From contig NZ_PQGG01000019.1 of the NCBI RefSeq assembly GCF_002915595.1, forward strand, positions 1 to 64,000: a stretch of 64,000 bases of DNA. Direction: 5' to 3'. This document shows positions 1-64,000 of the stretch, one piece after another. The stretch's first letter is position 1, and every line of letters begins with the position of its first letter. A program made the position numbers and the translations under genes. The notes below the pieces were generated by a model. It made no database searches. It was not told the DNA's origin and saw only the letters and a program-made list of their open reading frames with translations. The stretch is from Zhongshania marina (GTDB lineage Bacteria; Pseudomonadota; Gammaproteobacteria; Pseudomonadales; Spongiibacteraceae).

Positions 1-249
1 TCCAAGCTCTACTCCATTGTATTTTTGCTAAGCGCCTTTTTTAGCTTACTTGGTGCCAGCGCTGCTCAGGCTGCAAGTAAGGTTAACGCACTTACTGCGA
101 TTGTGTCTGACCGCTCGGCCCCGACCTTAATTACCGATACTCAGCAATCAATTACGGAATACCTTGTTGGTTATTACAGCCAAACAAGACCACATCAACA
201 TAACCGTGGTTTAAGCCCCAATGCAGCCGAGGGGGCAGTATTGGATTAG
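1..249 (+). pseudogene. Truncated exported-protein frame fused to an IS3 transposase tail
   Basis: An open frame enters from before the window and stops at 249. Its first ~27 codons read like a signal peptide: a hydrophobic run (IVFLLSAFFSLLGAS) followed by an AAQA-A cleavage-like site. From about nt 151 the frame reads ITEYLVGYYSQTRPHQHNRG and then LSPNAAE, which is the conserved C-terminal tail of IS3-family OrfB transposases. The likely history is insertion of an IS3 element into, or next to, a secreted-protein gene, followed by deletion that left only the transposase tail. The true start is outside the window. I do not expect a functional product. Confidence 0.5.
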
Positions 250-285
250 CCACTAAACCGTGGCCAGTTTTACTTGAGCACTACA
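151..285 (+). mobile_element. Remnant of the 3' end of an IS3-family insertion sequence
   Basis: The last ~33 codons of an OrfB-like integrase-core transposase (YYSQTRPHQHN..LSP motif) are followed by a non-coding tail. The tail ends in tggccagttttacttgagca plus ctaca (261-285), which looks like the terminal inverted repeat of IS3-group elements. No left end, orfA or DDE core is present, so the copy is dead. It lies directly left of the satellite's attachment repeat, in DNA that was downstream of tRNA-Leu before the satellite integrated. Confidence 0.55.
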
Positions 286-442
286 GTTTGATGATTATCC
301 CCGTTAATGGGGTAGAGCCAGTATTTTGTTCTTATACAGTGAAACCACGTTAAACATAGAGAATACTGCCTACACTGCGCCTACATTATCAAAACACGCA
401 GTAACTCCCCAAGAGGATATCTTTGTAACTAATTAATTTTAT

Positions 443-499
443 TGGTGCCCGGGGCCGGACTTGAACCGGCACGACATTGCTGTCGGGAGATTTTAAGTC
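443..499. repeat. Left attachment-site copy (57-bp tRNA-Leu 3' fragment)
   Basis: These 57 bases are identical to 10571-10627, the 3' part of the intact tRNA-Leu gene from anticodon arm to CCA. Similarity stops sharply at both edges (442 t against 10570 g; 500 c against 10628 t). This is the expected scar of site-specific integration into a tRNA 3' end. Confidence 0.93.
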
Positions 500-522
500 C
501 CCCTTTCCTGTTTGTACCTTTT

Positions 523-627
523 AATATGTAGCAATACGACTATTGTTTTTAAAGGATTTTTCTGCAATATTATCCCCTGTGTTAATACTGATTAATACGC
601 AAGTTGCTACATATTTGCTACATATTT
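523..627. repeat. Putative integrase arm-type sites, left end
   Basis: Two head-to-tail copies of GCTACATATTT lie at 606-616 and 617-627. A related copy in inverse orientation (AATATGTAGCA) lies at 523-533. The same tandem pair lies just inside the right end (10518-10539). Paired short repeats flanking the core sites next to int are typical of arm-type binding sites of tyrosine integrases. A separate 18-bp block at 582-599 recurs inverted at 6831-6848. Confidence 0.6.
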
Positions 628-653
628 CTATGGAAGCAACACAGGAGATTACC

Positions 654-1958
654 GTGTCGCGTAAGGTAAAGATAAACAATACATTCCTAAAAAGCCTAGA
701 TTCCGAAGACGGAAAACAGGTCGTTTACTGGGACGATGCCCAAAAAGGTTTTGGTGTTCGCGTCAATCCTGGTCGTGTTGTTGATGGTGTCAGAGAGCCC
801 GCGTGCACGTTCTTCATTCAGGATCGACTCAAGGGCCAAACAATTAAAGCCACCATAGGGAAGTACCCTACATTCTCCGCAGAGGCGGCTAGAAAGGTCG
901 CCAAGCTTTGGCTATTAAAGATTGCCAGCGGCGAAGATCCACGCATTCAGAAAGTAGAAGGCTCAGTCGGCGCCACGTTCGGAAATATGATGCTGGGCTA
1001 CTGTGAGTGGATGGAATCGGAGGGCAAAGTTAGCGCAGCCAAAGTAAAACGCGCGATCAAAAAAGATATTGAAACCGCCTACCCTCGCCTATGGAAAAAA
1101 CCCGCGAACCAGATCACTCCTGATGACTGCGACCGGATAATAGAGGCCATCGAATCAGAGGGTAAGAAGCGGCAAGCCGATAAGATCCGCGCTTACATGA
1201 AGACAGCATTCAGAAAAGCGATTAATGCCAGAGGAAAACGCCGCTACCCCGAGGGCTTACGTATTGCCGACATTAAAATCAATCCGTGTGCCGATATTGA
1301 AAAGGTCGAGGGATCAAGTAACGCGAGGGACAGAGCTTTATCAGTGGCAGAGTTCCGCGCCTACTGGAAGCATGCAAAGGCTTTCCCTGAGCCGCGCCGT
1401 TCAATAATGATGCTACACGTTCTCAGCGGCGGGCAACGAATAGACCAATTACGACGTATCACACTACCCGACATAGACCGCGATTCAGCTACGGCCACAA
1501 TGCTCGACTACAAAGGGCGACGAACCACGCCATATAAACACGTATTTCCCCTGCTCCCCGAAGCTTTAACCGCAATTGACAATTTAGCTGGCAGCGGCCT
1601 CTACGTCTTTTCATGCAACGGTGGCATATCTCCGGTATCTGACACTTACATTCGGAATGGTGTGATTATGATTCGCAAAGCTATGGAAGCTGCAGAAGAA
1701 CTTGAAAACGGCCATTTTACACCTGGCTCCATCCGCGCAACGATTGAAACTCGCTTAACAGCTAGCCCGTATCGCGTACCTGAAAACGTGCTTGGGCACC
1801 TATTAAGTCACGGTTTGGGCGGCGTTCAGGCTAAGCACTACCAAAAATACAAATTTCACGACGAGAAGCTAGAAGCACTGCAAATGCTGCTCTCAATGCT
1901 GGAAGGCAAAGAGCAAACCGGCAAAGTTATACCGATTAACGGGCAAGCTGCCCAATGA
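654..1958 (+). CDS. int: Tyrosine-type site-specific integrase
   Basis: A 434-aa recombinase that should insert and excise the element at tRNA-Leu. The GTG at 654 is chosen because an AGGAG Shine-Dalgarno (643-647) sits 6 nt upstream and the product then begins MSRKVKINN. The longer frame from 543 would run through the arm repeats at 606-627. The N-terminal ~90 aa look like the arm-binding domain of P4-type integrases, followed by a core-binding domain. In the catalytic part I see Arg262 (GQRIDQLRR), a Lys in LDYKGRR, Arg361 (GSIRATIET), His382 (LGHLL) and Tyr396 (KHYQKY). The box II His of the usual HxxR is Gly here (GSIR). It sits next to the left attachment repeat and points inward. Confidence 0.93.
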   Translation: MSRKVKINNTFLKSLDSEDGKQVVYWDDAQKGFGVRVNPGRVVDGVREPACTFFIQDRLKGQTIKATIGKYPTFSAEAARKVAKLWLLKIASGEDPRIQKVEGSVGATFGNMMLGYCEWMESEGKVSAAKVKRAIKKDIETAYPRLWKKPANQITPDDCDRIIEAIESEGKKRQADKIRAYMKTAFRKAINARGKRRYPEGLRIADIKINPCADIEKVEGSSNARDRALSVAEFRAYWKHAKAFPEPRRSIMMLHVLSGGQRIDQLRRITLPDIDRDSATATMLDYKGRRTTPYKHVFPLLPEALTAIDNLAGSGLYVFSCNGGISPVSDTYIRNGVIMIRKAMEAAEELENGHFTPGSIRATIETRLTASPYRVPENVLGHLLSHGLGGVQAKHYQKYKFHDEKLEALQMLLSMLEGKEQTGKVIPINGQAAQ

Positions 1959-1987
1959 AGAATTTGCGCCATACGGCGTAAATAAAC

Positions 1988-2019
1988 GGGGCCACCAGTG
2001 CGGGAACACTGAAAGCCCC
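1988..2019 (+). other. Stable hairpin in the leader of the small-gene operon
   Basis: The transcript can fold GGGGC(1988-1992)/GCCCC(2015-2019) and CAGTG(1996-2000)/CACTG(2007-2011), with apical loop CGGGAA. There is no T-tract, so it is not an obvious terminator. It lies 35 nt before the start at 2054. The loop exposes a GGA, the core recognised by CsrA-family proteins, and the element encodes a CsrA paralogue. The regulatory link is inference. Confidence 0.45.
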
Positions 2020-2053
2020 TAATCACAAAATGAACTACACAGGAGTTCAATCT

Positions 2054-2332
2054 ATGACTACCAGTAATGATACCAAAACAAACCGCCTCCCTGGCGGAAT
2101 CAATTTCGACCCAAATATGTCGGGAGGCGATCTCTTTGATGATGGGTTCGCGGTACTAGGATGCGCCATAGAGCAAATTAAGCAGGCCGCAAACAAGTTA
2201 TTTGAAAGCTCTGATGATGACGCGCAAAGCCTAGCCTCATGCCTCTATGGTGCAGTCTGGTTAACTGAAATAGCAAACAATATGTTTTTCACGGCAAGCG
2301 AGAAGAAGTATTTAGAGGAGTCACAGCTATGA
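2054..2332 (+). CDS. Small hypothetical protein, first of three coupled satellite genes
   Basis: A 92-aa product starting MTTSNDTKT. ATG 2054 is preferred to an in-frame ATG at 2030 because AGGAG lies 8 nt upstream. It is acidic with a predicted helical C-terminal half (IEQIKQAANKLFES, then ASCLYGAVWLTEIANNMF). I recognise no catalytic motif. Similar small helical proteins are common in early operons of P4-like islands, but I cannot name a family. Its stop overlaps the next start (ATGA at 2329-2332), indicating translational coupling. Confidence 0.7.
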   Translation: MTTSNDTKTNRLPGGINFDPNMSGGDLFDDGFAVLGCAIEQIKQAANKLFESSDDDAQSLASCLYGAVWLTEIANNMFFTASEKKYLEESQL

Positions 2333-2535
2333 ACACGAATAGAAAAAATGAGTTCAAAGAGCTACTAGCGGAAGTTCCTGAAGATAGGCTCCCAATCCTG
2401 CTAACCGGAATGAAGCTTATTTTGGCTAAAGACAAGCGGTTGCTTGAGCTTATCGCCGATGGTGGGAAAGGTGCGGAAATGTTCGATTACATTAATGCGG
2501 CTCACGAAAAGAACGCAAAGGAGGCTCTGCTATGA
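2329..2535 (+). CDS. Small hypothetical protein, second of three coupled satellite genes
   Basis: A 68-aa, mostly helical, charged product (MNTNRKNEFKELLAEVPED...). There is no signal peptide, membrane segment or recognisable motif. It starts in an ATGA overlap with the preceding gene and ends in another ATGA overlap with the next (2532-2535), so the three small genes are probably translated as one coupled unit. The role is unknown. The position between integrase and replication genes is where satellites keep accessory or regulatory functions. Confidence 0.65.
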   Translation: MNTNRKNEFKELLAEVPEDRLPILLTGMKLILAKDKRLLELIADGGKGAEMFDYINAAHEKNAKEALL

Positions 2536-2759
2536 AACAAGTCGCAAAAGTATCATCAGCATCCGTAATTGATGAAGCCGGTAGTATTGCCGAGAGAATT
2601 GAAACGTTATCTAAAGTTGTTGTTCTTGGTATCGACAATGAAAAAGGCGGCGACTTGGAGTTAAGTAGTGCAGACGCCTATGAAGCCGCCAGCATGATTG
2701 TTGACCTTGCAAGGAGACAAAAGCGTTTAATCGGCCAGATAGAAATTTCTCTCAAATAG
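2532..2759 (+). CDS. Small hypothetical protein, third of three coupled satellite genes
   Basis: A 75-aa product (MKQVAKVSSASVIDEAG...) with an amphipathic helical C-terminus (AYEAASMIVDLARRQKRLIGQIEISL). This resembles small phage/satellite proteins with a helical hairpin, but no family is recognised. AAAGGAG before the start overlaps the end of the preceding gene. It is followed by a GC-rich tetraloop hairpin (2771-2786), then the 2802 gene. Confidence 0.65.
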   Translation: MKQVAKVSSASVIDEAGSIAERIETLSKVVVLGIDNEKGGDLELSSADAYEAASMIVDLARRQKRLIGQIEISLK

Positions 2760-2770
2760 GAACCACCACC

Positions 2771-2786
2771 GCCCCCGCGAGGGGGC
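2771..2786 (+). other. GC-rich hairpin with GNRA tetraloop
   Basis: GCCCCC-GCGA-GGGGGC forms a perfect 6-bp GC stem closed by a GCGA (GNRA-class) loop, 16 nt upstream of the ATG at 2802 and close to its GGGA ribosome-binding region. With no following T-run it is more likely an mRNA stability or translation element than a terminator. Confidence 0.5.
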
Positions 2787-2801
2787 AAAGCGGGACGAAC
2801 C

Positions 2802-3449
2802 ATGCAAACCAAATATGAAGCCATCCGTAAAATTTGGACTAACCACGCAGAAAGCATTTTGATCAGGGCAGAACAAACCCATCTACCCGCTGATACAGAA
2901 ATAAATAAAATATTCACCCGAATTAATGAAGAGTACGAGCTAGCACCGCCGGAACTACAAGCCCAGCTTAGCCTCTTACCAAAATTTATCGGCGCCGCTA
3001 CAGCGCTCATGAAGGCTGGCGACTTAAAGCAAGTTAAATTCCATCTAATTAGAATCATTGATGACTACACAAAGCTAAAAGAGGCAATGGAGCTTACCCG
3101 CCTTGAAAAATACGATAATAGAACGCTTGAAATCACTGAGGTTAGGCGATCCGCAGGATATAAAGGCCTAAAAAGCCGATGGGCAAGCGAAACTAGAGAA
3201 GTCAGAAACCAAATTATCATTGATTTGGCTGCACGCAAGGATGTGTGGGGGCCGATACCGGCCAAGGAGTTATGGCCCGAGTATTTTGCAAGATTGGATT
3301 TTGATGGCCTCAACCCAATAGAGGAAGGCCCTTCACGCACATGCGACAGCTCAGTAATTCGGTGCGACGGGTTGCCAAACGGTATTTCATTTAAAACTTT
3401 TGAGAATCTACTTTCTGAAACAAGAAACCCAAAATCGAACAAAAAATAA
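2802..3449 (+). CDS. Hypothetical satellite protein
   Basis: A 215-aa, probably cytoplasmic protein of unknown function. The N-terminal ~100 residues are predicted helical with charged heptad-like stretches (NHAESILIRAEQTHL, FHLIRIIDDYTKLKEAMELT). The C-terminal part contains a basic segment (GYKGLKSRWASETREVRNQ) that could bind nucleic acid. No signal peptide or transmembrane segment. It is preceded by a stable hairpin and the weak ribosome-binding sequence GCGGGACGAACC. An 87-nt gap separates it from the AlpA-like gene. I do not recognise a family. Confidence 0.65.
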   Translation: MQTKYEAIRKIWTNHAESILIRAEQTHLPADTEINKIFTRINEEYELAPPELQAQLSLLPKFIGAATALMKAGDLKQVKFHLIRIIDDYTKLKEAMELTRLEKYDNRTLEITEVRRSAGYKGLKSRWASETREVRNQIIIDLAARKDVWGPIPAKELWPEYFARLDFDGLNPIEEGPSRTCDSSVIRCDGLPNGISFKTFENLLSETRNPKSNKK

Positions 3450-3536
3450 CCAATTAGTCCCGATGGCTAAGCCAAGAAAATCCAACCATTTTAATAAGAA
3501 CCTCGTTACTAATCTGTATCAAGCGAGGTACACAAC

Positions 3537-3785
3537 ATGTCAACACAGGCACCCCAATCCACTGGCCTAAGCAACCCCGCAGATGGCTACATCATAGTCC
3601 CTAAACTACTTGACGAGCATCAGCTCTCCGAAGTCACAGGGCAAAGCGTTTACAAAATCCGCAAAGACCGAATACAAGGACGCGGGCCAGTATTTGTAAA
3701 ACTCGGTTCATCCGTTAGGTACCGCCCTTCCGATGTTGCCGACTACATAGCAAGCAATCTTCGCCAGAACACCAGCGAGGGTTAA
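3537..3785 (+). CDS. AlpA/excisionase-like helix-turn-helix regulator
   Basis: An 82-aa DNA-binding protein of the AlpA/HTH_17 type. After a flexible N-terminus (~20 aa) it reads IIVPKLLDEHQLSEVTGQSV, then YKIRKDRIQGRGPVFVKLGS and VRYRPSDVADYIASN. This is the winged-helix pattern in which a tyrosine/arginine-rich turn (KLGSSVRYRPSDV) contacts DNA. In P4-like elements such proteins switch on int or act as excision factor. AGCGAGG lies 10 nt upstream of the ATG. Its position before the replication gene fits control of early genes or excision. Confidence 0.8.
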   Translation: MSTQAPQSTGLSNPADGYIIVPKLLDEHQLSEVTGQSVYKIRKDRIQGRGPVFVKLGSSVRYRPSDVADYIASNLRQNTSEG

Positions 3786-3790
3786 AATAA

Positions 3791-4126
3791 ATGAACAAAA
3801 AAAATGGCCGCACCAAAGGCACGACCACTCAAACAAACACACGCACACAGTATAGCAAAATAGCCAGCCTTGGGCTAAATGGACAAGCGCACCGCATTAC
3901 TTTTTTTATTCTTGAAAACCCATGCGCCCTGACACATCACATAGCCCATCGGTGCGCAGTTGGCAATGTATCCCACGCGGCCAAGAAAGCTAATGCAAGG
4001 CTTGGCAAAGTTGGCCTTCGCCTTATTTGCACAGAACCACACCCCCGAATAATTAATCGCTTTGGCGTACCTTCCCCAGTGCATCAATGGGAGCTTGTAG
4101 AGATCGGGGGTGCTGATGAACAATAA
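3791..4126 (+). CDS. Small basic hypothetical protein, possibly winged-helix
   Basis: A 111-aa basic protein. After a Thr/Lys-rich N-terminus the segment AHRITFFILENPCALTHHIA and CAVGNVSHAAKKANARLGKV resembles a winged helix with a recognition helix, and ends in a hairpin (HQWELVEI). Similar small proteins precede satellite primases and may help load them or regulate them, but I cannot assign a family. It begins 5 nt after the AlpA-like gene and its end overlaps the start of the primase gene, consistent with one operon. Confidence 0.6.
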   Translation: MNKKNGRTKGTTTQTNTRTQYSKIASLGLNGQAHRITFFILENPCALTHHIAHRCAVGNVSHAAKKANARLGKVGLRLICTEPHPRIINRFGVPSPVHQWELVEIGGADEQ

Positions 4127-6584
4127 CACGCCTCTTTTCCCGCTCTATAGTCGAATCAATAACACGACACCAGCCAAAGCAATTAGCCTTTCTGAGGTGG
4201 TTAGTTTGGCAGTCTCGCCTACCGTTGGCCCTAAAGCCGACGCTGCAGCTCTGACACCCTACAAAGCCAGCGCCAAAACGAAAGACGTTGCACAACTGTC
4301 GCAGTATTACGCCTTAATTCTCGATCATGACAACGACAACAGAACCGGCGAAGCGATCCGAGCAATCTACGACCCGTTAGACGTGGCCTATCTCGCATGG
4401 ACTACGTCAAGCCACATGCAACGAAAAAAGAATGAGCCAGCCGCTCCACGGTGGAAGGTTCTAATTCCCTTCGTCCAACCAGTAGACGCAGAACGATACA
4501 CCGGCCTCGCCATTGGCGCCGCCCTACTTTTCGATACTGACAAAGGCCAGACACCTATTCAGCAAGTGCTTTACGCGCCTAACAAGCTGACAAAAGACGC
4601 GCCTTATGAAGTCATCGACCACACAGACCGGCTAAAACTAGATCCGCTGGATAATTCTGCAGCTTTAGTAAAAGCATGTTTCAGAGAGTTTGCCGACCAC
4701 CAGCAACAACAAGCGCAATCTGCGCAGCGGTCGCTACTAAAGCCCCGCCCCGTAGATACTCAGAATGGCAGTATTATTAGCCTAATCTGTGGTGCTTACT
4801 CATTGCGCGAACTACTAGAGTGCAACGGCTACCGACGCCAAGGGAGCGCGTATCTTGCGCCTCAAAGCACAACGGGAACCGCTGGCGTTTACATATTAGA
4901 TGGCGAGAAAGAGCGCCTATACAGCCACCACGGCACCACAGACCCGCTTTCAAACCTAAACCATGATGGCCACGCCCTCGACGCCGCTGACGTGCTTTGC
5001 ACCCTGCAATATGGCGGTGATGAAACGACCATGATTAAGGAAGAAGCGGCGAAGCTAGACCCCGACGGACAAAAGCACCGGCAAATGGAGCATGTTAAAA
5101 AGAAAGCGGAAATACAGCAGGTAAAAACGAACAATGAAACAAAGGACGACCAACCGCTCGACTTGTTCAATAAGTTTGTGCCGCCGCCCTTTCCTATTGG
5201 ATTACTCCCTAAAGTAATTGCCGACTATGCCACCGACCAATCAACCCTAATCGGGGTAGATCCCGCCGTCATTGGTATGAGCGCAATTTGTGCGGCTGCA
5301 AGCTGTATCGATGACCGGATAAAAATACAGCCAAAACGAAACGACCCGACATGGACAGAAAGCGCGCGTCTTTGGGTGGCAATAATCGGAGATCCATCGA
5401 CCAAAAAAAGCCCAGGAATATCCAAAGCGATGAAGCCGCTTTTCAAGATCGACCAACGGTGGAGAACTGAAACCGCCAAAGCCCTCTACGAGTGGCAAAA
5501 AGATTGTGATGCGGTACAAAAAGGCGACGACCTACCAGACCGTCCGATTGAAAAGCGCCTAATCGTTAACGACATAACCGTCGAGAAGTTAGGCGACATT
5601 TTGAGCAAGTCAGAACCGCGCGGCATTCTCAGTTATCAAGACGAGCTGACCGGCTGGCTGACCTCAATGGACGCCTATAAAAACGGTGCGGGCAAAGATC
5701 GAGCAGCATGGCTAGAAGCATTCAATGGAGGGCCTAAAGCAATTGATCGTATAGGCCGAGGCTCTACTTTCGTGGACAACTGGAGCACTTGCGTACTAGG
5801 CGGCATTCAGCCCCAAGTCGTGCAAAACTACGCCCACAACACCAACCACGACGGAATGATCCAGCGGTTTTTATTGGTGTTCGCAGACCCGGCAAAACTA
5901 GATAAGGATATAAGCCCAAACCTGACCACGCTGGACGAATACAGGGGCTCACTGGAGCAATTAGCCGGTCTGATGCCTAGCAGTAAGCCCGTTACTCTTT
6001 CGGAGCCAGCACAGCTCATTAGAGAGGCCCTGAACGAGAAGTTGCACAACGCAACAGTAAGCCTTCCAAATAAGTTTTTAACGGCTGCAATGGGTAAATG
6101 GCAAGGGATCTATGCCCGCCTGCTACTGGTATTTCACTGCTTAGAAATGGCAGAAGAATTTACGCACCCGACAAGCCAGCCAGTTAGCGGCAAAACAGCG
6201 CAACAAGTTGCCAACTTAATGTGGCGTGTACTTCTCCCCCACGCGGTTAGGTTTTACCACGACCTAGACCCAGCGGAAGAAAACGCCCGCAACATTGCTT
6301 CACTACTACTAGCTAGAAACTGGGAAAGGTTCACTGTTAAACGAGACCTTGACCGGTATATGAAGGCCACGCGGAAAATGAAGCCCTGGGAACTAGAGCA
6401 AACCCTTGACCGACTAGAAGCGTTTAGCTGGATACAACCAGACCCCGGCAAGATAAACGAAAAAGGCAAACCATCAGCCTACCTAGTAAACCCTAAAGTG
6501 CACACGCTATTCACCGAACACGCAAAGATAGAGCGAGAACGCAGAGCGGAAGTGTCGGCGATGATGGCAGAAATAGGTAGATAA
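4116..6584 (+). CDS. Primase/helicase-like replication protein (DUF3987 family)
   Basis: An 822-aa protein, probably the element's replication initiator. The N-terminal ~200 aa contain a YALILDHDNDN segment typical of virulence-associated E/prim-pol-like domains, and R/K-rich stretches (PRWKVLIPF). From about residue 350 the sequence fits DUF3987: IGDPSTKKSPGISKAM near residue 425 is the P-loop-like motif, and GILSYQDELTGWLTSMD is the Walker-B-like region. The C-terminal ~100 aa look like a winged helix (MKPWELEQTLDRLEAFSWI). ATG 4116 is used (an in-frame GTG at 4110 is also possible); the gene overlaps the preceding one by 11 nt. Satellites of this type replicate autonomously after helper induction; that is inference here. 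Confidence 0.82.
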   Translation: MNNNTPLFPLYSRINNTTPAKAISLSEVVSLAVSPTVGPKADAAALTPYKASAKTKDVAQLSQYYALILDHDNDNRTGEAIRAIYDPLDVAYLAWTTSSHMQRKKNEPAAPRWKVLIPFVQPVDAERYTGLAIGAALLFDTDKGQTPIQQVLYAPNKLTKDAPYEVIDHTDRLKLDPLDNSAALVKACFREFADHQQQQAQSAQRSLLKPRPVDTQNGSIISLICGAYSLRELLECNGYRRQGSAYLAPQSTTGTAGVYILDGEKERLYSHHGTTDPLSNLNHDGHALDAADVLCTLQYGGDETTMIKEEAAKLDPDGQKHRQMEHVKKKAEIQQVKTNNETKDDQPLDLFNKFVPPPFPIGLLPKVIADYATDQSTLIGVDPAVIGMSAICAAASCIDDRIKIQPKRNDPTWTESARLWVAIIGDPSTKKSPGISKAMKPLFKIDQRWRTETAKALYEWQKDCDAVQKGDDLPDRPIEKRLIVNDITVEKLGDILSKSEPRGILSYQDELTGWLTSMDAYKNGAGKDRAAWLEAFNGGPKAIDRIGRGSTFVDNWSTCVLGGIQPQVVQNYAHNTNHDGMIQRFLLVFADPAKLDKDISPNLTTLDEYRGSLEQLAGLMPSSKPVTLSEPAQLIREALNEKLHNATVSLPNKFLTAAMGKWQGIYARLLLVFHCLEMAEEFTHPTSQPVSGKTAQQVANLMWRVLLPHAVRFYHDLDPAEENARNIASLLLARNWERFTVKRDLDRYMKATRKMKPWELEQTLDRLEAFSWIQPDPGKINEKGKPSAYLVNPKVHTLFTEHAKIERERRAEVSAMMAEIGR

Positions 6585-6950
6585 CATGATTGTCGAAAAT
6601 GTCGTACGTGCGCGCGTAACAGATAGAAGAAAAGCGACTATTTATAATAAAAAATATAGAAATGCTGACTCTCTTACGTGCACGCATACGACAAAGGCGA
6701 CATTAAGCACGCAAAGACTGGCTAGAGTGGTTGCGTCCGAACTGGATAACCAAAACCCCACACCCCTATCACGCCCTAAATTACCTGATTTTACATTAAA
6801 CTTTTGTAACACAGGAGATTTGTAATCACCCGTATTAATCAGTATTAATCTACTATACAAGCACCATTTGTTAGTACGCCTAATAATATGTAGCATATAT
6901 GTAGCATCTTATTAAATTAGACCTAACAAACAACAGAGATACCAGCACTT
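6585..6950. other. Module junction without a convincing gene
   Basis: These 366 nt lie between the replication and packaging genes. A 79-codon frame (6586-6825) has a low-complexity, Thr/Arg-rich translation and no good ribosome-binding site. The right half holds AACACAGGAGATT (6808-6820), identical to the ribosome-binding region of int (638-650) but with no start codon at the right distance. It also holds an 18-bp inverted copy of 582-599 and two arm-like motifs. Confidence 0.5.
6831..6906. repeat. Internal copies of the integrase-end repeats
   Basis: 6831-6848 (CGTATTAATCAGTATTAA) is the exact reverse complement of 582-599. 6885-6906 contains two head-to-tail ATATGTAGCA motifs, the inverse of the GCTACATAT arm motifs at 606-627 and 10518-10539. 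Such a block between primase and terminase genes could be a replication origin, a packaging (pac) site or an additional integrase site. The sequence does not decide among these. Confidence 0.6.
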
Positions 6951-7301
6951 ATGAGCAAGATACAAGAACCACCACATAAGTTATCCGGTAACTGGATTAA
7001 GGATCTAGACGGACGTACCGAACTCGCCCAAACAATGCGCGCCAACTACCTAGAAATGACCAACCACCTAGGCGGCGATGGAGTCTTGAGCTATTCGCAA
7101 CGCGCCCTAGTCGAACAGGCTTTATGGCTTCAATACTGGCTAAGGCAAGAGAACGCCAAAATGGCTAATGGTGGCGAATATGACGTGGGCAAGGTAACGG
7201 CAGCATCGAACAGCCTACAAGGCATCCTGATGAAGCTAGGACTACGCAAACAAGCCCGCGACGTAAGCCTGAAGGATCTAGTCGACAGGGTCGCGCAATG
7301 A
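6951..7301 (+). CDS. terS: Terminase small subunit-like protein
   Basis: A 116-aa protein immediately upstream of, and overlapping, the large terminase gene (ATGA at 7298-7301). The N-terminus (PHKLSGNWIKDLDGRTELAQ) and the helical segments (LSYSQRALVEQALWLQYWLR; VTAASNSLQGILMKLGLRKQ) follow the pattern of P27-type small terminase subunits, with the conserved N-terminal linker and an oligomerising helix pair. The role would be to recognise the packaging site and recruit the large subunit. No clear Shine-Dalgarno precedes the ATG. The assignment leans on length and position; the sequence match is moderate. Confidence 0.72.
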   Translation: MSKIQEPPHKLSGNWIKDLDGRTELAQTMRANYLEMTNHLGGDGVLSYSQRALVEQALWLQYWLRQENAKMANGGEYDVGKVTAASNSLQGILMKLGLRKQARDVSLKDLVDRVAQ

Positions 7302-8689
7302 ACTACATTCAGTTCATCGATACCCCCGAATTAATGGGGGATACCTTTCAAGGCGAAAGCCGCCAACCGATGCGAACCGTACTCACAGCAGCTTATGGGT
7401 TGCCACTTACTGACGACCAAACATCTTTTTTTAAGAAGGTAGCCGGTGGCCGAAACCCACCAAAAAAGCGAGTAAACGCACTTGCAATAGGTATAGGGCG
7501 CCGTAATGCTAAAACCGAAACAGTAATGAGCGTGGCCTTGTATATATGCGCAATAGAAGGCAGCAGCGAGCGCATACAATCGAGACTAAGCCCCGGCGAA
7601 TCTGCTGTTGTCGCTGTTATCTCACCAGACCGCAATCAATCAAAAATCGCTATGCAATACGCGGCGGGGATGGTTGAGCAATCCCCAGTCCTTCGCTCAA
7701 TGGTAATTCGGCAAGACAGCGAGTGCATAGAATTTTCAAATCGCACTCGGATCGAGGTTAATACCGCAAGCTTTCGCGCCGTACGTGGACGGACATTACT
7801 AGCATTAATACTAGACGAATGCGCCTTTTTCAGAACTGATAATAGCGCCAATCCAGACGTAGAAATTTATCGCGCCGCCGTACCGGGGCTTGCAACACTC
7901 GGCGGTATGGTGATCCTCATTAGCAGCCCTTACGCAAAGCGTGGATTGCTGTATTCAATGCATCAGGATCACTACGGCCGCGACAGCACCACCCTGTACA
8001 TCAAAGGCAGCACATTAGATTTTAACCCAACTCTTGACCCGCAGATTATTTACGACGCCTTACGTGACGACCCAGAAGCCGCCAAGTCTGAATGGCTAGG
8101 AGAATTTCGCTCAGACCTTGAAGCCTTCATTAGCCGCGAAGTAATTGAGTCATGCACCCGAACCAGCCCGCTTGAATTGCCATACAACAACAAGTTTCGA
8201 TATTTCGGTTTTGCCGATCCAGCAGGTGGTGGACAGGATGAGTTCACTATGGCCATTGGACACCATGAAGGCGATGTCACCATTGTTGATGTTGTACGCG
8301 GTTTAAAAGGCACACCAAGCGCAATCGTTGCCGAGTATGCGCAGCTATTCAAAGCCTACAAGGTCAGCTCCATTATTGGCGACCGCTACGCTGGCTCATG
8401 GCCTGCCGATGAATTTAAGAAGCACGGCATTACGCTAAACCATAGTGAGAAAGCAAAGAGCGATTTATATGTCGATTGCCTACCCATGCTTAACAGTGGG
8501 CGCGTAGAGCTGCCACCCGACACCATCCTTACCAACCAACTAACCAACCTAGAGCGCCGCACTAGCCGCTCAGGGCGCGACAGTATCGACCACCCAAGCG
8601 GCGGACATGATGACAGAGCAAACGCTATGGCCGGATTGGTGGCGACCAATGCCAAGCGTTCCAGGTACACCCTCGCCAATGTTTCATGA
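7298..8689 (+). CDS. terL: Terminase large subunit (packaging ATPase and nuclease)
   Basis: A 463-aa packaging motor. The ATPase part has a Walker-A variant GRRNAKT at residues 67-73 (the GxxxxKT form found in TerL proteins), and a Walker B plus catalytic Glu at ALILDE (169-174). A coupling-motif-like ILISSPYAKRG follows at ~207-216. The C-terminal RNase H-like nuclease keeps three acidic positions: Asp307 (FADPAGG), Asp362 (IIGDRYAG) and Asp438/439 (GGHDDRANA). The length is normal for a small TerL, and both activities look intact. It is unusual that no portal, protease or capsid gene follows, so it would have to load DNA into another phage's procapsid. Confidence 0.9.
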   Translation: MNYIQFIDTPELMGDTFQGESRQPMRTVLTAAYGLPLTDDQTSFFKKVAGGRNPPKKRVNALAIGIGRRNAKTETVMSVALYICAIEGSSERIQSRLSPGESAVVAVISPDRNQSKIAMQYAAGMVEQSPVLRSMVIRQDSECIEFSNRTRIEVNTASFRAVRGRTLLALILDECAFFRTDNSANPDVEIYRAAVPGLATLGGMVILISSPYAKRGLLYSMHQDHYGRDSTTLYIKGSTLDFNPTLDPQIIYDALRDDPEAAKSEWLGEFRSDLEAFISREVIESCTRTSPLELPYNNKFRYFGFADPAGGGQDEFTMAIGHHEGDVTIVDVVRGLKGTPSAIVAEYAQLFKAYKVSSIIGDRYAGSWPADEFKKHGITLNHSEKAKSDLYVDCLPMLNSGRVELPPDTILTNQLTNLERRTSRSGRDSIDHPSGGHDDRANAMAGLVATNAKRSRYTLANVS

Positions 8690-8726
8690 ACAGGATCACC
8701 AATACTTAACCTTTGAGGTAACACCT

Positions 8727-9077
8727 ATGAACTTAGCAGACCAAGCATACAACGATTATGTAAACGATTTAGAGAGCGGGAATTACCATCGCAAGAAAAA
8801 GCACAACGAAAGGCGCATTGATGAGGCGCGGCTGTATGGCGACATCATCCCCGATGGCGGCAAGGTCAGCGTTAGCCTAATCATGATGGATAGCATCGAC
8901 CAAATTCAGCAGGAGATTATGTCTAATTCAGCGCAGCGTGAACAAGATCGGCAAGACGCTATCCGCGACCACCACGCCGCAACACACGAGCAATGCTCAA
9001 AGCAGGACGCATACGACAGTTATGTTAATGATCTAACTAGCGGCAACTACTACAATCAATGGAGAAACCCAGCATGA
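8727..9077 (+). CDS. Small hypothetical protein with an internal repeat
   Basis: A 116-aa hydrophilic protein starting MNLADQAYN, preceded by GAGGT 6 nt upstream. The in-frame ATG at 8607 would lie inside terL and is not preferred. The motif AY(N/D)xYVNDLxSGNY occurs at residues ~6-19 and again near the C-terminus (~99-112), separated by a charged helical middle. A terminal repeat like this suggests two copies of a short binding helix. The stop overlaps the next start (ATGA at 9074-9077). No family is recognised; a packaging-associated adaptor is possible from position only. Confidence 0.65.
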   Translation: MNLADQAYNDYVNDLESGNYHRKKKHNERRIDEARLYGDIIPDGGKVSVSLIMMDSIDQIQQEIMSNSAQREQDRQDAIRDHHAATHEQCSKQDAYDSYVNDLTSGNYYNQWRNPA

Positions 9078-9694
9078 ACGAATTACGCCAAGTAATTGCA
9101 GACGCATTGTCTACAGACCTAACCTCTGCCCAATATCTTGATATACAAAATCAGATAGATACACGACGGAGAGAGGTATCTGCTCGCTTAGCTGCTATTA
9201 AGCCAGTTGGTAAGCATGGCGGCGAAGCAGGCCCCGAACGCCGCAAGGCTTTAATCAGCGGCACACCTGATGATGTTCGCGCCATCGAAAACGAGTATGC
9301 GGATCTCTCAATCGAGGCTGAACAGCTAGACATGCAGCGCCAAGCCATTCGGAACCGCCTTGATTCGGCCTCTCACAAGGAAGCAGCGGAAAGCATACCT
9401 GCAATGCTTAAAGACCTTGAATCACGAATGACAGCCATCGAGTCAACACGCGACCGGCTAAACACGCAGCTACAGGAGTTTGATTCAGCGTATAACGCAG
9501 TAGTCACAGCCAGAAGCATAGCTATTCGTGGCGGGCATATACCAGCAACACCCAAGCCTCGACTTGCTGAACGTATCCGAGCGTTTGCACCTTGGGCCGA
9601 ACACTTGAGAACGCGGGTATTTGGGCGGCATTGCGACCACTCCGAGGAGTTAGGAATAACCTTCTCGCAAGGGCATTTAGGCCAATCCCTTTAA
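9074..9694 (+). CDS. Coiled-coil hypothetical protein
   Basis: A 206-aa protein that starts at ATG 9074 (GGAG 9 nt upstream; ATGA overlap with the previous stop). Residues ~25-160 are almost entirely charged helix: IQNQIDTRRREVSARLAAIK, IENEYADLSIEAEQLDMQRQ and LESRMTAIESTRDRLNTQLQ. This predicts a long coiled coil resembling phage scaffold, tape or capsid-morphogenesis helpers. The C-terminal ~45 aa are basic. In satellites, late genes at this position sometimes encode capsid-remodelling proteins; there is no direct evidence for that here. Confidence 0.65.
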   Translation: MNELRQVIADALSTDLTSAQYLDIQNQIDTRRREVSARLAAIKPVGKHGGEAGPERRKALISGTPDDVRAIENEYADLSIEAEQLDMQRQAIRNRLDSASHKEAAESIPAMLKDLESRMTAIESTRDRLNTQLQEFDSAYNAVVTARSIAIRGGHIPATPKPRLAERIRAFAPWAEHLRTRVFGRHCDHSEELGITFSQGHLGQSL

Positions 9695-9720
9695 CTTATA
9701 ACTGTCAGCGCACTACCTAT

Positions 9721-9838
9721 GGTGGTGCCGCGTACCGCCGGTTTAGAGCGCGGGTAACATCACCGGCAGCCAGTGCCGCGAGGCCTCCTTTGCAGATGGC
9801 GGTGAACTGGTACTAAGCCCCTTAATTGGGGCTTTTTT
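9721..9838 (+). ncRNA. Candidate structured antisense-type RNA (C4-like)
   Basis: The plus strand folds into two hairpins followed by a terminator. Hairpin 1 pairs 9728-9732 (CCGCG) with 9749-9753 (CGCGG) and has an inner ACCG/CGGT. Hairpin 2 pairs 9770-9779 (CCAGTGCCGC) with 9799-9810 (GCGGTgaACTGG). The terminator is at 9815-9838. The layout recalls the C4/CI immunity RNAs of P1, P7 and P4-like elements, short RNAs that silence antirepressor or early operons. The family assignment is from memory of the general architecture and was not checked by a covariance search. Confidence 0.35.
9815..9838 (+). terminator. Rho-independent terminator of the satellite late region
   Basis: AAGCCCC-TTAA-TTGGGGC followed by TTTTTT is a classic intrinsic terminator. 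It closes the rightward transcription unit carrying the terminase and small genes, or the candidate RNA just upstream. Confidence 0.85.
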
Positions 9839-10204
9839 ACGCCTAGCCCTAAAATCCTCTTCTTTAGCTAAGCGGGAATTCCCGCTTTGCAGTAGTACGC
9901 GCGCGAGGCAATCAGCCACCAGCTCAAAGGTGGGATTTTCCGTAATTACAGCAGTACAGGCGGGAAGCAAGCAGCTTGAGAGCCCAAAATGTAGATTTAC
10001 CCTTAGCCCAACCCGATATGCAGATATGCACATCGTCACACGGGCAAACTACCGGCATCACGGTATTTAGAAACTATGCAGATATGCACAGTTGAAAGCC
10101 GAGCTCCAAACTGGACAATTTTGTCTAGTTTACAATTCCGAGAACCGGCCCTTTTAAGGGTGCCTTTTGAAAACTGACCCTTTCGGATTTAAGATCCAGA
10201 AGTA
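9839..10204. other. Non-coding stretch with a 16-bp direct repeat
   Basis: This 366-nt stretch separates the rightward satellite genes from the leftward csrA gene and contains no convincing gene. TATGCAGATATGCACA occurs twice, at 10017-10032 and 10075-10090, 58 bp apart start to start. CCCTTTTAAGGG (near 10150) is a palindrome downstream of csrA. The repeats could be operators or replication iterons. Confidence 0.5.
10017..10090. repeat. Pair of 16-bp direct repeats
   Basis: Two identical copies of TATGCAGATATGCACA start at 10017 and 10075. Each contains ATGCAnATATGCA, itself imperfectly symmetric, which fits a dimeric DNA-binding protein. The spacing is about five and a half helical turns. 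Confidence 0.6.
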
Positions 10205-10381
10205 TTAGCCGTCACTCTGGCGATCGTCTTCACTATCTAGCAATTCAGACCTAAGAACCTTCACCCACTCGGGAGCGTCAATTGATACCCGAACTTGGCC
10301 GCCATTAATTTGCCGAATGTGAACGACGATGTCTTCATCTATCTGGAACGACTCGCCAGAACGGCGCGTGATTGTAAGCAT
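10205..10381 (-). CDS. csrA: CsrA/RsmA-family translational regulator carried by the satellite
   Basis: A 58-aa RNA-binding protein. From ATG 10381 it reads MLTITRRSGESFQIDEDIVV, then HIRQINGGQVRVSIDAPEWV and KVLRSELL, aligning over its whole length with CsrA. Arg6, Arg7, Glu10, the APxxVxVxR signature and the RNA-contacting Arg44 fall at the canonical positions. AGAGG lies 8 nt upstream of this ATG, so the in-frame start at 10414 is rejected. CsrA dimers bind GGA motifs in mRNA leaders and alter translation or stability. It is convergent with the rest of the element and adjacent to the right attachment site. Sequence differences from housekeeping CsrA (Trp39, Leu43) mark it as a diverged paralogue. 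Confidence 0.9.
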   Translation of the reverse strand: MLTITRRSGESFQIDEDIVVHIRQINGGQVRVSIDAPEWVKVLRSELLDSEDDRQSDG

Positions 10382-10517
10382 ATCCTTTGCCTCTTTATCG
10401 TTAGTCCAAGCCAAAGAATAGCACTAGATAGCGGATTGATTAAACAGATCGAGACTGACTAAAGACAATTCAGCGGGAGATTGGAAATAAATTGCTTAGA
10501 TTAATTTATTCTAAGCT

Positions 10518-10539
10518 GCTACATATTTGCTACATATTT
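10518..10539. repeat. Putative integrase arm-type sites, right end
   Basis: Two head-to-tail GCTACATATTT copies (10518-10528, 10529-10539) lie 31 bp inside the right attachment copy. They are identical to the pair at 606-627 and in the same orientation, as expected for P'-arm binding sites of the integrase. Confidence 0.6.
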
Positions 10540-10570
10540 GAGGGTGGTTAGTAAACACTATCAAGGAGAG

Positions 10571-10657
10571 TGGTGCCCGGGGCCGGACTTGAACCGGCAC
10601 GACATTGCTGTCGGGAGATTTTAAGTCTCCTGTGTCTACCGATTTCACCACCCGGGC
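10571..10657 (-). tRNA. tRNA-Leu (UAA anticodon)
   Basis: An 87-nt gene on the minus strand with a 7-bp acceptor stem (GCCCGGG/CCCGGGC) and encoded CCA. The anticodon arm GGAGACTTAAAATCTCC gives UAA. There is a class II variable arm (CGACAGCAATGTCG), and the T-arm contains GTTCAAGTC. The 3'-terminal 57 nt (10571-10627) are the integration target duplicated at 443-499, so the satellite restores a complete tRNA. Confidence 0.96.
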
Positions 10658-10799
10658 TAAGGGGTTTGGCGTAGGCCAATGTGATATGCAGGACGCGGAA
10701 AAATACGCCGAAACTGCTTATGCGGTAGTGCTAAAAAAGCGTTCGCAGTCTACTTATACTGTCCTAAAAAATCAACGGCTTAGATCAGTTAATTACAGT

Positions 10800-13169
10800 T
10801 TAAGCTGCCACTTTTTGCAGCTTAACTTTGTGGGCGTCGCGTCTACGTACCAAAACTAGCAATCCTGAGGCTAATAGCAGCATTGCGACAAAGGGGTATT
10901 TTAATCCATAAACCAAAGGGCTTAGGCTGATTCGGGTCGCTAAACGCAGAGCGTCAGAGCTCGCAATGCGATCTGCAATTGGCGGCGAATACCGGTAATA
11001 GGCTGCGACAAATGCCTGCCCCCACTTATAGGGCAACAACACCTTGTCACGAAATTCACGCAGAATTTTAACGTCAGGAGCTAAATAGCTGCCATAGGCG
11101 GCAGTCGCAATAAAGCATGCTCCACCCCCGCCATTGCGCGACGAAGGCGTTGCTTGCGTCGATGCGGGAGTTGCAAGGGGGATCGGGTCAGCCCCGATTA
11201 AAGACGCCAAATAACTTGCAGCAGCCTCAGCGTTAATTAAGCCACTTCCCGTTACATCGTCTTTGCCCTCACTGGCCCGAAAACCTTTTACGTCGATTGC
11301 GGTGTTTGTTACTGACGCAATCAATTGCTCCGGACTAACCCCTGCATACGCTTCTTTGAATAGCGCAAATACCGCTGCCGCGTTTGGTGCCGCCGCCGAA
11401 GTACCATAAAAGTTTAGAAAATTGTCTGGCTCGCCGGCTTCTGAGGGCACTACCGACGACCCCAGCACCGTATTATTATTACCATCGATAGCGGCAAAAT
11501 GAGGAGCTGATCGTGTTTGCGGCGCGTATTGCCCATTACTATCAAACTGAATAGTGATATCACCACCACGCGAACTGAAGGGCTCTGGGTCAATTTCGAT
11601 AGTGTCATAGGCTTCAGGTCGATATTCAGGCGACTCCCACCACGGAACCGCTGCGACACTCGCAACGCCCCGCGCAGTTGAATGCCCCCACACTGACGGC
11701 CCGTTGTAATCGTATTCCACACTCACCAGCTCATCGCCAGTCAACAACAAGCGAAACTCTAGGGGTACGCCGCTTTGCTGAGGAATGTCACCCTGACTAC
11801 CATCAAAGTGCTCTACAGCAAGGTAAAACGTCTCAGGTGAAGCACCGGAGGTCAGTATGACAACTTCCGACGCATCTCCCCTCGGGTTTCCGGTCGTACC
11901 CTGTTCGTCGCTGCTGCGGGCATAAAAATGACGAGAGGACGGGTTTAATGCAGCGACGGATTCCGCCCTCGTTGCGTACAAATCCAAATCAATCTGTGCG
12001 CCATTGGCAGAATTTATCGAGCTGTTTGGTTGATTCCAGATAAGTACTGCGTAAACAGTTGAGTTAGCGGGAATACGCAACTCTAAAAATGCATCCTCCC
12101 CGCTATTACTCCAATTATGTAAATCATTACCACTGGGAAATCGACTAAGACCAGGCTCGTCAATATTCGCCACTAAGTCTCTGTAAACATAGCGATAGGC
12201 TTGGTCTCGATCGTTACCTGCCGCCGTTAAATAAGGAATGCCTTTGCTTACACAATTACTCGCCGCCAAAGCGGGCACATCGTCTTGATAAGCGCTTTCA
12301 TTGAGAAACAAAATATCATCAACCACGATATCAGCACGACCATTCGCGCAAAGCTGATCTATCGCATCGGCCATTTCTGCCCTGCTCCGCCCAGCCGCAT
12401 GAAAAATCATCGCCGCTCCGGGGGCCGCATCGTGGATTAATTCCCCCATTGCGGCGCCTTCGTCAGTGCCTTCAGGCACATCGTCTCGCAATATCGAGAT
12501 AAGAGCAGGAAGGTCGCCGCTATCTTGTTGCCGACTCCCCTGTAATATTCCCGCGTCAAACTGTGCGGGCACCGTGTTTCCGTCGCGGACAATTGAGGTT
12601 TGCGCAAAGCTGTCTGAAATAATACCAATAGTCTGCCCGCTACCATCAACACCAAGCGCACTCGCAGCCAAGTCGGAGCGCATTGCTTTTGGTGCTCGAC
12701 TGGTCACAGCGCCAACTCTTAGTATTGTTGGCGGCAAATAGCGGATCTCTCGAATGCTTTCATTCTCGGACAAACGCGATAAATCTGCAGCACTGCGAAT
12801 TTGAACGGTTGCTCGCTTGCCATCCTTAGCGAGAAAGGACAAAGCAATACCCTGCTCCTCCAAAAACTGGGGCAAGCCATCAGCTGTATTTAAAAACAAC
12901 TCAACGTCTACACCCCTAGTTGCTAAGCCCCCAATAAGGCGAGTCACCATCGGCCCAGCACTGTCAACAATGGGCTTTAGAGAAAGAGAGGCTATGTCGC
13001 TACTGGCACTATTAACGGCTATAGCCTTCAGGTGGCTATCCACCTTCGCGATAAAATCACCCAACTTTCTGTCCGCCTGCTTAATATTAGCGCTCGCCCA
13101 TACAGCGCCCCCAGAAAAAAGCAGGAACAGCACACAACAAACAATTGATGTCTTATTTTTGAAACTCAT
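10800..13169 (-). CDS. S53-like/subtilase-fold serine protease with CFI-box C-terminus
   Basis: A 789-aa exported protease. ATG 13169 has AAAGG 6 nt upstream. A signal peptide (residues ~1-25, ending AVWA-S) is followed by a propeptide-like region. The catalytic domain has Asp186 (IGIISDSFA) and Ser591 (FYGTSAAAP). At the position of the subtilisin HGT motif it reads [18 protein letters not shown], so Glu237 replaces His. Asp, Glu and Ser with an AAGN oxyanion segment match the S53-like branch of subtilase-fold peptidases. A jelly-roll-like insert precedes the Ser. The C-terminus has [15 protein letters not shown] (a CFI-box sorting signal), then a transmembrane helix (~755-780) and basic tail, suggesting surface anchoring or processing. 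It overlaps the upstream lipoprotein gene by 17 nt. Confidence 0.85.
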
Positions 13170-13635
13170 CAAAAACCTTTATTGCCACGGCCATTTTGGG
13201 TGCAGAGCTGCTAATAGAAACAACGCTCACCCCATATATTTTAGATAGCGCCATTAATTGCTCGGCACTTTTCGCCCACAAATAAATTCGCTGATTGGCA
13301 GGGTTAATATAATCTACGCTATAGCCCGCCTGACGGATCTTTTCGATAATGGCATCGGTTTTCTCCTCCCAATAGCGAATATCCAACAGCAAGCCTTTTT
13401 CAGCGTCGATAAAATACCCTGGTGTTTGTATCGCCTGCTGCCACAAAGTATCGTCTAGTCGCAAAAATCTATCCAGCGGGGATTGGTATACCACGCGCTG
13501 AATCACATCGGCATCTTGCTTTGCAGCTTGGCGCTCAGACTCGTGATTGCTACAGGAAAGTAATAATCCGCCAAATGCCACAGCAATTAGCGCCACGTCG
13601 ACTACCGCAATTAATACCCCTCTGAATTTACTCAT
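13153..13635 (-). CDS. Putative lipoprotein partner of the protease
   Basis: A 160-aa protein directly upstream of, and overlapping, the protease gene. The N-terminus has a hydrophobic segment and a lipobox-like GLLLSC (Cys28). The C-terminal ~70 residues ([15 protein letters not shown] ... [20 protein letters not shown]) follow the same pattern as the protease's own pre-catalytic region ([15 protein letters not shown] ... [17 protein letters not shown]). This resembles the ferredoxin-like fold of I9/propeptide inhibitors. A membrane-tethered chaperone or inhibitor of the protease is my inference; no family is recognised directly. Confidence 0.6.
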
Positions 13636-13854
13636 AGCAATTCACCAGCCCAGACATACTCATAACAAGCATATCGACTGCAGCTCATTTGCAATGTAAG
13701 GGATTTACCTAGTGAGATTACGTAGCAGGCACGGTTGAGTTTGCGCCGGAACGATATGGAAACAGATTAAATAGCTTCGGTGGACAGTGGTTGGGTTTTA
13801 TTGTTGCGAAATAGTTGCGGTTAGTAGCCGCTTACTGGGAAAGTCTTTGAGAAA

Positions 13855-13928
13855 TGGAGGCGCGGGTCGGAATCGAACCGGCGTACACGGAGTTGCAGTC
13901 CGCTGCATGACCACTCTGCCACCGCGCC
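13855..13928 (-). tRNA. tRNA-Cys (GCA anticodon)
   Basis: A 74-nt minus-strand gene with acceptor stem GGCGCGG/CCGCGCC, anticodon arm GGACTGCAACTCC (GCA), T-arm GGTTCGATTCC and encoded CCA. It belongs to the Gly-Cys-Leu tRNA group downstream of pgsA, here interrupted before Leu by the protease locus. Confidence 0.96.
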
Positions 13929-13995
13929 TAAGTCACTTTGTAATACACATTTACTTGTGTACGCCGGTGTTGCCGGCTCTTTCAATCTCGCCGTA

Positions 13996-14097
13996 GGCAC
14001 TGGAGCTGCAGTCCGCTTCATGACCACTCTGCCACCGCGCCTAAATCACTTTGTAATACACATTACCTTAGGCACTGGTTTGCAATCCACTAGAGGG
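13996..14097 (-). pseudogene. Decayed partial copies of tRNA-Cys
   Basis: 14002-14041 nearly repeats the 5' half of tRNA-Cys (gcagtccgcttcatgaccac, then tctgccaccgcgcc) and is followed by the same flank (atcactttgtaatacacat) that follows the intact gene at 13931-13950. A shorter, more diverged echo (ggcactggtttgcaatcc) lies at about 14070-14090. The T-arm halves are missing, so these cannot fold as tRNAs. They look like leftovers of tandem duplication or of excised elements that used this tRNA. Confidence 0.7.
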
Positions 14098-14146
14098 AAC
14101 GCAGCGCCATACTGCATCGCAGGTGATCTGCTCCGCTGCGATATAT

Positions 14147-14222
14147 TGGAGCGGGAAAGGAGGCTCGAACTCCCGACCTCAACCTTGGCAAGGTTGCGCT
14201 CTACCAACTGAGCTATTCCCGC
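14147..14222 (-). tRNA. tRNA-Gly (GCC anticodon)
   Basis: A 76-nt minus-strand gene with acceptor stem GCGGGAA/TTCCCGC, D-arm AGCTCAGTTGGTAGAGC, anticodon arm ACCTTGCCAAGGT (GCC), T-arm GGGAGTTCGAGCCTCC region and encoded CCA. It lies 135 nt downstream of pgsA, the usual place in gacA-uvrC-pgsA gammaproteobacteria. Confidence 0.96.
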
Positions 14223-14357
14223 GTCACTTATACCTCGAGTTTTTACTTGATCTCTCAAGCCTGATTTTCAGCATTGAGCTGTGCTTCAGGAAGGCGCCTA
14301 TTCTAGTCAGAGATAATTTCCTGTCAAGGAAAGTCGCTGATTTAACGTAATTTTTTT

Positions 14358-14918
14358 CTAATTACTGGCGGTATCGCGTAAATCCGGCCACGCGGCGTGC
14401 AGATAAATCACCATTGACCATAAAGTGAGCACCGCAGCAGTATATAAACAAATAATATTGGCGTAATACAGATAGCCGTCGCTGTCTGGTGACACCAATA
14501 GCCAACCAAAAATCGCCACCATTTGGGCTGTTGTTTTGATTTTACCTAGATACGACACCGCAACACTGGTGCGCTTACCTAGTTCAGCCATCCACTCCCG
14601 CAGCGCAGATATGACGATTTCTCGACCGATAATAATTAGCGCTGGAATGGTAAACCACGCCGCATCGTATCGCTCAATCAACAGGGCCAGCGCGACAGCA
14701 ACCATCAACTTGTCGGCCACTGGATCAAGGAATGCCCCAAGCGCCGTGCTCTGACCCAATTTGCGGGCAAGATAACCATCTAACCAATCTGTTCCCGCTG
14801 CGACTGCAAAAACCGCCGCCGTTAAAAAATAGGTGTGCGCCTCGGGCCAATAGAATAACGCCACAAGCACCGGTATTAGGACAATCCGGAACAAGGTAAG
14901 GGAGTTGGGTATATTCAT
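14358..14918 (-). CDS. pgsA: CDP-diacylglycerol--glycerol-3-phosphate 3-phosphatidyltransferase
   Basis: A 186-aa inner-membrane enzyme for the first committed step of phosphatidylglycerol synthesis: it joins CDP-diacylglycerol and glycerol-3-phosphate to give phosphatidylglycerophosphate. The CDP-alcohol phosphotransferase signature [11 protein letters not shown]...[10 protein letters not shown] (residues ~44-71, with the DG..AR........G...D...D spacing) is complete. Several hydrophobic helices follow ([31 protein letters not shown]). Normal length. It follows uvrC on the same strand, and tRNA-Gly and tRNA-Cys lie downstream. Confidence 0.97.
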
Positions 14919-14960
14919 ATTGATCTCATCAGCGGCAGTCCCGCCTATTCTATTCGGTTT

Positions 14961-16835
14961 TTAAGCGCTGCGCAGGCCTTCGTGAATTTGCAGGGCAATT
15001 TTCTCACTAATACCCGCCACACGTTGCAAATCTTCAACACTAGCCTGTTTTACCCCCTGCAGCCCACCAAAGTGCCTAAGCAGCTCGCGACGACGTTTTG
15101 CGCCAACTCCGGGAATGGACTCTAGGCTTGACTGTCTTCTCGCCTTATCTCTGCGCGCCTTATGGCCGGTGATGGCAAAACGGTGGGATTCATCCCGGAT
15201 ATGTTGAATAAGGTGAAGCGCGGGACTGTTGTCGGGGAGTGTAATTTCGCGACCATTATCACCACGAATCAATACCTCTAAGCCTGCGCGACGATCGGAA
15301 CCCTTGGCAACGCCCACCATAAACAGGCCTTCGATGCCCAGCTCCGCCATAACCTGCTTGGCCTGACTAAGCTGCCCCTTGCCGCCATCGATAAACAAAA
15401 TATCCGGCATCACAATCTCGCCAGCTTTTACCCGTTTATAGCGACGACTGAGTGCTTGGTGCATAGCGGCATAATCATCGCCGGCGGCAACGCCTTCAAT
15501 ATTCATTTTTCGATAATCAGACTTTAGCGGGCCATTGCCGTCAAAAACTACGCAGGACGCAACCGTCGCTTCGCCGCTGCTATGGCTAATATCAAAACAT
15601 TCCATGCGCTCCGGCTTGCTCTCTAACTCCAACACCGCTTGCAGGGCTTTAAAACGCTTTAAACTACTCGCCGACGAAGCGAGCCTATTTGCTAAATTCT
15701 GTTCGGCAGCCGTCATCGCCAAATTCAACCACTTAGCTCTATGGCTGCGAACATTGTGGCTGATACTCACCTGCCGGCCCGCCTGCTCACTTAAACCACC
15801 AGCCAGTAGAGCGGCGTCGTCGAGAGCAATATTTGTAATAATTTCCCTTGGCATATCTACACTGCCAGTACCAATCAAATAGTGCTGGGCAACAAAGGCT
15901 TCCAATTGGGAAACTAGGGATTCTTCTAGCTGACTCTTTGGGAAATAGCTGCGACTACCCAGCACCCGACCACCGCGTACGCACAGCAATTGCACGCATA
16001 CTGTCCCGCCATCCATCACCCCGGCGACAATATCAATATCACCGGTTTCTCCCTCAATACATTGGCTTGCCTGGACCTGCTGTAAATGGCCAATTCGATC
16101 CCTAAGCTCCGCTGCCTTTTCAAATTCTAAGGCACTTGCACAACGCTCCATTTCATCGGCCAACTCACGGCTAACATCGACACTTTTCCCCTTCAAAAAC
16201 AACTGAGTATGATTAACATCTAAAGCGTATTCTTCATCACTAATTGCGTTCACACAGGGCCCAGAACAACGACCAATTTGGTACTGTAAACAGGGCCTGC
16301 TGCGACCACGGTAATAGCTGTCTTCGCACTGACGAACGCGAAATACCTTTTGTAGCCAACTAAGGCTTTCACGTACCGCAGCCCCACTCGGATAGGGCCC
16401 AAAGTACATGCCTTTGCCCTTTTTACTACCGCGATGGATGCTCAGGCGCGGATGCTTATGGTCGGTGCTTAAATAAATATAGGGATAGGATTTGTCGTCT
16501 CGAAGCAGAATATTGTATGGCGGCTTGTATTGCTTAATGAGGTTTTGTTCAAGCAATAGCGCCTCGCGCTCGCTAGCGGTAACGGTAACTTCAATCTGCT
16601 GAATCCGCGACACAAGCGCCACAGTTTTACTGGTTAGACCACTGGCGCGAAAATAACTACTCAACCTATTGCGTAGGTTTTTAGCCTTACCGACGTACAA
16701 CACCTCTGCCGCCGCGTTCAGCATCACGTAAACGCCCGCCTTTACCGTGACGTTTTTAAGGAAGGTTTTGGAGTCAAACACTGGGGCGCCTTGATCTAAT
16801 GCGGGGCCGCTAGCGTTTTTATTTGTACTACTCAT
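14961..16835 (-). CDS. uvrC: Excinuclease ABC subunit C
   Basis: A 624-aa nucleotide-excision-repair nuclease that makes both incisions around UvrB-bound damage. The GIY-YIG domain (AGVYVML...VLYVGKAKNLRNR) is N-terminal. The UvrB-binding UVR motif follows near residue ~200-240 (ALEFEKAAELRDRIG), then the RNase H-like 5' nuclease region (MECFDISHSSGEATVASCVV; DILFIDGGKGQLSQA), and two helix-hairpin-helix motifs at the C-terminus (LESIPGVGAKRRRELLRHFG). ATG 16835 is used; a longer TTG start at 16853 would abut gacA. It follows gacA on the same strand, the classic gacA-uvrC pairing. Confidence 0.97.
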   Translation of the reverse strand: MSSTNKNASGPALDQGAPVFDSKTFLKNVTVKAGVYVMLNAAAEVLYVGKAKNLRNRLSSYFRASGLTSKTVALVSRIQQIEVTVTASEREALLLEQNLIKQYKPPYNILLRDDKSYPYIYLSTDHKHPRLSIHRGSKKGKGMYFGPYPSGAAVRESLSWLQKVFRVRQCEDSYYRGRSRPCLQYQIGRCSGPCVNAISDEEYALDVNHTQLFLKGKSVDVSRELADEMERCASALEFEKAAELRDRIGHLQQVQASQCIEGETGDIDIVAGVMDGGTVCVQLLCVRGGRVLGSRSYFPKSQLEESLVSQLEAFVAQHYLIGTGSVDMPREIITNIALDDAALLAGGLSEQAGRQVSISHNVRSHRAKWLNLAMTAAEQNLANRLASSASSLKRFKALQAVLELESKPERMECFDISHSSGEATVASCVVFDGNGPLKSDYRKMNIEGVAAGDDYAAMHQALSRRYKRVKAGEIVMPDILFIDGGKGQLSQAKQVMAELGIEGLFMVGVAKGSDRRAGLEVLIRGDNGREITLPDNSPALHLIQHIRDESHRFAITGHKARRDKARRQSSLESIPGVGAKRRRELLRHFGGLQGVKQASVEDLQRVAGISEKIALQIHEGLRSA

Positions 16836-16853
16836 ACCACTGCACGCCGCCAA

Positions 16854-17498
16854 CTACGCTTCAGGCGCATCAATCAAACCGTGACGCATTGCCAATAAAG
16901 TAAGCTCAACATCGCCGTTTATGTTCAGCTTTTCAAACACGCGATAGCGATAGCTATTCACCGTTTTAGCCGAAATATGCAGATTTTCGGCAATATCTTG
17001 CACCTTGTGGCAACTGGCAATCATCAAACTTATTTGCATTTCTCGCTCAGACAACATCTCAAAGGGTGAGCCATCGTCACCATTTAACTGACTCAGCGCC
17101 ATTGTTTGGGCAACACAAGGGCTTATATAGCGCTGTCCCTTGGCTACTTGACGAACCGCAAGCACCATTTCTTGCTCAGACGCACCCTTTGTTACATAAG
17201 CGGAGGCGCCAGCTTTTAATAGCAAGCTGGGCATTGGCTCTTGATCATAGGCACTTAATGCGATCACACGGGTTTCTGGGGAGATTTGTTTTAATTTACG
17301 GGTGGCTTCTAAGCCGCCAATCCCAGGCATTCGAACATCCATTAAAACCACATCGGGCCGAAGAATTCGGCAGCTACTTATAGCCTCTTCACCGCTGGCA
17401 GCTTGCGCGATAACAGAAATGCCATCGGCATCTTCTAACATCCTCACTATTCCGGCACGCACCATAGCGTGATCGTCGGCAACTAACACTGTGATCAT
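16854..17498 (-). CDS. gacA: GacA/UvrY-family response regulator
   Basis: A 214-aa NarL-type two-component regulator. The receiver domain has the acidic pocket (VADDHAMVR), phospho-acceptor Asp54 (VVLMDVRMPG), switch Ser/Thr (VIALSAYD) and Lys (YVTKGAS). The C-terminal LuxR HTH reads LSEREMQISLMIASC ... NLHISAKTVNSYRYRVFEKL. With sensor GacS/BarA it normally activates small RNAs that titrate CsrA/RsmA. Position directly upstream of uvrC supports GacA over other NarL proteins. This is notable because the nearby satellite carries its own CsrA. Confidence 0.95.
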   Translation of the reverse strand: MITVLVADDHAMVRAGIVRMLEDADGISVIAQAASGEEAISSCRILRPDVVLMDVRMPGIGGLEATRKLKQISPETRVIALSAYDQEPMPSLLLKAGASAYVTKGASEQEMVLAVRQVAKGQRYISPCVAQTMALSQLNGDDGSPFEMLSEREMQISLMIASCHKVQDIAENLHISAKTVNSYRYRVFEKLNINGDVELTLLAMRHGLIDAPEA

Positions 17499-17579
17499 GT
17501 ACTACCCCACATCGAATGCCCAAACAATACCACCCTGAACTGGGCCTAACCAGCCTGTAGACGCTAAATTTCGCGCCAA

Positions 17580-18164
17580 CTAGAGCAGCTTTCTAAACGT
17601 GATATTGATGCGCCCCTGGGTCACGCCCTTGCGCACTGGCAGAGCATGCTGCCAATACCGCTGAGTTGGCGGAAGCATGATTAATAGCGATCCCGATGCT
17701 AAGTTAATTTTTTGCATTTTCGTCTCGCCAGACTTAGGTTTTAAACAAAAATCGCGCTCCGCCCCCACGCTAATAGAGGCTATACAGGGTGAATCACCTA
17801 ATTCCGGCTCATCATCGCTGTGGTAGCCCATACGGTCATCACCATCACGATAGTAATTTAACAAGGCGCAATTAAAGTCGTAGCCCGTTTCCGCCAATAA
17901 GCGATCCCGCAATTGGCTAAGGGGTTTTGGCCACGGCGCCGTCGCGTGACGGATACCGCTGTATTGATAAGCAAGGCCGGCATCGCCAACAAAATAAAGC
18001 AATCTCGGCGTCTGATGTTGCTGTCCGTAAAGAGTAATCAGTGGTTGTTCCCAAGGGATTGTCTCGCGTAGCTCGGTATAAAGGGCTTGGGGGTCAGCGA
18101 GGTAATCGGCGTAATAATCTAAGCCGCCGCCCTCAAGGGGAATATGCTGCACGCCAGAAAACAT
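17580..18164 (-). CDS. AlkB-like 2-oxoglutarate/Fe(II)-dependent dioxygenase
   Basis: A 194-aa member of the AlkB superfamily, probably repairing alkylated nucleic acid bases by oxidative demethylation. Iron ligands appear as HSDDE (His and Asp, residue ~115) and the distal His in WQHALP. The 2-oxoglutarate-binding RINITFR motif is at the C-terminus, and the substrate lid region NCALLNYYRDGDDRMGYH is upstream. It resembles the ABH2/ABH3-like bacterial AlkB group, so the exact substrate is not assigned. The start overlaps the murB stop (TAATG at 18162-18166), indicating coupling to the murB-kdsB operon. Confidence 0.92.
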   Translation of the reverse strand: MFSGVQHIPLEGGGLDYYADYLADPQALYTELRETIPWEQPLITLYGQQHQTPRLLYFVGDAGLAYQYSGIRHATAPWPKPLSQLRDRLLAETGYDFNCALLNYYRDGDDRMGYHSDDEPELGDSPCIASISVGAERDFCLKPKSGETKMQKINLASGSLLIMLPPTQRYWQHALPVRKGVTQGRINITFRKLL

Positions 18165-19171
18165 TAATAAACCCGAGGTTCAATTTCCAAATTCACACCG
18201 TATTTTGCCATTACGTCGGCCTGAATTTGTGCAGCAAACTCAATAACAGCAGTGCCGCTTAAGCCCTCATAATTCACAAGAACAATGGCTTGCTTAGGAT
18301 GAACACCTACCCCGCCCTCACGCCGCCCTTTCCAGCCGGATTGATCCACCAACCAAGCGGCGGCAAGTTTAACCTGCGCATTTGGCATTGCCCAATGGGC
18401 AAGAGTCGGGAATTGTTCCAATAATGCACGCGCCTGCTCTGCCTCAATAAGGGGATTTTTAAAAAAGCTGCCGGCATTGGGCTCCCGTCGATAATCAGGA
18501 AGTTTTGAACTGCGAATTTTTGCTACTGTTTCAGCTACCTGTTCGGATGTCACACTGTCCGGATCGGCAAGTTCTGCTCTTAAGGCTGGGTAACTCACTT
18601 CTGGTTTAGCTTTACTACTCAAGCGCAATGTTACCGAAGTAATAATGAATTTATCTTTTAGCTCGTGTTTAAAAATACTATCGCGATAGCTAAGCTTACA
18701 CTGCTCTAGGCTAAGACTACGCAGAGTACTGGTCTCGCAATCCCAGCCTGTGACCGACTCAAGTACCCGCGACAATTCCACCCCATACGCGCCGATATTT
18801 TGAATGGGCGCAGCTCCCACAGAGCCAGGAATTGCTATAAGGTTTTCTAGACCATACCAGCCTTGGGCTAAACAATAACAAACCAGTTCATGCCAATTTT
18901 CGCCCGCCGCTGCGGTTACTAAGCAGTCATCGCCCTGCATCGTGCACTCAATACCACGCATGGCGATACGAATAACAACGCCATCTATATCGCCGGTAAA
19001 AACAACATTGCTGCCGCCGCCAATTACGACGGGAGACTGCCGCCTTTCACGGCAAAATTCCAAGGCTTGCTGCAGTTCAGCAAGGCTTGCCACTTCAATA
19101 AAGTATGCGGCATTTGCTGGAACAGCGAGGGTATTGAAGCTGCGTAGGTCGATATTCTGTAAAATATTCAC
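18164..19171 (-). CDS. murB: UDP-N-acetylenolpyruvoylglucosamine reductase
   Basis: A 335-aa flavoenzyme that reduces UDP-GlcNAc-enolpyruvate to UDP-MurNAc with NADPH, in cytoplasmic peptidoglycan precursor synthesis. The FAD-binding PCMH domain shows VVIGGGSNVVFTGD (~48-61) and GLENLIAIPGSVGAAPIQNI (~122-141). The C-terminal domain contains CKLSYRDSIFK (catalytic-region Tyr/Arg), PNAGSFFKNP with the catalytic Ser, and LAAAWLVDQSGWKG. The length is that of type I (E. coli-like) MurB. ATGA overlap with the upstream phosphatase gene. Confidence 0.97.
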   Translation of the reverse strand: MNILQNIDLRSFNTLAVPANAAYFIEVASLAELQQALEFCRERRQSPVVIGGGSNVVFTGDIDGVVIRIAMRGIECTMQGDDCLVTAAAGENWHELVCYCLAQGWYGLENLIAIPGSVGAAPIQNIGAYGVELSRVLESVTGWDCETSTLRSLSLEQCKLSYRDSIFKHELKDKFIITSVTLRLSSKAKPEVSYPALRAELADPDSVTSEQVAETVAKIRSSKLPDYRREPNAGSFFKNPLIEAEQARALLEQFPTLAHWAMPNAQVKLAAAWLVDQSGWKGRREGGVGVHPKQAIVLVNYEGLSGTAVIEFAAQIQADVMAKYGVNLEIEPRVY

Positions 19172-19647
19172 TTCACACTGGCACTCCGTATGGTCGCCAG
19201 CAAGCCTCTTGCGCCATCTTCAACGAGATCTAACACCGTTTCAAAGCCGTCTTCTCCACCGTAATAGGGATCAGGCACTTCGCGCTTCCAAGAGGATTCA
19301 GCAAAATCTAAAAACAAGGATACGTGGCAATCGCTTTTATCCCCCGCCATCCCCCGCAAATCTTTCAGATTGTTTTTATCCATCGCCAGCACATAATCAA
19401 ACTCACTGAAATCAGCGCTGCTTACCTGCCGCGCGCGCAAATTAGAAAGATCATAACCGCGCTTGCTTGCCGCATGCTGAGTTCGCTCATCCGGTGCACG
19501 GCCAATATGCCAATCGCCCGTGCCAGCAGAATCTATATAAATATCATTTTGCAGACCGGCATCAGCTACTAATTTTTCAAACACGCCATGCGCAGTCGGT
19601 GAACGACAGATATTGCCAAGGCAAACAAATAAAACTTTGGTGCTCAT
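19168..19647 (-). CDS. Low-molecular-weight protein tyrosine phosphatase
   Basis: A 159-aa cytoplasmic phosphatase. The P-loop CLGNICRSP (CX5R, Cys10) is N-terminal, and the general-acid Asp lies in [12 protein letters not shown] near residue 125. Such enzymes dephosphorylate tyrosine kinases that control polysaccharide export, but in this gene order (murB-ptp-kdsB) they are a standing neighbour of envelope genes with no proven substrate. It overlaps both neighbours by ATGA, so murB, ptp and kdsB are translationally coupled. Confidence 0.94.
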
Positions 19648-20417
19648 TCGCTGTTACCTGCCAGAATAGCGCGTACAGCCTGCAGGTCTACTTCGGTGTC
19701 AACACCGCCAGGAATATCCACGCAGGCTTTCTCTATGTGGATGCGGACGCCATTCTCCATCGCCCGTAACTGCTCTAGCTTTTCGGCCCGCTCTAAAACA
19801 CCCATCGGCCAGCTCACAAACTGATGTAAAAAGCCGACGCGATAAGCGTAAATGCCGACATGCCGCATAAAAGGCGCTAACACCGGCAGGGTATCAACAT
19901 CGCTCTGTACTGCCCATTCATCTCGACACCAGGGCATTGGCGCCCGGCTAAAATACAAGGCAAAGCCAGCGCGGTCGCACACTGCTTTTACCGCATTTGG
20001 ATTAAACACAGTGCTCTTTTCGGTAATTCGCTCGCCAAGGGTTGAAATACCCGCCTGCGGATTGAGCGCAAGATTATTTGCTACCTGCGCGATGGCTTCA
20101 CGTGGAATCAAGGGCTCATCGCCCTGAACATTGACAACGATGTCCTCATCGATCAAACCCAGCTTTGCGACCACTTCCTGCAATCTATCGGTTCCCGATT
20201 CGTGGCTGGCCAAGGTCATCACGACATCGGCTCCGAAACTCTGACAGGCATCAAAAACGCGCTGGTCTTCCGTGGCGATAACCACTCTATCTGCATCGCT
20301 CTCGCTAGCCCGCTCCCACACGTGTTGAATCATGGGTTTGCCAGCAATATCCAATAATGGCTTACCGGGTAAACGGCTAGAGGCAAAGCGAGCTGGAATG
20401 ATAACGGTGTAAGACAT
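19644..20417 (-). CDS. kdsB: 3-deoxy-manno-octulosonate cytidylyltransferase
   Basis: A 257-aa enzyme that activates Kdo as CMP-Kdo for the LPS inner core. The nucleotidyltransferase motif [20 protein letters not shown] (residues 8-27) and the Mg/CTP region [14 protein letters not shown] (~96-109) are intact. The substrate segment CRDEW..QSDV and the C-terminal [10 protein letters not shown] are also seen. In many gammaproteobacteria a small Trm112-like gene (ycaR) lies between lpxK and kdsB; the 67-nt gap here is too short for it. Confidence 0.97.
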
Positions 20418-20484
20418 AGCGACTCCGAGCTAATCATCTTGTCTTAAACTAGGATTTAACAAAGACAAGAACGGTTGAATAATT

Positions 20485-21468
20485 TTATGGTGCAGGCAGG
20501 CGTTCAAGTAAACCCGAAAACTGTGCAAAAAAGCGAGCATCTAGCGCCGCGTCTACCGGCAGCATCCAGCTATTATTTAGATGGAATCCGGCGCATTTTA
20601 CCGCGTCTTTTTCCGTCATTATGATGGGGCAAGCATCGGCAAAGTTTAGATCCTTGGCAATAAAGGCATGATGATCCGCAAAGGGGTGCTCGACAACATC
20701 AAAGTCCCTCTCTCGCAAAGCATCAAAAAACCGTTGCGGGTTGCCGATCCCTGCCACCGCATGAACACGGCGCTCAGTCGCCGGCCATTCTTGCAGAGAA
20801 CGGCGTTCACCGCTGCCTAGCTCAATCGCGGTATCGCCGCGCAGCAACATGGTGTGGCCGCTAAAACTATTACTCCCACCGTTGATAATCGTGATATCAA
20901 CCTGTTTTGCCCGTGAGATGGGTTCGCGCAAAGGACCAACAGGCAGGCAATAGCCGTTGCCAAAACCTCGCTGACCATCGAGCAATAACACTTCTATATC
21001 CCGCGCCATGCGATAGTGCTGCAAACCATCATCACTAATAATTAAATTACACCCCTTCTGGTCTACCAGTAACTTAGCCGCAGCAAGGCGATCTGGCGCA
21101 ACCGCAACCGGCAGGCCACTGCGGCGAGCAATTAAACAGGGCTCATCGCCGGCGATATTAGGCTCGGTTGAGGAATCTAACAGATAGGGATAATACGGCG
21201 CTTTCCCGCCGTAGCCGCGACTAACAATACCGACGCGATAGCCACGATCGCGACAGTATTCAGCCAGCGCTAATACCGCCGGTGTCTTGCCACTGCCGCC
21301 AACACTGATATTACCCACAACGATTAAAGGCGCACCACAGGGCTGAGGGGAAATAACACGCCGTCGCAGTGCCGCAATAAAGCGAAAAACAAACATCAGG
21401 GGCAGCAGCAGTAATAAGCCCCTAGGTTTGCCGTACCAAGCAGCATTTATTCGCTGCTCTAATGACAT
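20485..21468 (-). CDS. lpxK: Tetraacyldisaccharide 4'-kinase
   Basis: A 327-aa membrane-associated kinase that phosphorylates the lipid A disaccharide to lipid IVA. The N-terminal helix (LLLLPLMFVFRFIAAL) anchors it to the inner membrane. The P-loop is VVGNISVGGSGKTPAVLALA (~52-71), followed by SRGYGGKAPYYP and the catalytic-acid region IISDDGLQHYRMARDIEVLL. Normal length. It begins directly after the msbA stop, the common msbA-lpxK order, linking lipid A synthesis to its export. Confidence 0.97.
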   Translation of the reverse strand: MSLEQRINAAWYGKPRGLLLLLPLMFVFRFIAALRRRVISPQPCGAPLIVVGNISVGGSGKTPAVLALAEYCRDRGYRVGIVSRGYGGKAPYYPYLLDSSTEPNIAGDEPCLIARRSGLPVAVAPDRLAAAKLLVDQKGCNLIISDDGLQHYRMARDIEVLLLDGQRGFGNGYCLPVGPLREPISRAKQVDITIINGGSNSFSGHTMLLRGDTAIELGSGERRSLQEWPATERRVHAVAGIGNPQRFFDALRERDFDVVEHPFADHHAFIAKDLNFADACPIIMTEKDAVKCAGFHLNNSWMLPVDAALDARFFAQFSGLLERLPAP

Positions 21469-23271
21469 TTACTGCTCCTCAAAATTCTTATTGTAAAGCT
21501 GGGCGTAGCGCTTGTTTAAGGCCAATAAATCAGCGTGATTGCCCTGCTCCATTACTTGTCCTGCCTCCATCACCACGATGTGGTCTGCATGCTCAATGGT
21601 CGACAGGCGGTGAGCTATTACTATGGTCGTGCGGCCTTTCATGACCTCTTCCATAGCTTGTTGAATATGACTTTCTGCGCGGTTATCAAGTGCCGATGTC
21701 GCCTCGTCTAATATCAGTATCGGCGCATCCTTTAAAAAGGCCCGCGCAATCGCTAAGCGTTGGCGCTGACCGCCGGACAACATAACGCCATCTTCGCCAA
21801 TGATGGTGTCTAAGCCATTTGGCAGCTTATCGATAAACTCAATCGCATGCGCCGCTTCCGCCGCGGCGCGAACCTGCTCTCGACTCGAGCCCGCCATTTT
21901 TCCATAGGCGATATTATTAAATACCGTGTCGTTAAATAAGGTGACCTGCTGCGTAACCAAGGCCATTTTGTCGCGCAGGTTTTCTAGCGTGTAATCCCGC
22001 ACATCAACACCGTCTATTAATATCTCGCCTTCGCTATGATCATAAAAACGCGAGATAAGACTAACCAACGTTGACTTCCCAGAGCCCGACAAACCCACCA
22101 AGGCCAAAGACTGCCCTGCTCCCACGCGCAAACTCACATTGCGCAATACTTTGTCGCCACCGGGGGTATAGGCAAAGCTCAGGTCTTTAATCTCGATATC
22201 GCCCTTGGTGGTTTTGCTGACATAGGTGCCGGTATCTTTTTCTTGGTCGGTATCAATAAATTCAAAAATATCCTGCGCCGCTGCTAGGCCTTTTTGAATG
22301 GTGCTACTTACATCAGCAAGTTGACGCATCGGCTTAGGAAGGAACAGAGCCGCTGATAAATAGGCAACAAAAGCGCCGGGTGACATTTCGCCACCCAGAC
22401 CGAGGGCTATCCAAACAAGGACACCGGTGGCCAGAACTACGGGAAACTGAATAACCGAGGGGCTAATGGCATTGTAAAAAGCCATTTTAATATTGCGACT
22501 GCGGTTGCGACGGCTAGCGTCATCGAAGCGCTTTTTCTCATAGCTAACGCCATCGTAGAGGCGGATTTCTCGATAAGCGCTAATCGACTCATTGGTGACT
22601 TGATTGACTTCACCCATTGCGTTTTGAATGCTTTTACTAATCTTGCGAAAACGCTTCCCCACCCAATAGACCGTTATCGCAATAACCGGTAAGGCAAGGA
22701 AAAACACCATCGTGAGTTTCCAGTTGGCATAGAGCAAAAATATAATAAGCCCGATGGCAAAAGTGCCTTCGCGCAACACTACCTTGGTGGCATTTACCGC
22801 CGCGCCGGTCACTTGTTCGACGTTAAAGGTGATTTTAGAAATCATCATGCCACTGGAGTTATGGTCGTAGTACGAACTTGGCATATGAAGCATTTTTTGG
22901 AATAACTCACAGCGCAGATTGTGTACCAAGCTGTGAGAAACGATCGCTATAAAATAATTACCTGCGAAATAACCAAGGCCGCGTACAACACCGAGGATGA
23001 CCATCATGACCACAATCCACAGCCGCGCATCGCTTAATACAAAATCGTCACCGCCCAAGGCCCACATCACTTTAGCCGACAAGCCGCCATCGCCCTTGAC
23101 CATATTGCCGCCAATATAGTCGACAATAAGTTGCATCATATCGGCAAGTAATACCTGCACGCCGGAAAAAATCGAAAAACCGAGCACGCTGAATAAAAAC
23201 ATTACCCACATAGGCAATACGTATTTTAGTAGTCGTCCATATATCGCGAGATCCGACTGATTATTGCTCAT
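21469..23271 (-). CDS. msbA: Lipid A ABC exporter MsbA
   Basis: A 600-aa half-transporter that flips core-lipid A across the inner membrane. The N-terminal ~320 aa form six transmembrane helices (YVLPMWVMFLFSVLGFSIFS; FAIGLIIFLLYANWKLTMVF), and the C-terminal ATPase has Walker A GLSGSGKSTL, Q-loop, signature LSGGQRQRLAIARAF and Walker B ILILDEATSALD. ATG 23271 (MSNNQSDL) is preferred to a TTG eight codons upstream. It lies between exbD and lpxK, consistent with an envelope operon. Confidence 0.96.
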   Translation of the reverse strand: MSNNQSDLAIYGRLLKYVLPMWVMFLFSVLGFSIFSGVQVLLADMMQLIVDYIGGNMVKGDGGLSAKVMWALGGDDFVLSDARLWIVVMMVILGVVRGLGYFAGNYFIAIVSHSLVHNLRCELFQKMLHMPSSYYDHNSSGMMISKITFNVEQVTGAAVNATKVVLREGTFAIGLIIFLLYANWKLTMVFFLALPVIAITVYWVGKRFRKISKSIQNAMGEVNQVTNESISAYREIRLYDGVSYEKKRFDDASRRNRSRNIKMAFYNAISPSVIQFPVVLATGVLVWIALGLGGEMSPGAFVAYLSAALFLPKPMRQLADVSSTIQKGLAAAQDIFEFIDTDQEKDTGTYVSKTTKGDIEIKDLSFAYTPGGDKVLRNVSLRVGAGQSLALVGLSGSGKSTLVSLISRFYDHSEGEILIDGVDVRDYTLENLRDKMALVTQQVTLFNDTVFNNIAYGKMAGSSREQVRAAAEAAHAIEFIDKLPNGLDTIIGEDGVMLSGGQRQRLAIARAFLKDAPILILDEATSALDNRAESHIQQAMEEVMKGRTTIVIAHRLSTIEHADHIVVMEAGQVMEQGNHADLLALNKRYAQLYNKNFEEQ

Positions 23272-23300
23272 AACGCTAGGTGTATCCTGATGCAAATTAA

Positions 23301-23732
23301 TTACTGATCCGCAGAATTAGTTTCTGGATCTTGGGTCGTTAAACTTAGTTTCGCAAAGCCGAGTCTACCGGCTGCATCCATTGCGGTGATTACTGATTGG
23401 TGTGGGCTTTTTGCGTCTGCAGTAATAATAACGGGAATATCGCTATTTTCCTGTGCGGCGTCAGTCATTGCTTTCATTAAGGCCTCAACAGTGTGCAGGG
23501 CTAAAGCTCGCTCATTTACTCGATAATGCCCCGACGCATCGACCACAACTTCCAAGACGACGCTCTCTTGCAGCGATGTTTCGCCCTGCGCGCTGGGCAA
23601 TTCAAGATTCAGCCGACTCTCTTTGGTAAAGGTAGTCGATACCATAAAGAATATGAGCAACAAAAAGACCACATCAATCAGCGGCGTTAAATTTACACCG
23701 CCGTCATCGACACGTTGGCGTTTAAATTTCAC
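23301..23732 (-). CDS. exbD: ExbD/TolR-family biopolymer transport protein
   Basis: A 143-aa inner-membrane protein with one N-terminal transmembrane helix carrying the functional Asp (VNLTPLIDVVFLLLIFFMVS, Asp20) and a periplasmic domain. With ExbB it forms the proton channel energising TonB or similar partners. No tonB is adjacent. In the Pseudomonas-like order this exbD/exbB pair sits between comEC and lpxK, and its partner is unknown. Its start overlaps the exbB stop by 4 nt (ATGA). Confidence 0.94.
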   Translation of the reverse strand: MKFKRQRVDDGGVNLTPLIDVVFLLLIFFMVSTTFTKESRLNLELPSAQGETSLQESVVLEVVVDASGHYRVNERALALHTVEALMKAMTDAAQENSDIPVIITADAKSPHQSVITAMDAAGRLGFAKLSLTTQDPETNSADQ

Positions 23733-24382
23733 GACGCTTTACCTGACGAGGAATCTTTGATTTGCACTTCGCCATGCATGGCATTGATCAATTTGATGGC
23801 GTCTTGTTCCATGGTGACAACAATTTCGTCAATTCGGCGCAAAAAATACCGGTGCATAACAAGCGCTGGAATGGCTACACATAGACCAGAAGCCGTTGTA
23901 ATCAATGCCTCAGAGATCCCTCCAGCTAACACCCCCGCATTGCCGGTGCCCTGCACCATAATCTCGGTAAATACGCGGATCATACCAAGCACCGTGCCAA
24001 GTAGTCCGAGTAAAGGCGCCACCGCTGCGATAGTGCCAAGGGCATTTAGATAGCGCTCTAAATCGTGAATAATATGCGAGGCGGTATCTTCGATACTCTC
24101 CTTCATGATCTCACGACCATGTTTCGCATTAGCCAAGCCCGCCGCCAAAATTCGCGCTAGGGGCGAACCGCGCCGCAATTCGCGCAATTTCTCGGCATCT
24201 AGCTGCTTATTTTGCAGCCAAGCCCAAACTTGATTAAGCAAGCCACGGGGCGCAACTTTATCGGGATTGAGTTTAAGGAAGCGTTCTACGCAGATTGCCA
24301 TCGCGATAATAGATGACATGATAATGGGCAGCATTAGCCAGCCGCCGGCTTTCACCAATTCCAGCACATTCAGTCCCTTCAA
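23729..24382 (-). CDS. exbB: ExbB/TolQ/MotA-family proton channel protein
   Basis: A 217-aa inner-membrane protein with three transmembrane segments: residues ~12-32 (GGWLMLPIIMSSIIAMAICV), ~115-140 (LGTIAAVAPLLGLLGTVLGM) and ~160-180 (ISEALITTASGLCVAIPALV). The last two carry the conserved Pro/Gly/Thr-rich pore motif of the family. With the overlapping ExbD it forms a stator complex. It is the first gene of the minus-strand exbB-exbD-msbA-lpxK run; comEC upstream is separated by 49 nt. Confidence 0.95.
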   Translation of the reverse strand: MKGLNVLELVKAGGWLMLPIIMSSIIAMAICVERFLKLNPDKVAPRGLLNQVWAWLQNKQLDAEKLRELRRGSPLARILAAGLANAKHGREIMKESIEDTASHIIHDLERYLNALGTIAAVAPLLGLLGTVLGMIRVFTEIMVQGTGNAGVLAGGISEALITTASGLCVAIPALVMHRYFLRRIDEIVVTMEQDAIKLINAMHGEVQIKDSSSGKAS

Positions 24383-24431
24383 TTTTTATGTGGGAGCATT
24401 ATACGTAGGGAATGCTAGGGTAAGAAGCGAA

Positions 24432-26789
24432 TCAGCGCTCGGAATGCAAATTGCTGCAGATTTCATCAGTATTATCCGAGAATTTACGCTCATTTTGCCA
24501 ATAATAGCGCCGACCTCCCCATATTTTTTCTACTCTAAGCCCCTCTGCCGTCGCATGAAACTGAATGCTACCGTGTTTGGCCGTACTCCAGCAGCGCGAG
24601 GCAATATTATCGTATCGTCGCAATACCTTGAGCGCCGGATGGCCATAGTGATTATTCATTCCCGCCGAAAACACAACCTGCTGTGGCGATACCGCTTGAA
24701 TAAACTCAGCACTAGACGAGGTATTACTGCCGTGATGTGGCGCTATCAGCAATGCTGCGCGCAAATCCCGCCCTTCGGCGAGTAACTCGCGCTCTATGTC
24801 CGTCTCAATGTCTCCACTTAGCAATACCGAACTCCCGCCAGCGCGAATCCGTAATACACAGGAGGCATTATTGCCGCCATGCCCTCCCTTCTCAGGCATA
24901 AGAAATTCAAATTGAACGGCATCCCACTCCCAGCGATAGGAGTCCTTGCAATATATTGACGGAAGCTCAACACGTTCTAAAGCCTCCCCCAATACTAGCT
25001 GCCCTACCTTTATCTCTTTTAATAGCGCGGGCGCAGCGCCAGCGTGATCTTTATCTGCGTGACTAATAACCAACATTGCCAGCTCATCGATGCCAAAGCT
25101 GCGCAACGCCGGTATAACCACCGCATCAGCGCTATTAAATCCGCTGCTAAAATCAGGGCCAACATCATACAACAGTGCCTTGGAATGGGTTTGTACCAAC
25201 ACCGCCAAACCCTGCCCGACATCTAGCACCGTTACCCACGCAGAGCCGTGCTTAGGCCTAGGCGATGGTGAAAGCATAATTGCCAGCAACGGTATCAACG
25301 CCAAATACTTAGCTGGCACCCCGCGCGGCAGCATCAGCACTAAAATTGATACACTCGCGAAGAAAAAAGCCAAATAGGAGCTAGGAATAATAAATTGCGG
25401 AAATAGCTCTGCAGCCCAAGTAAGGCCGTGCAATAACACTTCCAGCAAGCAATCTGCAGCGCGCCAACTATGCTCCGCTAACGGTGGCGCAAGGCCTAGC
25501 AACAATAAGCCGCAAAACAGCAGTGGTAACACGAGCAATGTGACGAGTGGAATCGCTATCAAATTCACGGGGAAACTAATAAGACTTAAGCCGTAACCCC
25601 ACATCATCAGCAGTGGGATCAAACCTAATAACACCACCCACTGAGATTGAAAAATGCTCCGCAAAAGGCCTCCCGATCGCCGGCCCTGAAATGCGAATAA
25701 CAAGACAGCAACTGCGGCAAATGAGAGTGAGAAACCCGCCCTATGTGGCGCTATTGGGTCGACTAGCAAGACCAATAACATAGCCGTTACGTAGGCTTGC
25801 CATATCGAAATATTTCGCCGTAGACAAAACGCCAGCAGCGCCACCGCAGCCATGATTAAAGCCCGCTGGGTCGGCACAGAGAAACCCGCCAAAGCGGAAT
25901 AAGCCAGTGCAAATACCAAAGCAACGCCTGCACCGACAAACAAGCTGTTTACACGGGGTATTAATAAGCCAATACCTCGCGCAATTAAAAACCCCCACGC
26001 CAGCACAATACCAATGTGCATACCCGAAATAGCCATAAGGTGGCTGGTGCCGGTACGCGAAAATACCTGCCATTGCTGGCGATCAATGCCACTGCGATCT
26101 GCATACAGCAAGGCTGCCATAATATGGCCGTGCTGGTAATGAGTAAGTTTGTTTCCAAGGCTCGCAATCACGCCCTGACGAAGACTATTAAAAGAAAAGC
26201 CGCTGCGATGACTGAGATACACTACCTGCTCAGGATGCAATACATAGCCGCTAGCGGAATACCCATTGGCAAACATCCAGCGACCATAATCAAAAGCAGC
26301 CGGTGATTGATAGCCGTGTGGCCGGCGCAAACGTATCGCCCCTTTTAATACTTGCCCCTGCTGTGGCGGCGAATCCGCATACCAGTTTAATTGCACCCGC
26401 CGCCTATCCAGCAATGGCTGGGACGAATCACAATAGCTGTCTTGTATATCCTCTTTACAGCTAAGCTCAGTTAGCATTGCGTCAAAACGGTAATAGCGAC
26501 TAAAGCCAAGGCGCTCCTCTGGAATGTTCAACACCTTAATATTTGCGACAAAATCACTCCCGCTCAGATGCGCTGGTAGGAGCAAAGCCACCCGCCAATG
26601 TCCGTACAATCCGGCATAGCAAAACGCGAGAACAAACGCCAAGATCACTCGACTACGGGAAGAGCGACTGTGTAGCTGAAATATGGAAGCCAGCCCCAGC
26701 ATGGCAAGCAGCAAGCTATAGCTAGGTAAAATAGGCGCGAAGGCAATCGCAAAAATTCCGACTATCGCTGCCGTCATCCATGACAACAT
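24432..26789 (-). CDS. comEC: DNA internalization competence protein ComEC/Rec2
   Basis: A 785-aa inner-membrane channel for single-stranded DNA uptake in natural transformation. The N-terminal membrane segments and an OB-fold/DUF4131 region precede the Competence core (FSRTGTSHLMAISGMHIGIV, residues ~225-244). The core spans several more helices. The C-terminal metallo-beta-lactamase-like domain contains TVLDVGQGLAVLVQ, ISHADKDHAGAAPALL (the HxDxDH nuclease motif) and APHHGSNTSSS. All domains of full-length ComEC are present. Other competence genes are not in this window. Confidence 0.96.
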   Translation of the reverse strand: MLSWMTAAIVGIFAIAFAPILPSYSLLLAMLGLASIFQLHSRSSRSRVILAFVLAFCYAGLYGHWRVALLLPAHLSGSDFVANIKVLNIPEERLGFSRYYRFDAMLTELSCKEDIQDSYCDSSQPLLDRRRVQLNWYADSPPQQGQVLKGAIRLRRPHGYQSPAAFDYGRWMFANGYSASGYVLHPEQVVYLSHRSGFSFNSLRQGVIASLGNKLTHYQHGHIMAALLYADRSGIDRQQWQVFSRTGTSHLMAISGMHIGIVLAWGFLIARGIGLLIPRVNSLFVGAGVALVFALAYSALAGFSVPTQRALIMAAVALLAFCLRRNISIWQAYVTAMLLVLLVDPIAPHRAGFSLSFAAVAVLLFAFQGRRSGGLLRSIFQSQWVVLLGLIPLLMMWGYGLSLISFPVNLIAIPLVTLLVLPLLFCGLLLLGLAPPLAEHSWRAADCLLEVLLHGLTWAAELFPQFIIPSSYLAFFFASVSILVLMLPRGVPAKYLALIPLLAIMLSPSPRPKHGSAWVTVLDVGQGLAVLVQTHSKALLYDVGPDFSSGFNSADAVVIPALRSFGIDELAMLVISHADKDHAGAAPALLKEIKVGQLVLGEALERVELPSIYCKDSYRWEWDAVQFEFLMPEKGGHGGNNASCVLRIRAGGSSVLLSGDIETDIERELLAEGRDLRAALLIAPHHGSNTSSSAEFIQAVSPQQVVFSAGMNNHYGHPALKVLRRYDNIASRCWSTAKHGSIQFHATAEGLRVEKIWGGRRYYWQNERKFSDNTDEICSNLHSER

Positions 26790-26895
26790 GCTGGAGTACC
26801 CCAGTAGAACCGTGCATAATGGCCGCCGCCCGTATATTACCGGTCTGCGGCTCGGTAGTTTTTATCTGTCACAATCGTAAATTAGAATTGAGCGG

Positions 26896-27420
26896 ATGGC
26901 TCGTAAACTATTTAAACGTTGGCTACCAACGCCCGAAAAAATGCGCGAGCACCCCTCGGTTCGTGTTTTTGGCAGCCTGCTGCATGACCCAAATCTCTGG
27001 CATTTAAATCGACGCTCGGTCACCGTGGCGTTTTTCCTCGGCCTGTTCATTGCATTTGTGCCAATCCCGACCCAAATGCTACTCGCGGCCCTCGCAGCCA
27101 TTATATGCCGCGCTAATCTACCTATTTCGGTGATGCTGGTGTGGATTACGAACCCAGTCACCATGCCCGCCATCTTTTACTTTACCTATAAACTGGGTGC
27201 GATGGTGATGGGGATCCCCCCCAATTCATTCCATTTTGAACTATCGTGGACCTGGCTCGCAGAAGAATTCACCTATCTCTGGAGACCACTGGTACTCGGT
27301 TGTTTCCTAACTGGCTTGCTTTCAGGTCTCGTCGGTGCGGCAAGCATTCACGTGTTATGGCGTGTACATGTGGTACGGCGCTGGCGCAAACGCCAAGAAT
27401 CCCGTCGAAATAAGCTCTAA
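26896..27420 (+). CDS. DUF2062 inner-membrane protein
   Basis: A 174-aa protein of the DUF2062 family. After a basic amphipathic N-terminus (RKLFKRWLPTPEKMREHPSV) it has the family's membrane core: VTVAFFLGLFIAFVPIPTQM, LLAALAAIICRANLPISVML and VWITNPVTMPAIFYFTYKLG. A final helix (VLGCFLTGLLSGLVGAASIH) precedes a basic tail (RRWRKRQESRRNK). The function is unknown. It is divergent from comEC and stops 27 nt before the convergent lolE stop. Confidence 0.93.
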   Translation: MARKLFKRWLPTPEKMREHPSVRVFGSLLHDPNLWHLNRRSVTVAFFLGLFIAFVPIPTQMLLAALAAIICRANLPISVMLVWITNPVTMPAIFYFTYKLGAMVMGIPPNSFHFELSWTWLAEEFTYLWRPLVLGCFLTGLLSGLVGAASIHVLWRVHVVRRWRKRQESRRNKL

Positions 27421-27446
27421 GTCCCCGACCCGAGCAAGCCCCACTT

Positions 27447-28667
27447 TTAACTGCTACGTAACGCCTCCGCCGGTGCCATTCGCGAAGCCCGCCATGCAGG
27501 GTAAATAGTCGCCAATAAGCTCATTGTGTAAGCCGTTGCACACACCATGGCAACGTCAGGCATCCGCACATCAGACGGCAAATAATTTATGGGGTATACA
27601 TCGCTCTGCAGCACTTTTAATCCGAACAAGCTCTCTACGCCGGCAACCAAATCACTCACGCCCAACGCTAGCAGAACACCCACTACACCGCCTGCAGCAG
27701 CGCCTACCGCACCAATTACCGCACCGTAGATTAAAAAGATACGCAAAATATCACCCTGACTTGCGCCTTGGCTGCGTAAAATTCCGATGTCAGCGCGCTT
27801 ATCATTTACCACCATAACTAGGGTCGACACCACATTAAAAACCGCTACCGCTACCACTGCGAGCAACATAATTACCACCAGCTTCCGCGACATCTGAATG
27901 GCGTGATACATATTGCCGAATTGCTGAGTCCAATCTTTTAAAAGGTAATCGCGACCGTGCACCGAGGCCAGTTCCCAGGCAATTTGCGGGGAGGCAAACA
28001 CATCATCAACTGAAACCCGCAAGGACACCGGCGGCGCCTCGCTAAACAAGGCGCGCGCCTGCTCAATATGCATTAGTATAAGTTGTTGATCTAATTCCGT
28101 CCCCGTCGCCACTACCGCCGCCACCGTCATTTGCACAAAACGTACATTTTGACGGCCTTCTGCCTGTGTAACACCCAAGGTAACGCGGTCAGCGACATCA
28201 ACTTTAAGTCTATCTGCCAAAGCCTTGCCGAGAATCAAACCCGCAACATCGGGCTGTAAACTACCTAAATCTACATATTCTTGAATTCGTGATACCCGCT
28301 TTTCAGCAGCGGGATCTACGCCATAAAAAATGCTGGGCTCAACTGCACCGCCTTTTATGAGCATGGCATTGCCCTGTACAAACGGTGCCGTTGCCACCAC
28401 TCGCGAATGTGTTTCAACATCTTTCTGCAATTGCTGCCAATCGATTTCTTGCATTGACCACGGTTGCAAAGTGATGTGCGGCACTAAGGCTAAAATACGA
28501 TTGCGCATTTCGCGGTCAAAGCCGTTCATGACGGATAGCACCACCACAAGCAAGGCCACGCCAAGAATCAAGCCGATCATCGACAAACGCGATAAAAAGG
28601 ATACCAGCTGATTTCCGGAACGGTCGGCGCTATAACGAAAACCGATAAAGGTGACCAAAGAGCGCAT
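27447..28667 (-). CDS. lolE: Lipoprotein-releasing system transmembrane subunit LolE/LolC type
   Basis: A 406-aa permease of the LolCDE complex that extracts outer-membrane lipoproteins from the inner membrane to LolA. The N-terminal helix region (MIGLILGVALLVVVLSVMNG), a large periplasmic domain and three C-terminal helices (VVIMLLAVVAVAVFNVVSTL; FLIYGAVIGAVGAAAGGVVG; MVCATAYTMSLLATIYPAWR) match the MacB/FtsX fold. As third gene after lolC and lolD it is called LolE; C and E paralogues are hard to separate by eye. The start overlaps the lolD stop (TAATG). Confidence 0.93.
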   Translation of the reverse strand: MRSLVTFIGFRYSADRSGNQLVSFLSRLSMIGLILGVALLVVVLSVMNGFDREMRNRILALVPHITLQPWSMQEIDWQQLQKDVETHSRVVATAPFVQGNAMLIKGGAVEPSIFYGVDPAAEKRVSRIQEYVDLGSLQPDVAGLILGKALADRLKVDVADRVTLGVTQAEGRQNVRFVQMTVAAVVATGTELDQQLILMHIEQARALFSEAPPVSLRVSVDDVFASPQIAWELASVHGRDYLLKDWTQQFGNMYHAIQMSRKLVVIMLLAVVAVAVFNVVSTLVMVVNDKRADIGILRSQGASQGDILRIFLIYGAVIGAVGAAAGGVVGVLLALGVSDLVAGVESLFGLKVLQSDVYPINYLPSDVRMPDVAMVCATAYTMSLLATIYPAWRASRMAPAEALRSS

Positions 28668-29383
28668 TAGGCCGTGGCCTCAAATAAGCTGCCGTCTTGA
28701 ATATTCAACACCCTATCCATTCGATTCGCTAAATGTAAATCGTGAGTCACAATAACCAAACTAATCGCCAATTCTTTATTTAGCTCTAGTAATAATTCTT
28801 GCACTGCCTCGGCATTGTCACCGTCGAGATTCCCCGTCGGCTCATCTAGCAGCACACAGGCGGGTTCATTAACTAAAGCCCGGGCAATGGCCACTCGCTG
28901 CCGCTCACCACCTGAGAGTTGTGCAGGACGGTGTTTTAGGCGATGACCCAAGCCAACTCGATCTAGTAAATTCGATGCTCTCTCAAATGCATCTGAGCGC
29001 TTTGTGCCGGCAATTAACATGGGCATTGCCGCATTTTCTAGGGCAGAAAACTCATTCAGCAGATGGTGGAATTGGTAAACAAAACCCAACTCCTGATTAC
29101 GTAAGCGGCTGCGGTCGCGGTCACTCATTGCCGCAATATTTTTTCCCCGCACAAAAACGCTACCCTGTGAGGGTACGTCCAGCCCGCCTAACATATGCAG
29201 CAAAGTTGTTTTACCCGCGCCAGATGGCCCAACAATTGAAATGCGCTCACCGCTGCCAATATCGACATTAATATCGTGCAAAATAGTGAGTTGCTCCGAG
29301 CCTTGAATATAAAACTTCTTCAAGCTTCGACATGCCAGCACAGAATCGCTGGGAACATCCTCTGACAGAACAGCATTAGACAT
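28667..29383 (-). CDS. lolD: Lipoprotein-releasing system ATPase LolD
   Basis: A 238-aa cytoplasmic ATPase that powers LolCE. Walker A is GPSGAGKTTLLHMLGGLD (~53-70), then the Q-loop segment LGFVYQFHHLLNEFSALEN, signature LSGGERQRVAIARALVNEP, Walker B CVLLDEPTGNLDG and the switch His in VTHDLHLA. It lies between lolC and lolE, overlapping the latter by one base. Confidence 0.96.
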   Translation of the reverse strand: MSNAVLSEDVPSDSVLACRSLKKFYIQGSEQLTILHDINVDIGSGERISIVGPSGAGKTTLLHMLGGLDVPSQGSVFVRGKNIAAMSDRDRSRLRNQELGFVYQFHHLLNEFSALENAAMPMLIAGTKRSDAFERASNLLDRVGLGHRLKHRPAQLSGGERQRVAIARALVNEPACVLLDEPTGNLDGDNAEAVQELLLELNKELAISLVIVTHDLHLANRMDRVLNIQDGSLFEATA

Positions 29384-29397
29384 AGTAAAAATACTCT

Positions 29398-30645
29398 TTA
29401 TTCATAGCGCAGGGCCTCAGCAGGCTGCACGCGTGACGCCTGCCAGGCGGGGTACAGCGTAGCCAGAAGACTTAATAACAAAGCGAAACCACTCACCACC
29501 GCGACATCTGACCATTTTAAATATGAGGGAAGATGAGTAATAAAATACACGTCGGGATTAAAAATTTGCATACCACTTAGCTGCTCTAGCCACGCCACCA
29601 CGTCGCCAACCTGTACCGCCAGCGGTACGCCGATAATCAAACCAAGAACCAAACCGATTATGCCCGTCGCCATACCATAGACCATAAAAATAGCCATTAT
29701 CGTGGCGGGGGTCGCCCCCATTGTTCTTAGCACAGCAATCGAACCCCGTTTGCCAGATACCGCCATACTAAGAATCGAGACAATGTTAAATGCCGCAATC
29801 AGTACGATAAATAACAACAGTAAACGCACCATTTGCTTTTCCATTTTTACAGCGTGAAAAAGACTGCCCTGGCTATCGCTCCACGTTACCGCAACACTGC
29901 CCTCGGGTAATTCGGCTGCCAAGGCGGGTAATAGCACTGGCGCGGCAAACATATCATCCAACTGAATACGCAAGCCCTCCACATCATCGCCCAATTGGTA
30001 AAGCCTCTGCGCATCTGCAATATGGATAAACGCGCTAGTTGCATCGAGCTGGGCACCAGCACTAAAAACACCGCTTACCCGAAACTGCTTTTCACGGGGA
30101 AATAAACCAAAGGGGGTCACCGTGACCTTGGGCAAAATCACGGTCAGGTCATCGCCGACATTCACGCCAAGTTGGCGGGCCAAAATATCGCCTAAAATTA
30201 TCTGATACTCTCCGGCATCATCACCAAGATAGCGCCCCGCCACCATATGCTCAGCAACCGCAGACACCTCCCGCTCCTGCTCGGGATCAATGCCGTATAG
30301 CGCAACGCCGCGCAGCCGCTTAAACGCAGATAGCATCGCTTTACCGCCGACATAGGGCGCAATCCCACTCACACCGCTGGTATTGCTGAGTTTATCCGCG
30401 TAGTCCCGCCAGCCAAGCAAGCGCTGCTGCGGCCCTTCAATATAGCCGTGGGGAACGACGGACAAAACCCGCTGTTGCAATTCACGTTCAAAGCCGTTCA
30501 TGACCGACATCACCACAATCAGCGAAACCGTGCCAATTAACATACCCAGCAAGGAAAACCACGACACCAGCGACAAAAAGCGGTCATTGCCAGATGCGCG
30601 ATGAAAATAGCGGATACCTATGCGTAGAAAAAGTGGAACTGCCAT
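29398..30645 (-). CDS. lolC: Lipoprotein-releasing system transmembrane subunit LolC type
   Basis: A 415-aa permease, first gene of lolCDE. It has the family N-terminus (FLSLVSWFSLLGMLIGTVSL then IVVMSVMNGFEREL), a periplasmic domain and three C-terminal transmembrane helices (LLLLFIVLIAAFNIVSILSM; MVYGMATGIIGLVLGLIIGV; VSGFALLLSLLATLYPAWQA). It pairs with LolE as a heterodimer and is thought to contact LolA. The operon start lies at 30645 with ~137 nt to the divergent aroG-type gene, where the promoters must lie. Confidence 0.93.
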   Translation of the reverse strand: MAVPLFLRIGIRYFHRASGNDRFLSLVSWFSLLGMLIGTVSLIVVMSVMNGFERELQQRVLSVVPHGYIEGPQQRLLGWRDYADKLSNTSGVSGIAPYVGGKAMLSAFKRLRGVALYGIDPEQEREVSAVAEHMVAGRYLGDDAGEYQIILGDILARQLGVNVGDDLTVILPKVTVTPFGLFPREKQFRVSGVFSAGAQLDATSAFIHIADAQRLYQLGDDVEGLRIQLDDMFAAPVLLPALAAELPEGSVAVTWSDSQGSLFHAVKMEKQMVRLLLLFIVLIAAFNIVSILSMAVSGKRGSIAVLRTMGATPATIMAIFMVYGMATGIIGLVLGLIIGVPLAVQVGDVVAWLEQLSGMQIFNPDVYFITHLPSYLKWSDVAVVSGFALLLSLLATLYPAWQASRVQPAEALRYE

Positions 30646-30782
30646 AGTGACGAGTACAAAAATCCAAGTTTGAAAACTGTGCCTATACTATCACTAGGCA
30701 CTAAATTATTGCGCTGCGTTACTGACAATTATTACGCTAGGGCAATACAGGTAAAGACAATGCAGATGAAGAGGACGTAAAG

Positions 30783-31892
30783 ATGCTGTTAATACTTCAC
30801 CCAAACATCAAAGACACTGACCCAGCCTATGTGAAAACCCTTGCCTATCTTGAGCAATTGTCGGGGGTCACGCTGAAACACCACCAAGTCAGCGGCCAGC
30901 AACAGCTTCTTCACGAGATCTACCTCCTCGGCAGCACCCATGCCCTGAGCGTAGATGAAATAGAAGCACTGCCAGCGGTCGAAAAAGTCATTCGCATCTC
31001 TGAGGAATACCGCATTCTCGGCCGTCACAAAGATTTACAGCGCAAAACTGGGTTTCACTATAAGGGCTTAAATTTCGACCAGGATTCCCTGCATATTTTT
31101 GCAGGGCTCTGCGCAGTAGATAACCCCAAACATGTTGAAGAAATGATGATAGCCCTAAAGGCCAATGGCCTAAATTGCACACGTATGGGAGCCTACAAGC
31201 CCCGCACCAACCCCTATGCATTCCAAGGCCACGGCAAAGACTGCCTACCGTGGGTATTTGATTTAGCGGGCAAATACGACATTAAAGTGATCGCGATGGA
31301 AGTCACCCACGAAAGCCATATGGAGGAAATCGATCAAGCCCTCAATGACGCCGGCAATCCCTGCGGCGTGATTATGCAGATTGGCACCAGAAACACCCAA
31401 AACTTTGAATTATTAAAAGCCATAGGCAAACAAAGCGAATACCCTGCCCTGCTCAAACGCGGCTTCGGCATTACCCTTAGTGAATCATTAAATGCCGCTG
31501 AATATCTCGCCAGCGCCGGAAATAGCCAAGTGATATTCTGCTTGCGGGGAATGAAAAGCGAATTTGGTGCCCCCCACCGCAATATGGTCGACTTCGCCCA
31601 AGTGCCCACCGTAAAACGCCTAACCAGAATGCCCGTATGTATCGACCCCTCACACTCAGTGGGCAGCCGCGATGTAGCGCCAGACGGCGTACTTGAACTC
31701 TGCCACGCTACCGCCCAAGGTGTCATGGCGGGCGCTAATATGGTCTTAGTAGACTTTCACCCTGCACCGCAAAAAGCATTGGTAGACGGCCCGCAGGCGC
31801 TTACCCTGAATGAATTGGATGTGTTTCTGAAGGATATGGAAATTGCGAGGAAGGCATATTTGGAGAGAGTAGCCGCATGGCGGAACGCTTGA
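30783..31892 (+). CDS. 3-deoxy-7-phosphoheptulonate synthase (DAHP synthase)
   Basis: A 369-aa enzyme condensing PEP and erythrose-4-phosphate, the entry step to aromatic amino acids. The catalytic barrel has RMGAYKPRTNPYAFQG (PEP/metal site), VIMQIGTRNTQNFELL, FCLRGMKSEFGAPHRN and CIDPSHSVGSR. About 90 residues precede the barrel (LLILHPNIKDTDP...), resembling the ferredoxin-like regulatory domain of type I-beta DAHP synthases and not the E. coli AroF/G/H N-terminus. It is divergent from lolC, and an inverted repeat follows the stop. Confidence 0.9.
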   Translation: MLLILHPNIKDTDPAYVKTLAYLEQLSGVTLKHHQVSGQQQLLHEIYLLGSTHALSVDEIEALPAVEKVIRISEEYRILGRHKDLQRKTGFHYKGLNFDQDSLHIFAGLCAVDNPKHVEEMMIALKANGLNCTRMGAYKPRTNPYAFQGHGKDCLPWVFDLAGKYDIKVIAMEVTHESHMEEIDQALNDAGNPCGVIMQIGTRNTQNFELLKAIGKQSEYPALLKRGFGITLSESLNAAEYLASAGNSQVIFCLRGMKSEFGAPHRNMVDFAQVPTVKRLTRMPVCIDPSHSVGSRDVAPDGVLELCHATAQGVMAGANMVLVDFHPAPQKALVDGPQALTLNELDVFLKDMEIARKAYLERVAAWRNA

Positions 31893-31981
31893 CGGAAAAC
31901 GGGAGATGCTTTTATTCGGTACGCTCACCGCTCAAAGACGAACGCCTGTCTTTGCTTAGCGTCTATCATCTTCCGTCAAGC
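31887..31981. terminator. Long imperfect hairpin after the DAHP synthase gene
   Basis: GCTTGACGGAA at 31887-31897 pairs with TTCCGTCAAGC at 31971-31981, and an inner AGATG/CATCT extends the stem. The left arm includes the DAHP synthase stop codon. There is no T-run, so it may protect or process 3' ends between the convergent DAHP synthase and nqrM genes, and need not terminate by itself. Confidence 0.35.
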
Positions 31982-31992
31982 ATTAAGCGATT

Positions 31993-32226
31993 TCAGCTTG
32001 CGTCGTAAAACTCAGTCTTAGACGCCGCTTGCTTAGCCTTATCATTTTCTTCTGCACATTTATTAGGATCATTACCGCATAAATCACAGACATAATTAGG
32101 ATCACTGAGAGCAGCACCCACACCGCCGCAGGAACCTGCAATGGGTTTGCGGCCCATGAGCACGCCTATTGACATGGCGGCGACGATTAAAAGCATGACA
32201 ATTATCGCTGCAAAAATAGTGGCCAT
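31993..32226 (-). CDS. nqrM: Na+-NQR maturation factor NqrM
   Basis: A 77-aa membrane-anchored protein (DUF539) needed to insert the iron centre between NqrD and NqrE. The N-terminal helix (MATIFAAIIVMLLIVAAMSI) is followed by GSCGGVGAAL and YVCDLCGNDPNKC, giving the conserved four cysteines. ATG 32226 is used; an upstream frame extension would run into apbE. It is the last gene of the nqr-apbE-nqrM unit. Confidence 0.95.
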   Translation of the reverse strand: MATIFAAIIVMLLIVAAMSIGVLMGRKPIAGSCGGVGAALSDPNYVCDLCGNDPNKCAEENDKAKQAASKTEFYDAS

Positions 32227-32227
32227 C

Positions 32228-33265
32228 TTATTTCTCCTGTTCCAGATACGGTGCAAAAGACGAGCTATAACGGCTACTAAAACCGTTTTCGGTCTTCTCT
32301 ATTAGGTAAACTGGAATATCTAATTGTTCCGCAAGTTCGATAGTTTTATCACCACCGAGTACAGAGAAAGCGGTTGCCATCGCATCAGCAAATGCGCAGG
32401 AAGGATCAAGTACCGTGACCGACGCAAGATTATGAGTGATAGGCCTACCGGTACGTGGATCAATGGTGTGGGAATAGCGCACCCCATTTTCTTCAAAGTA
32501 GTTGCGATAATCACCCGAGGTCGCCACACCGATATTTCCGAGCAAAATGGGCGTCGTTTTATCCACCTCTAAATCAGGGCTTTCAACACCTATACGCCAT
32601 TGATCTCCCCGAGGACTTAGACCGGCGACCCGCATCTCACCACCAATCTCGACTAAATAATCAGTGCTACCCAAGGATTCAAGCCACAGCGCAACCGCGT
32701 CTACCCCATAGCCTTTCGCGATAGCCGAAAGATCAATACGCAGCGGCGCGCCTTTCTTTATTTTATGGTCTGCCATATCGAGCTCGATACGGTCAAAACC
32801 AACTTCTTCTAAGGCTTTATTCAGGGCCTCCTCGCTAGGTTTGCCCTCATGTTTCTCTGGCCCGAAACCCCACAAATCTACCAGCGGCCCAACCGTGACA
32901 TCAAATGCACCATTGCTCAGCCAACTCACCTCAACCGCCATGACTAAAATATCAAACAACATTGGCGTGAGCTGACGCCATTCGCCCGCCGGCATTGTGT
33001 TTAATTGGCTAAGCTCAGAATTGGAAATATAAGTGGAGGCAATTTGATTAAATGCAGCAAGACGCTTGTCTAACGCTTCTTTTAAAGATTGCTCAGTCCA
33101 CTCCCCCGCGGGGTTGCGAACCGTGATGTGATAGGTCGTGCCCATTGTCATGCCGCTAAGACGCAAAAATTCCTGCGGCGCGGGAGAACAGCCACTCAAA
33201 AACAATAAAAGCAGCACTAAGGCTGCTTTTATATTGTGCTGAATAAACTTACCCACCGAAGTCAT
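32228..33265 (-). CDS. apbE: FAD:protein FMN transferase (lipoprotein)
   Basis: A 345-aa periplasmic lipoprotein that covalently attaches FMN to threonines of NqrB and NqrC. The signal peptide ends in a lipobox (FLSGCSP). The ApbE domain shows MGTTYHITV near the N-terminus, [35 protein letters not shown], the [13 protein letters not shown] strand and the metal-binding [14 protein letters not shown]...[15 protein letters not shown]. The start at 33265 lies inside the nqrF end. Close linkage to nqrA-F and nqrM shows its target. Confidence 0.95.
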
Positions 33266-34472
33266 CGAGGAGGATATTGTCTGATTCAACACCAAGGTCT
33301 TCCAGCATTTTAATGACTGCTGAGTTCATCATTGGCGGCCCGCACATATAGAATTCACAATCTTCCGGTGCTGGGTGATCCTTCAAGTAGTTTTCGTAAA
33401 GTACTTGATGGATAAAGCCAGTTTTACCCGTCCAATTGTCTTCCGGTTGCGGATCTGACAATGCCAAATGCCATTCGAAATTGTCATTCTCAGCGGCCAA
33501 CTTGTCATATTCATCCACGTAGAAGGCTTCGCGCATAGAACGCGCACCGTACCAGAAGCTAATTTTCCGCTTTGAACCAAGACGTTTCAGCTGATCAAAA
33601 ATATGCGAGCGCATAGGGGCCATACCAGCACCGCCGCCCACAAACACCATTTCAGCGTCAGTATCTTTCGCAAAGAACTCACCAAACGGGCCGTAAACTT
33701 TAACTTTATCACCAGGCTTAAGATTAAATACCCACGAAGACATCTGCCCTGGGGTTAAAGCCAAATTGTTTGGTGGTGGCGTCGCGGCACGGATATTGAA
33801 TTTAACAATACCGCGCTCTTCTGGATAGTTGGCCATTGAGTAAGCGCGGATAACGGTTTCTTCCACCTTAGACTCAACATTCAAGAAGCCAAAACGTTCC
33901 CAGTCAGCTTTGTATTCATCAGGAATATCAAAATCTGAATACTTCACATGGTGCGGTGGGCACTCTAGCTGAACATAACCACCGGCGCGAAAGTTTACAT
34001 TTTCGCCCTCTGGCAATTTTAAGGTCAGCTCTTTGATAAACGTCGCCACATTGGGGTTGGACTCAACGGTACACTCCCACTGCTTAACGCCGAACACGTC
34101 TTCAGGCACTTCAATTTTCATGTCCTGCTTAACCGGAGTCTGGCAGGATAAACGCCAGCCTTCACGGGCTTCACGAGGACTAAAATGCGCTTCTTCGGTG
34201 GCCAACATAGAACCGCCACCATCGTTAACAATACACTTACACTGTGCGCAACTGCCGCCACCACCACAGGCAGAGGCTAAAAATACACCCTGCCCAGAAA
34301 GGGTGTTCAGCAATTTATCGCCTGCAGGAACGGTGATGGTTTTCTCACCATTGATCTCAATTGTGACATTACCGCTGCTCACCAAGCGCGAGCGTGCAAA
34401 TAAGATAATGCATACCAGTGCGAGCACTATCGCGGTAAACATCGTCACACCGAGAATAACTACTGTATTCAT
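33249..34472 (-). CDS. nqrF: Na+-translocating NADH:quinone reductase subunit F
   Basis: A 407-aa NADH-oxidising subunit, the electron entry point of Na+-NQR. An N-terminal transmembrane helix ([20 protein letters not shown]) precedes a plant-type [2Fe-2S] domain with [14 protein letters not shown] plus a later Cys in LSCQTPV. The FAD domain has [11 protein letters not shown] and [20 protein letters not shown]. The NADH domain has [19 protein letters not shown] and the C-terminal [12 protein letters not shown]...DDFGG. Normal length; fifth in the transcribed cluster order before apbE. Confidence 0.98.
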
Positions 34473-34496
34473 TACAAGGTCTCCAGTTCGTCTCGG

Positions 34497-35105
34497 TTAA
34501 AGATCAATGCCGCCAAAGGACATAAAGCCTAAGGACATCAAACCAACAGTAATAAAAGTAATACCCAAGCCACGTAAGCCTTCTGGTACATCACTGTACT
34601 TCAACTTTTCACGAATACCTGCCAAGGCCATAATCGCTAAGGCCCAGCCAGTACCCGCGCCAGCGCCGTATACCACCGACTCAGAGAAATTGTAATCGCG
34701 CTCTACCATGAATAATGAGCCACCCATAATCGCGCAGTTAACAGTAATCAAAGGAAGGAATACGCCCAGTGCGTTGTATAGCGCAGGCACGTATTTATCT
34801 AAAACCATTTCCATGATTTGAACGATAGCTGCGATTACACCGATATAGCTCAACAAGCCTAAAAAGCTTAAATCCACATCGGGATAGCCGGCCCAAGCCA
34901 ACGCGCCTTCGCGCAACAGGTGGTTATAAATCAAACTATTGACCGGCACAGTGAGGGCCATTACCACAATCACTGCGATCCCTAAGCCAATTGCGGCCTG
35001 TACTTTTTTAGATATTGCCAAAAAAGTACACATACCCAAGAAGAAGCTTAGCGCCATATTTTCAATAAATACCGAGCGCACAAACAAGCTAATATAATGT
35101 TCCAT
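34497..35105 (-). CDS. nqrE: Na+-translocating NADH:quinone reductase subunit E
   Basis: A 202-aa six-helix membrane subunit that, with NqrD, holds the intramembrane iron centre and shapes the sodium channel. Helices include residues ~10-32 ([20 protein letters not shown]), ~36-58 ([20 protein letters not shown]) and the Cys-bearing helix [14 protein letters not shown]. Its start overlaps the nqrD stop at 35105. Paralogous to NqrD, as usual. Confidence 0.97.
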
Positions 35106-35770
35106 TAAAAAGCCTCCTTAACACTGCGGGTATTTTTGGTGATTTTGAATTCGGCTTTTTCAACTTGATCTTTTTTCACCGAGCGTACGATCCAGATAAA
35201 AATGCCAATCAAAAAGAAAGCGCTGGGCGGCAGTAATAAAAGTCCGTTTGGAACATACCAGCCACCGTCAGTGATAAGCGGCAATATTTCGTAACCAAGC
35301 AACTTACCAGAGCCAAATAACTCCCTAACCACCGCAACACTAATGAGCACCACACTGTAACCCAAGCCGTTACCGATACCGTCTACAAAGCTTGCCAACG
35401 GCGGGTTTTTCATTGCGAAACCTTCCGCGCGCCCCATAACTATACAGTTGGTGATGATCAAGCCAACAAATACCGATAACTGCTTACTAATTGCAAAGGC
35501 ATACGCTTTTAGCAATTGATCGACCACAATTACCAGCGAGGCAATAATTACCATCTGTACAATAATACGAATACTGCCAGGTATTTGGTTGCGAATAAGC
35601 GATACCGCAAGGCTAGAAAATGCGGTAACCAAGGTCACCGAGATACACATTACCAGCGTTACTTTAAGGCTAGACGTCACCGCCAGCGCAGAACAAATAC
35701 CGAGTATTTGTAGTGCAATAGGGTTATTTTGAATAATCGGCTTAGTTAAAGCGTCTCTCATTGTAGACAT
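35105..35770 (-). CDS. nqrD: Na+-translocating NADH:quinone reductase subunit D
   Basis: A 221-aa membrane subunit of Na+-NQR with six predicted helices. It begins [20 protein letters not shown] and has the family's [17 protein letters not shown] segment with the Cys that, together with the equivalent in NqrE, ligates iron. The C-terminal tail is charged ([15 protein letters not shown]). It sits between nqrC and nqrE with almost no spacing, which fits one polycistronic transcript. Confidence 0.97.
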
Positions 35771-35772
35771 GC

Positions 35773-36540
35773 CTATGCCTCCCCTGAGCGCAAATTGTTT
35801 AAGAACTGTTGGTAACCCAGCTCACCCATCCAGAACTGCAAAAGGTTGCTGACACCACGACTGGTTAATGTTGCACCTGATAGCGCGTCAACTTTATTCA
35901 CTGCGCCTGGCGTTGATGAATCGACATTGCCTTTTATCAACTGAATTGCCACATCGCCATCAGCGTAAATTTCTTTACCTGGCCATATTGCTTTCCATTT
36001 CGGATTGTCGATTTCCCCACCTAGACCAGGTGTTTCACCATGTTGGTAAAACCCAAGCCCCACTACCGTGTTGAAATCATTTTCTAACGCCAAAAAACCG
36101 TACAAAGTTGACCAAAGGCCATAACCGCGCACTGGCAATATTACTTTATCGAAATTACCCTCTTGGCCAATAAGATAAACCATCGCGTAATTTTCACGAC
36201 GCTTAATCTTAGCGAGGTCATCTTCACCTAAAGCAATTGAAGTGTCGCTGTTTTTGGCAACCTTGGCTTGATCAAAGCTCTCTACAGAAACTTCATCTGT
36301 AAATTTGCCGGTACGCAAATCAACTATCTTGGTTGTTACTTGCTCAAACTGAGCCTCAACACTTTCACCCGGCACTAGCATACCCGCTGCGGCTAAAATA
36401 TTTGCCTTGCGGTCCAGCGCCTTGTTCACTACTTGAGCAGGTTTAAGCATTACTGCTGCGCTGGAAACTACCAGCGCGCACACGATACAGAGAACGACAG
36501 CTACCAGCAGTGTTCTTTGTGTACTGTCGTTATTAGCCAC
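35773..36540 (-). CDS. nqrC: Na+-translocating NADH:quinone reductase subunit C
   Basis: A 255-aa subunit with one N-terminal transmembrane helix ([20 protein letters not shown]) and a periplasmic FMN-binding domain. The covalent-FMN motif is [10 protein letters not shown] near the C-terminus, where ApbE would flavinylate the Thr of the SGATxT core. GTG 36540 is chosen: GGAGG lies 7 nt upstream and translation begins inside the last codons of nqrB. An upstream ATG at 36576 would lack a good ribosome-binding site. Confidence 0.96.
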
Positions 36541-37732
36541 GTGCCAACCTCCGCTTGATATTTGCCTGCACCACAAAGTGATCGATTAGGGGAGCGAATA
36601 AATTGGCAAACAAAATTGCCAGCATCATGCCCTCTGGGAAGGCTGGGTTCACAACACGAATCAAGACCACCATAACGCCGATCAATGCACCATAAACCCA
36701 TTTACCGGTATTCGTCATAGACGCCGATACCGGATCAGTCGCCATAAACATCATGCCGAAGGCGAAGCCACCCAACACCAAATGCCAATGCCAAGGCATC
36801 GCCATCATCAAGTTGCTGCCACTGTCCACTGAATTAAATAAGGTTGTGAGCGCGAACATCCCGATTAACACACCGGCAACGATACGCCACGACGCGATAC
36901 CCGTCCAAAGCAAAACAGCGCCACCAATTAAGATTGCCAGCGTTGACACTTCACCCATTGAGCCGTGCATATTACCGATGAAGGCATCCATCCACGTCAT
37001 CTGCTCTTGAAGCACTGCCAAACCATCGCTTGCGACGACTGACAGAGGGGTTGCACCGGTAAAACCGTCCACCGCTGTCCACACTGCATCGCCAGACATT
37101 TGCGCTGGGTAAGCAAAGAACAGGAAGGCGCGACCAGCCAATGCTGGGTTTAAGAAGTTTTTGCCGGTTCCGCCAAATACTTCTTTACCGATTACCACAC
37201 CGAAGCTGATACCCAAGGCGACTTGCCACAAAGGAATACTTGGCGGGCAAATCAAAGCGAACAATATAGAAGTAACAAAGAAGCCTTCGTTTACTTCATG
37301 GCCGCGCTTCATGGCAAACAATACTTCCCAGAAGCCACCTACCACGAAGGTTACGGCGTAAACCGGAATGAAATACCAGAAGCCGTGCCAAAAATTATCC
37401 CAAATGCTGGTCGGATCGTAACCCGCCATCATTGAAATCATCACATGACGCCAGCCCTCGCCGGCGGCAAGTCCGGTGTCGAGCATGATCTGGTTAGCTT
37501 GGAAGCCGATATTCCACATGCCGTAGAACATCGCCGGAAACGCGCAAAACCACACGGTGATCATAATCCGCTTAAGATCGACACCATCACGCACGTGGGC
37601 GTTGGATTTGGTTACAGACGATGGCGAATAAAAAATAGTGTCTGCCGCTTCGTAAAGCGCATACCATTTTTCAAAACGACCGCCCTTCTCAAAATGCGGC
37701 TCGATATCATCGAGAAATTTTCTCAGCCCCAT
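36533..37732 (-). CDS. nqrB: Na+-translocating NADH:quinone reductase subunit B
   Basis: A 399-aa, ten-helix membrane subunit that carries a covalent FMN and riboflavin and forms the main sodium path. The FMN-threonine motif is [13 protein letters not shown] (~residue 230). Conserved segments include [20 protein letters not shown] and the final [20 protein letters not shown]. It starts just downstream of the nqrA stop; its C-terminal codons carry the nqrC ribosome-binding site. Confidence 0.98.
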
Positions 37733-37735
37733 GAC

Positions 37736-39076
37736 TTAACCCTCTTTCTCTATGCGGCTTAAATTGTCGCGAAGGATCGGGCCGTACTCATATTTGCCGG
37801 GGCAAACATAGGTGCATAGCGCGAGGTCTTCCTCGTCCAACTCTAAACAACCCAAGGATTGTGCAACTTGGGTATCACCAACAATTAATGAACGCAGTAA
37901 CTGGGTAGGTAAAATATCCAAGGGCATTACTTTTTCGTAAACGCCAATTGGCACCATCGCACGCTCACTACCATTAGTATTAGTAGTGTAAGGAATGCGT
38001 TTTTTGAAAAACTGCGACAAGTAAATACGTAGCGATGAGTGCTTGTTCACACCAGGTGACAACCAACCCATAAAGTCGCGCTGATTACCTTCCGCCAACA
38101 CAGTTACTTGATTGTGATAACGACCAAGAAATGCTGTTGCGCCCCGAGCAGTTCGACCGCCAAGTACTGAACCAGAAATCACACGATTATTACCAGGAGC
38201 AACTTGGCCGGCACAAAGCTCATCAAGGCTGACGCCTAAACGGGTTTCTATTAAACGAGGGTTTTCTACCTGCGGCCCTGCCAGCGATACCACTCTAGTT
38301 GTATAGAGTTTGCCGGTGGTAAATAGCTTGCCGATAGCGATTACATCCTGGTAACCAATAGACCAAACCACCTTGCTTGCACTAGCACCTTCCAAGAAAT
38401 GGATATGGGTACCAGCCAAACCTGCCGGATGTACGCCGCCGAATTCAGCTACATGCAATTGATCATTATCGAGACTAGGCACTGAGCTATTCGGTGCCAC
38501 ACACAAATGTACTTTACCGCTAGTTAAACGGCACAGCAGTTCAAGGCCATTTGTGAAGTCTTCTTCAGAGCGAGAAATAATCGGGGCTGGGTCAGCAGCG
38601 AGGGGATGGGTATCAATCGCTGTAACAAATATTGCTGCGGGGCTGCTACCAATCGCCGGAACTCGGCTAAATGGGCGCGCGCGAAGCGATGTCCACAAAC
38701 CAGATTCAACAAGATTTTCGGTAACCTGCTCAGCACTTAGTTTGGGCAGCTCAGATGCATCGTACTTGGTAAAACCTTCGTACTCATCATCTTCAACATC
38801 AATGACTACCGACTGCAACACCCGCTTTTCTCCGCGATTAATCGCAGAGACAAGACCCGTCGCCGGCGCGGTGTAGCGCACGCCTTCATTCTTCTTGTCG
38901 GTAAATAGTAGTTGGCCGGTTTTGACACGATCACCGGTTTTTACCGCCATAGTTGGCTTCATACCGTTGTAATCGAAGCCGACCACCGCGACCGAGCGAA
39001 CTTTTGAGCCAGGCTCAATACGCTGATCGGGCAAACCCGAAATGGGTAAGTCAAGACCCCTGGTAATTTTGATCAT
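37736..39076 (-). CDS. nqrA: Na+-translocating NADH:quinone reductase subunit A
   Basis: A 446-aa cytoplasmic peripheral subunit, first gene of the operon. It begins [21 protein letters not shown] 39076 is preferred over the in-frame upstream extension because AGGCAACCTT precedes it and it matches family starts. Typical segments are [40 protein letters not shown] and the C-terminal [12 protein letters not shown]. About 230 nt lie between it and the end of gap, which should contain the operon promoter. Confidence 0.97.
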
Positions 39077-39275
39077 AAGGTTGCCTAACACTCTTATGGT
39101 TAAACGCGAAATTGCAAATCTGCGTAAACGGGGCGCGAAAGCACTCCGGAAATTATGCGCTTGCTGATGTTACAGCCACGCATTAAAAAAACTGCGGCAA
39201 GTATAAAGACTCACCGATCCGCTTGCTACAGCAAGACCTACGATAAAGGCCAAGTTCGCAAACAATTACGGCCAA

Positions 39276-39301
39276 GCCAGTTTAAATACGCTTAAACTGG
39301 C
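39276..39301 (-). terminator. Perfect inverted repeat downstream of gap
   Basis: GCCAGTTTAA (39276-39285) and TTAAACTGGC (39292-39301) form a perfect 10-bp stem with a 6-nt loop, 10 nt after the gap stop codon on the minus strand. The T-tract is poor, so it is a possible terminator or 3' stabiliser, placed before the nqrA promoter region. Confidence 0.5.
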
Positions 39302-39310
39302 CCCTCCCTC

Positions 39311-40777
39311 TTAATCTTGAGGATATACCGCGTATTCCACTCCAGCCATCTGCTCTAGAATTCTATGTACTTGGCAGCTATAGCCGAACTCATTGTCATA
39401 CCAGCAGTACAAAACAGCCGTTTTACCGTTGACGATAGTTGCTTCGCTATCAAACACACAGGCATGGCGCGAACCAACAAAATCGCTAGATACAACTTCC
39501 GGCGAATTTGAGTAGTCGATCTGCTTGCGCAGCGGCGAGTGCAATGCCACCCGACGCATAAACTCATTCAACTCTTCTGTACTGGTTTCAGTTTTAAGAT
39601 TGAGTTTTAAAATCGCCAAGGACACATTTGGCGTGGGAACACGAATCGCATTACCGCTGAGCTTGCCAAGTAGCTGTGGCAATACTTTACCCACCGCCTT
39701 GGCCGCACCGGTCTCTGATATAACCATATTCAATGGTGCACTGCGGCCACGACGATCACCCTTGTGATAATTATCAATCAAGTTCTGATCATTGGTATAA
39801 GAGTGGACGGTCTCGATATGACCACCCTCAACACCAAACTTGTCATCCAACACTTTTAGCGGAGGTGCAATAGCATTGGTAGTACAGCTTGCCGCCGAAA
39901 TAATAGTGTCAGTCGGCAAAATTTCATGGCTGTTTACACCATGAACGATATTTTTCATATCGCCTTTACCCGGTGCGGTCAAAATGACCTTTGAAATACC
40001 TGGGCAAGCTAGGTGGGTAGACAAACCCTCGGCGTCACGCCACTTACCGGTGTTATCCACCAGAATAGCGTCGTTAATACCATACTGGGTGTAATCAACC
40101 TCTGAGGGCGAATTAGAGTAAATAATCTTAACTTCAACACCGTTAGCCACAAAGGACTGACGATCTTCGTCAACCCGAATCGTACCGTTGAACGGGCCGT
40201 GAACAGAATCGCGACGCAGCAAGCTAACACGCTTAACCAAATCGTTTTCAGCGCCACCATGGCGAACAACAACCGCTTTAAGGCGCAGGTTTTCACCGCC
40301 GCCTGCCTTTTCGATTAACAAACGCGCCACTAAGCGGCCGATACGACCAAAGCCATAAAGCACGACATCACGAGCTGGGCGAACTGGCTCTTTTGAGCCG
40401 CCGATTAAGCCCGCGACTTGACCGCGCACAAATTCTTCTACTGACTGTCCGGCAGGCTTGCCGGTTTCTTCGTAAGCAACAGCAATACGCCCAGCATCAA
40501 TATGTGCTGTGCCAAGATCTAAGGTTGCTAAGGCTTGAATAACAGGGAAGGTTTCAAACTCTGACATTTCGTTTTGTTCTACCTGACGGACAAAACGATG
40601 AGCTTGCATGATATCTAGAACAGAAAGGTTTACGAGATTCTTTCCATAGATGTAGGTCTTAACGTTGTTGGTACGGTACAACTTACCAATTAGGGGAATC
40701 ATCCCCTCTGCCAATGCTTCGCGCTCTTTCCAATCAGCGAAGTAATCATCAGGACGCTCACGTCTTCTTTCAGTCAC
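39311..40777 (-). CDS. gap: Long-form glyceraldehyde-3-phosphate dehydrogenase
   Basis: A 488-aa NAD(P)-dependent dehydrogenase. The GAPDH core starts near residue ~137 with VVLYGFGRIGRLVARLL (Rossmann glycine motif). The active-site Cys is in SAASCTTNAIAPPL, followed by TVHSYTNDQNLIDNYH and the C-terminal YDNEFGYSCQV. About 130 N-terminal residues (ERRRERPDDYFADWKEREAL...) precede the core; this extended form is known next to mfd and nqr in pseudomonads. GTG 40777 with AAAGGG upstream is preferred to the upstream ATG. Its catabolic or biosynthetic direction is not evident. Confidence 0.94.
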   Translation of the reverse strand: MTERRRERPDDYFADWKEREALAEGMIPLIGKLYRTNNVKTYIYGKNLVNLSVLDIMQAHRFVRQVEQNEMSEFETFPVIQALATLDLGTAHIDAGRIAVAYEETGKPAGQSVEEFVRGQVAGLIGGSKEPVRPARDVVLYGFGRIGRLVARLLIEKAGGGENLRLKAVVVRHGGAENDLVKRVSLLRRDSVHGPFNGTIRVDEDRQSFVANGVEVKIIYSNSPSEVDYTQYGINDAILVDNTGKWRDAEGLSTHLACPGISKVILTAPGKGDMKNIVHGVNSHEILPTDTIISAASCTTNAIAPPLKVLDDKFGVEGGHIETVHSYTNDQNLIDNYHKGDRRGRSAPLNMVISETGAAKAVGKVLPQLLGKLSGNAIRVPTPNVSLAILKLNLKTETSTEELNEFMRRVALHSPLRKQIDYSNSPEVVSSDFVGSRHACVFDSEATIVNGKTAVLYCWYDNEFGYSCQVHRILEQMAGVEYAVYPQD

Positions 40778-40934
40778 GGTAGATACCCTTTGCTTACGGG
40801 GAGAAATTTGAGCGCGTATTATCTTTATTACTGACCTTGAGTTCAACTGCTCAAGCCATTTGAAGCAATGTAATAACTACCACTTGCGGGTTACAATGGC
40901 GCATTTACCTCTTACAAGAAGCAGAATCTAGACT

Positions 40935-43900
40935 GTGATCGAACTACCCGCCATCGTAAAACCACCCAAGGGCGGCGCCCTTCACTGGGGCGGCATTCCC
41001 GCTGCCAGTCGCGGCTTACTGGCCGCAAAGCTAGCAAATTCGCTGGATGCGCCCGTTTTACTACTGACTGCAGACACCGCCTCGGCCTACCAACTGGAGC
41101 AAAGTCTTCGCTTCTTTGCCGACGGTCTACCGGTTCGCTTGCTCCCCGACTGGGAAACTTTACCCTACGATAACTTTTCACCACATGAAGACATTATTTC
41201 TGAACGCCTGCGAACTTTAAGTGAGCTAACGACCATGCGTCGCGGCATTTTAGTCGCACCAATTAGCACATTAATGCATCGCATTGCCCCGCCAGACTAT
41301 GTCAGCAAGCACAGCCTATTACTCGATATCGGCCAAACCCTCGACATAGACACCTTTCGTCAGCAGTTAGAAAAAAGTGGCTACCGACACGTCGACACCG
41401 TATACCAACATGGTGAATACGCCAGCCGTGGCGCGATTATTGATATTTTCCCCATGGGAAGCGAGCTACCTTACCGTATCGACCTACTCGATGAAGAAAT
41501 TGACAGTCTGCGCAGCTTCGACCCCGAAACCCAGCGCGGCATAGACTCGGTGAAGCAAATCCGACTCTTGCCAGGTAAAGAGCTCCCCATTGATGAAGAC
41601 GGCATTGCCCTCTTCCGCCGCCATTGGCATGAAAGCTTTAATGTCGATCACCGTAAATGTCCGATTTACCAAGATGTTAGCGACGGCATCGCACCAGCGG
41701 GTATTGAATACTATTTACCGCTGTTCTTTGAAAAGACCGGCACCTTGTTCGATTACCTCCCCAGCAATAGCTGGCTGCTTACCAATGCGGGCATAGAGGG
41801 AGCAGCGGAGCATTACTGGCATGATATTCAGCAACGCTATGAGCAGCGTATTGGCGACATCCGCAGACCCGTGCTTCCACCGGCAACGGTATTTCAGCCA
41901 GTTCCGGAAATTTTTGCGCGCCTAAAAGATTACCCACGGGTCACAATTGCGGAGTCACCACTACCAGAGGGGGCTGCTGGCTATAATTTTACTATTGCTA
42001 ACTCCCCTGCATTAACCGTAGACAGCAAGCAAGACGACCCCATTGCGGCATTGAGAATTTATTGCCGTGGCCGCCGCGTACTTTTTTGTGCGGAATCTGC
42101 TGGCCGCCGCGAAGCCCTTATCGACCTATTAGGGCGACACAAACTCAAGGCCAAACCCGTCGCCGACTGGCACGAGTTCACCACCGGCGCCGATCCCATT
42201 AATATTACCGTCGCACCGCTCGACGAAGGTATTTCAGCGAACGCACCCCACCCCTTCGCTCTAATTGCCGAATCCCAATTATTTGGTAAGCGGGTTTCAC
42301 AAAGCAGACGACGTAAAAAAGCCACCAATACCGCAGAAAACGTGGTTAAAAATCTGGCCGAACTCAGGGTTGGCGCGCCGGTAGTCCACGCGGATCACGG
42401 CGTCGGCCGCTACCTTGGCCTACAAACCCTAAACATCGACAATCAAGCCAATGAGTTTCTAAGCCTTGAGTATGCCGATGGCGCCAAATTATATGTTCCA
42501 GTCACCTCACTCCAGCTGATTAGTCGCTATAGCGGCGCCGATGATGAGCTTGCGCCACTACATCGCTTGGGCACCGACCAATGGAACAAGGCAAAGCGCA
42601 AGGCCGCTGAAAAAATCCGCGATGTCGCCGCCGAACTGCTTGACATTTACGCCCGCCGCGAAGCCCGCCAAGGTCGCTCCTTTGAGTTAAGTGACGAAGA
42701 CTATTACGAGTTTGCCAACGCCTTTCCCTTTGAGGAAACCCCTGACCAACAAACCGCGATCGAAGCCGTTATTGCTGATTTAAAATCCATCAAGCCAATG
42801 GATCGCTTAGTGTGTGGCGACGTTGGCTTTGGTAAAACCGAAGTAGCAGTAAGAGCCGCTTTTGTCGCCGTTCAAAACAACACACAAGTCGCCATATTAG
42901 TACCCACAACTCTGCTCGCCCAGCAACACTTTGAATCCTTCCGCGATCGCTTTGCCGAGTTGCCAGTAAACATAGAAGTGCTGTCACGCTTTCGCAGCGC
43001 TGCAGAACAAAAATCGGTTGTCGCAGATTTAGAAGCAGGAAAAGTCGATATTTTAATCGGCACTCATAAGCTGCTCGGCAATGAGATTGTTTATAAAAAT
43101 CTCGGCTTGGTGATCATCGACGAAGAACATCGCTTTGGCGTAAGGCAAAAAGAAGCCCTCAAAAATATTCGCGCCGAAGTCGATGTGCTCACCCTCACCG
43201 CCACCCCAATTCCGCGCACCTTAAATATGTCAATGGCGGGTATTCGCGACCTATCGATTATCGCCACCCCTCCTGCACGGAGATTATCGGTAAAAACCTT
43301 TGTTCGGGAATCTGACCCCGCCTTGATAAAGGAGTCGATACTTCGCGAAATTTTGCGCGGCGGTCAGGTTTACTATTTACACAATGAAGTAAAAACCATT
43401 GAAAAAACTGCGCGGGATTTACAAGAAATGATCCCCGAGCTGCGCATCGGTATTGGACACGGCCAAATGCGCGAGCGTGAACTCGAACAAGTAATGAGCG
43501 ATTTTTACCATAAACGCCACAATGTATTGGTGTGCTCAACGATTATTGAAACTGGGATCGACGTGCCCAATGCCAACACCATTATTATTGATCGCGCCGA
43601 CAAATTTGGCTTAGCGCAGCTCCACCAATTACGAGGCCGAGTCGGTCGCTCCCACCACCAAGCCTATGCCTACCTGCTAACGCCGCCGGCTAAACAATTA
43701 ACCGGCGATGCAGAAAAGCGTCTAAACGCCATTAGCGAGGCTGACGACCTCGGCGCAGGCTTCACCCTGGCCACTCAAGACATGGAGATTCGCGGCGCAG
43801 GCGAGCTGCTAGGTGAAGGCCAAAGCGGGCAGATACATACCATCGGTTTTACACTTTATATGGACATGCTAGACCGAGCTGTTCAAGCCATTAAAGCCGG

Positions 43901-44381
43901 CAAGAAAATCAATCTTGAGCGCAGCGACGACGACCATATTGAAATCAATCTGCGCCTACCAGCGCTGATTCCCGACGACTATTTGCCCGATGTGCAAAGC
44001 CGCCTGATGCTCTATAAACGTATTGCCGGTGCCGCCGACAGCGACGCATTGCGCGAACTGCAAATAGAAATGATAGACCGCTTTGGCCTACTCCCCAATC
44101 AAGTAAAAAACTTATTCCGCTGCGGCGAATTACGTCTGCAAGCACTGAAGTTAGGTCTGAGCAAAATTGAGGCCTCGGCCATCTCTGGCCGCATTGAATT
44201 TGCCGAAGATACCCAAGTGAATCCTTTAAATTTAGTGCAGCTAGTGCAATCAGCCCCAGCCACCTACCAACTCGACGGGGCTACCGCGCTAAAATTTAAG
44301 CAGCCGATGGAAGAGCCCTTGCAGCGTTTTGAATTTATTGAATCTTTATTGGCAAAACTGGCGCCCGCTCCCCAGAACTGA
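40935..44381 (+). CDS. mfd: Transcription-repair coupling factor Mfd
   Basis: An 1148-aa translocase that removes stalled RNA polymerase and recruits UvrA. The N-terminal UvrB-like module is followed by the RNA-polymerase-interacting domain (VHADHGVGRYLGLQTL, ~residue 480). The RecG-like motor has Walker A LVCGDVGFGKTEVAVRAAF, DEEHRFGVRQKE and motif VI QLRGRVGRSHHQAYAYL. The C-terminal TRCF domain (LRLPALIPDDYLPDVQSRLM) is present. It starts with GTG. Divergent from gap with ~157 nt between them. Confidence 0.98.
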   Translation: MIELPAIVKPPKGGALHWGGIPAASRGLLAAKLANSLDAPVLLLTADTASAYQLEQSLRFFADGLPVRLLPDWETLPYDNFSPHEDIISERLRTLSELTTMRRGILVAPISTLMHRIAPPDYVSKHSLLLDIGQTLDIDTFRQQLEKSGYRHVDTVYQHGEYASRGAIIDIFPMGSELPYRIDLLDEEIDSLRSFDPETQRGIDSVKQIRLLPGKELPIDEDGIALFRRHWHESFNVDHRKCPIYQDVSDGIAPAGIEYYLPLFFEKTGTLFDYLPSNSWLLTNAGIEGAAEHYWHDIQQRYEQRIGDIRRPVLPPATVFQPVPEIFARLKDYPRVTIAESPLPEGAAGYNFTIANSPALTVDSKQDDPIAALRIYCRGRRVLFCAESAGRREALIDLLGRHKLKAKPVADWHEFTTGADPINITVAPLDEGISANAPHPFALIAESQLFGKRVSQSRRRKKATNTAENVVKNLAELRVGAPVVHADHGVGRYLGLQTLNIDNQANEFLSLEYADGAKLYVPVTSLQLISRYSGADDELAPLHRLGTDQWNKAKRKAAEKIRDVAAELLDIYARREARQGRSFELSDEDYYEFANAFPFEETPDQQTAIEAVIADLKSIKPMDRLVCGDVGFGKTEVAVRAAFVAVQNNTQVAILVPTTLLAQQHFESFRDRFAELPVNIEVLSRFRSAAEQKSVVADLEAGKVDILIGTHKLLGNEIVYKNLGLVIIDEEHRFGVRQKEALKNIRAEVDVLTLTATPIPRTLNMSMAGIRDLSIIATPPARRLSVKTFVRESDPALIKESILREILRGGQVYYLHNEVKTIEKTARDLQEMIPELRIGIGHGQMRERELEQVMSDFYHKRHNVLVCSTIIETGIDVPNANTIIIDRADKFGLAQLHQLRGRVGRSHHQAYAYLLTPPAKQLTGDAEKRLNAISEADDLGAGFTLATQDMEIRGAGELLGEGQSGQIHTIGFTLYMDMLDRAVQAIKAGKKINLERSDDDHIEINLRLPALIPDDYLPDVQSRLMLYKRIAGAADSDALRELQIEMIDRFGLLPNQVKNLFRCGELRLQALKLGLSKIEASAISGRIEFAEDTQVNPLNLVQLVQSAPATYQLDGATALKFKQPMEEPLQRFEFIESLLAKLAPAPQN

Positions 44382-44443
44382 GATAGTTTGCATTAGCATA
44401 TAGACAGTCACCCTGTGACATGAAAACAAAGAGACATTGCGAT

Positions 44444-45259
44444 ATGAACACAGCGAATCGACGACATTCTTACTGTCGCCCAATCACCGGCTTACTTGCG
44501 TTTTTACTGCTAACTTTTAGTAGTTTTGCGCTAAGCCAAAACGACAATCGTTTTCACATCGATCTCGTCGTATTCGCTAATAATGATCAGTCCAGCCGTT
44601 ACGAAGAAGACTGGCCAGATAACCTCCACCTCCGTTACCCCCGCAACTGGACACGTATTTACAATAGCGGCACCACGCTGCAAAAAGTTGACTACATGGA
44701 CCCAGAATTTGAGCAAACCCTTAAATCTCTGCGCCTGTCGTCGCGCTATAAACCCCTGCTTCAAGCAAGCTGGCAGCAAGATTTAACATCGCGTAAAAGA
44801 TCGCCTGCCATTTTAATTCAAGGCGGAAAGCAATACGGCAACCATTACGAGCTGGAAGGCTATATTCGCGTGGCTGTAGAGCGCTATCTACACGTAGATA
44901 CCAATTTATGGTTGAGCAGCTTTGGGAGTCGTGGCGGTAATTACTATCTCCCACGCCAGCCATTAAGCTTTGACGAACCGGAAGAACTACCCAGCCCAGC
45001 TAGCGACAGCCCAGAGTACGCGGAATTTTTAAAACAAAATCCAGGCTATACGCCGCAAGCTGTCCAAGCAAAAGCCGAGGCAGAGAGTCGCGGCGACTAC
45101 CCGATTGATCAAATAGTCGTGATGAAACAACAGCGACGGATGCGTAGTGACGAATTACACTTCATTGATCACCCTAGATTCGGCGTGATCATCAAAATAA
45201 GTAAAATAAAAGAAGGCACTGGCGTCACAGAAGCAAGTGCAGAAAACGCGGCTCAATAA
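44444..45259 (+). CDS. csiV: CsiV-family periplasmic protein
   Basis: A 271-aa exported protein. ATG 44444 has AAGAGA upstream; an in-frame ATG 24 nt earlier is possible. Signal peptide: GLLAFLLLTFSSFALS-Q. The mature N-terminus (RFHIDLVVFANND) and the YELEGYIRVAVERYLHVDTN segment match CsiV, a regulator of peptidoglycan assembly described in Vibrio. The C-terminus has MKQQRRMRSDELHFIDHPRF, then GVIIKISKI. It follows mfd and its end overlaps the convergent mtnP end by 7 nt. Confidence 0.85.
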   Translation: MNTANRRHSYCRPITGLLAFLLLTFSSFALSQNDNRFHIDLVVFANNDQSSRYEEDWPDNLHLRYPRNWTRIYNSGTTLQKVDYMDPEFEQTLKSLRLSSRYKPLLQASWQQDLTSRKRSPAILIQGGKQYGNHYELEGYIRVAVERYLHVDTNLWLSSFGSRGGNYYLPRQPLSFDEPEELPSPASDSPEYAEFLKQNPGYTPQAVQAKAEAESRGDYPIDQIVVMKQQRRMRSDELHFIDHPRFGVIIKISKIKEGTGVTEASAENAAQ

Positions 45260-45996
45260 GCCGCGATACAATGCGCTAAAATAGATTTCACCTGCAGCAT
45301 GCCAGTATCAATCACGGTCTGAATATCTTCCATAGTGATAATATTATCACTCAGACCGGCCCCGGGATTTACCACCAGCGCGATAGACGCATATTCAATG
45401 CCCGCTTCGCGAGCCAAACTCGCTTCGGGCATTGCAGTCATGCCTACAATGTCATTGCCATCACGTGCCAAGCGGCTTATTTCTGACGCCGTTTCTAATC
45501 TCGGCCCCTGCGTTACGGCATACACGCCATAATCCTCAAATGCGATATCGGCATCTACCGCTGCATTCGCGAGCCGCGAGCGTAAATCTTGGCTATAGGG
45601 ATAACTAAAATCAATATGCTCGACTTTACCGTTGCTGCCATCAAAAAAGGTATGTTCACGCCCCCAAGTGTAATCATTGATTTGATTGGGAATGGCGATA
45701 ACCCCCGTCACAAACCGCTCACTTATCCCCCCAACGGCGTTCACCGCCACCAGTGCATCAACGCCCGCTCTTTTTAATGCGTCGATATTTGCGCGATAGT
45801 TAATCGCGTGCGGCGGAATTTGATGGCCCTTACCATGCCGCGCCAAAAACAAAAACTCTGCACCCTCGTAACGAATTCGCTGTAAAAGTGCACTAGGCGC
45901 GCCATACGGCGTCTCGACAGCTGTCTCATCAAGCACTTCTGCGCCAGGCCAATCACACAAACCGGTACCACCAATCACTGCTATGGTTTTACTCAT
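45253..45996 (-). CDS. S-methyl-5'-thioinosine/thioadenosine phosphorylase
   Basis: A 247-aa purine nucleoside phosphorylase of the MTAP group. It has AVIGGTGLCDWPG at the N-terminus, the phosphate site RHGKGHQIPPHAINYRANID (~53-72), NAVGGISE and the substrate segment GMTAMPEASLAREAG. In pseudomonads the syntenic enzyme next to mfd/csiV uses methylthioinosine; substrate preference here is inferred from position. It starts 4 nt from the mscS stop, so the two are probably co-transcribed. Confidence 0.9.
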   Translation of the reverse strand: MSKTIAVIGGTGLCDWPGAEVLDETAVETPYGAPSALLQRIRYEGAEFLFLARHGKGHQIPPHAINYRANIDALKRAGVDALVAVNAVGGISERFVTGVIAIPNQINDYTWGREHTFFDGSNGKVEHIDFSYPYSQDLRSRLANAAVDADIAFEDYGVYAVTQGPRLETASEISRLARDGNDIVGMTAMPEASLAREAGIEYASIALVVNPGAGLSDNIITMEDIQTVIDTGMLQVKSILAHCIAAY

Positions 45997-46000
45997 TTAC

Positions 46001-47110
46001 TTACTGCTCCGTTTTGCGCTCTTGCGCTGTCTCGATAGAAATTGGATCGAGCTTCACCGTGGTTGTCGGGAACGCGACATCCGCGCCCAAGCCATGAATA
46101 ATGTCGAGGATTTTCAGCAACACATCCTGCTTAATAGCGTGGTATTCAACCCAGTTTGTAGTCTTGGTAAAGGTGTACACAAAGAAATCCAAGGACGAAG
46201 CATTGTACTGATTAAAGTTAACAATCAGCGTCTTCCCTAAATCAATATCAGTGTGATCCTCTAACATTGCCCGCACTTGGCGAATAATATCGGGGAGAAC
46301 TGCCGCATCTTCATAGCGCACACCAATCGTTTCATAAATTCGACGATTCAACATCCGCGAAGGGTTTTCGACTGAAATCTGCGAAAAGGTCGCATTAGGT
46401 ACATAGAGTGGCCGCTGATCAAACGTCCGTATCCGCGTTTGCCGCCAACCGATATTTTCAACCGTTCCCTCTATATTTTTATCCGGCGAGCGCACCCAAT
46501 CGCCTACCGAAAATGGCCGATCTAAATACACCATCAAGCCACCAAAAAAATTGGCTAATAAATCCTTGGCGGCAAAACCAACCGCAATACCGCCAATACC
46601 GCCAAAGGCCAACACCCCAGAAATACTGTAACCAAGGTTTTGCAAAACCATCAATGCCGACACAATAATAATGGCTGAACGTACCAACTTACCCAGCGCC
46701 ATGACGGTGGTCTGGTCTATGGGCTCATCTTTTACGCTGTATTCATCCGACAATAGGCGCAGCTCTACCTGCCTCACCAAAGACACCAAAAACCAAGCCA
46801 AAATCAGCACCACGCCCACTGCTCGCAGTGAATCTAAGGCTGAAAATACCTCTGCCTCGCTGGACTGAGCAATCACCTCTAAGACATGACTGCCACCAAC
46901 AGCCCAAATCATCAGCAATGCGGGGCGGCGGGCAGCCTCCAGCAAGGCGTCGTCCCACAAATTATGGGTTTTCTCAAACTTTTTGCCCAAATGCGCAATC
47001 AGCCTACCAAGCACTAAATTCAAGCCGAGTAAAATGAGCACCAATACAAAAACATCACCTAACCACGGATATTCCGCAGGTTGAAAATCTGTCCACCACT
47101 GCTTAAGCAT
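46001..47110 (-). CDS. Mechanosensitive ion channel of the MscS family
   Basis: A 369-aa inner-membrane channel releasing solutes on hypo-osmotic shock. Four to five N-terminal hydrophobic helices lead to the pore helix GVLAFGGIGGIAVGFAAKDL (Gly/Ala-rich TM3) followed by ANFFGGLMVYLDRPFSVGDW, the MscS beta-domain signature. The cytoplasmic vestibule follows (TVENIGWRQTRIRTFDQRPL). It is closer to the YbdG/YnaI-type than to minimal MscS, judging by length. It shares its transcript with the downstream phosphorylase gene. Confidence 0.94.
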   Translation of the reverse strand: MLKQWWTDFQPAEYPWLGDVFVLVLILLGLNLVLGRLIAHLGKKFEKTHNLWDDALLEAARRPALLMIWAVGGSHVLEVIAQSSEAEVFSALDSLRAVGVVLILAWFLVSLVRQVELRLLSDEYSVKDEPIDQTTVMALGKLVRSAIIIVSALMVLQNLGYSISGVLAFGGIGGIAVGFAAKDLLANFFGGLMVYLDRPFSVGDWVRSPDKNIEGTVENIGWRQTRIRTFDQRPLYVPNATFSQISVENPSRMLNRRIYETIGVRYEDAAVLPDIIRQVRAMLEDHTDIDLGKTLIVNFNQYNASSLDFFVYTFTKTTNWVEYHAIKQDVLLKILDIIHGLGADVAFPTTTVKLDPISIETAQERKTEQ

Positions 47111-47365
47111 CGGGGCCCCTCAACTTATTTCTATACAATTTCATTTCTAAACCCTGCGCGCTTAGATAAATGCACCATAAAAAACCAAAGTAAAACTGCT
47201 AAGTAAGATCAATAAAATTGTCTATGCAGCTGAATATAAAGCTAATTGTATTAAAGAGCGACGTAAAACCCCAGCTCGGATCTCTCAGCACTGCGAAAAA
47301 TACCTACTAGACAGCGGTTTCTTAAGTGTTAGTTTGGGAAGCGTAGATCAACCGAGGCGGAAATC

Positions 47366-47683
47366 ATGGCAGCAATAAGACCCCAAATTGGTTATTGGTA
47401 CAAAGACATCGAGTCTGGCCAATTATTCGAAGTAGTTGCAGTAGATGACGACAGCGACTCTGTAGAAGCTCAGCTAATAGACGGCGAACTCTGTCAATAC
47501 GATATGGACAGTTGGGATCAGCTTAGCTTAGAGATGATCGAAGAACCTGAAGATTGGCGAAACGCCTTTGAATTAAGCGACGACGACTATCGATTCCTAG
47601 ACGACACAATGGTTCCCGAAAGCTGGAATCCACTTTCGGAAATTGAGTCAGACATTATAAATGGGATCATCGACGAGTATTAA
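47366..47683 (+). CDS. Small acidic conserved protein (DUF6763-like)
   Basis: A 105-aa, strongly acidic cytoplasmic protein: PQIGYWYKDIESGQLFEVVA, DDDSDSVEAQLIDGELCQYD and WDQLSLEMIEEPEDW. The GxWYxD..G..FEVVA pattern resembles small conserved gammaproteobacterial proteins of the DUF6763 type (by memory). GAGG lies upstream of the ATG. It stands alone between mscS and the lexA promoter and is followed by a terminator at 47753. The role is unknown. Confidence 0.75.
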   Translation: MAAIRPQIGYWYKDIESGQLFEVVAVDDDSDSVEAQLIDGELCQYDMDSWDQLSLEMIEEPEDWRNAFELSDDDYRFLDDTMVPESWNPLSEIESDIINGIIDEY

Positions 47684-47752
47684 GCCCTGTGCAAACCGCC
47701 GCTACAGCAAGCGCACACCCTGCTCTGCAGCGCACAGCCAGCTATTTCTCCT

Positions 47753-47775
47753 AACCTGCTAGCGCAGGTTTTTTT
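47753..47775 (+). terminator. Rho-independent terminator before lexA
   Basis: AACCTG-CTAGCG-CAGGTT followed by TTTTT. It closes the small acidic gene and insulates the SOS promoter. Confidence 0.85.
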
Positions 47776-47814
47776 GTTTCTGAACGCTCTCATTTCCAAT
47801 ATTCAATTAGGCTA

Positions 47815-47866
47815 TTGCGATTCACATCGTACTGTATATAATAACAGTTACTGTATAAGTAACCAG
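47815..47866 (+). promoter_or_regulatory. lexA promoter with two LexA (SOS) boxes
   Basis: A sigma-70-like promoter has TTGCGA (47815-47820), a 16-bp spacer and TATAAT (47837-47842). Box 1, CTGTATATAATAACAG (47832-47847), overlaps the -10. Box 2, CTGTATAAGTAACCAG (47851-47866), is 3 bp further on and has one mismatch to CTGT-N8-ACAG. Tandem boxes upstream of lexA give autoregulation of the lexA-sulA operon. Confidence 0.9.
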
Positions 47867-47877
47867 ATGCCAAAATT

Positions 47878-48480
47878 ATGGAAAAGCTGACCGCTAGACA
47901 AAGTGAAGTCCTGCAATTGATCAAAGATCATATCGGTGAAACTGGGTATCCACCAACCAGGGCAGACATCGCCAGAGAGCTTGGCTTTAAGTCTCCCAAT
48001 GCTGCAGAAGAGCACCTGAAAGCGCTGGCAAGAAAAGGCGCTATCGAAATCATTGCCGGTGCATCTCGCGGCATTCGCTTACCCGAATCTCTTGGCATCC
48101 CCATTATTGGCCGCGTCGCCGCCGGTAGCCCTATTCTCGCTGAAGCGCATATAGAAGATTACTGCGATATGCCCGCCGCAATTTTTTCTCCCAGCGCTGA
48201 CTATTTCCTCAGAGTTAAGGGCGACAGCATGATAAATGCTGGGATTTTCGACGACGACTTACTAGCGGTACATCGCACAACTGCGGTACGCAACGGGCAA
48301 ATCGTCGTTGCAAGAATCGGTGATGAAGTCACAGTAAAACGTTTTCAGCAGCAAAAAAGTAAATTCCATATTTCTTTACTTGCTGAAAACCCAGATTACG
48401 CACCCATTGAAGTGGACCTAAGAGAGCAAGAATTTGCGATTGAAGGTTTAAGTGTTGGTGTTTTACGGCGCGGGAGCTAA
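47878..48480 (+). CDS. lexA: LexA SOS repressor
   Basis: A 200-aa repressor that autocleaves with RecA filaments. The N-terminal winged HTH ([20 protein letters not shown] ... [20 protein letters not shown]) binds CTGT-N8-ACAG. The cleavage site is the Ala-Gly in VAAGSP. Catalytic Ser is in [10 protein letters not shown] and Lys in VTVKRFQQ. Two SOS boxes lie 12-46 nt upstream. sulA follows 5 nt after the stop. Confidence 0.98.
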
Positions 48481-48485
48481 ATATT

Positions 48486-48902
48486 ATGTCTTGTCTAGAA
48501 CAAATGCCCTTACATTACAGCCCAGCACCGTCTTTAAACCGCGGGACTGTCACCGAGATTACTATGCGTAGCGACGCGCATTTATCTCGCCCCATGCTTG
48601 CCGCCATGATGATCGAACTCAGTAGCAATGCCGATCAGCGCTGGCTTTGCTGGGTCGCAGACAGGCCTTTAAAACCGTTATTAAACGCTGAATCGCACCA
48701 GCACGACCGTAAAATATTACAGGTTGTGTCAAACACCAAGCGAGACTTAAGTGAAATTGCGATAAGAGCTCTTGAACGCGGCAAAAGCCATACTGTTGCG
48801 GTATTACTAGAAAGACCTCTCAGAGACGATGAACGAGAAGCCTTAGAGCTTGCAGCGCTTGCTGGTTCAGCAGAGTGCCTTGTTATTTTTATGCAGCCTT
48901 AG
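48486..48902 (+). CDS. sulA: SulA-like SOS cell-division inhibitor
   Basis: A 138-aa protein, co-transcribed with lexA (gap 5 nt). It matches the SulA/RecA-like inhibitor pattern: GTVTEITMRSDAHLSRPMLA, the RWLCWVADRPLKPLL strand, and the C-terminal domain (LSEIAIRALERGKSHTVAVL). It should bind FtsZ and block septation during SOS. The lexA-sulA arrangement is the pseudomonad type, not the E. coli one. Confidence 0.85.
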   Translation: MSCLEQMPLHYSPAPSLNRGTVTEITMRSDAHLSRPMLAAMMIELSSNADQRWLCWVADRPLKPLLNAESHQHDRKILQVVSNTKRDLSEIAIRALERGKSHTVAVLLERPLRDDEREALELAALAGSAECLVIFMQP

Positions 48903-48917
48903 CGCTATTAAACGCTT

Positions 48918-49175
48918 TTAGTGGACGATTTTGGCGTCAGGCTCAAGATCGTCATCATCAATATCATCGTCAAAGCTGTCTTCCTCTACCGGCATCGCGG
49001 CAGCTTCAATACCCGCCTGTACCATTGCCCGCGCAACATCTAAAGCTGAGCCAGCAATATGCTCACGGGTTTCTTTCGAAAATTTGATCGTCACCAGCGG
49101 ATTTTCATCACCTTCTGATCGCTGCAAGACTATATCGCCGTTCGCAAGCTCGACGAGTTCTAAATATGACAACAC
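48918..49175 (-). CDS. Small conserved acidic protein
   Basis: An 85-aa cytoplasmic protein (MLSYLELVELANGDIVLQRS ... PLVTIKFSKETREHIAGSAL) with an extremely acidic C-terminus (EEDSFDDDIDDDDLEPD). It appears to have a small beta region followed by a helix. Its placement between sulA and the DUF6586-like gene matches an unnamed gene in the Pseudomonas lexA-topA interval. Function unknown. Confidence 0.75.
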   Translation of the reverse strand: MLSYLELVELANGDIVLQRSEGDENPLVTIKFSKETREHIAGSALDVARAMVQAGIEAAAMPVEEDSFDDDIDDDDLEPDAKIVH

Positions 49176-49261
49176 TAAAATATCCTTGATATAACTAAGG
49201 CCAACACGGCGTGTCTGGTAAATCTATTGTAGCAAACCCGCCTAGCCTCGCGCCAACGACT

Positions 49262-49732
49262 TCAATATTCCATCAACGTTGCTCGATGACGAGCAATCAA
49301 GGACTTTAATTCGGCAAGGCAGTCAGCATAATCCACGCTAGCGCGACGAGTGCTGCCGGCATCGCTGGCAATGACACCTGCGGGAGAGGCAGCGGCAGTT
49401 TGCAAAAAGGAATAATTAACTAATGAGCTGAGCCACGGCGAGTGTAGCTCCCGATCTGCCAGCTCAACTATTTCGGGCGGTAAATCCACTTCAACAAATG
49501 AGCGCGCATTAAACTGTCCCTGTGGCGCACTTATCCCGAATTTGGGCTGCTGCTCTAGCACATCAGCCAAATGGCACTGGTAAGCTAGCAAAAGCTGCAA
49601 AGTCAGCGACTCGGAGGTAGCCCGGTGAAAATGCCCACCCCACTCCTCCGAGTCCGCCGACCCGAGCTGTTTAAGATACTGCTCAGCAAAATAAATATGT
49701 AAATTGCACTGCCCGCGAAAGCTCTCTTTCAT
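49262..49732 (-). CDS. Conserved hypothetical protein (DUF6586-like)
   Basis: A 156-aa cytoplasmic, mainly helical protein: MKESFRGQCNLHIYFAEQYL, HFHRATSESLTLQLLLAYQC and AELKSLIARHRATLMEY. ATG 49732 has GGAG 5 nt upstream. Its placement next to topA matches a conserved hypothetical gene of pseudomonads. No catalytic motif is seen and the function is unknown. Confidence 0.8.
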   Translation of the reverse strand: MKESFRGQCNLHIYFAEQYLKQLGSADSEEWGGHFHRATSESLTLQLLLAYQCHLADVLEQQPKFGISAPQGQFNARSFVEVDLPPEIVELADRELHSPWLSSLVNYSFLQTAAASPAGVIASDAGSTRRASVDYADCLAELKSLIARHRATLMEY

Positions 49733-49769
49733 AATCACTCCAGCACCTTAGGCTGCTACATCGTTTTGA

Positions 49770-52430
49770 TTACTTTGACGCTTTAGGCTTTTTCGCTGCT
49801 TTTTCGCGCACCACCCACTTACCGTTTTCGTAAAATGCCGCCCAGCCAGAAGGTTTGCCATCAACTTCAGTTTGAACATACTGCTCTTTGGTCTTGCGGC
49901 TATAGCGAATAACGCTATCGCGGCCCTCTTTATCTTTCACCGGCGCATCAAATAAAAATGCGTATTTTTCGTCAACTTCCTTGCGATGCGGCAGTATCTC
50001 TTTAACCAGTGGCGCCCGTGTTTCACGGTTGCGCGGAAATCCGCTTGCCGCTAGGAATAGGCCCGACGCGCCGTCTCGTAAAATATAGTGATCGTCTACT
50101 TTCTCACACTTCAACTCCGGCATCGGCACGGGGTCCATCTTCGGCGGCGCCGCCTCTCCGCTGCGCAAGAGCTTGCGCGTGTTTTTACAATCTTCACTCG
50201 TACAACCGAAGTACTTACCGAAACGGCCAGTTTTTAACTGCATATCTGCGCCGCACTTATCGCATTCAATCAGCGGCCCCTCATAACCCTTAACTTTAAA
50301 ACTGCCCTCTTCAATCTCATGACCGGAACAATCAGGATTATTGCCGCAGATGTGGAGCTTGCGCGATGCATCGATAACATAGCTATCCATTGCGGTATTG
50401 CACAATTTGCAGCGTTTTTTACTGCGTAGCAGCTTGGATTCAGCTTCGTCATCATCATTGTCGATGCTGACAAAATCATCACCAGACACCAAATTTATTG
50501 TCTGTTTGCAGCGCTCTTTTGGCGGTAATGCATAACCAGAGCAGCCCAAAAACACACCGGTACTCGCGGTTCTGATCTGCATATCTCTGCCGCAATTAGG
50601 GCAAGGTATATCAGTCCCCGTCGGTGCGTTCTGGCGCATACCATCATCGCTCGCTTCCGCCAGCTCTAATGTTTTACGAAAATCCACATAGAATTCGTTT
50701 AACAACTGCTTCCAGTTTTTATCCCCCGAAGCAACTGCGTCGAGTAACTCTTCCATCCTTGCGGTAAAGCTGTAATCCAAAAGATTGCTAAAACTTTCAA
50801 CCAAACGATCGGTAACAATATCGCCCATTTTTTCCGCGTAAAAGCGTCGATTTTCTACTTTTACATAACCGCGATCTTGAATCGTTGAGATAATCGAAGC
50901 ATAGGTAGAGGGACGTCCAATACCACGCTTTTCTAATTCTTTTACCAACGCCGCTTCAGAATAGCGCGGTGACGGTTTGGTGAAATGCTGAGTCGGATCG
51001 ACTTTTAACAGCTCCAAGTTCTCGCCAACTTTCACATCTGGCAGCTCTTGATCATCTTCTTTTTTACTAATGCTCGGCGGCTGTACCTTCATAAAGCCGT
51101 CGAAACGCACAACGCGACCACGAGTACGCAGTTCAAACTCACCCGCCGTCACAGTAATCGAGGTGCTAGTAAAATCAGCAGAGGCCATTTGGCAGGCCAC
51201 AAACTGACGCCAAATTAAGGTATACAGGCGCTCTGCATCACGCTCCATGCCGGCCAATTGACTAGGCTCAACATTGACATCTGAGGGGCGAATCGCTTCA
51301 TGCGCCTCCTGAGCGCCTTCCTTGCTTGAATATGAGCGCGGCGCCTCTGGCAAATACGCTTTGGCGAAATTAGACGAAATATAGTCACGGCATGCCGCAA
51401 CTGCATCTGCGCTCAAATTTGTTGAGTCGGTACGCATATAGGTGATGTAGCCGGCCTCATACAGGCGCTGAGCCATCATCATGGTTTTTTTCACCCCAAA
51501 GCCTAGCCGTGTACTAGCAGCCTGCTGAAGCGTTGATGTGATGTACGGTGCACCGGGGTGACTCTTGGTGGGCTTGTCTTCACGGGCGCTGACTTTAAAC
51601 TCAGCCTGTTTCAAGGCCGCCGACGCCGCCATTGCGTCGGTTTCATTATCAGGGCGGAAGTTTTCACCCGCTTGTTTTTTTAGCTCCAGCCGTAATTGCC
51701 CAGACGCAGAGGCATTATCGGTATGAATTTGCCAATATTCATCGGGTATAAATGCGCGTATTTCTTTTTCGCGATCTACGATAAGCCGCACTGCAACCGA
51801 CTGCACACGACCCGCAGACAAGCCCCGCGCAATTTTCGCCCACAATAAAGGCGAGACCATATAGCCCACCACGCGATCTAAAAAACGCCGCGCCTGCTGA
51901 GCATTAACACGGTCGATATCGAGCTCGGTGGGTTTTTCAAAGGCCGCTTGAATTGCCTTCTTAGTGATTTCGTTAAACACCACCCGCTTATAACGGCTAT
52001 CGTCACCGCCGATGGATTCACGCAAATGCCATGCAATAGCTTCTCCCTCGCGGTCCAAATCCGTTGCGAGATAGATGGTGTCAGCATTTTCTGCCAATTT
52101 TTTTAATTCATTAACAACCTTTTCTTTGCCGGGAAGAATTTCATAATGCGCCTTCCAGTCATTTTCCGGATCTATCCCCATGCGGCCAATCAATTGCTCA
52201 CGGGCCTTGGTTTTCTTATGAATTTCCTTTTCTTCTGGCGACATTTTACGAGTTAGCGCCGCAGCTTTAGCGCGCTGCTTGGCATCAACAGGGCTGGCCT
52301 TACTACTGCCACTGGTCGGCAAATCACGGATATGGCCAATACTGGATTTAACGATGTATTCGTTACCCAGATATTTGTTAATGGTCTTCGCCTTGGCTGG
52401 CGATTCCACAATAACTAAAGATTTGCCCAT
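49770..52430 (-). CDS. topA: DNA topoisomerase I
   Basis: An 886-aa type IA topoisomerase relaxing negative supercoils. The Toprim domain ([37 protein letters not shown]), active-site Tyr in [13 protein letters not shown], and [10 protein letters not shown] of the type IA core are intact. The C-terminal third has three Cys4 zinc ribbons: [10 protein letters not shown]..., CKLCNTAM...CGNNPDC and CDKCGADM...CTSEDC. It ends with topoisomerase C-terminal repeats and a Lys-rich tail. Monocistronic or with the downstream small genes. Confidence 0.98.
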
Positions 52431-52546
52431 ATTATCCTTCTACAAGTACGTAATAATGTGACGCCTTAGCGGCGAGAGGCGACATATATAAGTGTTCATT
52501 TCCTCAGGGTCAAGGGCGAAGTAATATCCCCACCCCAACCCTAACA

Positions 52547-52795
52547 CTACAAACTCGACCCGTCTGCAGGGCTAATTAACTTAAAGCGAGGCTGAACTTT
52601 TCCTTCAAATTCAACAGCTTCCAAAAACATTGCGAGGGGCCTAAGCCAAAGTGCAGACTCGCCGTAAAGCGGTCGATAAGCAACAAGTAATTCTTCGGTC
52701 TCGCTGTGAGTACCAAGCTCGTAAACGTAATATTCACCGCCCTTGTAATGGCGATAGCGCCCTGGCACCACACTTTTGTTCGTTTCATCAGCCAT
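52547..52795 (-). CDS. DUF1653 domain protein
   Basis: An 82-aa protein matching DUF1653 along its length: VPGRYRHYKGGEYYVYELGT, HSETEELLVAYRPLYGESAL and WLRPLAMFLEAVE. Members are small stand-alone beta proteins of unknown function. It overlaps the preceding minus-strand gene (52788-53306) by 8 nt and is likely co-translated with it. Confidence 0.92.
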   Translation of the reverse strand: MADETNKSVVPGRYRHYKGGEYYVYELGTHSETEELLVAYRPLYGESALWLRPLAMFLEAVEFEGKVQPRFKLISPADGSSL

Positions 52796-53306
52796 CTGAT
52801 TTACTCACCCCGTTTTCGAGCCCCGCCGCCGCAATAATATTGTCGAAGCACTGTGCAATATTTTTCACAATCTCGTCGCTTGCATGACTTTCACGCCAAT
52901 AGATATTGAGACCAAGTGGTGTCAATTCAAGCATGCTTGCATCTTTGGGCAACAACTGCCGCTGCGCTTCAATCAATTCAAGCATAGCCGGATCAAGCGA
53001 CTCAATGTCATCGTCACCATCCGGCACCTCTATCAACCAGTATTTCCAGCTTGCTAGCGGCTTTTTATTATGTAAAAAGCGTGTATAGCAGACCCCGAAC
53101 ACATCATCTTCGCGGCGAATCTTTGCACGCCGCGTTTTAGGCATCGCCACGACTTTTACTGACAGCCCCATCGTGCGCGCAAAGGCGCGTATTTCGGCCT
53201 GCTGCGACTGGCGCCGCGAGGGCAATATCCAAATTACTGGTGCCAGCATAAACCCGATTACGACTACTGCAATTAGCCAACCCACACGTCGCTCCTTTGA
53301 GTTCAC
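52788..53306 (-). CDS. Conserved membrane-anchored hypothetical protein
   Basis: A 172-aa protein with one N-terminal transmembrane helix (VGWLIAVVVIGFMLAPVIWI) and a cytoplasmic basic region (PSRRQSQQAEIRAFARTMGL). The C-terminal domain contains FGVCYTRF, KYWLIEVPDGDDDIESLDPA and LNIYWRESHASDEIVKNIAQ. It resembles small conserved proteins of pseudomonads without a defined role. It overlaps the DUF1653 gene. Confidence 0.8.
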   Translation of the reverse strand: MNSKERRVGWLIAVVVIGFMLAPVIWILPSRRQSQQAEIRAFARTMGLSVKVVAMPKTRRAKIRREDDVFGVCYTRFLHNKKPLASWKYWLIEVPDGDDDIESLDPAMLELIEAQRQLLPKDASMLELTPLGLNIYWRESHASDEIVKNIAQCFDNIIAAAGLENGVSKSDG

Positions 53307-53370
53307 TGGACAGATGGCAGGCTTTATACCTTAATACTCGGGTAGATTGCGAACACAAAAGGAGAAAGCT

Positions 53371-53811
53371 ATGCCGAATTACCAGCGTATCCTTGCGGCG
53401 ATTGACCTATCTGACGAAGCCGAAGCCGTGTTAGAACGCGCCGTAGCAATGGCTGCCAGTGACAATGCCGAATTGCATTTAGTCCACGTGGTCGAGCCAT
53501 TAAATTTAGCTTATGGCGGTGATATCCCCATGGATTTTTCAAGCGTGCAAGAACAATTGCAGAGTCAAGCGGAAGAATCTCTTCACCAATACGCGCAGCG
53601 CGCCAATGTCGCCGCTGAGCGCTGTCACCTGCTAAGCGGCCGGCCAGACGCCCAAGTTCATGAACTCAGTGAAAACCTCGCCGCGGACCTCATCATCGTT
53701 GGCAGCCACGGCCGCAAGGGGCTGGCCCTATTGCTAGGATCAACCGCAAACGGCGTGCTACACGGTGCAAGTTGTGACGTGCTCGCAGTACGGGTTGGAC
53801 AGGACAAATAG
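53371..53811 (+). CDS. Universal stress protein (UspA family)
   Basis: A 146-aa single-domain Usp. It starts MPNYQRILAAIDLSDEAEAV with GGAG 6 nt upstream. The ATP-binding C-terminal loop IVGSHGRKGLALLLGSTANG matches the G-2x-G-9x-G(S/T) motif, so it is likely an ATP-binding member. It stops 4 nt before the convergent uup stop, and expression is probably stress-induced. Confidence 0.95.
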   Translation: MPNYQRILAAIDLSDEAEAVLERAVAMAASDNAELHLVHVVEPLNLAYGGDIPMDFSSVQEQLQSQAEESLHQYAQRANVAAERCHLLSGRPDAQVHELSENLAADLIIVGSHGRKGLALLLGSTANGVLHGASCDVLAVRVGQDK

Positions 53812-53815
53812 CGCC

Positions 53816-55711
53816 TTACTCTGCCAACTCCATCCAGCGCTCCATACATGCGTCTAGCTCTAGCTGGGCATTACTGAGCTGCTCGAGAACCTGGGTGACT
53901 TTGTCGGCATCTTGCTGGTAAAAAGCAGGATCGCCAGTAACTTCACCCAGCTCAGCAATTTTAGCTTCTAAGTTTTCAATCTTCTCCGGCAGCGCGTCCA
54001 GCTCTCGCTGATCCTTGTAACTCAATTTGCGGACTTTCGGCGCCGGCTTTACGTCTGCTACTGCGACTTCCACCTTTACGCTGTCCTTACTTTGTAACAC
54101 GCTCTTTTGCTGGCTGGCTCGACGCGCCATGTAATTCGACACTTCTGTGTAACCGCCAACATGCTCACTAATCTGGCCATTGCCTTCAAATAGCAGACAA
54201 CTACTGGCAACGCTGTCAACAAAGGAACGGTCATGGCTTACCAGCAGTACCGTGCCACTAAATTCAACCAATAAACTCTCGAGCAATTCGAGGGTTTCCA
54301 TATCTAAATCGTTGGTCGGCTCATCCATTACCAGCACATTCGCGGGCTGACTAAACAAACACGCGAGCTGCACCCGCGCCCGCTCACCGCCAGACAAGAC
54401 GCCAAAATGACTGCGGGCACGCTCGGGAGTAAATAAGAAATCACCGAGGTAGCTCATAATATGCCGGTCTTTACCATTGATCGTGACGGCGTCGCGCCCC
54501 TGCCCCACAATATCAACAACGCGTTTATCTTCGTCTAAACGATCGCGCAGCTGATCAAAATACGCAACTTGAAGTTTGGTGCCAGCTTTAACTGTGCCAC
54601 TCTGAGGCGCTAGCTCTCCAAGGATCAGACGCAGCAGAGTTGTTTTACCCGCGCCATTAGGGCCAATAAGCGCTAATTTGTCACCGCGACAAATTAATAG
54701 TGAAAGATTGTCTACCAACATCTTGCCAGGGACTTCAAATGTAACGTCTGTGAGCTCCGCAACGACTTTGCCGGTTTTGTCGCCCTGATTAACACTGAGA
54801 CTGGCAGAGCCGGTGATGACGCGGCGCTGAGAGCGTTCATTCCGCATTTTTTCTAAAGCTCGAACGCGACCTTCGTTACGCGTTCTACGGGCTTTAATAC
54901 CTTGGCGAATCCACACCTCTTCTTGCGCTAAACGCTTGTCGAAAAGTGCGTTTTGCTCCGCTTCGACTTCTAAAGCATGCTCCCGCAGTTCCAAATAGCG
55001 AACATAATTTGTATCGTAATTGGTGAGAATTCCGCGATCTAATTCAATAATACGCGTAGCGAGTTTTTCGATTAAAGCGCGGTCATGGGTAACAAAAAGC
55101 ACACAGCCCTGAAACGACATCACACATTGTTCTAACCAAAGAATGCCGTCCAAATCCAAATGGTTGGTGGGCTCATCCAACAATAAAATATCAGGCTCAC
55201 AAACCAATGCCCGCGCCAAGGCAACTCGACGGCGCCAACCACCTGATAGGCTGCACACCGTCGCGTCAGCATCTAGCTCAAGCCTAGACAAAATATTTTC
55301 TATTCTTTGCTGGAAGAGCCAACCGTCATTAACTTCTATTTCCCGCTGGAGCTTTTCAAGTTCACTAAGCTCTTTGTTACCCATCTCACCGTGAATCAAT
55401 TCATTGTATCGGCGCAGAATTTTACCTAAGCCCGCCAAACCGTCGGCGACGACGTCGTAAATCGTTTCTTCTGGAGAGGCGAAATCTAAGGTTTGCTCCA
55501 TTCGCGCGATTTTTACACCTGGCTGGCGCCAAATCTCGCCGGAATCTACCGTGGTATTTCCATCGACAATGCGCAGCAATGTTGACTTACCACAGCCATT
55601 ACGACCCAATAAGCAAACGCGATCGCCAGCTTCTAATTGCAATTCTGCGTTATCCAACACAATTTGTTGTCCAATACTGTGCTGTAATTGTGTGGCACGT
55701 AACAAAGGCAT
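53816..55711 (-). CDS. uup: ABC-F ATPase Uup
   Basis: A 631-aa soluble protein with two ABC ATPase domains: Walker A LLGRNGCGKSTLLR and LIGPNGAGKTTLLR, signatures LSGGWRRRVALARAL and LSGGERARVQLACL, and Walker B LLLDEPTNHLD and VMDEPTNDLD. Between them is the basic ABC-F linker helix (RQGIKARRTRNEGRVRALEK). The C-terminal coiled coil (YKDQRELDALPEKIENLEAK) binds DNA in Uup. It acts on ribosomes or branched DNA and does not transport. ATG 55711 (MPLLRATQL) is chosen over an 8-codon-longer start. Confidence 0.95.
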   Translation of the reverse strand: MPLLRATQLQHSIGQQIVLDNAELQLEAGDRVCLLGRNGCGKSTLLRIVDGNTTVDSGEIWRQPGVKIARMEQTLDFASPEETIYDVVADGLAGLGKILRRYNELIHGEMGNKELSELEKLQREIEVNDGWLFQQRIENILSRLELDADATVCSLSGGWRRRVALARALVCEPDILLLDEPTNHLDLDGILWLEQCVMSFQGCVLFVTHDRALIEKLATRIIELDRGILTNYDTNYVRYLELREHALEVEAEQNALFDKRLAQEEVWIRQGIKARRTRNEGRVRALEKMRNERSQRRVITGSASLSVNQGDKTGKVVAELTDVTFEVPGKMLVDNLSLLICRGDKLALIGPNGAGKTTLLRLILGELAPQSGTVKAGTKLQVAYFDQLRDRLDEDKRVVDIVGQGRDAVTINGKDRHIMSYLGDFLFTPERARSHFGVLSGGERARVQLACLFSQPANVLVMDEPTNDLDMETLELLESLLVEFSGTVLLVSHDRSFVDSVASSCLLFEGNGQISEHVGGYTEVSNYMARRASQQKSVLQSKDSVKVEVAVADVKPAPKVRKLSYKDQRELDALPEKIENLEAKIAELGEVTGDPAFYQQDADKVTQVLEQLSNAQLELDACMERWMELAE

Positions 55712-55811
55712 ATATTTGATCCAGTATGTAACCAAGCTTAGGCTGGTTATCTCGAGTTTGATAAATACGCTACTTCAGGAAATTAACGATGTTTTACAAG
55801 GCTGCAGGGAA

Positions 55812-57749
55812 ATGAAACGCCTCTTTATACTATTTTTCATCCTAAGCTCACTGGCAACAAATGTGTTTGCCGCCCCTAGCCTTGACGAAAGCCGGCGATT
55901 ATACCGCGAAGCTATCGACGAAATCAGCCGCGGCCGACTTAACAATGCGGAAAAGCTGGTTCCCAAGCTAAATAACTACCCGCTACTACCCTATTTAGAG
56001 CTTGAGTTAGTGAAGGCGCAAATTAATAGCGTGTCTGACAAGACCATAGACGTCTACCTTCAACAATATGGCGACACCATTGTAGGGCAGCGCATTCGTA
56101 TCTCGTGGCTAAACAAATTATTGCGTAGCCGCGACTGGCCACGTTTTGTTCGCTATTACCAAAAGAACTCATCCACCGCCACCAGCTGTCATTATGCCTA
56201 TGCGCTGCGCCAAGTCGGCGAGCACAGCAAAGCCGATGTCGCGATAGCAGAGCTTTGGCGCACTCCTTACTCTCTGCCCAAAGAGTGCGACATTCCCATC
56301 AGCCAATGGATGGCACGCCTTAACGCAAATCAAATTGAAGATCAGTATTGGCTGCGTGCGGAGTTGGCGCTAGAAAAAGGCCAAACTGATATGGCCCGCT
56401 ATCTAATGGGCAAGATTAAAAATACCGAACAATATCTTGAGCTATTGCGCCGCCCAGAGAGCCTCTATCAAATTGGTGTCAATCTGCCGGTAAATAGCCA
56501 CAGCCAAGAAGTTGCGGTTCATACCCTAAAGCGTCTAGCGCGCGGCGATTTTGAGCGTACCAATACCTTGTGGCACCAGCTTGATCGCAGGCTTAATTTC
56601 ACTGCCAAACAAAACTACGCGCTGCGTGACAGCATGGCACGCCAAACAATCGCCAGCGACGCTGACTATACCCGCGACTGGGTTACGGCCAACGACCCCA
56701 ATTACGAAGACCCCTATCTCACCGAATGGCGAATTCGCCTAGCCCTGAAAGACCGTGACTGGCCGGCGGTGCAGCAAACCATTCAATTCCTTCCCGCAGA
56801 TATGCGCGAAAAAGCCGACTGGCGCTATTGGTGGGCTAGAGCTGACATAGAGCTCAAGGGCGAACTAAGTGTTGCCACCCAGCTCGTTTTGCAAAAAATC
56901 GCAGCGGAGCGCGGTTACTACAGTTTTTTAGCGGCAGATATTCTTAATGAAGACTACGAATTAGAATCTGCTCGCACCCTAGATCCGGCTCTTATTTCTG
57001 AAGTTGAACAACACGACGCCATCAACCGCGCCAAAGAACTCTACCTATTAGGAGAGCACCTAACCGCAAGCCTAGAATGGAATTACGGCATGCGGAGTTT
57101 AAGCAAGCCCGAGCAAGTAGCGGCCGCACAGCTCGCCTTAGACTGGGGTTGGTCACACCAATCTATAATGACGGCAATCCGCGCCGGCGAATGGGATGAC
57201 CTTACCCTACGCTTCCCGACGCCTTATAAGGAGACGTTCAAGTCGGTCGCCAAGCGAGAAAAAATTGACCTGAAGTGGATATATGCAATAGCGCGACAAG
57301 AAAGCGCCTTCGCTCCGAGCGCCAACTCGCGGGTAGGAGCACGCGGCATTATGCAGCTAATGCCAGGTACCGCCCGCACCGTTGCTCGTCAAATGGGCTT
57401 GCCTAATCCCCGCGCCGAAGACTTAGTGACACCAGAAAAAAATATCGCGATGGGCGGGTTTTATCTCGGGCAATTATTAGAGCAATTCGGCGGCAACCGT
57501 ATATTAGCAACTGCCGCATATAATGCTGGCCCCAGCCGAGTTGAGCGGGTGCTGTTGCGACAAACCGCTGATCTTCCCGCAGACATTTGGATTGAAAACC
57601 TGCCCTACGGTGAAACCCGCGAGTACATCAAAAACGTGCTGGCATTTAGCGTAATTTACGCCAATAAGCTCAAGCTAGATAAACCCTTGCTAGCAAGCCA
57701 TGAGCGCACTATTGGGCCAGCCAACGCCGCGACGGCGCAGAAAAACTAA
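55812..57749 (+). CDS. slt: Soluble lytic murein transglycosylase
   Basis: A 645-aa periplasmic enzyme cleaving peptidoglycan to 1,6-anhydro-muropeptides. ATG 55812 starts a signal peptide (MKRLFILFFILSSLATNVFA-A). The helical superhelical U- and L-domains fill residues ~25-480. The catalytic SLT domain begins KWIYAIARQESAFAPSANSR (Glu in RQES), with VGARGIMQLMPGTARTVARQ and TAAYNAGPSRVERVL. Normal Slt70 length. Divergent from uup with 100 nt between starts; a strong bidirectional terminator follows. Confidence 0.97.
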   Translation: MKRLFILFFILSSLATNVFAAPSLDESRRLYREAIDEISRGRLNNAEKLVPKLNNYPLLPYLELELVKAQINSVSDKTIDVYLQQYGDTIVGQRIRISWLNKLLRSRDWPRFVRYYQKNSSTATSCHYAYALRQVGEHSKADVAIAELWRTPYSLPKECDIPISQWMARLNANQIEDQYWLRAELALEKGQTDMARYLMGKIKNTEQYLELLRRPESLYQIGVNLPVNSHSQEVAVHTLKRLARGDFERTNTLWHQLDRRLNFTAKQNYALRDSMARQTIASDADYTRDWVTANDPNYEDPYLTEWRIRLALKDRDWPAVQQTIQFLPADMREKADWRYWWARADIELKGELSVATQLVLQKIAAERGYYSFLAADILNEDYELESARTLDPALISEVEQHDAINRAKELYLLGEHLTASLEWNYGMRSLSKPEQVAAAQLALDWGWSHQSIMTAIRAGEWDDLTLRFPTPYKETFKSVAKREKIDLKWIYAIARQESAFAPSANSRVGARGIMQLMPGTARTVARQMGLPNPRAEDLVTPEKNIAMGGFYLGQLLEQFGGNRILATAAYNAGPSRVERVLLRQTADLPADIWIENLPYGETREYIKNVLAFSVIYANKLKLDKPLLASHERTIGPANAATAQKN

Positions 57750-57754
57750 GACAC

Positions 57755-57787
57755 CGACTTACAGGGGCAGCCTGCCCCTGTAAGTCG
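57755..57787. terminator. Bidirectional hairpin terminator
   Basis: CGACTTACAGGGGCA (57755-57769) and TGCCCCTGTAAGTCG (57773-57787) form a perfect 15-bp stem with a 3-nt loop, between the convergent slt and MOSC genes. The stem is very stable, but T-tracts are short on both sides. Confidence 0.7.
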
Positions 57788-57796
57788 ACCCAATGC

Positions 57797-58597
57797 TTAC
57801 TCCAACACCTCTACTCGCTGCCCCACCGCAAGCTCACCACTACCTCGGTGAACAAGATTCTGGCCAAAATAAACCTCACCATTTTTAGAACGCTCGGCCC
57901 TCAGCATTTTAAAAACATCCGCCTCGCGCTCCGCAGTATCTAAATTTACCGTTGGAATCGCACAGCGAGAACATGGCTTAAGCACATCAAATTCAATATT
58001 AGCGATACGAATGCGTCGCCATTCGTCTTCCGCAAATGCCTCACTCCCCGCCACAACAATATTCGGTCTAAAGCGTTGCACCGCCAAGCCCCTACCCAAG
58101 GCCTTACTCAATACAGCCAGCGACGCCTCACTACAGAGTAAAAACGGAAAGCCATCAGCAAAACTAACGCGACTACCCAACTCGGCAAATTGAGTATCGA
58201 CTTGCCGATGAGTAGTTTCAGCCATAAAACACAGACGCAGTGATTTACCCAGTATATCGCTGAGCCATGTCGCCACTTCGTCGCCGGCATCCATCGCAGC
58301 GCAGTTGTCGGACCACACAGCAACCTCGTACTGAGGTGCTTGCATGGGCTCAGGCACATCAATAAACAGCGAGGGCTCATCTAATGACTGAATACGTATT
58401 CCTGCATCGCTAAGCGAAGCAGACAACCTACACATTCTCGGCAATTGGCGCTGTGTGATAAACCGCTTCTGGCTATCGATCACCATCCAGCGTCGGTCTA
58501 AATTCGGCCCCCAATCGGTTACAGCCAAGCTAGGCATTGAAGCACCCGCCATTGACTTAACTGGGTAGCGCCAAAGTGAAGAAACCCGTATATCCAT
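57797..58597 (-). CDS. MOSC domain molybdenum-cofactor-binding protein
   Basis: A 266-aa protein with an N-terminal MOSC beta-barrel (IRVSSLWRYPVKSMAGASM) and a C-terminal MOSC domain. The presumed sulfur-carrying Cys is in LKPCSRCAIPTVN. The end reads VYFGQNLVHRGSGELAVGQR. Related proteins (YcbX-like) reduce N-hydroxylated compounds, but no ferredoxin domain is fused here. Its start overlaps the stop of the upstream glutaredoxin-like gene (TAATG), suggesting a functional redox link. Confidence 0.92.
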   Translation of the reverse strand: MDIRVSSLWRYPVKSMAGASMPSLAVTDWGPNLDRRWMVIDSQKRFITQRQLPRMCRLSASLSDAGIRIQSLDEPSLFIDVPEPMQAPQYEVAVWSDNCAAMDAGDEVATWLSDILGKSLRLCFMAETTHRQVDTQFAELGSRVSFADGFPFLLCSEASLAVLSKALGRGLAVQRFRPNIVVAGSEAFAEDEWRRIRIANIEFDVLKPCSRCAIPTVNLDTAEREADVFKMLRAERSKNGEVYFGQNLVHRGSGELAVGQRVEVLE

Positions 58598-58842
58598 TAG
58601 CCTCCCCCAGCCGCAAATTCTCGAACGCTGCTGGCATCAAAGGGCCACTGCAACTCTCTACCATCTTCCACACTACGCAGCACAGGTATTTTTAAGGCAT
58701 AGCGCGCCAAGGTGTCATCGTCATCAGCAATATCGATTAACTCGATTTGCCATGCGGTTTCGTCAACTAGCAGTTCGGCAAGCACCGCCTCAGCCAACTC
58801 ACAAAGATGGCACGCCGAGGTACCATATAATTCAAACTCCAT
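58597..58842 (-). CDS. Glutaredoxin-like thiol protein
   Basis: An 81-aa thioredoxin-fold protein: FELYGTSACHLCELAEAVLA with a CxxC (Cys11, Cys14), then IELIDIADDDDTLARYALKI and the cis-Pro in KIPVLRSVEDG. It is of the DUF836/glutaredoxin-like type that precedes MOSC genes in several proteobacteria. It is translationally coupled to the downstream MOSC gene and could reduce its cofactor cysteine. Confidence 0.9.
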   Translation of the reverse strand: MEFELYGTSACHLCELAEAVLAELLVDETAWQIELIDIADDDDTLARYALKIPVLRSVEDGRELQWPFDASSVREFAAGGG

Positions 58843-59174
58843 AGTGACTCCAGCCCCATTTCAAATAGATGTCAAAATGTCGGCTTCAGTAAAACATTGC
58901 AACATTATTATCGATAAATAATTACTTTCGCGCAGATATAAGCAAATAATGACGATTGCGTAATCTGGTAAGCTGCATCTCAAAGATAATTCACACACCG
59001 CAGCCTTCCGCTAGTGGACACATAAATCGCAGTAAGAAAAAGAGAAAAATTCATTAGCGGTGGTAAAGCTACCCGCCACGAAAACAATGATAGGGGAATG
59101 GGGAAACGAGGTAGTGCTAGCCCAAAAGATCAGGGCGTAATTCCACAACTACCTCGTTAAAAGAAATTACCTAT
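58843..59174. other. Intergenic region with an inverted repeat
   Basis: No gene seen in 332 nt. AACGAGGTAGT (59105-59115) and ACTACCTCGTT (59148-59158) form 11-bp arms around a 32-nt loop, just downstream of the minus-strand amt gene. Possibly a 3' stem of the amt transcript. The remainder probably carries the promoter of the glutaredoxin-MOSC unit. Confidence 0.5.
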
Positions 59175-60479
59175 TTATAGATCGTAGCCAACCTCGTTGT
59201 GGCAGGTAATATCTAAGCCCTGCGCCTCTTCGTCCGCAGTTACCCGCAGGCCTATGAGCTTATCTATCACATAGAACAGTATCAAACTCACTACCGCAGT
59301 ATAGGCAAAGGTAGCACCGATACCAATTAGCTGAACCTTTAGCTGGGACAGGATGGTCATACCTTCTGCCAAGCCTTGACCGCTGAATACACCCAGCTCA
59401 CTACTCGCAAAAATACCTGCCATGAACGTCCCTAATATGCCCCCTACGCCGTGAACAGGAAACACATCCAGCGAATCGTCGATCTTAAACACCTGCTTTA
59501 GCCACAAAGTACAATAGAAACACACAATACCCGCGTTTAAACCAATGACCATTGCACCTGCCGGCCCAACATAGCCCGATGCTGGCGTTATGGTACCTAG
59601 ACCCGCAACCATACCGGTAACCGCACCTAAAGCACTGGGCTTACCGTAACGTATCCATTCGATAAACGACCAGGTTAGACAGCCAGCTGCCGCCGAGAGA
59701 TGAGTCACCAACATGGCCATACCCGCATTTCCATCAGCGGCCAGCGCGCTACCGGCGTTAAAACCAAACCAGCCAACCCAGAGCATACCGGCACCAATAA
59801 AGGTCATGGTTAAATTGTGCGGTGGCAAAGCCATTTGCCCAAAACCCTGACGCTTGCCAAGTATTATCGCGGCAACGAGCGCGGCAACACCGGCAGTAAT
59901 ATGTACAACCGTACCACCGGCAAAGTCCAGCAGGCCCATTTCAGCCAACCAGCCACCGCCCCACACCCAGTGGGTAACGGGAGCGTAAACCGCCAACAGC
60001 CACAGCGCTGAAAACGCCATTACAGCAGAGAAACGAATACGCTCAGCAAAACCACCAACGACCAGCGCAGGTGTAATAATGGCAAAGGTCATCTGAAACA
60101 TGATAAATACGGTTTCAGGAATATCGCCGCTGACACTCGCCTCGCCGACGCCCGCTAAAAAGGCTTTACTGAGACCACCAACAAACGCAGTTCCCTCTGA
60201 AAATGCCATGCTATAACCCACCGCTACCCATAGCAGTGAAGCCAAGCAAGTAATACTAAAACACTGCATCAATACGCTGAGCACATTTTTGCTTCGCACT
60301 AGGCCGCCGTAAAACAAAGCAAGCCCTGGGAGGGTCATAAACAATACCAATGCCGTCGACGTTAATATCCACGCCGTATTCGCACCGTTAATTTCCTCAG
60401 AAAATCCCCATTGCGGGGCAACAAACATCATTAAAACTGCAAGACTGCGAAGCAACTGCCTTGCTCTATTGATTTTCAT
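59175..60479 (-). CDS. amtB: Ammonium transporter (AmtB family)
   Basis: A 434-aa inner-membrane channel for ammonium. An N-terminal signal-like segment is followed by eleven hydrophobic helices. The twin pore histidines are in GGTVVHITAGVAALV and VFPVHGVGGILGTF. The Phe gate/ammonium site is covered by FQMTFAIITPALVVGG. Normal length. A glnK partner is not in the window. Promoter elements of nitrogen control were not recognisable. Confidence 0.96.
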   Translation of the reverse strand: MKINRARQLLRSLAVLMMFVAPQWGFSEEINGANTAWILTSTALVLFMTLPGLALFYGGLVRSKNVLSVLMQCFSITCLASLLWVAVGYSMAFSEGTAFVGGLSKAFLAGVGEASVSGDIPETVFIMFQMTFAIITPALVVGGFAERIRFSAVMAFSALWLLAVYAPVTHWVWGGGWLAEMGLLDFAGGTVVHITAGVAALVAAIILGKRQGFGQMALPPHNLTMTFIGAGMLWVGWFGFNAGSALAADGNAGMAMLVTHLSAAAGCLTWSFIEWIRYGKPSALGAVTGMVAGLGTITPASGYVGPAGAMVIGLNAGIVCFYCTLWLKQVFKIDDSLDVFPVHGVGGILGTFMAGIFASSELGVFSGQGLAEGMTILSQLKVQLIGIGATFAYTAVVSLILFYVIDKLIGLRVTADEEAQGLDITCHNEVGYDL

Positions 60480-60977
60480 TTACAAACTCTCCCAATAAAA
60501 TTAATTGCGCACCAGATATGGGCATAAATACCCTCAAAATGCGCCATTACAATGCACAAAAGATGGTGTCAAACCAGCTTTATGCAAAAAGCGTAATTTT
60601 CTTAACAGCTTAAATCTTTGTTTTTTATAATAAAAAAATAATTAAGCTAAGTCTTATGCGTTTAAAATCTAATTAGATATTATTCCAACATCTAATAAAA
60701 ACAAAAATGCACACTTTGAAAGCAATAATCGTGCCCAAACTTAGTGCCGGCGCACCAATTAGCAGCAAAAATATCATTCTAACGACAGTAATCTACTTCC
60801 TAGCAGTGCTGTTATCGCCTCTATAAGTAATCCACCAAAGGCGCTTTGGCTAAACTCAAAATAGTTATAGTGAAATAAATTACCAATACAGACGCTGCGA
60901 ATAGGGACGCAGATGCGTACAATTGCCGCGGGGCGCAATTAATAGCCCTTCCTATTTAAGCGGGCTACACAGACCTT
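60480..60977. other. AT-rich divergent promoter region
   Basis: These 498 nt lie between the divergent amt and rRNA-methyltransferase-like genes and are very AT-rich around 60590-60720. A possible small hairpin (attagat...atctaat) lies near 60680. I looked for a -24/-12 (sigma-54) site on the amt side and found no convincing TGGC...TTGC element. No gene is supported. Confidence 0.55.
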
Positions 60978-61748
60978 ATGAGCAATCCTGACTACCAACA
61001 GCGCAAGGCCTTCTTCGATCAGTTACTCACCATCTATGGTCGCAAACCGGTTCTAGAAGCACTGCAAGATCCAGCAATGCAAATTTATAAATTGCACCTT
61101 GCCGACAGCAATAAAGAAGACGGTATTATTCGCGACATCAAGAAAATCGCCCAACAACGCAATATCAGTATCGAAATGCATGAACGCAAGGCGCTTTCGC
61201 GGATTTCAAAGAACGGCAAACAGGATCAAGGGGTCGCCGCTGACTTGCAACTCACCGCTTACCAGCCAAGCTCCGTTATAAATAAAGAAACACTAAACAA
61301 GGCTGCAAGGCGTTATATTGCTTTAGACCGTATTACCAACCCACAGAATATGGGCATGATTATTCGCTCTGTCGCTGCCAGTGGTATCGATGGTTTAATT
61401 TTGCCGCGACGCGGCGGTGCGCCGCTAAGCGCACTCGTAATCAAAGCCAGCGCGGGCACCCTATTCCGCGCACCGCTTTTCTACTGCGACAACTTAGCGC
61501 AGGAATTAAAACGCTTACAGAGCGACGGTGCTCAGCTCTGCGGCTTGTCGTCGCACGCAAAACAATCGGTTTTTGACACCCAAAACAATGCGAGTCAAAT
61601 ATACATCTTGGGTAATGAGACCGATGGCGTAAGCAAAGAAATAGAAAAACAATGCGACTTCATGCTCAAAATCCCCATGCATAACGGTGTCGAGTCGCTC
61701 AATGTTGCGGTAACAGCGGCGTTGATTGCGTTTCTAGGAAATAGATAA
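60978..61748 (+). CDS. SpoU/TrmH-family RNA 2'-O-methyltransferase
   Basis: A 256-aa SPOUT methyltransferase. The N-terminal substrate-binding domain (IYGRKPVLEALQDPAMQIYK) is followed by the catalytic knot: LDRITNPQNMGMIIRSVAAS (motif 1), YILGNETDGVSKEIEKQCD (motif 2) and IPMHNGVESLNVAVTAALIA (motif 3). SAM-dependent 2'-O-methylation of tRNA or rRNA is expected; the target is unknown. RlmB-like proteins are similar in length. Monocistronic, divergent from amt. Confidence 0.95.
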   Translation: MSNPDYQQRKAFFDQLLTIYGRKPVLEALQDPAMQIYKLHLADSNKEDGIIRDIKKIAQQRNISIEMHERKALSRISKNGKQDQGVAADLQLTAYQPSSVINKETLNKAARRYIALDRITNPQNMGMIIRSVAASGIDGLILPRRGGAPLSALVIKASAGTLFRAPLFYCDNLAQELKRLQSDGAQLCGLSSHAKQSVFDTQNNASQIYILGNETDGVSKEIEKQCDFMLKIPMHNGVESLNVAVTAALIAFLGNR

Positions 61749-61797
61749 TCTAGGAAGAGAAAGCCGCCTGAACGAGCGTCAAGCGACTATAAATGTA

Positions 61798-62973
61798 CTA
61801 TTTGGCCAAATAAGCCATTGCCTGCTCTAAGCCGCCCAGCGTCATGGGGTACATATGCCCCTCCATCTGCTGTTCAACCAACTTTATCGACTGCGTCCAA
61901 TTCCAATCCTGCGGTGGTACCGGATTTAACCACGCGACCTTTTCGTAGGTTTCGCGAAGACGCCTCATCCACATTTCGCCAGACTCTTCATTCCAGTGCT
62001 CTACGCTGCCACCAGGCTGAACAATCTCATAGGGTGACATCGATGCATCACCGACAAAAATCACCTTATAGTCGGAGCTGTATTTATGCAGAATATCGAG
62101 CAGTTGAATACGCTCAGAGTGGCGACGAATATTGTTATCCCACACAGATTCATAAATATAATTGTGGAAATAATAATATTCCATGTGCTTGAACTCGGTC
62201 CGCGCAGCAGAGAATAACTCCTCGCAGACGCGAATATGCGGGTCCATAGAACCACCCACATCAAAGAACAACAGCACCTTCACCGCATTGTGGCGTTCAG
62301 GCACCATCTTCAGATCAAGCATGCCGCCATTTTTAGCGGTGGAAGAGATCGTGTCGTTAATATCAAGCTCATCCGCCGCACCAGTGCGCGCAAATTTTCG
62401 CAAGCGGCGCAGCGCGACCTTGATATTTCGAGTACCCAACTCCACATTGTCGTCGAGGTTTTTAAAATCGCGGCGTTCCCAAACTTTAACCGCTTTTTTA
62501 TTTCTGCTTTCGCCGCCAATCCGAATACCTTCAGGGTTGTAACCACTATGCCCATAGGGTGAGGTACCACCGGTGCCAATCCACTTATTCCCGCCGGCAT
62601 GGCGCCCCTTTTGTTCATCTAGGCGCTTTTTAAACTCTTCAATAAGCTTATCTAGGCCACCCAGAGACTCGATCTTGGCCTTTTCCTCATCGCTTAGCTG
62701 CTTTAAAAACTCTCTTCGCAGCCAGTCGTCGGGAATCATCGCCTCAATAATATCGTCCAAGGTGCTGAGGTCAGAGAAATAGCTACCAAAGGCCTTGTCG
62801 AAGCGGTCATAGTATTTCTCATCTTTGACCATGCATATACGAGCAAGCTGATAAAACTCATCGACATCGACAAAGGCGAGACGCGACTCCAAGCCGGCAA
62901 TTAAATCTAGCAGTTCGCGAATCGTGACGGGGATACCGGCGTTTCTCAGCCCAAGAAAAAATTGTACTAACAT
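61798..62973 (-). CDS. VWA (CoxE-like) domain protein
   Basis: A 391-aa cytoplasmic protein. The C-terminal von Willebrand A domain has the MIDAS motif FFDVGGSMDPHIRVCEELFS (DxGxS), followed by VIFVGDASMSPYEIVQPGGS. The N-terminal ~200 aa are helical (FFLGLRNAGIPVTIRELLDL), with a Gly-rich GTGGTSPYGHSGYNPEG stretch. Such proteins partner with MoxR ATPases in metal-cofactor insertion or chaperone roles. ATG 62973 lies 4 nt after the moxR stop; a GTG upstream is less likely. Confidence 0.93.
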   Translation of the reverse strand: MLVQFFLGLRNAGIPVTIRELLDLIAGLESRLAFVDVDEFYQLARICMVKDEKYYDRFDKAFGSYFSDLSTLDDIIEAMIPDDWLRREFLKQLSDEEKAKIESLGGLDKLIEEFKKRLDEQKGRHAGGNKWIGTGGTSPYGHSGYNPEGIRIGGESRNKKAVKVWERRDFKNLDDNVELGTRNIKVALRRLRKFARTGAADELDINDTISSTAKNGGMLDLKMVPERHNAVKVLLFFDVGGSMDPHIRVCEELFSAARTEFKHMEYYYFHNYIYESVWDNNIRRHSERIQLLDILHKYSSDYKVIFVGDASMSPYEIVQPGGSVEHWNEESGEMWMRRLRETYEKVAWLNPVPPQDWNWTQSIKLVEQQMEGHMYPMTLGGLEQAMAYLAK

Positions 62974-62977
62974 AATA

Positions 62978-63829
62978 TTAGCCGCGGCTCTCACGGCGAT
63001 GCATAAACGCCAAACGCTCTAGTAAATGCACATCTTGCTCGTTCTTTAATAATGCGCCGTAAAGCGGTGGAATCGCTTTGCTAGCATCGCGGTTTTTCAA
63101 AATTTCGTCCGGAATTTCATCCGCCATCAACAACTTAAGCCAATCTATTAACTCAGAGGTGGAGGGCTTTTTCTTTAAGCCAGGGATTTGGCGGATTTCA
63201 AAAAACATTTCCATTGCATCTGCAACCAGCTGCTTTGAAATATCTGGATAATGAACGGCAACGATTTTCTGCATGGTCGCGCGATCAGGAAAGGTAATAA
63301 AGTGGAAGAAGCAACGGCGCAAAAAGGCGTCTGGCAGCTCTTTTTCATTATTACTGGTAATAATGATTATTGGTCGCTGCTTAGCTTTAACTGTTTCGCC
63401 GGTTTCGTAAACAAAGAACTCCATACGATCTAGCTCAACTAGCAAATCATTTGGAAACTCGATGTCGGCCTTATCTATCTCGTCGATCAATAAAACCACT
63501 TGCTCATCCGCCGCAAAGGCTTCCCAAAGCTTACCGCGCTTAATGTAGTTACCAATATCGTGGACTTTTTCGTTTCCAAGTTGCGAATCGCGCAGACGAG
63601 ATACCGCATCGTACTCATAAAGCCCCTGCTGGGCCTTGGTTGTAGATTTTATGTGCCACTGAATTAGTGGTTTTCCAAGTGACGCGGCAACCTGCTCCGC
63701 TAACAGCGTTTTACCGGTACCTGGCTCACCTTTTATCAATAAGGGGCGCTGCAAAGCCACTGCGGCATTCACTGCCATGCTCAGATCATCTGTTGAAACG
63801 TAAGAATCGGTACCGGTAAATTTCATCAT
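62978..63829 (-). CDS. MoxR-family AAA ATPase
   Basis: A 283-aa AAA+ chaperone. Walker A GEPGTGKTLLAEQVAASLGK (~35-54), Walker B VVLLIDEIDKADIEFPN, sensor-1 PIIIITSNNEKELPDAFLRR and the arginine finger region RRCFFHFITFPD. AGGA precedes the ATG at 63829, and the extended frame upstream is rejected. It is followed at once by the VWA partner, the standard MoxR-VWA pair. The client protein is not encoded here. Confidence 0.95.
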   Translation of the reverse strand: MMKFTGTDSYVSTDDLSMAVNAAVALQRPLLIKGEPGTGKTLLAEQVAASLGKPLIQWHIKSTTKAQQGLYEYDAVSRLRDSQLGNEKVHDIGNYIKRGKLWEAFAADEQVVLLIDEIDKADIEFPNDLLVELDRMEFFVYETGETVKAKQRPIIIITSNNEKELPDAFLRRCFFHFITFPDRATMQKIVAVHYPDISKQLVADAMEMFFEIRQIPGLKKKPSTSELIDWLKLLMADEIPDEILKNRDASKAIPPLYGALLKNEQDVHLLERLAFMHRRESRG

Positions 63830-64000
63830 TTTTTCCTGACTACAAAAATCGCCCCGTTTATTAACACCGAGCGTGATTAAAAAGACTGCGCAGCAGACTA
63901 CCCAAGCTGGCATTATAAGGCAATTACAAATCAGGCCAGTTATAGTAGAACTACCAGCAAGAATTTTACAATTTCAGCCCTATTTACAGCATTATTGGGC

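Follow-up and report, generated by a model that had tools for sequence, protein, structure and literature searches.

The window analysed here is a 64-kb stretch of DNA at the start of contig C11, and 442 of its bases lie to the left of the element described below. From left to right, this element carries the following features:

443 to 502, no strand: attL, a displaced copy of the tRNA-Leu 3' end (57 nt exact, 59/60)
522 to 627: left attachment arm with TGCTACATATTT repeats, a single one at 522-533 (minus strand) and an 11-bp-phased pair at 605-627 (plus strand)
630 to 1958, plus strand: tyrosine integrase (phrog_1, E 9e-33; possibly starting earlier, from a TTG at 543)
2030 to 3449, plus strand: four small ORFs (100, 68, 75 and 215 aa), no family at E<=0.001
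3537 to 3785, plus strand: AlpA-like excisionase/regulator (weak match, phrog_66, E 4e-4)
3791 to 4126, plus strand: 111-aa ORF, no family at E<=0.001
4110 to 6584, plus strand: DUF3987 helicase-primase (E 3e-54)
6884 to 6906, minus strand: repeat pair upstream of terS, the same as in the attachment arms
6951 to 7301, plus strand: putative TerS (position and co-conservation)
7298 to 8689, plus strand: TerL (phrog_2, E 1.5e-24; residues that we take to be catalytic are intact)
8607 to 9077, plus strand: 156-aa ORF (relative in sister element L003, E about 1e-6)
9059 to 9694, plus strand: 211-aa helical protein (relative in L003; AlphaFold2 model)
10205 to 10414, minus strand: CsrA-like cargo gene, identity assigned from its sequence
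10517 to 10539, plus strand: right attachment arm, 11-bp-phased repeat pair
10571 to 10657, minus strand: intact tRNA-Leu (taa) holding attR (tRNA call and repeat match)

The 57-bp tRNA-Leu duplication that had been predicted to bound the element was confirmed: the two copies, 443-502 and 10571-10630, differ at a single one of their 60 positions and are exact over the first 57 nt. Since the second copy lies inside the intact tRNA-Leu gene, the element spans 443 to about 10657. The same site was unoccupied in four (G123, G361, G326 and G171) of the five same-genus genomes inspected, out of 17 relatives. The att repeats, the integrase and the site left empty in relatives point to a delimited mobile element, as proposed.

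Seven related elements (L002, L003, L007, L008, L014, L015 and L111) form a set of eight with that of the window; five of their hosts belong to the window's class, and the others are Aliidiomarina and an Oceanospirillales MAG. All eight end at a tRNA gene (tRNA-Leu, -Pro or -Ser), and clear att repeats, spaced 7.4-11.3 kb apart, were found in seven of them, L015 having a weak 27/40 candidate. This TerL family is rare in the genomes searched, as it was present, besides G000, in 2 of 389 genomes at order level, 3 of 368 at class level and 3 of 397 at phylum level, with cut-offs that differed between levels. The eight-element counts are kept separate from G424 (L016 and L017), where TerL is split across two contig ends, from L112, which falls outside the clade, and from L113, whose TerL is interrupted. 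A PADLOC scan of 10 proteins from six elements gave matches just in three cargo proteins of L003. Methyltransferase and HNH genes are part of the L003 cargo.

Profile matches bore out the predicted integrase, AlpA-like regulator, DUF3987 primase and TerL, the AlpA match being weak. The AlpA-like ORF, which lies downstream of int as in Gram-negative phage-inducible chromosomal islands (PICIs), also matched PF12728 at E 0.003, below that model's cut-off, and is 38-39% identical to ORFs at the equivalent position in L015 and L111. The integrase is 53% and 49% identical to those of L015 and L111, respectively. A conserved int-primase-terSL-csrA block had also been anticipated, and csrA has to be withdrawn from it: PF02599 matched one of the 57 element proteins scanned, taken as 10205-10414 by reading its sequence, and the gene was recognised in the window element alone among the eight.

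The predicted TerS-TerL pair was upheld by profile for TerL, and for TerS as a putative assignment. The product of 6951-7301 is named TerS because of its position, its size, its 4-nt overlap with terL and the homologue that precedes terL in all eight elements; no PHROGs or Pfam family matched it, an alignment of the TerS candidates gave no credible PDB match, and the homology support for it lies within the eight-element group. In TerL, ten positions which we take, from their motifs, to be catalytic (G67, R68, R69, K72, D173, E174, D307, D362, D438 and D439) are invariant across the eight elements, and third codon positions of terL are the most variable in all 28 element pairs. Among 41 TerLs, those of the eight elements form one clade (support 100/99, or 100/98 without L111). 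TerL identity to the window protein is 42-43% for L014, L015 and L111 and 37-43% for phage-type loci, so that identity alone does not separate satellites from phages, and the tree alone does.

The absence of visible virion genes also stood: ten proteins of the window element were scanned against PHROGs and Pfam without a passing match to any portal, capsid, protease or tail family, and the Sid/Psu capsid-size families gave no match. The ORF at 8607-9077 was discounted as a virion gene, its match to a tail-assembly-chaperone model (E 1e-3) being below cut-off and that to an internal virion protein (E 0.02) weak. Among the ORFs scanned in the eight elements, not every short one included, none matched a portal, capsid or tail family. 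Thirty-eight of their proteins had no PHROGs match at E<=0.001; relative to the 57, this set omits proteins with known matches and a number of ORFs that are short or antisense. For L111, the scan covered five proteins in addition to the products of int, AlpA, primase and terminase genes. In Pfam, the 57 proteins of seven elements gave two virion-type models, the sub-cut-off chaperone match and DUF2213, a single protease-like gene in L008. Structural genes in intact relatives, which would have made the element a deleted prophage, were detected in none of seven elements, L008 with its one protease-like gene being the exception.

In all eight elements, one of the two genes that directly follow TerL encodes a protein of 168-268 aa. 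These post-TerL proteins fall into several groups with no visible relation to one another. Two groups were modelled, L002/L111 and L014 lying outside them, and proved mostly helical; the product of 9059-9694 had a mean pLDDT of 77 and a helix at 70-156. Fold searches with the two models returned nothing at E<=0.001. We regard this product as a candidate capsid-size or scaffold factor. A resemblance of the tail end of the L007, L008 and L015 proteins to a small resident-prophage protein failed on testing.

Beyond the clade, related TerLs occur in full phages, in plasmids and in two circles of 9.4-9.8 kb that appear to be closed. From IMG/VR, 80 of 126 TerL relatives were kept and ORFs were listed for 35 loci (L018, L022-L050, L101 and L103-L106), family searches being run on chosen proteins of contigs most of which may be incomplete. 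An early viral-contig scan with a single TerL query had found no relatives. Portals were recognised in all six candidate proteins tested (L018, L040, L042, L043, L046 and L048), and a small number of tail, protease or head genes occur in some other relatives. The two circles, L029 and L033, add a tape measure and a neck protein, and were the only ones of 16 contigs tested to have terminal direct repeats. The TerL of the phage-type contig L048 is 41% identical to the window's, and L048 also encodes a DUF2213 protein, of which those in satellite L008 (32%) and plasmid unit L104 (43%) are homologues; unlike the window element, L048 carries a portal (phrog_146) as well as this protease, and it is a candidate for the type of phage that served as TerL donor or helper. 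A 9.7-kb Roseomonas plasmid with a TerS homologue was considered as a minimal circular satellite and was not counted, because its TerL reading frame ends after 169 aa. Within the eight-element clade no portal or capsid was detected, and the portal-bearing phages lie beyond it; the TerL is thus related to phage proteins, and gene content across the wider group forms more of a gradient than a terminase standing alone would suggest.

The attachment arms and terS share a repeat. With at most one mismatch, TGCTACATATTT, a pattern chosen after the repeat had been seen, matched seven times in the 64-kb window against 0.31 expected, and all seven matches lie within the element. Repeats of both arms peak ahead of terS in five of the eight elements, as measured against control windows of mostly coding DNA and with an L015 left arm that depends on its weak att candidate. 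L003 and L008 fail this test, their scores being reached by 147 of 396 and 84 of 318 windows, respectively, and the result for L111 (8 of 320) is weak. This recurrence of both-arm repeats before terS suggests, from sequence, that excision and packaging may be under joint control.

No matching resident helper is known, since the resident prophage at about 83-106 kb of C11 carries a TerL and a portal of other families, which leaves it unsupported as a helper, and a second TerL of the window element's family was not found in the host genome. As a helper marker, DUF2213 matched in nine host genomes solely within L008's own element; a PF06381 (portal) search of the nine was uninformative, as even its controls gave no match.

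Several known systems resemble this element in part. Gram-negative PICIs, as described in the source cited, integrate site-specifically, carry int, AlpA and a primase/replication module, and are of similar size (PMC6092414). The window element likewise has a specific site, direct repeats and its own integrase; of a replication module made up of primase plus origin, it shows the DUF3987 helicase-primase. According to the same account, these islands are packaged in helper virions, some with terS, and those of the EcCICFT073 type carry at most TerS, whereas TerL is present and conserved in all eight elements here (PMC6092414). Such islands rely on a helper's TerL; the window element has one of its own, with the presumed catalytic residues intact. 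Capsid-forming PICIs and their plasmid form, cf-PISP, encode both TerS and TerL, as does the window element (TerL by profile, TerS by position), but in the accounts cited they add capsid, protease, portal and connectors (PMC10690885, PMC13230959). None of these was detected in the window element, and DUF2213 of L008 is the sole one in the other seven. Its own TerL argues against membership of the P4-like satellites (Sid/Psu, P2 terminase and cos). PICMI, a minimal int-AlpA-primase satellite of marine bacteria, has a similar backbone but, as far as its description goes, has no terS, sid or ppi homologue and a site next to fis, whereas TerS-TerL, tRNA sites and lengths of 7-11 kb are found here (PMC10803314). 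The window element lies at tRNA-Leu and carries TerS-TerL, rather than being fis-adjacent without a packaging gene. The satellite of the Pseudomonas pair AH14b / AH14a also combines AlpA, integrase and primase, and its authors infer that it borrows capsids from a phage resident in the same host; it differs by its 16.8 kb and, in the account cited, by no mention of an AH14b terminase (PMC4936722). The Marinitoga plasmid pMP1 is a small replicon without known virion genes, packaged in capsids of its helper MPV1, but its authors report no TerS homologue and think that it relies on the helper's TerS (PMC11921389). Our literature search, which covered sources other than the primary VEIME, tycheposon and satellite-census papers, found no published equivalent, and an undescribed satellite class is plausible.

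From a mechanistic point of view, the window element is probably an integrative PICI-like satellite that brings a complete TerS-TerL of its own to a helper procapsid. Helper infection or induction would raise the AlpA-like protein, which would bind the phased repeats of both attachment arms, so that Int excises the element from tRNA-Leu, and would switch on the terminase operon by binding these repeats where they recur ahead of terS. The DUF3987 protein would replicate the circle into concatemers, from which the satellite TerS would select satellite DNA, and the satellite TerL would dock on the helper portal, pump the DNA and cut it. The post-TerL protein may adapt the procapsid, in its size or in access to its portal, and helper tails and lysis would complete the particle.

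Other readings have to be weighed against this satellite. There is some chance, though a small one, that it is a form of a described marine group, VEIME or tycheposon, reported with terminase genes. Hosts such as Aliidiomarina and an Oceanospirillales MAG come from marine or saline habitats, and both groups are cited as marine satellites; against this, the literature search, which did not take in their primary gene lists, yielded no account of a TerS-TerL pair lacking head genes. It is also unlikely that the element moves like PICMI or P4 on a helper's terminase and keeps TerS-TerL for interference, by portal competition or cutting of helper DNA. Known satellites are, in the sources cited here, mobile without a TerL of their own, and the cargo of L003 points to phage conflict; however, a TerS candidate is retained with TerL, its likely role being to recognise the element's own DNA, and the repeats that link terS to excision in five of eight elements favour self-packaging. 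A deleted prophage, in which the terminase is the fossil of a once full phage now stripped of head, tail and lysis genes, is improbable. The portal-bearing phages among the TerL relatives (six of six candidates tested, 37-43% TerL identity) would fit such an origin, but they fall outside the clade, so that the closest relatives are not complete phages; moreover, across different hosts eight elements, located at tRNA-Leu, -Pro and -Ser, keep TerS-TerL without detected portal or capsid and with presumed catalytic residues intact in every TerL, the att-arm repeats stand on both sides and the site is unoccupied in relatives, and independent losses halting at one same point are improbable. Because the same arrangement recurs in sister elements of other hosts, the window element is not a lone deleted prophage, and the set appears to be a genuine family of phage parasites, equipped with a motor of their own for use on a stolen shell. 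Finally, self-made small particles built from a very divergent portal or coat are most improbable since, although a protein without assigned function follows TerL in all eight elements, the two groups modelled are predicted to be mostly helical, these proteins are shorter than the 476-876-aa portals of phage-type loci, and no structural family matched.

Described satellites, as presented in the sources cited, steal the whole motor, redirect it via their own TerS, or bring an entire head. The eight-element family would then be the missing middle among satellites, a motor without a shell. More tentatively, and as a possibility that falls a little short of probable, a broad proteobacterial satellite class, integrated or circular, may carry its own TerS-TerL and post-TerL helical protein without portal or capsid, with branches that gain single particle-shaping genes (a DUF2213 protease in L008 and Komagataeibacter plasmids, a tape measure and neck protein in L029 and L033). 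What such satellites replace would be the helper's motor, in some branches along with the tail ruler, and not the shell; in many of them, excision and terminase would be switched together via the repeat common to att arms and terS promoter. TerS-TerL adjoining int/AlpA without a portal offers a marker for satellites that known-gene or capsid searches may miss, and the tape measure that the circular relatives carry themselves raises the possibility that tail length, too, is respecified by satellites. If the proposed packaging is true, the natural matching of a terminase to a foreign portal becomes testable.

Re-examination of the window sequence bore out the 57-bp tRNA-Leu repeat, the integrase, the DUF3987 gene and the terminase large subunit (TerL, 7298-8689) of the original prediction. 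The att repeats, direct repeats bounding the element, match at 59 of 60 positions (the first 57 identical) with a spacing of 10,128, the right copy lying inside an intact tRNA-Leu. Two further calls held in part. TerL matches terminase families in profile searches, and its family profile aligns with solved terminase large subunits across the nuclease part, whereas the putative small subunit (TerS, 6951-7301) is named solely from position, size and co-conservation, since neither it nor the relatives tested match any characterised TerS. Likewise, the AlpA-like regulator has homologues at the same place in two related elements (L015, L111), but its own profile matches are weak. An ORF at the contig edge (25-249), resembling by eye the end of an IS3-type transposase, likely accounts for the assembly stopping there.

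The TerL search for relatives that had been proposed as a check revealed a family of related elements. The genome-contig scan with the window TerL recovered Aliidiomarina indica (L002) and an uncultured Oceanospirillales MAG (L003), each 52% identical. Whole-genome searches, with the window's own genome counted among the positives, added L007 and L008 at order level (3 of 390 genomes, E<=1e-10), L014, L015 and the contig-split genome G424 at class level (4 of 369, E<=1e-40), and, at phylum level (4 of 398, E<=1e-60), L111 together with L112 and L113, the latter two from other classes of the phylum. Five of the seven relatives used for comparison belong to the class of the window, and att repeats are clear in seven of the eight elements, L015 being the exception.

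Ends of the seven related elements
L002: att repeats at tRNA-Pro, spacing 8,983
L003: att repeats at tRNA-Leu, spacing 11,327
L007: att repeats at tRNA-Ser, spacing 9,774
L008: att repeats at tRNA-Pro, spacing 9,391
L014: att repeats at tRNA-Leu, spacing 7,353
L111: att repeats at tRNA-Leu, spacing 9,598
L015: end at tRNA-Leu, left att copy a 27-of-40 candidate

At L113 (9945-12225, genome G908) a family TerL is split by about 0.9 kb holding a 212-aa ORF, in a region bounded by tRNA-Gln repeats 16 kb apart.

The tRNA-Leu query had matches in every one of the genus's 18 genomes, the window's among them, and the site was inspected in five of the other 17. Four (G123, G361, G326, G171) have the tRNA-Leu and right flank with a single full att copy and no element proteins; the fifth, G343, carries a different int-AlpA island without TerL in the same tRNA-Leu (L137, ~4903-11918), with integrase-like and replication-protein-like ORFs.

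TerS and TerL adjoin in all eight elements, while integrases and replication proteins split into several groups, so that the elements are mosaic around the terminase. Ten TerL positions are invariant in all eight, which we take to be Walker A, Walker B and nuclease residues, and the third codon position of terL is the most variable in 28 of 28 pairs, as would be expected under protein-level selection.

Virion genes were sought in 57 predicted proteins of seven elements (integrase, TerS, TerL and main primase excluded). Pfam returned 13 families at E<=0.001, the virion-type matches being DUF2213 and a below-cut-off tail-chaperone match. PHROGs returned 43 families; the 25 listed comprise methyltransferase, primase, regulator, excisionase, CsrA, head-maturation-protease and unknown families, and a single 157-aa protein in L008 accounts for the head-maturation-protease ones. 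When a second set, 38 proteins covering all eight elements less those with known matches and some short or antisense ORFs, was run against PHROGs, nothing matched at E<=0.001 and three weak matches lay at up to 0.01. Pfam and PHROGs thus detected neither portal nor capsid nor tail families in the proteins scanned from the eight elements. Beside its right end, L003 carries cargo (12579-15527) of a cytosine methyltransferase and an HNH gene, possibly a restriction-modification system.

A 168-268-aa protein is the first or second gene 3' of TerL in all eight elements, in four groups (window and L003; L002 and L111; L007, L008 and L015; L014 alone). AlphaFold2 models of two groups are mostly helical (mean pLDDT 77 and 73), and fold searches with both gave no informative match. 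From position and shape, we would guess that this protein acts on capsid size or portal access.

The motif TGCTACATATTT, a pattern chosen post hoc after the repeat was noticed, occurs seven times in the 64-kb window (<=1 mismatch) against 0.31 expected, always within the element: beside attL, beside attR and as an 11-bp-phased pair upstream of terS. Each element was then scored over 300-nt windows for 7-mers common to both arms, the stretches beside attL and attR, against control windows that are mostly coding DNA and hence an imperfect control. The pre-terS stretch was top-scoring, with no other window reaching its score, in the window element (0/352), L002 (0/300), L007 (0/334), L014 (0/237) and L015 (0/260, left arm uncertain); its score was reached by 8/320 windows in L111, 147/396 in L003 and 84/318 in L008. 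We read the shared repeats as predicted AlpA/excisionase sites, with binding inferred, that would couple excision to terminase expression.

In IMG/VR, a seven-member TerL profile found 126 loci, of which 80 were kept. Portals are present in all six loci tested for one (L018, L040, L042, L043, L046, L048), whose TerLs share 37-43% identity with the window's; since the TerLs of L014, L015 and L111 are no closer (42-43%), TerL identity alone does not part satellites from phages. Unlike identity, the tree of 41 TerLs, whose root is arbitrary, does separate the predicted satellites from phages, with the eight elements as a single clade (100/99) and phages, plasmids and L112 outside; a tree of 39 TerLs grouped seven elements at 100/98. 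Other IMG/VR loci, on contigs that may be partial, carry one or few virion genes (tape measure, baseplate hub, protease, tail fibre, neck), with a major head protein in addition in L025. L029 (1-9819) and L033 (1-9398) carry terminal repeats, 114 nt in the first and 60 nt in the second, and so appear to be closed circles of 9.8 and 9.4 kb, each encoding TerS and TerL. L029 also has integrase-like and helical-type post-TerL (L002 type, E 2e-8) ORFs, together with neck, replication and tape-measure ORFs that PHROGs confirmed; neither a portal nor a capsid was seen among its scanned proteins. L033 shares this L029 DNA at 82-95% identity. These circles are possible satellites that set tail length. 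Komagataeibacter plasmids carry the group's TerS and TerL with DUF2213, ParA and VapE; in those of K. nataicola (L104, L106), whose annotation gives both terminase subunits as hypothetical proteins, a unit of recombinase, TerS, TerL, DUF2213 and ParA genes, with VapE once, is largely present twice per record. In a circular 9.7-kb Roseomonas plasmid (L105), TerL (8253-8762) ends after 169 aa; the plasmid also encodes a TerS homologue, a DUF5906 protein and a recombinase.

No matching helper was identified. The resident prophage has a head of another family. That prophage (L135, L136; ~83-119 kb of the contig that the window begins) has a terminase, portal, protease, capsid, connector and 2,147-aa tape measure, with an integrase near 118.8 kb. 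The phage-like L048, which has a phrog_146 portal, encodes a DUF2213 protein to which those of L008 and L104 are 32% and 43% identical, so L048-type phages are our best guess for TerL donor or helper.

In the available parts of the published descriptions, PICIs may carry TerS (PMC6092414), capsid-forming PICIs carry head genes in addition (PMC10690885, PMC13230959), the minimal PICMIs lack a packaging gene (PMC10803314), plasmid pMP1 is without TerS (PMC11921389), and the Wolbachia plasmid pWALBA1 has TerL together with a portal, unlike the window element. The element differs from a standard PICI by its own TerL and from a capsid-forming PICI by the head genes, none of which was detected in it. 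Our literature search found no satellite with TerS-TerL but without portal or capsid; as descriptions of VEIMEs, tycheposons and SatelliteFinder gene sets lay outside the comparison, such a satellite is considered novel only provisionally. The window element would work like a satellite supplying its own motor.
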